The translations under genes were made by a program, and so were the position numbers. This document shows positions 1 to 44,941 of a stretch of DNA of 44,941 nt, one piece after another. This DNA comes from Fibrobacterota bacterium (GTDB lineage: Bacteria; Fibrobacterota; Fibrobacteria; UBA11236), in NCBI GenBank assembly GCA_947466585.1, contig CANIEU010000019.1:1-44941 (forward strand). The letters are read 5' to 3'. Each line of letters opens with the position of its first letter. The stretch's first letter is position 1. Below the pieces are notes generated by a model that was not told the origin of the DNA, ran no database searches, and saw only the letters and a program-made list of their open reading frames with translations.

Positions 1-6
1 AGACGG

Positions 7-43
7 CAAAACGCCTTCCGGTTCCTCCGGGAGGCGTTTTTTG
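7..43 (+). terminator. Rho-independent terminator of an upstream off-window gene
   Basis: The arms AAAACGCCT (8-16) and AGGCGTTTT (32-40) pair, extended by CCGG/CCGG around a TTCCT loop, and a T run follows. The stem starts with A residues, so it could work in both directions. The gene it ends lies left of the window. Confidence 0.85.
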
Positions 44-46
44 TTT

Positions 47-79
47 GCCCCATCCGGTTATCCGGGTGGGGATTTTTTG
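47..79 (+). terminator. Second, tandem Rho-independent terminator
   Basis: CCCCATCCGG (48-57) pairs with CCGGGTGGGG (62-71) around TTAT, with one T-G pair, and is followed directly by ATTTTTTG. It sits 4 bp after the first terminator, so the upstream unit has a double stop. Confidence 0.8.
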
Positions 80-84
80 TTTTA

Positions 85-286
85 AAGAGTTTGATGCTGA
101 GGGCTAATGGAACCAGCCCAATGTCCGCCCCCCGCCTGCGCGGGGGGGGGCTCCAGCGGAGAGCGGGTATGGTCTGCGGTGAAGGTGCGCTTACCGACGC
201 GTACCCAACTAAGGAATGTCGAATCCGGTACCTCGACCAACCATTCTGGAATACCTTTAACGTGGGGCGGAGTGGAAGGTGGGCAT
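85..286 (+). other. 5' leader with strong GC hairpin
   Basis: This stretch precedes the chosen start of the lectin-like gene. The same reading frame is open back to an ATG at 107, but the encoded residues are Pro/Gly-rich with no domain-like character, so I treat it as non-coding. It holds a perfect 8-bp hairpin, CCCCCCGC (128-135) with GCGGGGGG (140-147), without a T run. I see no convincing promoter. Confidence 0.4.
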
Positions 287-1297
287 ATGGTTTTCATGGC
301 TTTCGTTCGATCCGTGGGATGCATGGGGAAATTTATTGGTCGGTTATCGGTGGTTGGGGCAATCCTGATCGGAAGCGTGGTTTCCCTTCGGGCCCAAACG
401 GTTGATTCCTCGCCTAGTTTTTTCATCACCGGCCGAAGCCTGCTGACAGGCGGCAACCTTGGTGGACTATCCGGAGCAGACGCGCATTGTCAGCAGTTGG
501 CGGATTCTGTGGGTGCCGGCGGCAAGGTGTGGCACGCATACCTGAGTGTACAAGCGAGTGGGGGCAATCCCGCCGTGAATGCGCGGGACCGGATTGGAAC
601 CGGGCCCTGGTTCAATGTGAACAAGGTCCTGGTCGCTGCTGACCTGAATGCGCTGCACGATACCGCGAACGTATCCACGATCACCGCGGCAAAGGGCTTG
701 ACTCATCGCGGTGCGACGGTCGCTTCGGGCAAGCACGACATGATGACGGGATCTCGTTTCAACGGTATAGCCCCTGCCGCCGGGTTGGACAGCACGTGTG
801 CGGGTTGGACGAGCAGCGCATCAGGTTTGCCTGCGCGGACCATCGTGGGGCACCACAATCGATCGGGCATTTCTGGGAACATGATCGCCAACTCCTGGAA
901 TCAGGCGCACGTGACAAGTGGCTGTTCACAGGCCAATGTGGAAGCCGGTGGCGGATCCGGGTTCTTCTATTGCTTCGCCGACAATACGCCCGTCGGGATC
1001 GATACACGCGTCTTGCCGCGTGGTGTCGGGAAGGCGAAGGATTACGCACCCTTCTTGCTTTCGGGCGCGCTGGGCGGCGAAGAGGTGGTGTATCGGTTCG
1101 CGTTGGAAAAAGAAGCGCGCGTTGACGTGTCTGTATACGATCCGCAAGGTCGTCATCATGCGCAACTTCTGCAGGCACAGCTGGGAGCAGGAGAGCATGC
1201 CGCTGTGTGGAATGGTACGGATGCAGGCGGGAAGCCGATGACTCCCGGCATTTACCTGATCGTGCTGAAGCGCTACCGCGATCTCTCAACGCGCTGA
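287..1297 (+). CDS. Secreted lectin-like protein with C-terminal FlgD-like domain
   Basis: A 336-residue exported protein. The ATG at 287 follows GGAAGGTGG and opens a signal peptide of about 37 residues ending in SLRAQ; the frame extends upstream to 107 but that part looks non-coding. Residues about 45-235 resemble the C-type-lectin/endostatin-like fold common in bacterial surface proteins: an opening FFITGRSLLTGG, then ADAHCQQLA, WHAYLS, RDRIGTGPW, and late Cys and Trp residues. Residues about 255-330 look like a FlgD-type Ig domain (VSVYDPQGR, then AVWNGTDAGGKPMTPGIYL), the kind used as a C-terminal cell-surface or sorting module in FCB bacteria. The ligand is unknown. Its last 12 bp overlap the converging gene on the other strand. 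Family assignment of the lectin part is moderately sure and the C-terminal module is clearer. Confidence 0.75.
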   Translation: MVFMAFVRSVGCMGKFIGRLSVVGAILIGSVVSLRAQTVDSSPSFFITGRSLLTGGNLGGLSGADAHCQQLADSVGAGGKVWHAYLSVQASGGNPAVNARDRIGTGPWFNVNKVLVAADLNALHDTANVSTITAAKGLTHRGATVASGKHDMMTGSRFNGIAPAAGLDSTCAGWTSSASGLPARTIVGHHNRSGISGNMIANSWNQAHVTSGCSQANVEAGGGSGFFYCFADNTPVGIDTRVLPRGVGKAKDYAPFLLSGALGGEEVVYRFALEKEARVDVSVYDPQGRHHAQLLQAQLGAGEHAAVWNGTDAGGKPMTPGIYLIVLKRYRDLSTR

Positions 1298-1741
1298 GCG
1301 CATCGCAGTCCGGCTTCGGCGGAGAATCCGGAATGCGGATCGGTACAAGATCACGACCAGCATCAGGGCAATTGCCGTTTCAGGCCATTGCGAGCGCGTG
1401 AGCCAAACGCCCGTAGCTGCAAACAGTACGGCGATGTTTTCGAGTACGTCATTGCGCGAGCATTCCCACACCGAGGCCATGTTGATGTCTTCGTCTCGGT
1501 GTTTCCAAAGAATCAAAAGGCAGGCGAAATTCGCCACCAGGCCGAGCACACTCATGGCTCCCATTTGTTCGAATACGGGCGTCTGCGGTTCCAGAATCTT
1601 ATACAGCACCTGCACGGTGACGGCAACGGCAGCGAGAAGAATCAGAAGCCCTTTGAAATAGGAGACGTTGGCTTTGACTTCCGGGCCGCGCGAAACCGCA
1701 TACAGGCTGAGGCCGCAGGAGCGGCACAAACGTCGTCGCAA
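1286..1741 (-). pseudogene. Truncated CDF-type cation efflux protein remnant
   Basis: The 151 codons open from a TTG. From residue 10 they match the middle and end of short cation-diffusion-facilitator relatives: a GLSLYAV stretch, hydrophobic helices, an HRDEDINM segment, CSRNDVLENIAVLFAA, and a last helix ending in RILRR. The N-terminal helices expected before GLSLYAV are missing. A TAG lies seven codons upstream in the same frame. In another frame, ATG at 1752 reads MGDSCDD, which resembles the DS-[CL]-D segment that normally precedes GLSLYAV. That suggests a frameshift plus a larger 5' loss. No ribosome-binding site is evident. It may still make a short membrane protein, but I judge it a decaying gene. 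The metal specificity cannot be told. Confidence 0.6.
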
Positions 1742-1775
1742 GAGTCGCCCATGAACGACCTATTCTATTCCGCGG

Positions 1776-2237
1776 TTACTCGCCGCCGTGGGTCACGCCG
1801 AACTCTTCGAGTGCGGGAAGGAAGTTTTTGCCCTCATGCCCGGGCCGGCTGAGTTTCATGAGAGCGAAACGCTCGAGCTCTCCTAGGCCGAGCCAGGAAT
1901 CGGGGGACACTGCCGCTCCCAGCGTCACGGCCTTCTCGGCCACTTGATCCGGAACTTCGGCACCGCCCCAGTCGGGCTTTACGGGTTCCATCAAGGTGGG
2001 CATGACACCACAATTGATGCGCACCAAAATCGACAGCATGTTCCGGAAAGCCTGGATCTCGGCGCGATTGATGTAGGGCATCTCCGCGAGATATGCGCGT
2101 TCGGCCGGGTCGAGCTTGGACCATTCGTTCAACTTGAGTTTGATGCCGGCGAGGTCGAGCTTATAACGTACGGTCATGGGAACGCACCGGAGGGACTCGA
2201 CAAAATCGGATTCGAATTGGAAATAACGTGCGGTCAT
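1776..2237 (-). CDS. Nitrate-reductase-associated protein (NarM-like)
   Basis: This 153-residue soluble protein matches the nitrate-reductase-associated family (PF09655/TIGR02664, which includes cyanobacterial NarM). The diagnostic start is FQFESDFVESLRCVPM followed by VRYKLDLAGIKL and LNEWSKLDPAERAYL. NarM is needed for active assimilatory nitrate reductase in cyanobacteria, probably in assembly or maturation. The gene is divergent from the MOSC remnant and lies next to an NrtD-type ATPase fragment and a porin, which agrees with a nitrate-assimilation locus. No nitrate or nitrite reductase gene is visible in this window. The start ATG at 2237 lacks a strong Shine-Dalgarno, but the conserved N-terminus begins within seven residues, so the start is secure. 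The reading frame is intact. Confidence 0.82.
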   Translation of the reverse strand: MTARYFQFESDFVESLRCVPMTVRYKLDLAGIKLKLNEWSKLDPAERAYLAEMPYINRAEIQAFRNMLSILVRINCGVMPTLMEPVKPDWGGAEVPDQVAEKAVTLGAAVSPDSWLGLGELERFALMKLSRPGHEGKNFLPALEEFGVTHGGE

Positions 2238-2361
2238 AAACGGAAGTTAGGAATTTGGTCGAGGCCTTGCGGAAGCGTGATTTCCAGGTTTCTGCCGTAT
2301 ATCACGCATGGAATTTGCTTGAATTCCCATCTGAGTGCACCAATCAAGGGGAGATGCTGCG

Positions 2362-2886
2362 ATGAAAATCATCTCGGTCAATACCGGAATGCCAAGGCCG
2401 GTGATTTGGAACGGCAGGAAAGTTCTTAAGGGGATTTTCAAATCCGCCCGTTCCGGGCCGGTTCGGATCACCGCATAGGGAATGGAAGGGGACGGTCAGG
2501 CGGACCTAAGCGTACATGGGGGCGTAAGCAAGGCGGTCTACGCCTATCCGGCCGACCCCGACGTGCTGTTGCTCGACGAACCGTTCGGCGCGCTCGATGC
2601 GCTCACGCGCGGCAGCATGCAGGACGAACTCAACCGCATTTGGGAAACCTCGCGTAAAACCGTCATCATGATCACGCACGACGTGGACGAGGCGATCTTC
2701 CTCTCCGACCGCGTGCTGCTGATGAGCAATGGACCGCGCGCCACCATCGCGGAAGACGTTAAAATCAACATTCCGCGGCCCCGCACGCGCGAGAGCATGC
2801 TGGAAAACCCCGATTATATCGCGCTGCGCAAGCGCCTTGTGCATTACCTGATCTCAACCGGACATGCCCACCAGACCGCCGCCTAA
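2362..2886 (+). pseudogene. MOSC-domain gene fused to NrtD-type ABC ATPase end
   Basis: One reading frame carries parts of two unrelated genes. ATG 2362, after AAGGGGAG, begins a MOSC-domain protein of the small YiiM-like type (MKIISVNTGMPRPVIWNGRK, then GIFK, SGPVRI). A TAG at 2476-2478 interrupts it at codon 39; the frame resumes with GDGQADLSVHGG and KAVYAYP, typical MOSC sequence. At about 2551-2556 the sequence switches to the last ~110 residues of a nitrate-type ABC ATPase (NrtC/NrtD): Walker B LLLDEPFGALD, the H-loop region MITHDVDEA, and a tail with IPRPRTRE. The Walker A and signature parts are absent. A shorter frame from ATG 2482 (134 codons) could be translated but would be non-functional as an ATPase. 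It is best read as a deletion scar or, less likely, an assembly join. Confidence 0.8.
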
Positions 2887-3088
2887 GCCATCTAGAAACC
2901 ATTAAGGTCGACTTCCGCATCAAGCGGATCGACCCCACAGTGGCGGGTTCCTCCGCCGCACAGGGAGAAGCCATGTCGACCGAGGAGAAACGACCGCGAA
3001 CCAAGCTCTCACGGACATGAATCTTAATAGACTAAATTATCCATAGAAAAGCCACCCCCCCCCCGCCCACCACCCAAGGAGAGAAACC

Positions 3089-4432
3089 ATGAAAACCCCA
3101 TTCACCCGAACCCCGCTCCTGATCCGCGCGGCTCTCGGCACCGCCCTGTTGGCTGCCGCCGCGCATGCGACCCCACCCGAAGGATCGCCCTACACCGTAC
3201 CGCAACCGGCCTTCTTCGGCCAGGTGCGCCCGCGCACCGAGCTCGATCACAAGGCCCTTTCCGACACCAGTGCGAACAAATCCCTGCTCAGCACGCATGT
3301 GCGCACGCGCCTCGGCTTCGTGGCCACGCCGTCGCTCAACGTGGAGATCAAGGTGGAATTTCAGGACACGCGCGTATTCGGAACCGAACCCGGTTCCGCA
3401 GCCGCACCCCATACGGCTTCCACGGGAAACCTGAAGGGCCTCGATCTTTTGCAAGGCTATGTTGCCGTGCAGGAGGGCCCGATCAAAACGGTGCTCGGAC
3501 GCCAGAAGATGCAGCTCGGCGGCGGACGTTTTCTGTCTACGCTAGAATGGGCCCCGTACTCGCGCGCCTTTGACGGTGTATCCGCCAACTGGAGCATGGA
3601 GTCGGGCGACCTGACGGCCTTCTCCTACCTGGTTGCCGACAGCACGAATTCGACCACGGGCACGGCGCAGACCAAACCCGCCACCGAAGACCGCCTGTTG
3701 CTCTCGGGCATTTATTACAACCGCAAGATCAACGACATGCTCACGGCGGAGGCCGGATTATTCCACGACCAGAGCCGTTTGCTGACCGTGTACAGCGGTG
3801 ACAGCTCCACTCGCTACGATCTCGTGACAGCCAGCGAACGCGTTCTCGGCAAGTTCAACATCTTCGCCTTCGAGGAAGAATTCCTCTACCAGACTGGCAA
3901 GATGCACCACAAGGTCAGCCGCGACGTGGCAGCGTGGCAGCTTGCCGTGCGCGCCGGCATCGTGCTTCCGAAACTCAAGGCCAACGTGGGCGTGGACGCC
4001 ATGAGCGGCGACGACGACCAGACCGATCACGACTATAACACCTACCGCGCGAACTTCTACTTCTCCCACGCCTATTTCGGTTGGATGGATTACTTCGTCG
4101 CCAATCCGCGCTACGGTGTGGTGGACTATCGCGCCGACGTGGATGCGCTGGTGTGGAAGGGCGAGACGCGTACGGCTTCGTTCAAAGGCCAGTACCATTA
4201 CTTCACGCCGCAGAACGCGCCCTCCAACGCCGACAAGCCGTATGGTCAGGAAGTCGATGCGGAATTGCATCTCGGTCTCTATCCCAAATCGAACATCGTG
4301 ATCGGCGCGGGCATGTTCCTTCCCGGCGACGGCGCCTACAAGCTCGCCGGAGCGGTGGCCAAGCTCACCTCGGCCGCCCAAAATACGTCTCCGGCGTACT
4401 TCTTCTACTTCATGCCGACGTTCAACTTCTAA
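3089..4432 (+). CDS. Alginate-export-family outer-membrane porin (AlgE-like)
   Basis: A 447-residue protein with a signal peptide (about 1-27, ending AAAHA) and a repeated amphipathic strand pattern ending in the aromatic C-terminus FMPTFNF, as in outer-membrane barrels. RPRTELDHKAL, the THVRTRLGF strand and VLGRQKMQLGGGRFL match the alginate-export family (PF13372). Members of this family often sit beside nitrate ABC transporter genes, and here the gene follows an NrtD-type fragment by 200 bp, so a nitrate or nitrite porin is more likely than alginate export. The ATG follows a clear AAGGAGAG. A strong terminator follows. The gap upstream (2887-3088) has no recognisable gene, only short open stretches. 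The gene is intact while its presumed transporter partner is broken. Confidence 0.8.
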   Translation: MKTPFTRTPLLIRAALGTALLAAAAHATPPEGSPYTVPQPAFFGQVRPRTELDHKALSDTSANKSLLSTHVRTRLGFVATPSLNVEIKVEFQDTRVFGTEPGSAAAPHTASTGNLKGLDLLQGYVAVQEGPIKTVLGRQKMQLGGGRFLSTLEWAPYSRAFDGVSANWSMESGDLTAFSYLVADSTNSTTGTAQTKPATEDRLLLSGIYYNRKINDMLTAEAGLFHDQSRLLTVYSGDSSTRYDLVTASERVLGKFNIFAFEEEFLYQTGKMHHKVSRDVAAWQLAVRAGIVLPKLKANVGVDAMSGDDDQTDHDYNTYRANFYFSHAYFGWMDYFVANPRYGVVDYRADVDALVWKGETRTASFKGQYHYFTPQNAPSNADKPYGQEVDAELHLGLYPKSNIVIGAGMFLPGDGAYKLAGAVAKLTSAAQNTSPAYFFYFMPTFNF

Positions 4433-4449
4433 CGCAAGTTGCAGTAATC

Positions 4450-4490
4450 GAGCGGAGGAGCGGACAATATCCGTTCCTCCGCTTTTTATT
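4450..4490 (+). terminator. Rho-independent terminator after the AlgE-like porin
   Basis: AGCGGAGGAGCGGA (4451-4464) pairs with TCCGTTCCTCCGCT (4470-4483) and TTTTATTT follows. It separates the porin from the converging lipoprotein gene. Confidence 0.88.
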
Positions 4491-4499
4491 TAATCCCGA

Positions 4500-4763
4500 T
4501 TACTTGCCGATAGCCTTGTCGATCGCCTCGTCGATCTTGCGATCGACCTTGGCGTCGATCTTTTCACCGGCGCGCTGAAGGTGGCCGTCCGCCGGGGCCT
4601 CCATCGGGCTGTCTTTTTCGAACACGTCCTTGGACTTATCGACGGCCTCATCCACTTTTTCACCTGCTTTTTCTGCCTCACCTCGTTTGCCACAGGCGAT
4701 GAGCGTGACGGCGGCAGCGGAAACGGCGAGCACGACGAGAATTCCGAAAATAATCTTTTTCAT
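4500..4763 (-). CDS. Small lipoprotein with amphipathic Lys/Asp/Glu repeats
   Basis: 87 residues. A basic and hydrophobic N-terminus leads to a lipobox, LIAC, with the lipidated Cys at position 24. The mature part is almost only charged amphipathic helix with a repeated motif: AGEKVDEAVDKSKD, then AGEKIDAKVDRKID and EAIDKAIGK. Such proteins are usually anchored periplasmic helices of unknown role. It lies 110 bp downstream of the TamA-like gene in the same orientation and may be the third gene of that unit. No family name can be given. Confidence 0.72.
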   Translation of the reverse strand: MKKIIFGILVVLAVSAAAVTLIACGKRGEAEKAGEKVDEAVDKSKDVFEKDSPMEAPADGHLQRAGEKIDAKVDRKIDEAIDKAIGK

Positions 4764-4873
4764 GGGTTCGGTCTTTCGGGAAACACAGGAGGTTCGGCGG
4801 AACCGGGTGGCTTGAGCGAACCCCTACGATACTTGCGGCGACCGATGCCGCGCATGGGGTGATGACCCCGGGC

Positions 4874-6805
4874 TCAGAACGCCTGCGCCAAATCCACCAA
4901 CCATTGGTCGGGCCAGCTGTCCCCGGAAAGACCGAAGAATCTGCCCGGTCCGGGGCGTCCCCAAGCCAGGTCGAGTCGGAAATTGAAAATACCGAATAGT
5001 GGATAACGCAGTCCTCCGCCGTAGGCGATGCCTTGACCGTAACCTGAAGTGACGAAGCGTTCCGACAGGCTTGCGTTCTCATCGCCGCGCAGGTTCCAGA
5101 CCTTACCATAATCGACGAAGGGAACGAATTCGATCGGCTTGAAGTGCCGGGCGAAATTGCGCGGACTCACGTAATCGAAATCGAAGAGGCTTAGACGCAA
5201 TTCACCAGAGGCCAGAAAATAAGCGGGCTCCAGATTTTGGTCCAACAGGGGACAGGAGCCTTCGGGAGGAGCCTCTGCGTCCGGACAGAGTTGGTGGAAT
5301 CCGTAGCTGCGCACGCTGCGAGGGCCACCGAGAAAAAACCGATCCGCGTTTTGTCCGCCCGCGCCGAAGAAGCGGCCTCCATCGAGTCGCACAGCGGTCT
5401 TGAACTGGTGCCACGGAGGGAGGAAGTAATACGCCGCGGATTTCGCCTCGAGCCAATTGTGACGCCGGCTGAAAAATCGGAATGCGCCCGCCTCGTATAC
5501 CGGGCCGCCGTTGCCCCAGGTCAGCGCGAAGCGCGTGCCGCGCCCGGGATTCAGAGGTTGGTCGAGAAAGGAAGCGAATGCGGTGTTGGTGTAATTGAGA
5601 ATGCCGCCGCGTTCGCGATCCAGATTCCCCAACGAATCCGAAACCACGCGGCTCCGGTACTCCAGCTCGGTCCCTCCCACCCAGCGCAACCAGAACGAAA
5701 ACGTGCGCGACAGGCTCGCGAGGTTCGCGGCGCGGAAATCTCCACCGAACATCGGCGCATCCGGCAGCTTGTCCTGGAACCACTCCACGACCATATCGTC
5801 GTCGAAGCGCAGCAAATGCCCGAAGGTCAGCGGCGACCCGTAGCCCAAGGCCATGTTCTGTTTGTTTTGCGCCACGCCCGCGCCGAGGCGGACTTCCTTC
5901 AGGCTGCCCGCCACATTGGAGTGAGATACGTCCGTCGAAACGCCGAAGCCGTATTGGGTTTCGTAGAAGACCGAAGAATTGATGCGACCGGGAATCTTCT
6001 CTTCCACGGTCAACGTCAACGTACCGGTCGGATTTTCCTGCGCGTCCACCGATTCCTCGATGCGCACCGAATGATATTGCCCTGTGGATTGCAGTTTCTC
6101 GATGACGCGGTCCGTCACGTCCACGCGCACCGTGTCGCCCCGGCGGTAGGGTACGAGCCCGCGCAGAATGCCGGCGCGCGTCAGGCCCTCGAGCGAGTCG
6201 GCCGCGCCCGAGCGTAGAATATTGAGCCGCAGCGTGTCGAAGACGGAGGCTCTTCCCGCCTGTACGTGATAGGTCACGTCCGCCATCGCCAGCGAATCCA
6301 GCAGCACCACCTCTTCCTTGACGTCGGCATGCACGAAACCCGCATTACCGTAGGCCCGCGTCAGTTGCCGCACATCGAGGGTGACCGATTCCTCAAGGTA
6401 AGGTCGATCGGGCTTCGCCGACAATTCTCCGGCGGGAACCCGTGGTCCCGAGGAATCTGCGCCGACCACCACGCGCACGCTCCGGAACCGGTAGCGTTTG
6501 CCCTCCTCGATTTTCAACAGAACCTTCCACTCCTTCTTCTCCGGATCCGGTCTTTTGGAGTCGGCCTCCACCTTCACCAAGAAGTAACCTTGCTCGCGGT
6601 AAAAACGCTCCAACTGCCAGGCCGCTTCGCCAGCCCAATAGTCAACTTCGTCGTTCTTCAATTTCTCGGGTTCTTCAGGGAGCAGGTTATGCAGCGTGAA
6701 GGTGTTGAACGATTTGTTCCCGGAAAGGTCGATGTTGATGCCGTCGGCAAAGGCTGCGACCGCGATTCCTAAAATCACGAAGAATGTGAGGCGTGCCGAC
6801 ATCAT
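4874..6805 (-). CDS. Omp85-family outer-membrane protein (TamA-like)
   Basis: 643 residues with a signal peptide (about 1-21), POTRA-like repeats over roughly 25-270 (LERFYREQGYFLVKVEAD, then LTRAYGNAGFVHADV), and a C-terminal 16-strand-type barrel from about 275. The L6-loop signature of Omp85 proteins is present as GGPRSVRSYGF (493-503), with Ser where most members have Gly in VRGY/F. Two Cys (507, 518) follow in the loop. The start is ATG 6805; its ATGA overlaps the stop of the upstream TamB-like gene by 4 bp, so the two are translationally coupled. That pairing and the 643-residue size favour TamA over BamA. It should act in the outer membrane to insert or assemble barrels together with its TamB partner. 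The frame is open further upstream inside tamB, but that part is a shadow. Confidence 0.88.
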   Translation of the reverse strand: MMSARLTFFVILGIAVAAFADGINIDLSGNKSFNTFTLHNLLPEEPEKLKNDEVDYWAGEAAWQLERFYREQGYFLVKVEADSKRPDPEKKEWKVLLKIEEGKRYRFRSVRVVVGADSSGPRVPAGELSAKPDRPYLEESVTLDVRQLTRAYGNAGFVHADVKEEVVLLDSLAMADVTYHVQAGRASVFDTLRLNILRSGAADSLEGLTRAGILRGLVPYRRGDTVRVDVTDRVIEKLQSTGQYHSVRIEESVDAQENPTGTLTLTVEEKIPGRINSSVFYETQYGFGVSTDVSHSNVAGSLKEVRLGAGVAQNKQNMALGYGSPLTFGHLLRFDDDMVVEWFQDKLPDAPMFGGDFRAANLASLSRTFSFWLRWVGGTELEYRSRVVSDSLGNLDRERGGILNYTNTAFASFLDQPLNPGRGTRFALTWGNGGPVYEAGAFRFFSRRHNWLEAKSAAYYFLPPWHQFKTAVRLDGGRFFGAGGQNADRFFLGGPRSVRSYGFHQLCPDAEAPPEGSCPLLDQNLEPAYFLASGELRLSLFDFDYVSPRNFARHFKPIEFVPFVDYGKVWNLRGDENASLSERFVTSGYGQGIAYGGGLRYPLFGIFNFRLDLAWGRPGPGRFFGLSGDSWPDQWLVDLAQAF

Positions 6806-9800
6806 TTCTTTCTCTTGCTCCACCACTCGCCCCAGAACGGATAGCTGTAGTTCAGTCCGATTTTCTTTTCCACGACGTCTTCGTCCGGCGTGCTGGTGCG
6901 CACCGGCAAGGTGCGTACGGAGGCCACGGCGCGGAGATGGTCGTCGAAGCGTTGCAGCCACAGCGAATCCCGGATCACCAGCCGCATGGGAGGGCGCCAT
7001 TCCAGCGCCAGCATATGCTCCCACGGGTTGGACAGATCCTGCGAAGAGGTGTGGTAACCCGAACGTATTTTGAGGCGAAGCCGCATGTACTCGCGGCTGG
7101 TGAGGCCGATGCTCAGCGGTTGGCCCAGCGTGTCGCTGGCTTGTTGTTCACCCGAAAGCGCGCCCAAACCGGTGATCTCGAGATTCTCGATCCATGCGCC
7201 GGTATAGCGCCCCGCCTTGCTTGAGAGAAAACGGTTCAGAGTCGGTTCCAACAGGGTGAGCGCTTTTTCGCCATATCCGCGACCGTCGCCGTTGGAGAAG
7301 GCCGGGTCGTAACAACCCCGTTGCACCGAATAGAGGATGGCGGCCACGCTGGCGCCCGCACCGAAGGCGCCGCCGCAATCACTGTCGTAGGAGAACTGCA
7401 TTTCCTCGAGCGTTCCGCCGAGCCGCGTGATCACCGTGCAGGAATCGGTGGCGCTGCTTTCGGCGGGCCGGCAGGTGGAGGCGAGATTTTTATGCGCCTC
7501 GAAATTGAGCGCCCCTTCTTCCATCGAGGTATTCAACCATTTGACTTCGAGACGCGTGACGTCATAGGCTTGCCGGTCGAGGCCGAAGCCGCCGTCGATG
7601 GCGTTTACGCGGCCGTCGAACAAGGTGTAGGGATGCACGCCCTTGACCGAGAGGTTGCCAACCCAGGTCAGCCGCAAGATATCGGAGTCGATGCGGTTCT
7701 GGTTGCCCAAGGTCTGCAGTCGCAAGTTCAGCTTCAAAGCATTGCGGCCGCCTCTTCGGGAATCCTTGCGGAACAGACGTTGAATGTCGGCCAGGCTTTT
7801 CAACCGGTACCGTATGAATGATTCGCTGAGGTTTCCCGAGAACCGCAACACCGGCGGATTTTCATCGCGCCGGTCGCTCGCCAGCCGCGTGCGCGACGGA
7901 AGCGTGTATCCCCAATTGACGTTGGTCAAGGTGCCTGTGGCGTGCAGGGGTGGATCGGCAAAGCGGAAGGTGCCCCGCGCGAACGCGCCCTCCAGATGCA
8001 TGGCCACGGAATCCCGCGTAAGGTTCGCGCTCAGCGACTGGAGGTCAGCTTTGTTTTCGTCGCCCCATTGCGCCACGAAGCGGTCGCCTTCCAAGTGCGC
8101 TTTGAGGTTTTGCGTGCGCAGGGAATATTCGAGGTTTCCCGTCAGCGATTGGCCCTGATCATTTTTAACAGTCAAACGGGCCACACGGAAAAGACCTTCC
8201 CGCAAAGAAGGGTCGAGCGAAAAGTGCTGGCGCGTCAACCCTGGCAATACATAGGTTCCCTCGAAAGCCCGTGTGGTCAGCGTGGCGCGCGTCATCGGAT
8301 CGGGAAAGGGCACGTTGAATTCCAGATCCGCCTTGATGCCATCGATGGACCCGGAGCCTTCCGGCAGTTTAAATGAGCCTGAGACGCCCAGCGCGCCGCG
8401 CAAGGTTTGAAAACGCCGCGTGACTGCGTCCAGATTGATCCGCAACTCGTTCGAGGCGATGTCCGCGCGCACGTGCTGGCTGTCGGCCAAAGCGCCCGTG
8501 ACGGCAAAGCGCAGCGAAGCGTTGAAGACGGGCGCCGTGGCCGACTCGGTGCGCGCTGAAACGAGCAAGGTGTCGCCGAGGCCTTCCAGTCGCAGGCTTT
8601 TGAGAACCACATCGCCGGGCCCTTCCGTCGGGGTGATCTCGTCGAACAACAATGCGCCGCCGAAGCCCCCCTTGTTTCCTGTACTGGGCTTCGCAGAATA
8701 ATTCAATTCCCCCTTTACCGATCCGCGCGACAATGCCGGATCGGTCTGGAAGATTTGAAGAGCCTCGGCGATATTGAAACCCGGCGTTTCCACCGACACC
8801 CGTTCGTATTGGTTCGGTTTGAGCTTCGCGAGATCGTAAAACTGTTTTCCGTCGAGGCGAAGGCGGGCCTGAGCATTCAGCTCCGACTTTCGAAATAAGA
8901 GCGAAGCTTTCTTCAGGTCCATGCGCCGCGCGTCCCAAGCGCCGGCTACGCGGGCTTCGATCTTTTCACGCCGGTAAATGCCGCGCGCCCGCAGATCGGT
9001 TCGCCCGGATTTCAGCGCCGGGTTCCAGACGAAAAACCCGTCGAGCACGCCTTCGCGCATCGGGAGCGTGTCGAGCATGGGGTAGGGTAGAGCCGTCGCT
9101 TCCAGTGCCGTCGCGGCGGCCGTCATGGTGCCGTCGGCCGTGAGCGCGTAGGTCAATTTGCCGAGCTTTGTGTTTTCAAGCGCGAAGGCGAGGTCGGTTC
9201 CTTTTCCGCGCGGGGCCGGTGAGACCGTTCCCGAGAGCGTCCACAGCGTGCGCTTCGAGCTGTCGGCGTAGAGTCGCGAAGGTTTGAGCGTATAGCCGGA
9301 AGGCCCGTACTCGTGATAACTGCGCACCGAGTCGAGTTTGAATCCGTAGGCCGTGACACCTTGTGCGGCGACCATCGCCGTCAGCTTTTCGTGCGCGTAT
9401 TCACCGTGCGCATCCAAGGAGCCGAACGAAATCGTTTCGCCTAAAAAAACCTTGAGCCAGCGTTCTTCGGGGTTGAGGCGAAGCGCGAACTTCCCCTGTG
9501 CATCGCCGGCATTGCCCGCACGGTTCCCCGTGCCCGGTGATCCCGACGCCTCCACGCGCGAGGAGTCACCGGTGACCACCAACAAGGTTAGGTCGTGCCC
9601 GTTCCACGTCGCCTTTTCGATACGTGCGTCGGCGGTGCGGAGCGTATCGCGCGCGCGCACTTTCAATCCCTGCGCGTGTCCTTTCAGGGAAACGGCGGCG
9701 CGCTCCCATAACGGAACGGAGTTACGGCCCGCGGGGTTCGCCTGCCAGCGCCCGTCTGCCTCCAGGAGAACGTCTTCACCCTCCGCACCTCGGCTGGTCA

Positions 9801-10812
9801 GTACCAGGTTCCCGTGATCGCGATTCCATGCGGCGTCGAGGGTCACGGATTGCGCACTGAGGGCGAAGTCGGGTGACACGCGATGCGCGCCGGTGGAGGC
9901 CGAGAAGCGCAGGGCGAACTCCAGCGAATCCCGAATCACCGTGGCGGCCCGCAGGTGGATCTCGCCCACCTTCGGTAAAGCGGACAATGTTTGCGGAGCC
10001 TGAAGTTTGCGGACCATGCGCAGATACGGTTCCGCGTCCCGCACGTCGAGCGCGAGGCTGTCGCGCCCTTTCCACAACGGCAGTTTCGCGTTGCGCCCGG
10101 TGAACCGCAAGCGGTCCCAGCCGTCCTCGTTTTTGAGTAAGGTGTCGCGGCGCCAAACGTCCGCCTGGAAATCCACCGAGTCGGCCTGCGACCAATTGGC
10201 CCGTGCCGTGGCACCCCAGGTCAGGTCGCCCGTCCATCGTGTCTGTGCGCTTTGGATGCGGGCCCGTATCGCCTTTCCACCGCGGGTGCGCGCCGAAAGA
10301 CCGTGGGCCTCCGCGAGCAAACCGGAGTCGTCATCGACGCGTGCACCGAGAATGCCAATGCGTACCGCGAGCGGAATTGCGAAATCAGGTAAGGCGATGG
10401 AGTCGAGCTGTGTGGTGTCGTGGTTGGCGCTGTCGGAGTGGATCCGCAAATACGCGCTGTCGGCATCGAAGCGGGCGGCGGGCCGCATGGCCAAAATGCC
10501 CCCGATCCAGTCGATCGCGATCACCGTCTTTCCCGTGCGCGCCCGGAGGGCCGGGGAACGGACCCACACCGAATCGGCGGTGAAATTCATCCGCAGCCAC
10601 TGAAACCGCGCGCCATAAGCCCGCGCGCTCGTGGCACCGCGCGGATTTTCAATGTCGAATCGCTGCTCTTTGCCCAGATACACCCGCTCGACCCACCAAC
10701 CGCCCACCGAAAGGGCCAGCAGCAGCAACGCACACAGCACCACCGGTATCGCCAACGTCCACAAGGCGATCTTCCACGCCCTAGCGTATCCGTTTACGGC
10801 GCGAGGCACCAC
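6802..10812 (-). CDS. TamB-like translocation/assembly protein (AsmA/DUF490 type)
   Basis: 1336 residues. One N-terminal membrane helix (about 14-38) anchors it in the inner membrane. The remainder is a long series of beta strands (for example FRFADPPLHATGTLTN and LKLNLRLQTLGNQNRIDSDI) typical of the AsmA-like/TamB envelope-spanning family that forms a hydrophobic groove between the two membranes. The last ~380 residues resemble the TamB C-terminal domain (DUF490), with NYSYPFWGEWW near the end. The start is taken at GTG 10812, with a second GTG one codon later; AGGAAG lies upstream. It is the first gene of the unit and overlaps the TamA-like gene by 4 bp. The order tamB then tamA is the reverse of the usual proteobacterial tamA-tamB. 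The N-terminal two thirds are divergent, so the family call rests on architecture and context. Confidence 0.8.
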   Translation of the reverse strand: MVPRAVNGYARAWKIALWTLAIPVVLCALLLLALSVGGWWVERVYLGKEQRFDIENPRGATSARAYGARFQWLRMNFTADSVWVRSPALRARTGKTVIAIDWIGGILAMRPAARFDADSAYLRIHSDSANHDTTQLDSIALPDFAIPLAVRIGILGARVDDDSGLLAEAHGLSARTRGGKAIRARIQSAQTRWTGDLTWGATARANWSQADSVDFQADVWRRDTLLKNEDGWDRLRFTGRNAKLPLWKGRDSLALDVRDAEPYLRMVRKLQAPQTLSALPKVGEIHLRAATVIRDSLEFALRFSASTGAHRVSPDFALSAQSVTLDAAWNRDHGNLVLTSRGAEGEDVLLEADGRWQANPAGRNSVPLWERAAVSLKGHAQGLKVRARDTLRTADARIEKATWNGHDLTLLVVTGDSSRVEASGSPGTGNRAGNAGDAQGKFALRLNPEERWLKVFLGETISFGSLDAHGEYAHEKLTAMVAAQGVTAYGFKLDSVRSYHEYGPSGYTLKPSRLYADSSKRTLWTLSGTVSPAPRGKGTDLAFALENTKLGKLTYALTADGTMTAAATALEATALPYPMLDTLPMREGVLDGFFVWNPALKSGRTDLRARGIYRREKIEARVAGAWDARRMDLKKASLLFRKSELNAQARLRLDGKQFYDLAKLKPNQYERVSVETPGFNIAEALQIFQTDPALSRGSVKGELNYSAKPSTGNKGGFGGALLFDEITPTEGPGDVVLKSLRLEGLGDTLLVSARTESATAPVFNASLRFAVTGALADSQHVRADIASNELRINLDAVTRRFQTLRGALGVSGSFKLPEGSGSIDGIKADLEFNVPFPDPMTRATLTTRAFEGTYVLPGLTRQHFSLDPSLREGLFRVARLTVKNDQGQSLTGNLEYSLRTQNLKAHLEGDRFVAQWGDENKADLQSLSANLTRDSVAMHLEGAFARGTFRFADPPLHATGTLTNVNWGYTLPSRTRLASDRRDENPPVLRFSGNLSESFIRYRLKSLADIQRLFRKDSRRGGRNALKLNLRLQTLGNQNRIDSDILRLTWVGNLSVKGVHPYTLFDGRVNAIDGGFGLDRQAYDVTRLEVKWLNTSMEEGALNFEAHKNLASTCRPAESSATDSCTVITRLGGTLEEMQFSYDSDCGGAFGAGASVAAILYSVQRGCYDPAFSNGDGRGYGEKALTLLEPTLNRFLSSKAGRYTGAWIENLEITGLGALSGEQQASDTLGQPLSIGLTSREYMRLRLKIRSGYHTSSQDLSNPWEHMLALEWRPPMRLVIRDSLWLQRFDDHLRAVASVRTLPVRTSTPDEDVVEKKIGLNYSYPFWGEWWSKRKK

Positions 10813-10923
10813 GTTATCCGAGCTTCCTGTTCATGCGGTTCCCGCAAGGAAGGTACGAATTGGATCGAGAGATGGAGTTGGGGTATAACCCGCTGTCCGG
10901 TACGCTGCCGGGGCGCGCAGGAA

Positions 10924-11754
10924 TCAATGCGCCGGGGTAGGCGTGTGCAAATGACGCAAATGTGCGTCCACCGCGGCGGCAAAGCGTTCCGGCTCTTCGA
11001 AGAACGGCATGTGGCCGCTGCCCTCAAGCGTGAGCGCGCGGCAGGGGCGAGGCAGACGAGCGAGGAATTCCGCAACCGCATCGGGCGGTGCGTACAGGTC
11101 TTCTGCGCCGAACACGCCGGCGGTGGGAACCATCACCGTGGGCACCACGGCATTCAGATCGGCCGCAAGCAGCACCTCGATAGAGCGGGTGTAGGAGGAG
11201 GGTTCCTGTTCTTCGAACAGGCGCTCGAACATGCCGACGATCTCGGGATGCATGCGCAGGGAGGCTGCCGAGAATACCCCGGGCGATACCTTGGGTCCCC
11301 AACCCGCGATCCCATCGCGGTCGATCGACTCGGCGCGCGCGGTGAGCTTCTCGTGGATCGGCGCGCGCGCCTTGGGCAGGCCGCAGACGAAAAGCAGACC
11401 GCGGATGTGCTGCGGCCAGGTGGCATACGCCTTGAGGGCGAGGATGGTGCCGAGGGAGTGGCCGAGAATCACGATCGGTTCGCCGATGTGACGTTCCACG
11501 AAATCACCCAGATCAGCGATCCAGCTTTCGAGCGTCATGGGATGCGTTGAAGAGGTGCTGTTGCCGGTACCGGGAAGATCGACGGAGAGGATGCGGTGGT
11601 GTTTTTCGGTTTGTGTCCCGAGACGCTTCGCCAACCCGCTAAAAAAATAGGTCCCCCCGCCGATGCCATGAAGCGCAAGGACGGGAGGACCGTTACCGTA
11701 GTCTTCGAAGTGCAGGACGCTGCCGCTTTTGGCGGTGAAGAGTCCTGCGGTCAT
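10924..11754 (-). CDS. Alpha/beta-hydrolase fold protein
   Basis: 276 residues with a complete alpha/beta-hydrolase core: oxyanion-region HGIGGG (29-34), nucleophile elbow GHSLG with Ser100, acid Asp219 in FGAEDLY, and His248 in GSGHMPFFEEP. The segment DLPGTGNS after strand 4 is typical of esterase, epoxide-hydrolase and haloperoxidase-like members. No signal peptide, so it is cytosolic. The substrate cannot be told. The ATG lies 4 bp after the stop of the DJ-1/PfpI gene upstream, so the two form an operon and may act together in detoxifying carbonyl or acyl compounds; that link is inference. Confidence 0.85.
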   Translation of the reverse strand: MTAGLFTAKSGSVLHFEDYGNGPPVLALHGIGGGTYFFSGLAKRLGTQTEKHHRILSVDLPGTGNSTSSTHPMTLESWIADLGDFVERHIGEPIVILGHSLGTILALKAYATWPQHIRGLLFVCGLPKARAPIHEKLTARAESIDRDGIAGWGPKVSPGVFSAASLRMHPEIVGMFERLFEEQEPSSYTRSIEVLLAADLNAVVPTVMVPTAGVFGAEDLYAPPDAVAEFLARLPRPCRALTLEGSGHMPFFEEPERFAAAVDAHLRHLHTPTPAH

Positions 11755-11758
11755 CGAA

Positions 11759-12358
11759 TCAGGCCTTCTTCTTGGCCGGAGCCTTGGCGGCCTTGGGCGC
11801 AGCCTTTTCGTTGAATGCCTCGAACACGAGCTTGTAGAACCACGGGTGCGATTGCCAGGTCTGGCCGGTGATGACCAGGCCGTCGCGCACCGCTTCTTCC
11901 TTCTGGTAGAACGCGCCGTCGGCGATCACTTCGTGACGGATGTTCTCGTAGCAGGTGACCTTCTTGCCGCGCAAGACGCCGGCCGCGGCGGAAAGCTGCT
12001 GACCGTGGCAGATCGAGAGATGCCAGATGCCGAGCTTGTCGGCGTCTTGCAGGATCTTGACCGCGTGCTTGTTGTTGCGGAGGTACTCGGGCGCACGGCC
12101 GCCGATGCAGAACACGGCCAGGTAGTCCTTGACCTTAACCTTGTCGAAGGTGATGTCGGCGTTCAATTCGTAACCGGGGCGCTCCTTGTACGTATCCCAA
12201 CCCGGTTCGAAGTCATGGATCACCAGGTGCAGGCGCTTTTTGGACTGGGCGGCGATCACGGGCTCGTAACCGGCTTCCATGAAGCGGTGCTTCGCGTACA
12301 GGACTTCGTAGGTTTCTCCGCCATCGCCCGTGATGATCAGGATTTTCTTCTTGCTCAT
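11759..12358 (-). CDS. DJ-1/PfpI family protein with Lys/Ala-rich tail
   Basis: 199 residues. The class I glutamine-amidotransferase-like fold of DJ-1/PfpI shows in KKKILIITGDGGE with the conserved Glu15, FCIGGR, and the nucleophile elbow LSICHGQ with Cys117-His118. Family members include glyoxalases/deglycases, chaperones and proteases; the exact reaction is open. The start is ATG 12358 after GAGAGGAACC; the frame runs open far upstream but only from here does it match the family. The last 15 residues are Lys/Ala/Pro-rich (KAAPKAAKAPAKKKA), an extension outside the domain that resembles the tail of the PPDK in this window. It is transcribed with the alpha/beta hydrolase and is divergent from the aldehyde dehydrogenase. 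Confidence 0.88.
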   Translation of the reverse strand: MSKKKILIITGDGGETYEVLYAKHRFMEAGYEPVIAAQSKKRLHLVIHDFEPGWDTYKERPGYELNADITFDKVKVKDYLAVFCIGGRAPEYLRNNKHAVKILQDADKLGIWHLSICHGQQLSAAAGVLRGKKVTCYENIRHEVIADGAFYQKEEAVRDGLVITGQTWQSHPWFYKLVFEAFNEKAAPKAAKAPAKKKA

Positions 12359-12626
12359 GAGGTTCCTCTCCGGCCGACTCCGGCCTTGTACGGGACCGAT
12401 AGGGGCGCCGTATTGATAGGTAAACAAAGTAGGTGGATGCGCGTCCGAAGTCAATGCGTTGAAAATGGTTTCAGCCTTGTGTTTTGGGGGGAAGAGCGCC
12501 CGGCCGACCGTAAAATTGGAAGAAATCCCCGAACTTTGGCAATCTGTACCAGTAAGAGAAAATCGTTGCAAGTGCTCATTCGGACAACTAGAATTTCTGA
12601 TCCCCTGAGGCACGAAATCCGGTCTA

Positions 12627-12661
12627 AAACCGGTCCGTGACACATGGGGTTTTACCGGTTT
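12627..12661. repeat. Inverted repeat AAACCGGT / ACCGGTTT
   Basis: Perfect 8-bp arms at 12627-12634 and 12654-12661 are separated by 19 bp, about two helical turns centre to centre. It lies 105 bp before the aldehyde dehydrogenase start and could be an operator for a dimeric regulator. Confidence 0.45.
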
Positions 12662-12694
12662 CCGCGCGGCTTGTCCACTCAATTTTGTTTGCCT

Positions 12695-12730
12695 CTTTTG
12701 TCCCTTTTGTCCATACTGTCCCTTTTGCTC
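12695..12730 (+). repeat. Four tandem 9-bp units, consensus CTTTTGTCC
   Basis: Units are CTTTTGTCC (12695-12703), CTTTTGTCC (12704-12712), ATACTGTCC (12713-12721) and CTTTTGCTC (12722-12730). The first two are identical. The array ends 36 bp before the aldehyde dehydrogenase start, in its probable promoter or leader. Confidence 0.7.
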
Positions 12731-12766
12731 CGATAGGTATCGCGGGCATACATCTCAGGAGATCCC

Positions 12767-14218
12767 ATGACCGCCAAGGCATCCTTCCCCCCCACCAAGC
12801 TTTTCATCGGCGGCCAATGGGTCGATGGACCGAACAAGGTCATCGTGATGGACAAGTTCACCGGCGAAGTCGCTTGGGAACTTTCGGGTGCGGGTCCTGA
12901 AGAAGTGGCCAAGGCCGTCGCCGCCGCCAAGGTCGCGCAGCCGATCATGGCGAAGATGCCGATCTGGCGCCGCGCCGAAATTCTGAACAAGACCTCGCAG
13001 CTGCTCGCCGAGAACCGCGCCGCGATCGCGAACTGCATCGCGCGTGAAGTCGGCAAGGCCGTCAAGTACGCCGGCTTTGAGGTCGACCGCGCGGTCGACA
13101 CGTTCCGTCTCGCCGCCGAAGAGGCCGCGCAGATCCACGGCGAAACCATTCCCATGGACGCGGTCAAGTCGGGCGAAGGCCTGTTCGGTTTCTGGCACCG
13201 CAAGCCTCTAGGCATCGTGGGCGCCATCACGCCGTTCAACTTCCCGCTCAACCTCGCTGCCCACAAGATCGCGCCCGCACTTGCCGCCGGTAACACAATC
13301 GTGCTGAAGCCCGCCGAAGCCACCTCGCTCACCGGCGCATGGATCGTGGCGCTGCTCGAGCAGGCCGGTCTGCCGGCCGGTTGCATCAACTTGGTGCACG
13401 GCAAGGGTTCGGTTCTTGGCGATCTGATCGTCAAGCACCCCGACATCTCCAAGATCACCTTTACGGGCAGCCTCGAAGTGGGTCTGAACATTCTCGCCAA
13501 CGCCGGTCTCAAGAAGGTGACGCTCGAACTGGGCAACAGCTCGCCCGTGGTGATCGCCGCCGACGCCGACATGAAGTACGCCGCCGCCAAGGCCGCCATC
13601 GGCGCGAACTACTGCTCGGGCCAGGTGTGCATCTCGACGCAGCGCATCTACATCGAAGCCGCTGGCTACGATGCCTTCAAGAAATACTTCCTCGAGGAAG
13701 TGGCCAAGCTTAAGGTCGGCGATCCGCTCGATCCCGAAACGGACGTGGGCCCGCTGATCATGGAGAAGGACGCTATTCGCGTGGAAGCTTGGATCAACGA
13801 GGCCGTGTCTGAAGGCGCGACCTTGCTGGCCGGCGGCACGCGCGTGAAGAACCTGCTGCAGCCCTCGGTGCTCGAAAACACCAAGCCGACCATGAAGGTG
13901 ATTTCGCAGGAAGTCTTCGGACCCGCGGTGTCGCTGATCAAGGTTGACACCTTCGAAGAGGGCCTGCGCCTCGCCGACGACACCCAGTACGGCCTGCAGG
14001 CGGCGGTATTCACGCGCGACATCGAGCGCGTGTTCCAGTCGATCAATGCGCTGAACTTTGGCGGCGTGGTGGTCAACGATTGCCCGCATCTGCGCCCCGA
14101 CCAGATCCCGTACGGCGGCAACCGCCAGTCGGGTCTCGGCCGCGAAGGCCTGCGTTTCGCCATTGAGGAAATGACGTCGATCCAGACGGTCATGTTCCGC
14201 ACGGGACATGCAAGGTAA
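12767..14218 (+). CDS. NAD(P)-dependent aldehyde dehydrogenase
   Basis: 483 residues, normal length for the ALDH superfamily. It should oxidise an aldehyde to the acid, or to an acyl product, with NAD(P). Active-site residues are all present: Asn158 in TPFNFPLN, Glu254 in LELGNS, and the nucleophile Cys288 in GQVCIS. NAD-binding FTGS follows at 232-235. The start has AGGAG five bases upstream. The best subfamily fit by eye is the group with lactaldehyde, succinate-semialdehyde and non-phosphorylating glyceraldehyde-3-phosphate dehydrogenases; the substrate cannot be fixed. It stands alone, ends in a strong terminator, and is divergent from the DJ-1/hydrolase operon. A shared role in carbonyl stress is possible. 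Confidence 0.9.
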   Translation: MTAKASFPPTKLFIGGQWVDGPNKVIVMDKFTGEVAWELSGAGPEEVAKAVAAAKVAQPIMAKMPIWRRAEILNKTSQLLAENRAAIANCIAREVGKAVKYAGFEVDRAVDTFRLAAEEAAQIHGETIPMDAVKSGEGLFGFWHRKPLGIVGAITPFNFPLNLAAHKIAPALAAGNTIVLKPAEATSLTGAWIVALLEQAGLPAGCINLVHGKGSVLGDLIVKHPDISKITFTGSLEVGLNILANAGLKKVTLELGNSSPVVIAADADMKYAAAKAAIGANYCSGQVCISTQRIYIEAAGYDAFKKYFLEEVAKLKVGDPLDPETDVGPLIMEKDAIRVEAWINEAVSEGATLLAGGTRVKNLLQPSVLENTKPTMKVISQEVFGPAVSLIKVDTFEEGLRLADDTQYGLQAAVFTRDIERVFQSINALNFGGVVVNDCPHLRPDQIPYGGNRQSGLGREGLRFAIEEMTSIQTVMFRTGHAR

Positions 14219-14247
14219 GCGCGGCGCTAAGCAATTTCAGATCGAGT

Positions 14248-14282
14248 AAAAAAAGCCGCTCCGGAAACGGGGCGGCTTTTTT
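14248..14282 (+). terminator. Rho-independent terminator after aldehyde dehydrogenase
   Basis: AAAAAAGCCGC pairs with GCGGCTTTTTT, extended by CCG/CGG around GAAA. The symmetric A/T runs could allow action in both directions. Confidence 0.9.
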
Positions 14283-14421
14283 GTTGGCTGGGAATTTACG
14301 AGCCACCAGTTTTGATACGTGTTAACCTCCAGAAACCCCTTTGAAATCTGTTTGCATCCGTACGAATGTCTCTTGGCGAACGTCTAATTCTTCGTCACTA
14401 AATCATTCTAAAGGGATTCAA

Positions 14422-15645
14422 ATGAAATTCACACGTCTTCTTTCACCCGCTCTCCTTCTCGCAGGGGCAATCTTCCTGCCCTCCACAATTCCAGCTCAAA
14501 CCCTCGATTATTCCTTCGTGGTGGTGGGCTGCAATCGTTTGAACGATGCGGATACCGCCGGCAGTCCCAGCACTGCCAACGTTCCGCAGCTGAACCGGAT
14601 TTTGACGGAAATCTCAAATCTCAATCCCGTGCCCGCCTACTTGTTCATGGCAGGCGATATCATCCTAGGGTATACCAAGGATACGGTCGTTGCGGCCAAA
14701 CAGTTAAACGCCTGGGTCCAGCTCTATCAAGGATCGGCTTTGGCCAGTAAGTCTACGCAGCTGGTCGTCATTCCCGGAAACCATGAAACCCAGGACAAGC
14801 CGGCGGGAAAACTTTCTCAAGCCGGTCTTGAAAGAACCTACCTCAGAATCATGGCCCCGTATATCATCGGGAGCAATGGGCCGGCCGCGGATTCGACCCA
14901 CGGAGATTCCCTGAGAACGGATCAAAGCAAGCTCACCTATTCCTTCAACTATAAAACGGATCACTTCGTCATGCTGAACACGGACCCGGTCGGCAGGGAC
15001 GGACGCGTACCCACGCAGTGGATTTCTTCCAACATCGCCGCCGCCAAAGGCGCCAGCGCACGACATGTTTTTCTGGTCGGCCACAAGCCGGCGTACGCCG
15101 GAACCAAAACGGCGACCCTCGATGACGGCCTCGCCAAGTTTCCTGCGAACCGGGATGCGTTCTGGAACGTGTTGGAAACCAATCATGTTGAAGCCATGTT
15201 CGCGGCCCACGTCCACGTTTGGGACAAGATCAATCCCCACTCGGGAAAGACCTGGCAAATCATCGCCGGCAACGGCGGAAGCCAGTGTGAGACGACTTGG
15301 GTGTCGGTCAGCAAACCCAATCCGATCTATCACGGATACACCTTGGTGAACGTCTACACCGACGGTACGGTCAAGGTATTGAGCATGGGACACGACATCG
15401 ACAACGTCAATTATTTTGCCGCGGCTCCGAGTGCTCCGACCACCCTGCGGGATTCGGTGAATATTTCCTGGGGGGCGGTTGCTTCCATCAAAGCGGTGGA
15501 CAAATGGACTTTCGGACGCGCATCAAAGCCGCAGGTTGCAGCAACCTTCAACTCCAAAACCGGTGAGGTCGATGTGACGCATAATGGCGGAGTCTACCAC
15601 ATCAACGGCGAAGAAAAATCCAAGAACAAAAACTTCGCTCACTAG
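14422..15645 (+). CDS. Secreted calcineurin-like metallophosphoesterase
   Basis: 407 residues. ATG 14422 follows AAAGGG and opens a signal peptide (about 1-26, ending STIPAQ); an in-frame upstream ATG at 14341 would bury it. Metal-ligand motifs of the calcineurin-like phosphoesterase family are visible in order: MAGDI (Asp79), PGNHE (Asn120, His121), VGHKP (His221) and AHVHVWD (His263, His265). The usual first motif, D-x-H, is replaced by VVGCNRLN near residue 37, so metal site 1 may be altered. A C-terminal region of about 100 residues has beta character and no clear name. It probably acts on phosphoesters in the periplasm or outside the cell. It is monocistronic with its own terminator. Confidence 0.85.
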   Translation: MKFTRLLSPALLLAGAIFLPSTIPAQTLDYSFVVVGCNRLNDADTAGSPSTANVPQLNRILTEISNLNPVPAYLFMAGDIILGYTKDTVVAAKQLNAWVQLYQGSALASKSTQLVVIPGNHETQDKPAGKLSQAGLERTYLRIMAPYIIGSNGPAADSTHGDSLRTDQSKLTYSFNYKTDHFVMLNTDPVGRDGRVPTQWISSNIAAAKGASARHVFLVGHKPAYAGTKTATLDDGLAKFPANRDAFWNVLETNHVEAMFAAHVHVWDKINPHSGKTWQIIAGNGGSQCETTWVSVSKPNPIYHGYTLVNVYTDGTVKVLSMGHDIDNVNYFAAAPSAPTTLRDSVNISWGAVASIKAVDKWTFGRASKPQVAATFNSKTGEVDVTHNGGVYHINGEEKSKNKNFAH

Positions 15646-15666
15646 GCATTTTTTATAAATGGAAGG

Positions 15667-15697
15667 AAGGCCGGCTCGCAAGAGTCGGCCTTTTTTT
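15667..15697 (+). terminator. Rho-independent terminator after metallophosphoesterase
   Basis: AAGGCCGGCTC pairs with GAGTCGGCCTT around GCAA and is followed by a T run. Confidence 0.9.
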
Positions 15698-15698
15698 G

Positions 15699-15975
15699 TT
15701 GAGAGAATTTTTCGAGCACTTCCCAGGCGCATTTCAGTTATTAGAGAACAAGGCAGCACGATGGTAAGGAGTGATCGAATTATTGTATTTCCGTAACTTA
15801 ACGTGGTTATTAGAAATCAGTAAGGGATTCTTCGGCAGGAACCCCCGCCGAATGTCCCCTATTTTTGAGTAAAGGCGCGGAATAGCGGAAATATTCCGTT
15901 AAAAAACTCTTCCCGGATGGGGGCTGGCGGCCTCCGGGCGTTTATTTTGTCGATCCGCAATCCAGGGAGCCCATT
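15699..15975 (+). other. Intergenic region with three inverted repeats
   Basis: No gene. Three stem-loops follow one another before the next start: TTCGGC/GCCGAA (15831-15852), CGGAATA/TATTCCG (15878-15898), and CCCGGA/TCCGGG (15912-15938) with TTTATTTT after it. The last resembles a weak terminator or attenuator only 38 bp before the GTG start. I could not fix a promoter. Confidence 0.45.
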
Positions 15976-16590
15976 GTGAACCGGTATTCTCGAACGTTGA
16001 TCGTGGTGCTAGTCGCCCTGACCTTCGTCTTTTCGCAGGACGAGGAAGAAGAACACTTCTTCATGAATGCCAAAATCGTGATCGAGCTTGTAGGCAACGA
16101 TTCCCTCACCGTCCAATTTTGCGCGCCCGCCGAAGACATGGTGAACACGGTCGGCATCATTCCCGACGGAAATGCCGACAAGGAACCTTATCGGCTGTAC
16201 GAAAAGCGCATGGAAGCCTATCTGCAGGACAAGGTTCCGGTTGCGGTCAACCGCAAACGCCTCTTTCTGAAAGTGGTGCAGTGGAAACCCGGGGGCAAGG
16301 GACGCGAAGACGGATTCGACTCGGCCGCCATCTACTCACCCCAAAAAATCCTGTTCGCCAGCAAGCTCCCGCCGCCGCGCGACTATCTCGACGTGACCGC
16401 CAATGTTTGGACCGAACGTACCGATGCGGGCAACACCCTCGTCGAATACAATTTCGTACAGGACGGCACGTTGCTGAAACGTCTGTGGACCGGTCGCGAA
16501 AAACGGGTACGCTTTTCACTCAGCCCCGATTCCTTGGCGCAGTGGCGCAAAAATCCGCCGCCGCCGGTCAAGGAGCTCGAAGAAGAGTAG
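15976..16590 (+). CDS. Exported protein of unknown function
   Basis: 204 residues. The GTG start follows AGGGAG with 6-bp spacing. A signal peptide of about 20 residues (LIVVLVALTFVFS) is followed by an acidic cluster, QDEEEE. The remainder is a mixed alpha/beta sequence with no motif I recognise; it ends in a Pro/Glu-rich tail (NPPPPVKELEEE). It is probably periplasmic or at the cell surface. Its 3' end overlaps the converging DUF2723 gene by 23 bp. Confidence 0.65.
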   Translation: MNRYSRTLIVVLVALTFVFSQDEEEEHFFMNAKIVIELVGNDSLTVQFCAPAEDMVNTVGIIPDGNADKEPYRLYEKRMEAYLQDKVPVAVNRKRLFLKVVQWKPGGKGREDGFDSAAIYSPQKILFASKLPPPRDYLDVTANVWTERTDAGNTLVEYNFVQDGTLLKRLWTGREKRVRFSLSPDSLAQWRKNPPPPVKELEEE

Positions 16591-18496
16591 GACCCGGTGA
16601 ATACTCCCGTAACAAAAGCTCGACTTCAGTGAATCCGGGAACGATCTCCAAAGCCTTTTGCAAATACCGGATTCCCGTTGCGGTATCACCCATGCCCGCA
16701 AGGTAGGCTCCCTGGTTGGCATAGCTCTCCGCATACTCGTTAAGAATGTCCGTCGCTTCGGGGTTGTCTTCTGGCGGGGGAAGCGGATGAAATACGGGTT
16801 CCCGGGGGGCGATGCGCATCGAGTCTTCCGCGCGTGCCAGTCGGAACACCATGCCGGAGGGAATGCGGCGGTAGCCCGGCGCCACGTCCAGATTGATTTC
16901 CGCCGAGGCGTACAACGGATGATCTTTACCGCTGTTCACCAGAATGCTCAGGAATAAATCCTTGACGCGCGCATTGTAGGCCAAGGAGTCGGGATGGCCA
17001 CCCACATAACGTTCCAACTCCGGCATATAAGCGTCGAACTCTTTTTGCGAGTTCCGGATCAGCCAAGGGTGCAGGGTCTTCAGGTGCGGAATATACCAAG
17101 GGTTCGATAGCATCACGATGTCGATCACCGCAATGTCGGGACGAACGTTCTCGACGATTTGCAGGTAGAACGCCGGTGCCGCCATGCGTTGATATTCATT
17201 GGTGAAAAAGACCGCACCGGAGTCCATCGAGTGGAGCACGTTGAGCGCGTATTCCTCCACCGCGAAATCTTTGCTTTTGTCAAGCGCGCGGTAATTGAGG
17301 CCCAAGGGGAACAGCGCCACGGCCAAGCAGGCGATCCCTGCGAACATCCGTCCTCTTTCGGGAACCCGCTGCAGAACGGCCCGCACGCCGAACGCGCAGG
17401 CGATGGCAACCGCCAAATAGGCGTTCAGATAAAAGTTCGGGTCGTCGAACGCATAGTTCAACGAATAAAACAGGCAACCGAAAAACAGCAGCACCAAAAA
17501 AACCAGCAGTCGACGCCCACTTCGATAAAGGGCCCACATTCCGATCGCCGCCAGCAGCAGCGGCGCATACCCGAATTCGCGGGGGAAGTCCGTGGTGAAC
17601 TGCGCCAATTTCCGCAGAGCGATCTCGAGTGAGGAGAACATCTGCCCGTGATACTGTCCCGCCGACAGGTGGTACCAAAAGGCATGCCAGGTCGTGGGCT
17701 CCCCCCAGTTCATGACCGGCGCCTGCGCCGAACGCAAGGGCAGATACAGGTAGAGCGAAAGCCCGAGAACGAACAGCGGCACCCCGCTCAACATCCGAAG
17801 CCACCCAACACGTCCGAAACCATGCACCTGGAAATACAGCACCAGGAAGGCAGGTGCCAGCAGCACCGTCATCATGTGGTTGCTGAAGCTGAGGCCCAAG
17901 GCAAAGGCGAACACCATCCAACGGCGGTTGCCGGCGGGGTTCTGGTCGGTGGATGCGGCGAAGTCGGCGAGTGCGCGGAGGAAGCACCCTATCACGAGCG
18001 CTAGAGAAACCAGATGCAGCGCATACACCTCGAGGGATACCGCCTCGGTCCAGAAGGTGCGTGAAAAGGCGAACACCAGCGCGGCCGTCGCGGCCGCAAT
18101 ACGTTCGGAGATCGGTGCTGAGGCGCGAGTCTTCATCCCGAACAAGGATGCGGCTTTTTTGGATAGCAGAAACAGGAACAACCTGAAAAAAATGAAAGCT
18201 GACGTTGCGGTGAGCACCGCGCCGAACAAGCTCAACTTCCAGATCACCCGTCCCTCGATCGGAAGATGTGCGAAGAGCCAACCCAGTAAGGTGAAAAGAG
18301 GATAACCGGTGGGATGCACGATACCCAACGTGTAAAGCGTCGTCGCCAACTCTCCGGTATCTTCCGAGGCCACAGTGTGCGATAACGTGCCCCAATAAAC
18401 GGCGAACGCAACCAGCGCCACAAGCAGACCGAGCAGGGCGTCCAGATAACGGGAAAGCGCCGAGGACGGGGGAGAGGGATGTGCGGTTGGCTTCAT
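16568..18496 (-). CDS. DUF2723 polytopic membrane protein, probable GT-C glycosyltransferase
   Basis: 642 residues from ATG 18496; an in-frame ATG at 18544 is an alternative since neither has a strong ribosome-binding site. About ten to twelve hydrophobic helices fill residues 20-420, followed by a soluble C-terminus with a TPR-like helix pair near the end (YLQKALEIVPGF). Hallmarks of DUF2723 (PF11028) are an acidic EDTGELATTLYTLG (45-58), HPTGYPLFTLLG (61-72), SFSNHMMTVLLAP and YLYLPLRS. The family includes human TMEM260, a protein O-mannosyltransferase, so the likely job is lipid-linked sugar transfer onto exported proteins. That is inference from the family. A broken paralogue lies at 23045-24956, so this copy may be the functional one. 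Confidence 0.85.
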   Translation of the reverse strand: MKPTAHPSPPSSALSRYLDALLGLLVALVAFAVYWGTLSHTVASEDTGELATTLYTLGIVHPTGYPLFTLLGWLFAHLPIEGRVIWKLSLFGAVLTATSAFIFFRLFLFLLSKKAASLFGMKTRASAPISERIAAATAALVFAFSRTFWTEAVSLEVYALHLVSLALVIGCFLRALADFAASTDQNPAGNRRWMVFAFALGLSFSNHMMTVLLAPAFLVLYFQVHGFGRVGWLRMLSGVPLFVLGLSLYLYLPLRSAQAPVMNWGEPTTWHAFWYHLSAGQYHGQMFSSLEIALRKLAQFTTDFPREFGYAPLLLAAIGMWALYRSGRRLLVFLVLLFFGCLFYSLNYAFDDPNFYLNAYLAVAIACAFGVRAVLQRVPERGRMFAGIACLAVALFPLGLNYRALDKSKDFAVEEYALNVLHSMDSGAVFFTNEYQRMAAPAFYLQIVENVRPDIAVIDIVMLSNPWYIPHLKTLHPWLIRNSQKEFDAYMPELERYVGGHPDSLAYNARVKDLFLSILVNSGKDHPLYASAEINLDVAPGYRRIPSGMVFRLARAEDSMRIAPREPVFHPLPPPEDNPEATDILNEYAESYANQGAYLAGMGDTATGIRYLQKALEIVPGFTEVELLLREYSPGPTLLRAP

Positions 18497-18570
18497 GGAG
18501 TTTCGCAAGGGTAAAACGGGACATTCAATTATACCCAATGACATCCGTTCGATAGACGCGGACCGAGCAT

Positions 18571-18606
18571 AAAAAAAGGGGCGGAGATTGCTCTCCACCC
18601 CTTTAT
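18571..18606 (-). terminator. Rho-independent terminator after the ThuA-like gene
   Basis: On the minus strand AAAGGGGTGGAGA pairs with TCTCCGCCCCTTT around GCAA and a T run follows. It lies between the ThuA-like gene and the DUF2723 gene. Confidence 0.85.
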
Positions 18607-18634
18607 AACCGCCTGAGCGGGAACCTAAGGAACC

Positions 18635-19807
18635 TTACGGAATGGTAACCAGTTGGCTCGTACGACCGGTAGGGGTCGTAACGGCCACCGCATACACGCC
18701 CGAACGCAGACCGGGGAAGTTGTGGATCTGGTTGGCGGCATCACCCTTTTGGAGGGCGACGCGCTTTCCGTCCACCGACATCAGCTCCACGGAGTGGCTC
18801 ACATTGCTTGCAACGGTAACCGTGAGAGCCTGGCTCGAAACCGAAAGCTTCGAGTAGTCCGATGCGCGACCAGGGGCTTTGCCCGGATTGATGGCGGTTG
18901 TCGTCCCCGAGAGAGAGTCGTACTTGGAAACCCAAAGGATCGCGTTGTACAACTGACGACGGAGGAAGCGGGGGTTGGAGCCGCCTTGGAAGTTCTGCGC
19001 ACGATGACCTACGCCGGAGTAAAAGTAGCGGCCGCCCGAAGGAAGCGCGCGATACCAGCTATGCGGATGGTTCGTGCCCATGGCCGTTGCACCGCCCAAG
19101 CCGCCGCTATAGGACGCTTCGTCCATTTGGAACAGCACCTTCAGGTAGGGCTTGGCGCGAATCACCGCACCGGTCGTGGTGTAGGAGAACCATTCTTCAA
19201 GGAAGGTGGTGTCCGAGAGGCTGCGGGTCAGGAACTGCCAATTGGTATCCGCCTTTGCAAGCGTATCGAGGCGAATGGTCGCCGTACGGTCAGACGAAGG
19301 GTGGTTGGCGAAGCGCGCGCACTGAATCGTATCAAGCGGAGCCCACGTGCCGTACGAATCGTTCGTCGCGTGCGTGGTGATGAATCCCTTTGTCGACCAG
19401 AAATCAGCGAGTTTTTGGCGCTGGTTCGCGTTCGAAAGCGCGCTGCCGAAATCCACAAATGCGCCGATATAGACTACATCGAGCGTATCGAGTGCGTTCA
19501 CGAAGTCGGTAATTTGTGTGGACGTCGGGGTACCGGTGGTTGAGCCGGTAAGGCCGTACTGCGTAAAGGTAAAGCCAGCGGGCGGTACGATGAGATCTGC
19601 GCCGAGACCGGTGGTCGTCGGGGACGCAAGAATCGCCGCCAATGAAGAACCGGCGGTGTGGATGTTCGTGTGCCAATATTTGCCCGAACCCGTGCCCTTG
19701 AACATGCCGACCCGGATGGGGCGGTCGATACCCGGCCGATTCTGCGCCATGGCAGAGCCGGCGAGGGCCAAGAGTGCAATAACACCAAAATATTTTCTCG
19801 TAAACAT
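18635..19807 (-). CDS. Secreted ThuA-like domain protein with C-terminal sorting-type domain
   Basis: 390 residues from ATG 19807, seven bases after GAGGAG. The signal peptide ends at GSAMAQ (about 22). Residues about 30-295 resemble the ThuA-like (trehalose-utilisation) domain, a class I glutamine-amidotransferase-like fold: VGMFKGTGSGKYWHTNIH, then VVYIGAFVDF, and late on MGTNHPHSWYRA and GGRYFYSGVGHR, which match the usual W-x-R ... G-R-V-F-Y-x-x-x-G-H end of the family. Residues about 315-390 form a short beta domain (SHSVELMSVDGKRVAL, then FPGLRSGVYAVAV), the C-terminal module seen on secreted proteins of Fibrobacterota and other T9SS-type FCB bacteria. Its substrate is unknown; ThuA-like proteins often sit in carbohydrate loci. 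It is divergent from the two barrel genes. Confidence 0.75.
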   Translation of the reverse strand: MFTRKYFGVIALLALAGSAMAQNRPGIDRPIRVGMFKGTGSGKYWHTNIHTAGSSLAAILASPTTTGLGADLIVPPAGFTFTQYGLTGSTTGTPTSTQITDFVNALDTLDVVYIGAFVDFGSALSNANQRQKLADFWSTKGFITTHATNDSYGTWAPLDTIQCARFANHPSSDRTATIRLDTLAKADTNWQFLTRSLSDTTFLEEWFSYTTTGAVIRAKPYLKVLFQMDEASYSGGLGGATAMGTNHPHSWYRALPSGGRYFYSGVGHRAQNFQGGSNPRFLRRQLYNAILWVSKYDSLSGTTTAINPGKAPGRASDYSKLSVSSQALTVTVASNVSHSVELMSVDGKRVALQKGDAANQIHNFPGLRSGVYAVAVTTPTGRTSQLVTIP

Positions 19808-19993
19808 GAACAATCTCCTCTTCTCCCCGATGCGGGAAGAGTGCTTTGGTTAATATATCCCGCTTGGCGACAATTCGCACGGTCAATTAGCAGAACTGCA
19901 ATTAAAAATCTGGCAAAAAAGCAGAAAATCAGCTGTACGCGAAAAAAAAGTACAAGTCTTATGAGGGGCGGATTACGATAGTTCAGAAGTGAG

Positions 19994-20021
19994 TTGACAA
20001 ATGAGCCTTTCGGCCTAGATT
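19994..20021 (+). promoter_or_regulatory. Putative sigma-70 promoter of the tandem barrel genes
   Basis: A perfect TTGACA (19994-19999) and TAGATT (20016-20021), 4 of 6 to the -10 consensus, are 16 bp apart. They lie 70 bp upstream of the first barrel start in the divergent gap from 19808 to 20091, which holds no other gene. Confidence 0.55.
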
Positions 20022-20091
20022 AGGGCACACCCCATCTCGATTCAAACGGAACGGGCTGGGATTTCCTTTACGATCATTGCAGGAGCTTGGG

Positions 20092-21471
20092 ATGAAAAAA
20101 AACCACACGCGTATCCTATTAGCCCTTTCGCTGTTTGCCGCCGGGGCCGTTCAAGCCCAGGAAAACGGGGACGTCGAATACAAGCGGGTCTCGATTTCTG
20201 GCCAGTTTGACAACGGTCAGATCATTCATGGAAAAATGAGTGTAAACGAGAACGCCCAAGCAAAAGAAGACATGAGCGGGTCCTTCATCCAGCGCACGGG
20301 CGTTTGGATCACCCAAGAAGCTGTCGTGAAGCAGCGTTTGACCCTGAAAATGGGCGTCGGCGGCATGTTCTGGTACGTTTTGCCGCTCAATAAAACCTCC
20401 TCGCTCCGTCAAACCCAGTTCGGTCCGGGTATTTCGCAAGCGCAGGCAACCTACGCTTGGGGCGACCTGGACAATCCGGCCGTCAGCCTTCAAATGGGTT
20501 ATTTCCCCTACAAATACAACAGCGACGCCAAGAACCTCGGCGAATACCTCATGCGTTCCGGCACCTACCCCGGGTACGTCGTAACCGGCGGCTGGAACAT
20601 GATGAACAGCGCCGGCTATATGGTCCAAGGTCTGCGCGTCAATGTTCCTTCATGGGACGGAAAGATCCAAACCGACTTCTTGTTGGCGATGGAACATGAT
20701 CTTCCCCCGCTGTTCGGCATCACTCCTGCCCTCATCAGCCAAGTGACTCCGATCGAAGGCATCAAGATCGGTGCGGGTGTTGCCTGCAATCATTGCATTC
20801 CCATCAAGCCCAGCAGCGAGAGCCCGCACCTCAATGACATGTCGAATAACGTCATCAAAAGCCTTACCTACGATACCGCCTCGAACGAATACCATGTCGC
20901 TTACGACAGCAACTCCTACTACACCTTTCAGGGCGTGAAGCTCATGGCGAGCGCCTCCTTCGACCCGAAGGCGTTCTTCCCGATGCCCATGCTCGGCGCC
21001 GAAGATCTCAAGCTCTACGGTGAAGTCGCGTTGCTCGGTGTCAAGAACTACGGCTATCTCTACGAAAACCGTCTCGAGCGGATGCCGGTGATGGTGGGCA
21101 TAAATCTGCCCACGTTCAAGCTCCTCGACATCCTTTCGCTTGAAGTGGAGCATTACAACTCCAAGTTCGTGAACGATATCACGAGTCTCGTTTATGCTCA
21201 GTCTCCGACCTGGAACGTACCGGGCGATGGTGCCGGCGACTTCCAAGAGGATTACGACATCGCCAATTCCGAAATCAGGCGGGACAATTGGAAGTGGAGC
21301 GTCTATGGCAAAAAGACCATCACCAAGGGTATCGAAGTCTATGGACAGGCTGCCAGCGACCACCTCCGCACGATCAATCTGAACGGGGGCCCTCTGCCTT
21401 CCATGGTTCCCGTGACCAATCGTAACGGCAAGGATTGGTACTACATCATCCGGCTCCAATTCGGAATTTAA
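20092..21471 (+). CDS. Outer-membrane barrel protein with CNHC loop, copy 1
   Basis: 459 residues from ATG 20092, after CAGGAG; the frame extends only five codons further. The signal peptide ends at AVQAQ (about 23). The rest alternates hydrophobic and polar residues and ends in WYYIIRLQFGI, as expected for a transmembrane barrel. I cannot name the family. It is a clear paralogue of the next gene: both share GVWITQE or VWITQEL, GYFPYKYN/GFFPYKYN, DAKNLGEYL, TGGWN, KAFFPMPMLGA and a cysteine pair ACNHCI (Cys232, Cys235 here). These are the only Cys in the mature protein. The two genes are 35 bp apart and share a terminator, so they are co-transcribed. It may be a porin or form a paired complex with its neighbour. 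Confidence 0.78.
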   Translation: MKKNHTRILLALSLFAAGAVQAQENGDVEYKRVSISGQFDNGQIIHGKMSVNENAQAKEDMSGSFIQRTGVWITQEAVVKQRLTLKMGVGGMFWYVLPLNKTSSLRQTQFGPGISQAQATYAWGDLDNPAVSLQMGYFPYKYNSDAKNLGEYLMRSGTYPGYVVTGGWNMMNSAGYMVQGLRVNVPSWDGKIQTDFLLAMEHDLPPLFGITPALISQVTPIEGIKIGAGVACNHCIPIKPSSESPHLNDMSNNVIKSLTYDTASNEYHVAYDSNSYYTFQGVKLMASASFDPKAFFPMPMLGAEDLKLYGEVALLGVKNYGYLYENRLERMPVMVGINLPTFKLLDILSLEVEHYNSKFVNDITSLVYAQSPTWNVPGDGAGDFQEDYDIANSEIRRDNWKWSVYGKKTITKGIEVYGQAASDHLRTINLNGGPLPSMVPVTNRNGKDWYYIIRLQFGI

Positions 21472-21506
21472 TCGGAAGCCAAGAGAACCTGGAAAGGAAC
21501 CGGATC

Positions 21507-22955
21507 ATGTATAACAGTTTTCTCAGGCTGACTTTGTTGGCATCATGTCTCGCCATCGGACCCATTTGGGCCGAGGATGAGAGCGACGTGAAGGCCCTTC
21601 CCCTCTCCATGGTGACCCAAGTGGATGGCGGACAGTTGGTCAAAGGGCAAGTGAACGAAGACAAGTACAAACAACGCCCCCTCCAACGCACTTCCGTTTG
21701 GATTACGCAGGAACTTTTGATCGCGGAGCGATTGAACGTCCGAGCCGGCGTGGGTGGAATCTTTTGGTACACCTTTCCGGGCGGTAAGGCGGGATACAGT
21801 AACGTTGCGCCCTTTACCACGGGTACCAAATTCGGCCCTGGCATTACGCGTGCCGACATGGAGTACCGCTTCGGCGATTTGAAGGCCCCGATGTTCACGG
21901 TGCAGGCGGGCTTCTTCCCTTACAAGTACAATCCGGATGCGAAGAATCTGGGTGAATACCTGTTGCGTTCGAGCACCTACCCGGGAACACTGACTACCGG
22001 CGGCTGGAACATCATGTCCGAAGCGACCTACATGATGCAAGGTGCGCGGCTCAATATGTCGTTGTGGGGCGGGAAATTCCAATCGGAATTTCTGTTGCCT
22101 ATGGAGCGTGATCTGCCGCCTAACCAAGATCTCTCGCCTACCTATATTGGAACGGTGTATCCGGTTCGCGGCGTGGAAATCGGTGGCGGTATTGCCTGCA
22201 ATCACTGCATTGCCGTGAACCCCAGCAATACGTCTCCCAAAAGGAAATACAACGGCAATACCGCGTCCGATGACGGCAATGGAAGCGCCTATGTCATCAA
22301 GAACCCCAAATACAATCCTGCCCTGGACCTGGCGCCGATTTCGGATTTGGAGTTGAACCCGAACGCCAATAGCAAGTACATGTACGATACCACCCAATTT
22401 TACACCTTCCAAGGTGTAAAGCTGATGGGGCGCGCCTCCGTGGATCCGAAGGCGTTTTTCCCGATGCCGATGCTCGGCGCCAATGATTTGAAGGTGTTCG
22501 GCGAAATCGCCTTGTTGGGTGTCAAGAACTATCCGTTCTACTACGAGAATCGGGCCGAGCGCATGCCGATCATGTTCGGCATCAACGTGCCGACCTTTCG
22601 AGTGCTCGACCTCCTCTCGTTCCAAATGGAGTACTATAACGCTCGGTTCGTGAACTCGCTCGAAAATGCCTACCGCTTTCAGACCCCCACGCCCCCGGGT
22701 GTGGACTCGACGGGACATATCCAAAACGATCCGAACTATTTTGATAATAGCGCGGATTTGGTCGCCAAGGATAACTGGAAATGGTCGGTGTACGCAAAGA
22801 AGGAGCTTACAACCGGGATTCGTTTGTACGCTCAGGTTGCGAACGATCACCTGCGTATGCCCGGCAACTACGATGGCGTGAACTCCTGGATTCCATTGAC
22901 CGACATCCAGTTCCGCGATTGGTATTATCTGGTTCGGTTCGAGCTCGGCATTTAA
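21507..22955 (+). CDS. Outer-membrane barrel protein with CNHC loop, copy 2
   Basis: 482 residues. ATG 21507 follows AAAGGAA and starts a signal peptide ending at PIWAED (about 22); the longer open frame from 21435 overlaps copy 1 and is a shadow. It shows the same barrel pattern and C-terminus (WYYLVRFELGI) as copy 1, and the same conserved blocks including ACNHCI (Cys231, Cys234). The region after the Cys pair is longer here, with a charged, Asn/Pro-rich insertion (about residues 240-290) likely to be an external loop. Copy 1 and copy 2 differ enough that the duplication is old. Function is unknown. Confidence 0.78.
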   Translation: MYNSFLRLTLLASCLAIGPIWAEDESDVKALPLSMVTQVDGGQLVKGQVNEDKYKQRPLQRTSVWITQELLIAERLNVRAGVGGIFWYTFPGGKAGYSNVAPFTTGTKFGPGITRADMEYRFGDLKAPMFTVQAGFFPYKYNPDAKNLGEYLLRSSTYPGTLTTGGWNIMSEATYMMQGARLNMSLWGGKFQSEFLLPMERDLPPNQDLSPTYIGTVYPVRGVEIGGGIACNHCIAVNPSNTSPKRKYNGNTASDDGNGSAYVIKNPKYNPALDLAPISDLELNPNANSKYMYDTTQFYTFQGVKLMGRASVDPKAFFPMPMLGANDLKVFGEIALLGVKNYPFYYENRAERMPIMFGINVPTFRVLDLLSFQMEYYNARFVNSLENAYRFQTPTPPGVDSTGHIQNDPNYFDNSADLVAKDNWKWSVYAKKELTTGIRLYAQVANDHLRMPGNYDGVNSWIPLTDIQFRDWYYLVRFELGI

Positions 22956-22979
22956 TAACCGCCGCGCAAGCAACCCATT

Positions 22980-23018
22980 AAAAAAGCCGTTCGCCAAAAG
23001 CGAACGGCTTTTTTGTTT
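22980..23018 (+). terminator. Rho-independent terminator after the barrel pair
   Basis: AAAAAAGCCGTTCGC pairs perfectly with GCGAACGGCTTTTTT around CAAAA and is followed by GTTTT. The symmetric stem also serves the converging DUF2723 pseudogene. Confidence 0.92.
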
Positions 23019-23044
23019 TCGGTTTTGGCGGAGTCACTTCCGAA

Positions 23045-24956
23045 TCACAGCCACCCGAGATTGCGTTGCCATTCCAGCGCTTCGGGAAGTTGGGGCCGCA
23101 GCGTAAGCGCTTTTGCGATGTTCCGTGAAGCGGCGAGGCGGTCGCCATGTCGGGCCCAATAGATCCCAATGTTCAGGTACGCATTGGCGTACTGATCGCG
23201 GATGGCCTCGGATTCGGTTCGGTTTTCGAGAAGTGAATGAAACGTTAGTTTGAGATCCCGGGGTGGAGTTGCGCTGCTGTCCGGAGACAGTTGCAATACC
23301 AATCCAATGGGAAGCAAGGTGGTCCCGGGCACCGCAACCGGATCAATATCATTCGACAACACATAAACCGGACTCGCAGGGTAACGACCCCAGACGATGC
23401 GGCGCGTGACTTCTATCAGGCCTAGGTCGTAGGCCTCCGGATCGGCAGGTTCGAGGGAGCGGCTGCGCTCCAAAGCCCGCGCCTGCTCTAGGAAAGAGTT
23501 GATGGAAGCGTACGAGCCCGTCAGGGACCCTGGATAGCGTTTCTCGAGGTAGTCGTAATACCAAGGGAACTTCAACAGTGCACCGCTGATGACCGTGACG
23601 TCGGGCCGAACGCCCTCCACGATTTGCAGGTAGTATGAGACCGGGTAGAAATAGTCCCAGTCCATGGTGAGAATGGTGGCGTTCGGCCCGCCGGAATTGA
23701 AGCCCGTTCCGCGCATATTCTTCGACCGCGAAGTTGCGGCTTTGGTCTACGGCACGGTAATTCAGGATGAGGGGGCATACGGCGATCGCAGCGAAACTCG
23801 CGTACAGGAAGGCGCGTAAGGCCCGAGTAGAAGACCGAAGCATGGTGTCGACCGCGAAGCCACCGATCATGGCCAAGGCGACATAGGCATTCACTTAGTA
23901 GTTGGGGTCTTCGAATCCGTAGTTGATGGTGTAGAACAGGCAGGTGAGAAACAACAGGCCAGCGAAAACGAACAGGCGCCGCGAGCGCTTCGCAAGAAGG
24001 ACGAACCCGGCGACCACGAGAATCACCGGCGCATAGCCGAACTCGCGGGGAAAGGCCGTGAAAAATCCGCCGAGTTTTTGCAAGGCATTCTCAAAGGAGC
24101 GGAACATCTGATACCGGAAGGTGTGCGCATTCAGGTGCCGCCACAAACCCCCGAGCGTGGAAGGATCGCCCCAGTTCATCAGAGGTGCTTCCGAAGCCCG
24201 GACGGGAAGGTAGAGGTACGGGATCAGGCCCGCCAAAAACAGGGGGACCACTTTGGCGATCGCGATCCCCGCCCGGCGGCTCCAACCGTTGACCGCGAAG
24301 CAGAGATAGAGGAATGCGGGCGCCAACAAGACGGTCATCATGTGATTCGCGAAGCTCAGGCCGAGGCAAAGGGCGAAGAGCTGCGACAGCCAGGAAAAAT
24401 CCCGCACACGCCCTTCCGCCTGCGCTACGACCGCTTTCAGGAACAGCCAACAGAGAATCGAAACGAACAAAACATGGAACGCGTACACTTCCAAGGAAAT
24501 CGCTTCCGCCCAAACGGTTTTGGAAAAGGCGAGGACGAGGACGGCGCAAACCGCCGCAAACCGAATCCGGAAAGGGTCTTCACCGGTTTCAGGGGCGACC
24601 TTCGCTTGCTACAGGTGGCCGCGTTCGGAGTTCAGGGCGGCAAGCGTTTTGGCGGAAAAAACGAAGACGAAGAGACGGTAAAAACAGAAAACACTGCCGC
24701 CGGCCATGAGAGCCATCAGAAGGTTCATCCGCCAGATTGGGGTTCCGCCGAGGGGCAAATGGGAGAACGCATGGCCCAGCAACGTAAAGACGGGATACCC
24801 TGTGGGATGCAGTGTGCCCAAGGTGTATACGGAGGTGGCGATTTCACCACCGTCCTCGAACTGAATGGTGCGGGAAAGGGTTAGTCGATAAATCAGGAGG
24901 GCGCCAAGCGCCAAAACGGTCCCGATGAACGTGTCACCGCGCAGGAATTTCTTCAT
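23045..24956 (-). pseudogene. Broken second DUF2723 membrane glycosyltransferase gene
   Basis: Read from ATG 24956, this matches the intact DUF2723 protein at 16568-18496 along its whole length but carries three lesions. A TAG at 24609-24611 follows SERGHL; the same frame continues with the next helix and AEAISLEVYAFH. A TAA at 23895-23897 falls in FEDPNY-stop-VNAY where the intact paralogue has FDDPNFYLNAY, so it replaces a Tyr codon. A frameshift near 23690-23720 separates AVEEYARN from FNSGGPNATILTMDWDYF. Beyond it the frame is open to the end, with a TPR-like tail (NIAKALTLRPQLPEA). All family blocks remain recognisable (HPTGYPVFTLLG, SFANHMMTVLLAP, YLYLPVRAS), so the inactivation is recent. 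No single fragment would be functional. Confidence 0.9.
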
Positions 24957-25001
24957 GCCTTCAAATTACAAACTGGGGGATTTCCCCGATTGGAAGGGAA
25001 G

Positions 25002-25029
25002 AAAAGACCGGCCTCCTTCAAGACCGGTC
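25002..25029 (-). terminator. Terminator after clpB
   Basis: On the minus strand GACCGG and CCGGTC pair around a 12-base loop and TTTTCTT follows. It is short-stemmed but correctly placed 38 bp past the clpB stop. Confidence 0.6.
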
Positions 25030-25066
25030 CCTGTCCTTCTTGTCGAAACGACCGCGCCCGCGAAGC

Positions 25067-27790
25067 CTAATCCTCCCGAAATTCCACATCCTCGGCATCC
25101 GCCAAATCTTCGGCGTCGGCTTCTGTTGAAATCACCCCGTTCTCACCGGCGGGCTTCCCGTTGAACAGGAAGTCCCCGTCGCGGAAGTCGACGACCAGAT
25201 GCGTGCCCGACTTAAGCGCGCCCCCCACGAGCAGGCGGCTGAGCGGGTTCTCCAACCGGTGCTGGATGAACCGGTTGATCGGCCGCGCCCCGAACTGCGG
25301 ATCGTGGCTCAGCTCCGCGATGGCCCGCGAAGCCTTGGGCGTGATCTCCACGCTGATGCCGCGCTCCTGCAACCGCTTCTTCAGGTCGCCGAAGCGCAGG
25401 GCCGCCACCTTGACCAGTTCCTCCAACGCCAGCGGCTGGAAGGCGATGATCTCGTCGATGCGGTTCACGAACTCCACACGGAAGAACTTGCGGATCTCCG
25501 GCATGAGGTCGTCGGCGGTGAGCGCCTTTCCGTTACCAGCCGCTCCCGCGGCCGCCGCGATCAGGTTCGATCCGATGTTCGAGGTCATCACGATCAGCGT
25601 GTTCTTGAAGCTCACCGTACGCCCTTGCGAATCGGACAGACGTCCATCGTCGAGCACCTGCAGCAGCATATTGAACACATCGGGGTGGGCTTTCTCCACC
25701 TCGTCGAACAGCAGCACGGAATAGGGATGGCGGCGCACCGCCTCGGTAAGCTGACCGCCCTCTTCGTAACCCACATAACCCGGCGGCGCGCCGATGAGTT
25801 TGCTCACCGCGTGCTTCTCCATGTACTCGCTCATGTCGAGCCGCACCACGCGCTCTTCGCTGTCGAAGAGCATCTCGGCCACGGCCTTGGTGAGCTCCGT
25901 CTTGCCCACCCCCGTGGGGCCGAGAAAGAGGAAGCTGCCGATGGGACGGTTTTCGCGGCCGAGGCCCGAACGGTTGCGCAGAATCGCGTCGCTCACCGCC
26001 TGGATCGCGGCCTTCTGCCCGATCACGCGTTTCGCCAAGAACTTCGGCAGGTTGAGCAGCTTGTCCTTCTCCTCGGCGCGCAGACGCGTCACCGGGATTC
26101 CCGTCCAGCGGGAAACCACCTCGGCGATTTCATCTTCGGTCACTTCCTCGTGAAACTCCGAGGCGCCCACCCGGCTTTTCGCCGCGGCTTCCTCGGCCTC
26201 TTTAACCTTGGTCTCGGCGTCGCGCAGGGTCTTGTATTTCAGCTCCGCGGCGCGCGTCAGGTCGTAAGCGGCTTCCGCCACCTCGATTTGCTTGCGCACC
26301 TCGTCCACGCGCGCCTGTGCCCCGCGCAGATTCTTGATGAACACGGCGCGCGCGTCCCACTGTTTCTTCATCGCGCCCACCTGGGCGTTGAGATCCGCAA
26401 TTTCCTTTTGCAGCGCGCCGAGGCGCTCGCGGCTCTTCTCGTCCTTCTCCGACTTGAGCGCCTTTTCCTCGATCTGGTATTGCAACAGCTTGCGCGAGAG
26501 CGAATCCAGTTCTTCGGGCATGGTGTCGAGTTGGGTTTTCACCATGGCGGCCGCTTCGTCCATCAGGTCGATGGCCTTGTCGGGCAAAAAGCGGTCGGCG
26601 ATATAGCGCGAAGACAACTTCACCGCCGCCACGATGGCGTTGTCCTGGATGCGCACGCCGTGGTGGCGGTCGAAGCGCTCCTTGATGCCGCGCAAAATCG
26701 AGACGCTCTCTTCCTGCGTCGGCTCGGCAACCATCACGGGCTGGAAGCGGCGCTCCAGCGCCGCGTCCTTTTCGATGTTCTGCTTGTATTCCTTCAAGGT
26801 CGTGGCGCCGATACAATGCAATTCGCCGCGTGCCAGCTTGGGTTTGAGCAGGTTGCCCGCGTCCATGGCACCCTCGGCCTTGCCCGCTCCCACCAGGGTG
26901 TGGATCTCGTCGATGAACAGCAGCGTGTTGCCTTCATCCTTTTCGAGCGCTTGCAGCACGGCCTTGAGGCGCTCCTCAAACTCGCCGCGGTATTTGGCGC
27001 CGGCGATCAGACTGCCCATGTCGAGGCTGTAAACTTTTTTGCCCTTGAGCGATTCGGGAACGTCGCCGCGCACGATGCGCTGGGCGAGCCCTTCCACGAT
27101 GGCGGTCTTGCCGGTGCCGGGTTCGCCCACGAGCACGGGATTGTTCTTGGTTTTGCGCGACAAAATGCGGATCACGCGGCGGATTTCCTCTTCGCGTCCG
27201 ATCACGGGATCGAGCTTGCCTTCGCGGGCGCGCGCTACAAGTTCCTGACCGTACTTGGCCAGCACGTTGTATTCGTTCTCGGCGTTCTCGCTGTGTGCCC
27301 CGGGATTTTCACCATCGGTGTTCCGGTTATTCATGACGGCTCCCTTGAGTTGTTCATAGTTCAAATGGTGTTTTTGAATCACGCTTTTCAGATCGAACAT
27401 TTCGGCCCGGCTCACCAGCGCCAGCATCAGATGTTCGAGGGTCGTATAACTGTCGCCCAGCTCGCGAGCGATCGCCTGCGCGCCTCGAAGCACCCGGTGG
27501 ACATCGGGAGAAACCCGACCGTCCTCTTCCGGTTTTCGGGGACCCTGACTACCTACGTTGTTCTCGGCATTTTCGAAATGGGGCAAATTCCGTACTCCAG
27601 TCTCAACATCGGCAATCAACGCCGCCGGATCCACCCCGCATTCCCGCAGCGACGGATCGAGCAAATCGGCACCCGTACGCAGCACGCCGCCGGCAAGATG
27701 CAACGAGGTCAGTTCGGCATCATGGTTCGCCTCACGCAGCGCCTGAGCCTGTTGCAAGGCCTCTTGGGCCAGATGGGTAAAATCGTTCAT
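25067..27790 (-). CDS. clpB: ATP-dependent disaggregase ClpB
   Basis: 907 residues, somewhat longer than the usual 860. ClpB pulls aggregated polypeptides through a hexameric ring together with DnaK. Domains in order: Clp N-domain (1-150) with a charged insertion near residues 80-105; a linker with [18 protein letters not shown]-1 with Walker A GEPGTGKT (222-229) and Walker [15 protein letters not shown]; the M-domain coiled coil (about 430-560), which distinguishes ClpB from ClpA and ClpC; and AAA-2 with GPTGVGKT (624-631), pore loop GYVGYEEGG and the R-finger region VNRIDEI. The tail is acidic ([16 protein letters not shown]). The start is ATG 27790 after GGAAGGG. I find no CIRCE element in the 170 bp upstream. 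It is a single gene. Confidence 0.97.
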
Positions 27791-27963
27791 GACACCCTTC
27801 CAAAGCAAGAGCGGTGCCCGGTCGAATCAGGGTTAAATCCACTAAAAAAAGGGCTGCTCACCTCGAATGGAGCGCGTTTTACCACATCGCGATTCATTCT
27901 GGAACAGAGGTCGGGACAGGGTAGGAGGCCCGTGTGTCCGAGCCGGATGGGGGCGAAAAAGGG

Positions 27964-28794
27964 CTAAAACGCCAAACTCATGCCGAGGATCCAGGCGAAG
28001 GATTGGGTCATGGCCCCCTTCTCGGGAAGCGACTGGCCGAACTGCAATTCCGTGAGCAAATAGAGGGCTTTTACGTTGTCTTCGATGGAAGGGTAAAGGC
28101 GCAGCATGTCGAGCGCGAGGCCCGGCTGGGTCAACAAGTTGATGGCCCGATAGGGGTTCTTAGCATTCTGACGCACCAACGAAATGTCGGCGCGTTGCCC
28201 CAGCGTGGCCCCCCACAACCGCGAAAACTTCCATCCTCCGCCGAGGGCCATACCCAGGCCAGCATGCGTTTCGCTGAGGCGATCGTTGAAATCGAGAGTG
28301 TCGTTTGGGAGCAGTGAAAAGTTCACATCGTCCACGCCGGCTCGCAGGCCGATGTAGCCTGCCGCCCGCGGCCAGGCCTTGTGAAAGCCCATCAGCAAAA
28401 AATACCGGTTGTCGACGCGCTGCTCTTCGTCGGAGGGCGAGCCGGCGTTGATGCGGAACCCGACGCCGCCCGAAAACCACGGGGCGTAGAAATACTGCGC
28501 TTCGCCCTGCCATTGGAATACCGGCTGACTTTCGGCATCGTTCTGCGAACGGCCTCCGGCGAAGGAGGCGTAGATGCCGCGATACATATACATGCTCGCG
28601 TTGGGGTAGGGGATGGAGACTTCGACGCGGTCGTGAGCGGGCAGCGAGGCCATGGGCACGAGGCGCTTGCGGGGCGACTTGCCGGATCGCGCTTCGAGCG
28701 TGGAAGACGGCGTGTTCAGAGACAGCGAGGGCTCGGCCCGCAATGGCAGGGTCCACAATACGGGCCCCAAAAATGCCAGGAGGCAAAGTCTCAT
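27964..28794 (-). CDS. Predicted outer-membrane barrel protein, unknown function
   Basis: 276 residues. The signal peptide (about 1-20, ending PLRA) is followed by a basic linker (SGKSPRKRLVP) and then amphipathic strands such as GEAQYFYAPWFSGGVGFRINAG, GYIGLRAGVDDVNFSLL and AGLGMALGGGWKF, ending in the aromatic ILGMSLAF. This is the pattern of a small outer-membrane barrel. I recognise no family. The ATG has only a weak ribosome-binding site (TTGAAG). It is divergent from tRNA-Leu. Confidence 0.65.
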   Translation of the reverse strand: MRLCLLAFLGPVLWTLPLRAEPSLSLNTPSSTLEARSGKSPRKRLVPMASLPAHDRVEVSIPYPNASMYMYRGIYASFAGGRSQNDAESQPVFQWQGEAQYFYAPWFSGGVGFRINAGSPSDEEQRVDNRYFLLMGFHKAWPRAAGYIGLRAGVDDVNFSLLPNDTLDFNDRLSETHAGLGMALGGGWKFSRLWGATLGQRADISLVRQNAKNPYRAINLLTQPGLALDMLRLYPSIEDNVKALYLLTELQFGQSLPEKGAMTQSFAWILGMSLAF

Positions 28795-28889
28795 GGCTTC
28801 AAGGTACGAAATCGACCCGAAACTTACGGGAAAGACGTGGGGTCGAACAGGTCCCTCGAGCTATCTTTGGCATACCCGCGAGGTACGGG

Positions 28890-28972
28890 GCCCGAGTGGC
28901 GGAATGGTAGACGCTGAGGACTTAAAATCCTTTGGCCGTAAGGTCGTACGAGTTCAAGTCTCGTCTTGGGCA
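28890..28972 (+). tRNA. tRNA-Leu(UAA)
   Basis: 83 nt, class II with a long variable arm. The acceptor GCCCGAG pairs with CTTGGGC, discriminator A. The anticodon loop CTTAAAA gives UAA; the T-loop is GTTCAAG. The 3' CCA is not encoded. Confidence 0.93.
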
Positions 28973-29030
28973 TTCCCGTCCCCGCTGGGATCGACAGAAC
29001 CGAACTTCCCACCGTTTTTTTCGGGAATCC

Positions 29031-29603
29031 ATGAATCCTCCATCTCCCGCCATCTTCCTCGACCGCGACGGCACGCTGCACCACGATGCCGTGTACATGA
29101 TCCGTTTCGAAGATTTTCATCCCCTTCCAGGCGTGGAAGAAGCCTTGCGAATTTTGCAGGAGGCGGGCTATCGGCTGTTTGGGGTGACCAACCAGAGCGG
29201 GGTCGCGCGCGGCATGTTCACCCTGGATCAGGTGATCGAGCTCAATGACAAAATTCGCCATTATTTCAGCGAGCATGGCGCCGACATCGAAGAAATCGCC
29301 GTATGCCCGCATTTGCCCGAGGGCACGGTGGCGCAATTCGCGCGCGATTGCGATTGCCGTAAACCCAAACCGGGATTATTACTGGACCTTGCACGCCGTC
29401 ACAACCTTGATTTGAGTCGGAGTTACATGGTCGGCGACATGGAACGCGATGTATTGGCGGGTCTGGCTGCCGGCACCCGGGCCGTTCTTATTCCTCCGCG
29501 CGAAATGGCACGAGAGCTTGACAATACGGGCCGTTTAAAGGAATTTACAACTCTGTTGGATTTCGCGAACAGCGTTAAAAGCCAACATCAAAGGGGTTTT
29601 TGA
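29031..29603 (+). CDS. gmhB: D,D-heptose 1,7-bisphosphate 7-phosphatase (GmhB-like HAD)
   Basis: 190 residues of the HAD superfamily. The nucleophile motif FLDRDGTL holds Asp11 and Asp13; motif II is VTNQSG (52-57), motif III is CRKPKPG (109-115) and motif IV is MVGDMERD (Asp136). A zinc-binding loop with Cys92, His94, Cys107 and Cys109 (CPH ... CDCRK) is the GmhB hallmark, which separates it from phosphoglycolate phosphatases and histidinol phosphatases. GmhB removes the C7 phosphate in ADP-heptose synthesis for the LPS core. The ATG 29031 is chosen because the longer frame runs into tRNA-Leu. It is the first of three close genes. Confidence 0.88.
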   Translation: MNPPSPAIFLDRDGTLHHDAVYMIRFEDFHPLPGVEEALRILQEAGYRLFGVTNQSGVARGMFTLDQVIELNDKIRHYFSEHGADIEEIAVCPHLPEGTVAQFARDCDCRKPKPGLLLDLARRHNLDLSRSYMVGDMERDVLAGLAAGTRAVLIPPREMARELDNTGRLKEFTTLLDFANSVKSQHQRGF

Positions 29604-29604
29604 A

Positions 29605-30045
29605 ATGCGCGCGAACAAGGGAGCGCAACAGGAAGTCGAACCGGCGACTCAGTCTGAGCTAAAAACGCTTAAGACCGAGTGGGAGTCGGGCAAGCTGGAC
29701 GGAATATCCGCCCACTTGCTGGAGTTCGTCGAACGCCACCGCACCGACATTCTCGACTTGGCCCGTTTCAGTTACGCACCCGATGAATTGTTGGCCGCCG
29801 TACATCAGTGCGTACGGCAGCGTGGTTTCATCCACCTTCCCCTCGACATGGCTGACCAGATCCGTGAGATCAGCAATGAGATCTGGTATCATGGTGAACG
29901 CGGCGATTTCAACCGCGCGAAGATTCAGGAAGAGTGGACCGTGAAGCATGCGCAGACCTGGCGCAAGTGGCGCGTGAAACAAATCCTCTACGTCGTCGAT
30001 CGGCGTGCGGGCGATGTCGCCGCCGCCCTGCTGACCGAGCGCTAG
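29605..30045 (+). CDS. Conserved-looking soluble protein, unknown function
   Basis: 146 residues, no signal peptide or membrane segment. It begins 1 bp after the gmhB stop, with AAAGGGG upstream, so it is co-transcribed and probably translationally coupled. The sequence is mostly helical; its most distinctive part is the C-terminal half, EISNEIWYHGERGDFN followed by EEWTVKHAQTWRKWR, which contains four Trp and looks like a defined small domain. I do not recognise the family. The HD phosphohydrolase follows 12 bp later. Confidence 0.72.
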   Translation: MRANKGAQQEVEPATQSELKTLKTEWESGKLDGISAHLLEFVERHRTDILDLARFSYAPDELLAAVHQCVRQRGFIHLPLDMADQIREISNEIWYHGERGDFNRAKIQEEWTVKHAQTWRKWRVKQILYVVDRRAGDVAAALLTER

Positions 30046-30057
30046 TTGGAGCTCTCC

Positions 30058-30714
30058 ATGTCCGCACAAGATCCGGCCGCCGAACGGCTGTTCGCCTTTT
30101 TCGAGCGGCTGAAAACTATGAGCTCGATCCAGCGTTTCGGTACGCTGCCGATGATCCAGGGCGAGAACGTGGCGTCGCACAGCTTCAACGTGGCCATTCT
30201 CGCGCTGCTCACAGCCGACTACGAGAATAACCCCGCCATCAATACCGAAAAGGTTTTGCGGCAGGCCCTGCTGCACGATTTCGAAGAGACCATCCTCTCC
30301 GACATACCGCATCCCATCAAGCACCGCTTTCAGGGCGGCAAGCTGGGCAAGGTGCTCAAAGACATCGTCCCCGATCTGGTGCGCGATGAAATTTTCAAGG
30401 AACTTCCGCAACCGCTGCGCGACCGCTGCACGCACGCTGCGCTGACCGCCAAGGACGGCATTGAGGGGCGTATCGTGGCCGCCGCCGACGCGATGGATAT
30501 TCTTATGACTTCGCTGCGCGAACTCAAGATGGGCAACCGCTATTTCCAAAGCATCTTCGACGTGGGACTCAAACTGCTTGAGCGACACGGCGAATTCCGC
30601 TTCGCGCAGTTGTTCATGGACAGCGCGCGCAGTTATCGCGAACGAGACTATCACGCCGAGGCGCAGCCGACGTTCTCCGACGAGTTCGTCGACCCCGTTT
30701 CGGGGATGAGTTAA
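30058..30714 (+). CDS. HD-domain phosphohydrolase (YfbR-like 5'-nucleotidase family)
   Basis: 218 residues from ATG 30058, after GGAG; a TTG at 30046 would add four codons. The HD metal site is visible: His41 in ENVASHSFNVA, His73-Asp74 in LLHDFEETI with Glu77, and a later Asp in VAAADAMD. The pattern S-x-x-R-F at 23-27 matches the R-W substrate motif of YfbR with Phe for Trp. YfbR hydrolyses deoxynucleoside monophosphates; related HD proteins act on other nucleotides, so the substrate is not certain. It is third in the gmhB operon. Confidence 0.82.
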   Translation: MSAQDPAAERLFAFFERLKTMSSIQRFGTLPMIQGENVASHSFNVAILALLTADYENNPAINTEKVLRQALLHDFEETILSDIPHPIKHRFQGGKLGKVLKDIVPDLVRDEIFKELPQPLRDRCTHAALTAKDGIEGRIVAAADAMDILMTSLRELKMGNRYFQSIFDVGLKLLERHGEFRFAQLFMDSARSYRERDYHAEAQPTFSDEFVDPVSGMS

Positions 30715-30861
30715 TACGGTTCAACGTGGTTCCGGAGAACGATCGGCTTTCAGTCCGCCCCTTCCGAGGCGATTACGTCTAAAAAAAGAAGGGCGAGGTG
30801 TTCTTCTTGATGCTCTTGGCGGCTTTTACTCCACCCATCCTGGCCGAAACCTTCCGTACAC

Positions 30862-33693
30862 TTATCCCAATAATACTCGTCGCACCGCAGCAGAAAGTGC
30901 GAGGGATGTAAAAGGTTTTGCAAGAAAATGATCGCCACTTTCAATGAGAAGTTTTTCCTCCACAATCCCCGAAGTGTATCCCGAGATGATGATATATCGG
31001 ATTGTTGGTCGTAAGGCGCGCACGCGCTGGATCAGATCCCAACCGTTCATGCTCGGCATGACGAGATCAGTAATGATCATATCGATGTCCAGATCGGATT
31101 CGCTGATTCTTTGAAGCGCATCCAGTGGACACTGTGTGGCCGTAACCTCGTATCCCAACTGACGCAGCATATCGGCCGTCGATTCGAGCACCATGATTTC
31201 ATCTTCGACGAGAAGAATGCGCTCTCCGTTTCCGGGAGCGACAATAGCGGATCCAGACTCGGCGCCGGAAGCCTCATCTTGATAACGCGGCAGCAAGATG
31301 CGTATTTCGGTGCCGACTCCAGGCTGACTGTGAATATTGATTATTCCCATGCTTTGCGAAATGATGCCATGGGTCATCGCCAGACCCAATCCGGTTCCGG
31401 ATCCGATTTCCTTGGTGGAGAAGAATGGTTCGAAGGCCCGAGATTGGGTTTGTAGATCCATTCCGATTCCATCATCGCGGACGAGGATTTGCAGGTAATC
31501 CTTACGATCAACCCCCGAGTCCCCGTCTAGGGTGGTGTTGCTCAACTCAATATCGATGCGTCCAGCGGTCCGAGCCGGTTTTTTTTGGATGGCATCGCGT
31601 GCGTTTTGGCATAGATTCACGATCGACTGATCTAACAGTTCGGTGTCAATGAAAATGGGCCAAAGGTCGTTCGTCGAAGTGATCCGTAAATCGATGTCTT
31701 CGCCGACGATGGATCTAATGATCGGTTCCAACTTTCCGATTCCAATTGACAGATGCAATACGGAAGGGCTTTGCGCTTGGCGGCGAGCGAAGGTCAGCAA
31801 ACGTTTGGTTAGATCAGCGGAGCGCGTGGCAGCATTCTGAATCAAGTTCAGGGTTTTGCTTAAGCTCGGAGTCAGGGTCTCCATGGTCAAAGACAGTTCC
31901 GAGCGGGCGAGGATCACGGTCAACATGTTGTTGAAGTCGTGGGCGATTCCTCCCGCAAGGCGACCGATGGCCTCCATTTTCTGGGCCTCGTTGGAGCGTT
32001 CTTCACGTGCGATTTTTTCCGTGGCGTCACTTTTGATGGAAACGAAGCCAATCACTTGACCCAATTGGTTGCGGATCGGAGACACCACGCTCTCCTCCGG
32101 GTAGAGATCCCCGGATTTTTTCCGGTTGTTGAAAATGCCTTTCCAGGTTTTCCCGGCATTCAACGTGTTCCAGAATTCCTGATAAAAGTCCTTTGAATGG
32201 GTGCCGCCTTTCGTGATGCGGTGGTTCTGGCCGATGGCCTCCTTGCGGGAGAACCCCGTGATGCGTTCGAAGGCGCCGTTCACATACAGGAATCGTCCTT
32301 CCCGGTCTGTGATGGCGATCATGTCGTCGGACTGTTCGATCGCGGTGGTGAGGCGTTCGCGTTCTTCTTCCAAATGCCGTCGATTGGTGATGTCTTGACA
32401 GGTGCCGACGGCGGAGACGGGGTTGTTCTCCGCATCGAAGAAGAATTGGAAGCGCGCCTCGATGTGGCGGACGTTCCCGGCGGCATCGATAGTCCGGTGA
32501 TGGATAAGATGCGGCTCATGGCTGGTCATCGCGGCCATGAATTTGGCCCGCACCCATTCGCGGTCTTCGGGATGTATCCCTGTGAACACGGCGTCTAGGT
32601 TCAGCGTGAACGTATCTGGATCCCGCCCGAACAGCCGGAACATCTCCAACGACCAATCGACCTTTCCCGTAACGAAATCAACATCCCAGCTCCCGATCTT
32701 GGCGACTTCTTGCGCCACCAGTAGCCTGCCTTGTTTTTTTTCGAGATCGGCGCCGAGTCTTTCCAGGTTTTGCTGGCTTTTCTCCAGTGCAGAAGTGAAT
32801 TTTTTCAGTTCGGTAATATCCCGGGCGGTACCGACGATTTGGGTGGCCGGTCCATCGATCCCGGGGAGGGGGATTCCGATATCCCGAATCCAAGCCACAG
32901 ATCCGTCCGGTTTTGTGATCCGATACTCCACATCGGTCGCTTCGCCTCCCATTTGACGGGTGAAGGACTCGTACAAAATGTGCCGGTCTTCGGGATGCAC
33001 CGGATCTAGAAAGGATTTCGGAGAGGCATACAACGAATCCGTAGTCAGGCCCCAGATTTTCTCGTACATCTTGTTGATATACAGCATGGTTCCACGCGTC
33101 GGCGAGTGATTATAAAAGACGTCGTTCAGGTTTTCGACGACGTCTCGGAACTTTTTCTCGCTTTCCTCTTGGGCCAGATTGGCCTGCACCGTTTTCGAGA
33201 TGTTCGAAAGTGCGCCGAAAACTTGTACGGGGATTCCGGAACCGTCGCGTAGGATGAACGCGCGATCCAGCACATAGGTGATTTCGTCCTGCCGGCTCTG
33301 GATTCGGTATTCGAATTCCCATTGAGAATCCGTTCCCGCGAGGGATTGATTGAAGCTTCGAAGTGTCCGTTCGAGATCTTCCGGGTGGACGATAGATTCC
33401 CAGTGCTTGGAGGTTTCTTCCCGTCCGTCCCGTTTCTGTTTGAAAAAGTTTTCGTACCCACTTCCCCACTTGATACGGTCTTGCTTACAATCGAGTTCCC
33501 AGTAAATGGATTCGGTGGCGAGGCTCAGGTAGTATTGGCGTTTGTCGCTTTCGCGCCGTACGATTTCGAGCTCAGCTTGAAGGGCGGATTCGTCCCGAAG
33601 ACGCTTCGTCCACTTCCGGTAGATCCATCTCAATGCGCTGAAGCCAATACTGGATTGGATCACAGCTCTTTTGAAAAGGGGTATTGAAGCCAT
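30862..33693 (-). CDS. Hybrid sensor histidine kinase with four PAS domains
   Basis: 943 residues. A short hydrophobic stretch near 10-25 is too weak to be a clear membrane anchor, so the protein is probably cytosolic. Four PAS/PAC units follow (about 55-170, 180-295, 330-440, 445-565); their HPED motifs and PAC ends (VGTARDITE, VGTCQDIT) are plain. The kinase core has His585 in AGGIAHDFNN (HisKA), the N box at 693-697, G1 DDGIGM and G2 GTGLGL. A C-terminal receiver domain has Asp876 in ITDLVMP and Lys926. This is an NtrB-like hybrid kinase. Its ATG overlaps the stop of the upstream regulator by one base (TAATG), so the two are made together. The signal is unknown; no haem- or flavin-binding signature is obvious in the PAS domains. 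Confidence 0.93.
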   Translation of the reverse strand: MASIPLFKRAVIQSSIGFSALRWIYRKWTKRLRDESALQAELEIVRRESDKRQYYLSLATESIYWELDCKQDRIKWGSGYENFFKQKRDGREETSKHWESIVHPEDLERTLRSFNQSLAGTDSQWEFEYRIQSRQDEITYVLDRAFILRDGSGIPVQVFGALSNISKTVQANLAQEESEKKFRDVVENLNDVFYNHSPTRGTMLYINKMYEKIWGLTTDSLYASPKSFLDPVHPEDRHILYESFTRQMGGEATDVEYRITKPDGSVAWIRDIGIPLPGIDGPATQIVGTARDITELKKFTSALEKSQQNLERLGADLEKKQGRLLVAQEVAKIGSWDVDFVTGKVDWSLEMFRLFGRDPDTFTLNLDAVFTGIHPEDREWVRAKFMAAMTSHEPHLIHHRTIDAAGNVRHIEARFQFFFDAENNPVSAVGTCQDITNRRHLEEERERLTTAIEQSDDMIAITDREGRFLYVNGAFERITGFSRKEAIGQNHRITKGGTHSKDFYQEFWNTLNAGKTWKGIFNNRKKSGDLYPEESVVSPIRNQLGQVIGFVSIKSDATEKIAREERSNEAQKMEAIGRLAGGIAHDFNNMLTVILARSELSLTMETLTPSLSKTLNLIQNAATRSADLTKRLLTFARRQAQSPSVLHLSIGIGKLEPIIRSIVGEDIDLRITSTNDLWPIFIDTELLDQSIVNLCQNARDAIQKKPARTAGRIDIELSNTTLDGDSGVDRKDYLQILVRDDGIGMDLQTQSRAFEPFFSTKEIGSGTGLGLAMTHGIISQSMGIINIHSQPGVGTEIRILLPRYQDEASGAESGSAIVAPGNGERILLVEDEIMVLESTADMLRQLGYEVTATQCPLDALQRISESDLDIDMIITDLVMPSMNGWDLIQRVRALRPTIRYIIISGYTSGIVEEKLLIESGDHFLAKPFTSLALSAAVRRVLLG

Positions 33694-35069
33694 TACTCGG
33701 GGTGTTTGTCGGCGAGGAGGGTACTCCGGATGGCACTCAACCGGCGGAACAGTGTCCGTTCCGAAATTCCAAGATCTTCCGCCGCCTCTTTATGGAGGCC
33801 TTTGTGTTTCACCAATACGGAAAGAATGTAGTCCTGGTCCCTTGTGTTGAGCGATGATTTTTTGCCCAACAATTGCCTGCGGGTCTGGGCTACCGAAACC
33901 AGCTCGGGAGGAAGGGCGTCGACCGACACGCGCCCTCTTTGAGTCAGGATCGCCGCTCGCTCCATTGCGCGCCCCATTTCATGGAGGTTTCCCGGCCAAT
34001 CGTACACCTGTAAAAGGTCTATCGCCTCTCGCGTAAGCGCGAGATTTCCCCGCCCATACCGATTGCAGCAATCGTCGAGCATGAATTTGGCGAATTCGGG
34101 GATCTCGAATTTCAGATTGCGAAGAGGCGGAGCCCAAATTAAAGGATGCGCGGAAACGGAGGGGATCTCCTTCAGCAACAATCCCTTCGAGATCAACCTT
34201 TCCGGATAATCGTTGGTGGTCAGTATGATCTGCGCTTCAAGAGATTGAGGTTCTTTGTCGGCGGACCAAAAGCGTCCGCCGCCGAGGACTCTCAGAAGTC
34301 GCGATTGTAAGGGAAGTGATAGTGATTCGACGCACTTCAAAACGATCGTTCCTCCCGGAGCTGAGGCGAGGCGGCAGACTGTTTTCGAATGACTGGATTC
34401 AGTAAGTACTTCGGGAGCGATTCCAAACAGATAGGCCTCTGCGTCCTCCATGAAGATCGTGGCGCAATCGATGATCAGCAGGGATCCTCTACGGTTCCGG
34501 CTCCGCTTGTGCAGAATTCTAGCCAACGTGGATTTTCCAGAGCCCACCTCTCCCGAAATCAAAACTGGCGTCCCCCTTTCCAACAAGCGGCTAGCGCTAT
34601 TCAGTTCCTCGAGGAATTTCGGGCTCAGTTTCGATTCCCAAAAGTCTGCAAACCGTGCGTCTTCGGCTTCCCATTTGTTCTTGGGATCAATCGAAAGACG
34701 ACCCTTCTCAAGCCCTCTCCGTATCACCTCAATAATCAAGGCGGGTGAATAGGGTTTGGAAATGAAATCGAATGCGCCGTTCTTGACGGCGCGCACCGCC
34801 AGCTCGATGGAGCCGTACCCGGTGAGGACAACGACCTGACAGGCGGGCGAAAAAAGTTTGCACGCTTCGAGGACGGCGACTCCGTCCATCTCGGGCATTT
34901 GCAGGTCGGTGATGACCAATTTCGGATTGTAGGTCGGCAGATCGGCCACCGCTTTGCGTGGATCGTTGTAAACCATACAGTCGAATTGATTCGCCTGCAA
35001 AACGTCTTTCAAGGTTTCGGCTACCATTGGGTCGTCATCGATAATGAAAATATCACCGGGTAAATTCAT
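33693..35069 (-). CDS. NtrC-like response regulator with degenerate AAA+ domain
   Basis: 458 residues. The receiver domain is complete: Asp12/13, phosphoacceptor Asp55 in ITDLQMPEMDG, Thr83, Lys105. A sigma-54-activator-type AAA+ domain follows (about 145-375) with an intact Walker A, GEVGSGKS (173-180). Two defining parts are gone. The GAFTGA loop that contacts sigma-54 reads EVLTES (220-225), and the Walker B acidic pair in GGT-hhh-DE is Lys245-Cys246 (GGTIVLKC). The C-terminus is an intact Fis-type helix-turn-helix (KEAAEDLGISERTLFRRL, 427-444). It therefore probably binds DNA and perhaps ATP but cannot hydrolyse ATP or remodel sigma-54; it may act as a repressor or a sigma-70-type activator. 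It is the first gene of the operon with the hybrid kinase, its likely partner. Confidence 0.92.
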   Translation of the reverse strand: MNLPGDIFIIDDDPMVAETLKDVLQANQFDCMVYNDPRKAVADLPTYNPKLVITDLQMPEMDGVAVLEACKLFSPACQVVVLTGYGSIELAVRAVKNGAFDFISKPYSPALIIEVIRRGLEKGRLSIDPKNKWEAEDARFADFWESKLSPKFLEELNSASRLLERGTPVLISGEVGSGKSTLARILHKRSRNRRGSLLIIDCATIFMEDAEAYLFGIAPEVLTESSHSKTVCRLASAPGGTIVLKCVESLSLPLQSRLLRVLGGGRFWSADKEPQSLEAQIILTTNDYPERLISKGLLLKEIPSVSAHPLIWAPPLRNLKFEIPEFAKFMLDDCCNRYGRGNLALTREAIDLLQVYDWPGNLHEMGRAMERAAILTQRGRVSVDALPPELVSVAQTRRQLLGKKSSLNTRDQDYILSVLVKHKGLHKEAAEDLGISERTLFRRLSAIRSTLLADKHPE

Positions 35070-35297
35070 GGCTTGAGCGGCTTTCTCCGGGAATCCTAGC
35101 TCGCGGTGCGCGGCAGAATCAGACGACGGTTATTTTAATGACAAATTTATCCCTCTATTAACACAATGAAATCCAATTTGGCACGAAAATTTCTCAACGG
35201 AGGCAAAGTCGCTTTTTAGTAATCTTTGATCGTTTTCGGTGCGCCATTCTCTGACAGTACTGCCACGATGTGACAACTTGATCCTGCTCCACAGAGC

Positions 35298-35335
35298 AAA
35301 AAAAAGGGGCCAGGTCATTCGACCTCGCCCCTTTT
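35298..35335 (-). terminator. Rho-independent terminator after ppdK
   Basis: On the minus strand GGGGCGAGGTC pairs with GACCTGGCCCC around GAAT and is followed by a run of eight T. The rest of the gap to the regulator start (35070-35297) is AT-rich and must hold the regulator promoter; no hexamers stand out. Confidence 0.9.
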
Positions 35336-35355
35336 GCGCTTACGAAAAGATCCGT

Positions 35356-38142
<2,787 letters not shown>

Positions 38143-38274
38143 ATCCGAACTCCCTTTGAAAAATTCGCCCGACTGGCGCCGCGCGATTTTGGTTCTCCGC
38201 ACGGGGAACTTCCCGGACGAATTGGTCCCGTGTGATACGGGGTTGACGTGATACAAGTGAGGGGCGGGAAATTA

Positions 38275-38299
38275 GAAAAACCACACGAAACGTGGTAGG
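38275..38299 (-). terminator. Possible terminator downstream of the RIC-like gene
   Basis: On the minus strand ACCACG-TTT-CGTGTGG forms a short stem with one bulge and is followed by TTTTTC. It lies about 180 bp past the stop of the RIC/hemerythrin gene and shortly before the ppdK start region. Confidence 0.45.
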
Positions 38300-38383
38300 A
38301 TTTGGCCGGGAATTGGTTGAAAATACGGGTTTTAGGGGCGCGCAGGTCCATGCCGGGGGGTGACGGCACGCGCTTCTTTCGTA

Positions 38384-38462
38384 CCTCACCCCCCCCAGCC
38401 TCCGCCTCCGGCGGACATCGGGCCTTTCGGCCCTCTGCCTCTGAAGATAGGGAGAGGGTAGC
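38384..38462. repeat. GC-rich intergenic repeat element, copy A
   Basis: It starts CCTCACCCCCCCCAGCC, continues with two tight palindromes (TCCGCCTCCGGCGGA and GGGCCTTTCGGCCC), and ends GGGAGAGGGTA. The same opening and a hairpin-plus-GGG end recur at 43664-43707. It looks like a dispersed REP-type or structured intergenic repeat. Confidence 0.55.
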
Positions 38463-38477
38463 AACGCCCGATGCAGA

Positions 38478-39245
38478 CTAGACCAACGAAACCGCTCCGA
38501 CCATCCCTCCCCGAACCCCCGAAATCGACAGGTTATACAGCGTTTTCTCCATCTCGAGGGCGAGAGGGAAGAGTACTTCGGTTTCGAGACGCTCGTGCTC
38601 CTCGAATTGCGTCCGGAAGTCCTCGAGGCGTGCCACCAAAAGCTCGGCCCAGGTGTCTCCGTTCTGCAGGGCTTGGGTGTCCTGCAACCGGTCGATCAGG
38701 CTGCCGAGGCGGTTCGGGTGCAGGTCGGGGGCGTGGCTGCGGCGGTAGGCCACTGCGACGCGCAAGGAGCCGCCATTGAATTCGGGGTTCACGGCCGGAT
38801 CGTGGAGACAGGCGTCGTAGCGGAGTACGCGCGGAAAGAACTGTGTCTCCTCGTAATCGATTTCCGCTTGCAGGCGGCGCACGAAGGCTTCGAAATCTTC
38901 GTGCACGTCTGCGATCTCGGGATCGAGCGAATCCCACTCCCCGAAAAAGCCGAGTAGGTCGGGGATGGTGACGTGGGCGAATTCGCGGTGGTTTTGGGTG
39001 AGATGGTCGGCGAGGTGCGATGGCGGCAGCTCGTTCCACGGGGAGTCCGAGGGAGGGATGGGCACGTCTGCCGCCATGGCGACAAATTTTTCTGCTGTGT
39101 GACGATTTCGAAAAACTTCAACGAGGGTCGCGCGTGGGCGCTCCCACGGTTCCCTGCCCAAGGCGACCAGATTGTCGGCGAGCCGGGGGCGCAAGCGAAG
39201 CACGTCCTGTATGACCGAATCCGGAGTGATCGGGAGAGTGTTCAC
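38478..39245 (-). CDS. RIC/ScdA-like hemerythrin-domain protein (iron-sulfur repair type)
   Basis: 255 residues. A GTG start at 39245 is fixed by a perfect AAGGAGG five bases upstream. RIC proteins (ScdA/YtfE) are di-iron proteins that repair iron-sulfur clusters after nitric oxide or oxidative damage. The hemerythrin part shows ligand candidates in order: His77, His81 and His86 (SHLADHLTQNHREF), His115 (VHEDFEAF), Glu in EIDYEETQFFP, His in RRSHAPDL, and FEEHERLETEVLFP. The N-terminal 55 residues resemble the ScdA_N (DUF542) helical domain but lack its Cys-Cys motif. Hence it may be a divergent RIC or another iron-binding hemerythrin protein. It is a single gene. Confidence 0.78.
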   Translation of the reverse strand: MNTLPITPDSVIQDVLRLRPRLADNLVALGREPWERPRATLVEVFRNRHTAEKFVAMAADVPIPPSDSPWNELPPSHLADHLTQNHREFAHVTIPDLLGFFGEWDSLDPEIADVHEDFEAFVRRLQAEIDYEETQFFPRVLRYDACLHDPAVNPEFNGGSLRVAVAYRRSHAPDLHPNRLGSLIDRLQDTQALQNGDTWAELLVARLEDFRTQFEEHERLETEVLFPLALEMEKTLYNLSISGVRGGMVGAVSLV

Positions 39246-39435
39246 GATGACCTCCTTTTCTTTGGGGGGAAGAAATTGCAGGAGAAGAGAACGCACTTTA
39301 ACTTACAGCGCTGCAAGGAAATACGCCGTCAGACCTAGGCGCGCAAGAGATTGTGTCGCAACCCGAAATACGCTCGGAGGCTCTGTTTTCAGGGTAAAAA
39401 GCGCAGATGTTGAAAACCCGGAAATCTCCGGGGCG

Positions 39436-40611
39436 TTATTCGACCGAAAAACCGAGGCGCACTAATTTTTCGGCCATTAAAACTTTTTTTGCGGGAACAC
39501 CTGTAACCGTGAATCCGGCGAATTCTTGGCGCACGGGGTAACGTTTGCGCAACAAGTCGAAGGAGGTTGAAAAGTCGGGCTGCCCCAAAAACGCCCGCAA
39601 ATCGGCATCATCGCGGCCGATGTCGTACACGTGCCGCACGCATTGGTGCAGATCGAATTCGGTGCTGACCGGATCCTGTTCGGGACTCGGTGCAAACACG
39701 ATCGTCGGAGCTACTGGCAACGGATACACCACGGCCGATTTTTTTTCGAGCCCGAAGTGTTTGCAAAACGCCTCGTGAATCTGCGTGGTGCCGTTGAGCT
39801 TTCCCTGGATCGAGTAACCCGCGATGTGCGGCGAGATCAGATCGGCGCGCTTGCCGAGTTCGGGATTCACGTTCGGTTCGCCGGGGAACACGTCGAGTGC
39901 GAGATGGCGCACCTTGCCCGCATCGACTGCCTCGATCAACGCGGCCTCGTCCATCGCTTCGCCGCGGCCCATATTCATCAGTACGATCGGTTTTTTGAGT
40001 GCCGCATAGAAGGCGCCTTCGGCCATGCGCTGCGTGGGGTGCGCACCGGTTTTGGTGAGCGGCGTGTGCATGGTGATGATATCGCATCGCGCGGCGAGTT
40101 CGTGCAGCGTATGGAATCCGCCGGGCGGCGGCGTCACTCCTGCATCTTGCAACGGCGGGTCGCTGATCAGAACATGCAAGCCGAGCGCGGGGGCGATGGC
40201 GGCAACTTGTTTGCCGACGTTGCCGTAGCCCACGATGCCGAGTGTTTTGCCCACGAAGCCTTCGGGGAACAAGCCGCGCTCGACGTGCAAATGCAGCAAC
40301 GCGGCGACGAAGTATTCGGCCACCGAGCGGGCGTTGCAGCCCGGCGCGGCGGAGAAGCCGATGCCCTGTGCGCGCAGGTATTCTTGATCGATGTGGTCGA
40401 CGCCGATGGTGGCCGTGCCGACGAATTTCACGTTGGATCCGTCGAGGAGGTTTTTGTCGACCTTGGTGATGGAGCGAACCAGCAAGGCGTCGGCCCCGGA
40501 TTCGCGTACCGCCGCCGCGGTCAGTTTGCGGCCGTGGAAGGTGGTGACGGTGCCGTAGCTTGAGAAGACCTCGCGGCCCTGGGGGATGTTTTCGTCGACG
40601 AGGAGGTGCAT
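39436..40611 (-). CDS. pdxB: 4-phosphoerythronate dehydrogenase (PdxB)
   Basis: 391 residues. PdxB oxidises 4-phosphoerythronate in the DXP-dependent route to pyridoxal phosphate. The start MHLLVDENIPQ is the family N-terminus, so ATG 40611 is chosen although it lacks a Shine-Dalgarno; the frame is open to 40683. Other marks are SAAPGCNARSVAEYF (87-101), Rossmann GIVGYGNVGK, NMGRGEAMDE with the catalytic Arg, DVFPGEP with the Glu, and SPHIAGYSIQGK with the His. A C-terminal dimerisation domain (DUF3410-like) fills the last ~100 residues. A serine acetyltransferase lies 85 bp upstream on the same strand, possibly in one transcript. Confidence 0.93.
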   Translation of the reverse strand: MHLLVDENIPQGREVFSSYGTVTTFHGRKLTAAAVRESGADALLVRSITKVDKNLLDGSNVKFVGTATIGVDHIDQEYLRAQGIGFSAAPGCNARSVAEYFVAALLHLHVERGLFPEGFVGKTLGIVGYGNVGKQVAAIAPALGLHVLISDPPLQDAGVTPPPGGFHTLHELAARCDIITMHTPLTKTGAHPTQRMAEGAFYAALKKPIVLMNMGRGEAMDEAALIEAVDAGKVRHLALDVFPGEPNVNPELGKRADLISPHIAGYSIQGKLNGTTQIHEAFCKHFGLEKKSAVVYPLPVAPTIVFAPSPEQDPVSTEFDLHQCVRHVYDIGRDDADLRAFLGQPDFSTSFDLLRKRYPVRQEFAGFTVTGVPAKKVLMAEKLVRLGFSVE

Positions 40612-40695
40612 GGGGGTAAAACTAAACGCCGGCGTGTCGGGTTGGAAACGAACGCCGTAGAGGTAATCTAACGGATCGCCCACGAGTAAAGTGGA

Positions 40696-41253
40696 CTAAG
40701 GCTCCACTGTGCGCTCGAGCTTGCGCTCCATGCGCTGCCCGTCGAGCTTGACGATATGCCCCGGCGCACCGACAACGGTGCAGTTCGACGGCACATCATG
40801 CATGATGATCACCGACTCGGCGCCAATCTTCACGTCATTACCCACCGTGATGGGGCCCAAAAGTGTCGCGTTCGTTCCGATCAGCACGCGGTCGCCCACG
40901 GTGGGGTGACGCTTGCCGCCGTGCTTGCCCGTGCCGCCGAGCGTCACGCGGTGGAACAGTATGCAATCCTTCCCGATCACCGCTGTTTCGCCGATCACGA
41001 TGCCGTGGCCGTGGTCGATGAACAGTCCCGGGCCGATTTTCGCTCCGGGGTGGATTTCGATGCCCGTCAGAAAGCGCGAGATTTCGGAAACGAGACGCGC
41101 GAGAAAGAACAATCCGACGTTGTAGAGCGGATGCGCGAGGCACCGGTGCAATACTTGCGCGTGCAGCCCCGGGTACAGCAGGGGCTGAAGGCCTTGGGCG
41201 GCGGGGTCGTTGCGGTAAATGGCCCGCCAATCAGCGTGGAGGTCGGAGAACAT
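40696..41253 (-). CDS. Serine O-acetyltransferase, short (SrpH/EpsC) type
   Basis: 185 residues from ATG 41253; the frame is open further upstream but [16 protein letters not shown] is the typical beginning of short serine acetyltransferases. It makes O-acetylserine for cysteine synthesis. The left-handed beta-helix shows in hexapeptide repeats ([39 protein letters not shown]). Active-site motifs are [12 protein letters not shown] and [16 protein letters not shown]. No cysK lies next to it. The spacing to pdxB (85 bp) permits co-transcription. Confidence 0.92.
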
Positions 41254-41307
41254 GCTTAGAAGATAAATCCCGGAGACCGTTCTTTTGGTCAAAGCTATCC
41301 TTGCGCC

Positions 41308-42222
41308 ATGAACAACGAAATAATCCGGCCTTCCAAGGCCGAGCGCATGGCCTTCTTCGTCGATTATCGGGAGGATACGGTCTATTCCGCGCACGCCCGG
41401 CTGCTCCAGAGCAAGTGGCGGGACAAGCGTCAATTCCCTCGAGGTCGATTTGGAAGCTTTATCGAAACCGGGTTCGCGACGCGTTCACGCGTGAATTTTT
41501 TGACCGACACCATCAAGGAAATCGTCTCGCGGGAAGTGGAAGCGGCGACACAAACCGGGGCATTTATCTCCGCGCCCCGCATCTGGGACAATCTGCTTTC
41601 GTCCCAGCCGCTTTGCTTCAACCTGTTCGGCGAAATGCAGGCGGATCTCGCTCTCGCCACAGCATTTTTCGGTGCCCTTTTTCCGGACCGTGTCGAAACC
41701 GTCACTGCGTTAAAGTTCGAGTATTCTCCCGGTCGCGGCGACCCGAAATACACCGGGGATCGCTCGGCTTTCGACGCCTTCGTCGAATATTCCAAGCAAG
41801 GAAAACGCGGATGCATCGGCATCGAAGTGAAGTATGCCGAAAGTTTGAACGAAGAAACCGTCGACAAGGCCGCGAAAAATTATCGTCCGCGTTACGGCGA
41901 AATCATCCTGGAGTCCGGGGTATTTAATGCAGGCGCTTTGGAAGAGTTGAAGCGGCCCCCGGTCGCGCAAATTTGCCGCGACCATTTGCTATCGATCGTG
42001 ACCCAAAAAGGTTACGACGAAGGGTTCTTCGTGTTTCTCTACCCCGGCGCAAACGTGTTGTGTGCGCGGGGCGTCAAGGCCTACGAAGACTTGCTGATAC
42101 CCGGTGGCCCGGCGATAACGGGATTCTACCCGCAGCACCTTGAGCGCTTCATTGAAAAACTTTGTGAACTTCGGGCGGAAAAGTGGACCCGCGAACTGCG
42201 CGATCGGTATTTGGGACCTTGA
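41308..42222 (+). CDS. PD-(D/E)XK nuclease-like protein (PGN_0703 type)
   Basis: 304 residues, no signal peptide. A restriction-endonuclease-like core is visible: [14 protein letters not shown] (Glu109), a central [21 protein letters not shown] (Asp151, Asp156), then strand [12 protein letters not shown] with the E-x-K pair Glu173/Lys175. This arrangement matches the uncharacterised PGN_0703-like PD-(D/E)XK family, often annotated as a putative restriction endonuclease. No methyltransferase or helicase is nearby, so a restriction role is unproven. It is divergent from the serine acetyltransferase and ends 7 bp from the converging CCA-adding enzyme. Confidence 0.78.
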
Positions 42223-42228
42223 TCGCGT

Positions 42229-43620
42229 TCAGGACGCGACACGTTTTTCAACGTGCTTGCGCGCCCAGTTCTCGGCCGCGGCGACATCGGCCAAATCGCC
42301 CTCGAGCTGCAGTTCGAAGCTTTCCTGAATCAGCTTCCCCAACTCCGGCCCGGGCTTGAGCCCGAGCGACAGCAGAAATTTCCCCGTCAGGTAAGGGGCG
42401 GGTTTCTGCGTCAACACATCGAGTTTTCGGGACTCTTCGAGCAGCCATTCACCCGGCGGGAACAATCCCGCCAACGCTTCTTCGTTGGTGCGTCCCAGAT
42501 GATCGGCGCGCGCCAGGCGCACCAGCTTTTCGATGTTCACGCGCAAGGCTAATCGGCGAATCGCCGCTGGGCGCAGCTCGTGCCGCACGTTGTAGAGTTG
42601 TGACGGTTTCAAATGCTCGCGCACCAGCGTCACCACCGCTCCGATCAGCTCGATCTCGTTGGTGAGCCGCACCATGAAAGAGCGCGTCGGTTTGTCGCCG
42701 AGAGCCTCGTGCGCGGGGCTGCGCCACCGTTCGTCCTTGAAAACCGTGGTGGCCGGTTTGCCGAGGTCGTGGCACAGCGCGGCGAACATCAACGCGAGGT
42801 TTTCCGTTTCGGAATAATCCGGCGTGCGCAGGCGCGCGGCCTGATCCACCACCATCAAGGTATGCGTCCATACATCGCCTTCGGGATGCCACTCGGGTTC
42901 TTGCGGCACGCCGATGAGTTCCGTCAACTCGGGAAAGAAGCGCAGCAGATCCATACGCCGCATCCACTCGAGTCCGATCGATGGGCGGTCTGATTGCAGC
43001 AAGAGTTTTTTGAACTCGGCGAACAAACGTTCGCGCGGCAATTCTTCGAGCGGCTGTGCGGCGCACAGCGCCTGCGTAGCGGGATGGATGTCGAAACCGA
43101 AACGCGCGGCGAACTGCACGGCGCGCAAGGCGCGCAGCGGATCTTCCGAGAAGGCGGGGGAGACATGCCGCAGCAGTTTGGCATCGAGGTCCGCGCGCCC
43201 GCCGTGGCAATCGACAAGTTCGAGATCGGGCAAACGCATGCCCATGGCGTTGATGGTGAAATCGCGCCGCGACGAAGCGGTGGCGAAGTCGAGATGCGGG
43301 TCGGGCGTGACGTCGAAGCCGCGATGCCCGTCACCGGTTTTTTTTTCGGTGCGCGGAAAGGCGAAGTCGTAAATCGTTCCATCGCGCAAGGTCATCGTGA
43401 TGACACCGAAAGCCTTGCCTACCAGATTCGGCTTGCCGTGTTTTTTCAGGATGGCCAGTAGGGGATCGAGCGCGAGGCCGTAGACTTCGATGTCGAAATC
43501 GCCGCATGGTACGCCGAGCAAGCGGTCGCGCACCCAGCCGCCCACTACATACGCTTCGCCGCCCGCGGCCGTGATCTCCAGGGCGATGGTTTGCAGGGCA
43601 GAGGGCAAAACGGGGGACAT
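42229..43620 (-). CDS. cca: CCA tRNA nucleotidyltransferase with HD domain
   Basis: 463 residues, class II nucleotidyltransferase. It adds or repairs the 3' CCA of tRNAs. The head domain has GGWVRDRLLG (27-36) and the catalytic pair Asp41/Asp43 in GDFDIEVYG. RRDFTINAMG and EDPLRALRAVQFAARFGF mark the neck. An HD domain follows (ALCHDLGKPATT; the flanking His in EGDVWTHTL), as in the E. coli-type enzyme with phosphatase activity. ATG 43620 is chosen as the ATG nearest the conserved start; its ribosome-binding site is weak. It lies about 320 bp from a four-tRNA cluster. A poly(A) polymerase or A-adding-only relative cannot be excluded by eye. Confidence 0.9.
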   Translation of the reverse strand: MSPVLPSALQTIALEITAAGGEAYVVGGWVRDRLLGVPCGDFDIEVYGLALDPLLAILKKHGKPNLVGKAFGVITMTLRDGTIYDFAFPRTEKKTGDGHRGFDVTPDPHLDFATASSRRDFTINAMGMRLPDLELVDCHGGRADLDAKLLRHVSPAFSEDPLRALRAVQFAARFGFDIHPATQALCAAQPLEELPRERLFAEFKKLLLQSDRPSIGLEWMRRMDLLRFFPELTELIGVPQEPEWHPEGDVWTHTLMVVDQAARLRTPDYSETENLALMFAALCHDLGKPATTVFKDERWRSPAHEALGDKPTRSFMVRLTNEIELIGAVVTLVREHLKPSQLYNVRHELRPAAIRRLALRVNIEKLVRLARADHLGRTNEEALAGLFPPGEWLLEESRKLDVLTQKPAPYLTGKFLLSLGLKPGPELGKLIQESFELQLEGDLADVAAAENWARKHVEKRVAS

Positions 43621-43938
43621 GCAAGCAAAGATAGGAGGGGGAGCCACCTTCGTTGACGAAAGTCCTCACCCCCAGCCCCTCTCCACCGAAGGTGGACAGG
43701 GGGGTAACACTGATGAGTAGGCCATATTCTGGCGTTGACGAAGGGCGAGGCTGCGTAGACGAAGGAGCGCCGGTGGCCGGGGCGGCCGAGATACCCGGGC
43801 GCCCGCAATTAAATCCCTTTGAAATTGCCCCTATGGAATAATTAGATTTCCCCCTCCCGTTAAACCGGGGAACGACGGTGCTTTAACCGACATGGTCGTT
43901 GTTGTCGCAAGACAGCGCAGGTTGATGTGGAGATTCGG
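43621..43938. other. Intergenic region between cca and the tRNA cluster
   Basis: 318 bp without a gene. It includes repeat copy B (43664-43707) and three scattered GACGAA boxes (near 43655, 43735, 43760). The tRNA operon promoter should lie in the AT-rich part near 43815-43850, but no good -35/-10 pair with normal spacing is visible. Confidence 0.45.
43664..43707. repeat. GC-rich intergenic repeat element, copy B
   Basis: CCTCACCCCCAGCC opens it as in copy A (38384). A hairpin follows, CCCCTCTCCACC with GGTGGACAGGGG around GAA, and it ends GGGGGGTAAC. Confidence 0.55.
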
Positions 43939-44011
43939 GCCAACGTAGCTCAGTTGGTAGAGCTTCTGATTTGTAATCAGAGGGTCGGGGGTTCGAGTCC
44001 CTTCGTTGGCT
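43939..44011 (+). tRNA. tRNA-Thr(UGU)
   Basis: 73 nt. The acceptor GCCAACG pairs with CGTTGGC, discriminator T. The anticodon loop TTTGTAA gives UGU. CCA is not encoded. First of the four-tRNA cluster before tuf. Confidence 0.95.
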
Positions 44012-44069
44012 TTCCTTCTGTTTCGGAACTCCCGGGGAAACCCGTGAAAACTGAAGCAGGGCTTGAAAA

Positions 44070-44151
44070 GGGTCGATGCCCGAGTGGTTAATGGGGGCGG
44101 ACTGTAAATCCGCTGGCTTCGCCTACAGTGGTTCAAATCCACTTCGGCCCA
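44070..44151 (+). tRNA. tRNA-Tyr(GUA)
   Basis: 82 nt, class II with a long variable arm. The acceptor GGGTCGA pairs with TCGGCCC, discriminator A. The anticodon loop CTGTAAA gives GUA. CCA is not encoded. Confidence 0.95.
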
Positions 44152-44194
44152 TTTCAAGCTGAAAAGCGGAGAAAAAAGCGAATAAAGTGGTCGG

Positions 44195-44270
44195 GCGAGC
44201 TTAACTCAATTGGTAGAGTACCACCCTTCCAAGGTGGCTGTTGACGGTTCGAGTCCGTTAGCTCGCTCCA
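44195..44270 (+). tRNA. tRNA-Gly(UCC)
   Basis: 76 nt including an encoded CCA. The acceptor GCGAGCT pairs with AGCTCGC. The anticodon loop CTTCCAA gives UCC. Confidence 0.95.
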
Positions 44271-44339
44271 CCGCTGCTTTTAGTTGGTTCGGTTGGCTTT
44301 GTTGATATTGTTGAATTTTCGTTTTTTTCGGTGGTTACC

Positions 44340-44414
<75 letters not shown>

Positions 44415-44444
44415 CTGATATCCCCCTCTCCACCCGCCTCCCCT

Positions 44445-44510
44445 CGTTTTCACCCGATTTCCGCTCGATTAGGGCTCGAATTCCGCCCGAAAACCGCCCA
44501 ATTTCCGCCT
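44445..44510 (+). repeat. Six imperfect 11-bp units, AT-rich half then C-rich half
   Basis: Units: CGTTTTCACCC, GATTTCCGCTC, GATTAGGGCTC, GAATTCCGCCC, GAAAACCGCCC, AATTTCCGCCT. Each has A/T at about positions 2-5 and pyrimidine- or C-rich DNA after. The 11-bp period places the A/T tracts on nearly the same helix face. Confidence 0.65.
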
Positions 44511-44671
44511 GGAATCAAGGTGGGTTTCCGGCCTAGGGTGGCCCTGCCTTGCCCCGCTTCGGACCCCGCGGCGGTCCAGGCTTGCCGGGGATGTCTATAC
44601 CCCGGAAGAGGTTGCACCCCACGGACTTCGGGCTAAGTGGATGAAGAAAAACGGATTAAGGCCAACAACCC

Positions 44672-44700
44672 CTGCCAAAACCGTTGGATGTTTCTATAAT
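44672..44700 (+). promoter_or_regulatory. Putative sigma-70 promoter of tuf
   Basis: CTGCCA (44672-44677), 4 of 6 to TTGACA, and a perfect TATAAT (44695-44700) are 17 bp apart, about 60 bp upstream of the tuf start. It would allow tuf transcription independent of the tRNAs. Confidence 0.6.
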
Positions 44701-44762
44701 TTTCAGCCCTTAATTTTTTAGAACCCGGGACCGCAGGCAATCCTCCAAGGAGAAAACGCACC

Positions 44763-44941
44763 ATGGCGAAGGCGAAATTTGAACGGACTAAGCCGCACGT
44801 TAACATCGGTACGATCGGTCACGTGGATCACGGCAAGACGTCGCTGACGGCAGCCATCACGACCGTTTTGGCAAAGTCCGGCGGCGCGACCGCGAAGTCC
44901 TACGGCGAAATCGACAACGCTCCCGAAGAGCGCGAGCGCGG
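44763..44941 (+). CDS. tuf: Elongation factor Tu (5' part, runs off the window)
   Basis: 59 residues of the N-terminus are present. EF-Tu delivers aminoacyl-tRNA to the ribosome as a GTPase. The start [20 protein letters not shown] and the P-loop GHVDHGKT (19-26) are unmistakable, followed by [11 protein letters not shown] leading into switch I. ATG 44763 follows AAGGAG. Its place after Thr-Tyr-Gly-Thr tRNAs corresponds to tufB of E. coli. Confidence 0.98.

Follow-up and report, generated by a model that had tools for sequence, protein, structure and literature searches.

The gene pair and its surroundings

The window analysed here (44,941 bp) spans the whole of contig C19 in a genome of 2.24 Mb that is 98% complete and labelled G000. 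It carries two consecutive genes, P0001 and P0002, whose products have signal-peptide-like N-termini, as judged by eye, and which lie 35 bp apart, measured from the stop codon of P0001 to the ATG of P0002 (Table 1). The two proteins are 47% identical over 493 columns (BLASTP, E 7e-158), far above chance, and have the blocks DAKNLGEYL, TGGWN, KAFFPMPMLGA and ACNHCI in common. An earlier note on this DNA had described two paralogous barrel genes 35 bp apart with these blocks; the coordinates, the alignment and the presence of all four blocks bear this out.

The pair is preceded by a promoter-like site and followed by a strong terminator-like hairpin. Since the number of promoter-like and terminator-like sites in the region was not above that in shuffled sequences, we gave weight only to the strength of the hairpin, which, together with the short intergenic gap, fits a two-gene transcript of the porin pair. 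A search of related loci with a single protein also returned a match on JANYDA010000040.1 (Fibrobacteria bacterium), where the same gene pair is found.

On the reverse strand, at 23045-24956, there is a seemingly broken TMEM260-like gene, in pieces of 223, 199 and 115 aa lying in different frames, and a seemingly intact TMEM260-like copy stands near it at 16568-18598. At the syntenic locus of genome G162 (L074), the stretch from the porin pair to the ClpB-like gene contains no TMEM260-like gene.

Table 1. Position of the features of the porin locus in the window (nucleotides, unless residues of P0001 are indicated)
Feature	Position	Strand	Remark
ThuA-domain protein, signal-like N-terminus	18635..19807	-	PF06283, 4.8e-16; divergent, 284 bp from P0001
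Promoter-like site TTGACA-16-TAGATT, 5' of the pair	19994..20021	+	weak: number of sites not above shuffles
P0001, porin paralogue 1, partner 1 of the pair	20092..21471	+	459 aa including signal peptide
Family motif DAKNLGEYLMRSGTYP in P0001	20524..20571	+	long loop after strand 5
Codons C232-N-H-C235 of P0001	20785..20796	+	end of strand 9/start of extracellular loop 5
P0002, porin paralogue 2, partner 2 of the pair	21507..22955	+	482 aa including signal peptide
Family motif DAKNLGEYLLRSSTYP in P0002	21936..21983	+	same motif as in P0001
Codons C231-N-H-C234 of P0002	22197..22208	+	same site as in P0001
Terminator-like hairpin, just 3' of P0002	22979..23015	+	strong; 16 pairs and T tail
P0001 strands 1-8 (AlphaFold2)	residues 34-46, 65-79, 83-94, 109-124, 129-140, 176-187, 192-200, 210-221
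P0001 strands 9-16 (AlphaFold2)	residues 224-233, 281-290, 308-314, 333-338, 347-354, 400-411, 414-422, 449-458

Sequence family and its distribution

Neither the two proteins nor 68 relatives matched a porin or any other fitting family in Pfam or NCBIfam. The only Pfam match was KTSC at 0.037, below its cut-off, nothing significant was obtained from NCBIfam or the PDB, and the family profile matched no PDB sequence. The earlier description of the family as unrecognised is thus correct with respect to Pfam, NCBIfam and PDB sequences.

Relatives were detected with the profile in 56 of 168 Fibrobacterota genomes. The ten genomes belonging to the same family as the window gave 12-44 matches each (246 in total), and G000 itself has 12 members, single or in tandem, at seven places. 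A few copies contain a single in-frame stop (TAG, TGA, TAA: G157:C247:12409-13746, G155:C232:4809-5669, G156:C25:60181-60690), so some copies are decaying or the assembly is in error there.

In Fibrobacteraceae only one or two distant, shorter relatives per genome were found. Their alignment (A4, loci L213-L222) has a weak but consistent homology to the porin family (hhalign probability 96.9%, E 1.4e-10, 67 columns), and by eye its GHWKTDW...FGTYIDK..RG..MRDY resembles GYFPYKY...NLGEYL..RS.TYP in the loop-3 region of the family. The A4 protein, of ~340 aa, differs in having short loops and one or two detected copies per genome, and it is possibly a basal porin of the Fibrobacteraceae.

Predicted fold

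Structure prediction of the proteins alone was among the checks that the earlier note had proposed. Using 68 homologues as input, AlphaFold2 produced for P0001 a confident barrel of 16 antiparallel strands (pLDDT 90.4, pTM 0.88), with periplasmic termini, short periplasmic turns and long extracellular loops, which supports the outer-membrane barrels assumed in that note. The model of P0002, obtained with 13 close relatives, has the same strand order at a pLDDT of 67, and is weak evidence. The P0001 model was placed by Foldseek among trimeric porins, with OmpM1 (E 2.2e-13) and OmpF (E 3e-10) at probability 1.00 and with OmpC and other trimeric porins also matched; the TM-scores were 0.55-0.65 by target and 0.40-0.48 by query length, the latter modest, with high rmsd, probably because of the long loops.

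The predicted model resembles OmpM1 of Veillonella parvula and OmpF and OmpC of enterobacteria in its 16 antiparallel strands, periplasmic ends, long third loop and extracellular loops, whereas sequence identity is ~10% and no sequence family is common to them; the pair also differs from these porins in its longer loops and in the occurrence of the genes as ordered pairs or triples beside sugar-enzyme genes. On the predicted fold, P0001 and P0002 are most likely porins. The loop after strand 5 of P0001 (residues 141-175, 35 residues) is highly conserved, includes a short helix and contains NLGEYLxRSxxYP; in the model it stands where classical porins have their constriction loop (the L3 position). 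Within its family motif L149, G150, E151, Y152, R155, Y159 and P160 are invariant or almost so.

We also compared the pair with the PopA superfamily, likewise of 16 strands, with members reported in Fibrobacter and one reported operon of two paralogues in B. stolpii; in PopA itself, three small helices form a plug that closes the channel jointly with R32 and R43 (PMC12228718). Membership of this superfamily was not supported: the P0001 model has no plug helices before strand 1, there was no sequence match, and PopA was not among the Foldseek matches listed.

The cysteine pair

The only cysteines of P0001 are C232 and C235. P0002 has C231, C234 and C14, and since the last is inside the signal peptide, each mature protein has one Cys pair, in accordance with the earlier observation. 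The DNA pattern TGYAAYCAYTGYAT has only two sites in the 2.24-Mb genome, both at the CNHC of the pair. By strand counting, residues 224-233 of P0001 run outward, and CNHC is hence predicted where strand 9 ends on the outer side and loop 5 begins; in the P0002 model (pLDDT 67) the corresponding strand, 223-232, terminates in its CN. Judged by the alternation of hydrophobic and polar residues, the first Cys points outward from strand 9, towards the lipid.

The earlier note had proposed a survey of paralogue number and CNHC conservation and had described the two barrels as sharing a CxxC and an invariant ACNHCI. In the ten related genomes, with their 12-44 copies each, CxHC was present in 10 of 237 porin members, precisely in both copies of the orthologous pairs of G000, G162, G157 and G159 and in single porins of G160 and G155. 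This census rules out the CxxC as a family hallmark. Even the syntenic pair of G158 has no Cys pair in either copy (CWNHG and SWNHG), so that it is kept in 8 of the 10 genes of five orthologous pairs. ACNHCI is found in both P0001 and P0002, but the orthologues with the motif read [ADS]C-x-HC[IL] and the remaining 227 members are without the pair. Against the outcome that the note had set in opposition to its proposal, a known porin family with the cysteines buried and not conserved, we found a known porin fold in which the Cys pair is largely retained among the orthologous genes and is placed at the loop edge, not in the barrel core.

In the other members the site reads (F/L/W)-x-(R/H)-(L/A), so that CxHC amounts to a pair of cysteines substituted for the hydrophobic residues around a conserved basic residue at the pore mouth, in a few related lineages. 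Nearly all members without CxHC have F, L, W or Y at the first position; R, H or N occupies the third in 230 of 234 members, and the fourth, outside the CxHC members, is mostly L, A, F, W or G. The H of CxHC is invariant in an alignment of 13 sequences (the CxHC members, both paired and single, and their nearest relatives). On a tree built without the CxHC columns, three changes of the CxHC label were counted, which may represent one gain and two losses; a separate origin in G155 is possible, since its CEHC porin falls in another clade. Judging from this distribution, CxHC is a lineage-specific, side-branch trait of a few members and not a signature of the family.

MtrB/PioB is an outer-membrane barrel with a CxxC, in which the motif is N-terminal, the strands number ~26 and the partner is a decahaem protein. 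The porin pair differs from it in its 16 strands and in the position of CxHC at residues 232-235 (strand 9), and no cytochrome genes were present among the annotated neighbours of the porin loci examined.

Ordered pairs and triples

The porin genes of the ten genomes are organised in same-strand arrays, namely 69 singles, 40 pairs, 28 triples and a single run of four; most gaps within the arrays are <50 bp. Each array position has clades of its own. When the nearest relative in a different array of equal size was taken, its position agreed for 70 of 76 pair members and for 82 of 84 triple members. The position label needed 11 changes for pairs and 5 for triples; shuffling it within arrays gave 27.5 (lowest 21) and 40 (lowest 30), respectively. 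For the pair in the window, the first genes of the G000, G162, G157 and G159 pairs make up one clade and the second genes another. Because the clades are position-specific, we considered the arrays to be inherited and copied as sets, and their apparent movement as sets fits partners that work together.

The triple at L095 (G000:C2:178557-189664, at 664-7611) and 27 other triples consist of position-specific lineages and commonly lie directly 3' of a PF06439-like secreted protein. With one porin triple per locus, they raise the question of ABC heterotrimers.

Neighbouring genes

The divergent ThuA-domain gene of the window has counterparts beside the orthologous pairs of G162, G157, G159 and G158. 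In the ten genomes, ThuA (PF06283) was found within 1.5 kb of 37 of 138 porin loci, versus 1.6 expected at random positions, and PF06439 (3-keto-disaccharide hydrolase) within the same distance of at least 37 of 138, a lower bound, versus 1.8 expected. ThuA flanks 23 of 38 pairs, 14 of 71 singles and none of the 29 triples, while the PF06439-flanked loci among the matches listed were 25 singles, 1 pair and 11 triples; the two are nearly complementary by array type, since ThuA goes mainly with pairs and PF06439 mainly with singles and triples. PF06439 proteins act on 3-keto-glycosides and include a 3-ketotrehalose hydrolase and a putative 3'-ketolactose hydrolase (PMC9007349).

All seven porin loci of G000 touch a gene of one of these two kinds: ThuA on C19 (the window), C4, C5 and C10, the last being a weak match of 25.8 bits, below the family cut-off, and PF06439 on C2, C16 and C20. 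The ThuA-like neighbour of the C10 pair (L093, 1975-3378, reverse strand) has a weak match to Por_Secre_tail (type IX sorting), which suggests export by T9SS to the cell surface. ThuA genes as such are amplified to 5-33 copies per genome in the ten genomes, and most of them do not adjoin a porin.

Genes for GSDH, pectate-lyase-like, GH43 and malectin proteins were also found near the orthologous pairs. The clearest pointer to sugar uptake is an operon of G155 (L099, G155:C14:13162-21529; 3492-4967 and flanks), in which a single CEHC porin lies in the order LacI, alpha-galactosidase, porin, galT, galK and sodium:solute symporter (SSF); it makes galactosides the best available lead to a substrate.

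In SusC/SusD systems, too, genes of outer-membrane transporters are amplified many-fold beside secreted glycan enzymes. The porin pair differs from them in having no TonB plug, no SusD partner seen and 16 porin strands in place of a 22-strand transporter; with SusC/D, as with MtrB, it has single traits in common only.

Discussion

We consider, with a probability of about 0.68, that this Fibrobacterota genome has seven loci for sugar uptake and that P0001 and P0002 are the paired pore subunits at one of them. We infer sugar transport because each genome has 12-44 copies of the family, arranged in fixed pairs and triples next to genes of secreted sugar-metabolism proteins, which makes sugar-uptake pores the most likely role of the family. 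Each gene would encode a secreted 16-strand porin with the conserved loop after strand 5 at the constriction-loop position. The secreted ThuA-domain protein, divergently encoded, would act on the same carbohydrate outside the cell or in the periplasm, and the porins would let in its substrate or its products. Since each partner comes from its own lineage and the two stand next to each other in an unchanging order, the pair would be a functional unit. CxHC would be a later change within one branch, most likely with a local effect: as a disulfide or a Cys-His-Cys metal site, it would make loop 5 more rigid at the mouth of the pore. This reading builds on the family, the signal-like N-termini, the predicted fold, the pairing, the gene association and the CxHC distribution, all computed here. 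Against it, the ThuA gene of the window is divergent and outside the porin operon, and its action on the same substrate is putative; the TM-scores obtained with Foldseek are modest; and the fixed paralogue order could also come from the copying of whole arrays without a joint complex.

CxHC could instead be the working part of the proteins, as a redox-active, metal-binding or inter-barrel disulfide site, in a special two-component receptor. In fact, C, H and C have been retained jointly by both members of four orthologous pairs as well as by two single porins, the H does not vary among the 13 aligned sequences, and C-x-H-C offers three metal ligands in four residues. We nevertheless regard this as quite improbable, given that 227 of 237 members, including the syntenic G158 pair, manage without the Cys pair and that, by the column pattern, the first Cys stands for an outward-facing aromatic or aliphatic residue of strand 9. 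The trimer interface of classical trimeric porins does not lie near strand 9 and loop 5; linkage of neighbouring barrels is therefore less likely, and a local disulfide or metal site is favoured over a bridge between the copies.

The general porin fold and the expansion to 12-44 copies per genome would also suit ordinary duplicated general porins, differing in dose or slightly in selectivity, with unlinked partners and no dedicated substrate. Such an origin would leave unexplained the position-specific lineages (11 versus 27.5 changes in pairs, 5 versus 40 in triples) and an association with secreted sugar enzymes ~20 times that expected, and we hold it to be unlikely. A role other than transport, as PopA-like lipid-trapping oligomers or surface-anchoring barrels, could be imagined since Fibrobacter succinogenes has 16-strand barrels of the PopA superfamily (PMC12228718), but it appears very improbable: mature P0001 enters strand 1 at once in a model without plug, the family profile leaves PDB sequences unmatched, and the 50 Foldseek matches listed are nearly all trimeric porins, with PopA absent.

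As for the two-component porin or receptor suggested earlier, the two-gene unit is real, its two lineages are kept in order across genomes and the predicted fold is that of a porin, so the idea of two components gains support, short of being established. The reading as paired sugar-uptake pores can be extended to a more tentative one, which we would not yet expect to hold: pairs and triples may be mixed heteromeric porins, in which ordered cassettes yield one asymmetric pore for a particular, perhaps 3-keto-oxidised, glycoside that the secreted ThuA or 3-keto-disaccharide-hydrolase protein would process. Fibrobacterota would then have a glycan-utilisation unit based on porins, with CxHC tuning one subtype.

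The porin fold is already known; as far as we searched, neither the family nor its ordered sets nor its association with ThuA and PF06439 genes has been described, and the open-access literature searched contained no description of the family, of fixed pairs and triples or of a link to ThuA or 3-keto-disaccharide hydrolase. Little is known of how free-living Fibrobacterota import the sugars that they release. The comparison places the eye-catching CxxC as a lineage-specific change. If the reading as paired sugar-uptake pores is right, hundreds of outer-membrane proteins that now lack annotation would gain a name tied to function, and there would be a testable case of ordered sets of porin subunits moving together.
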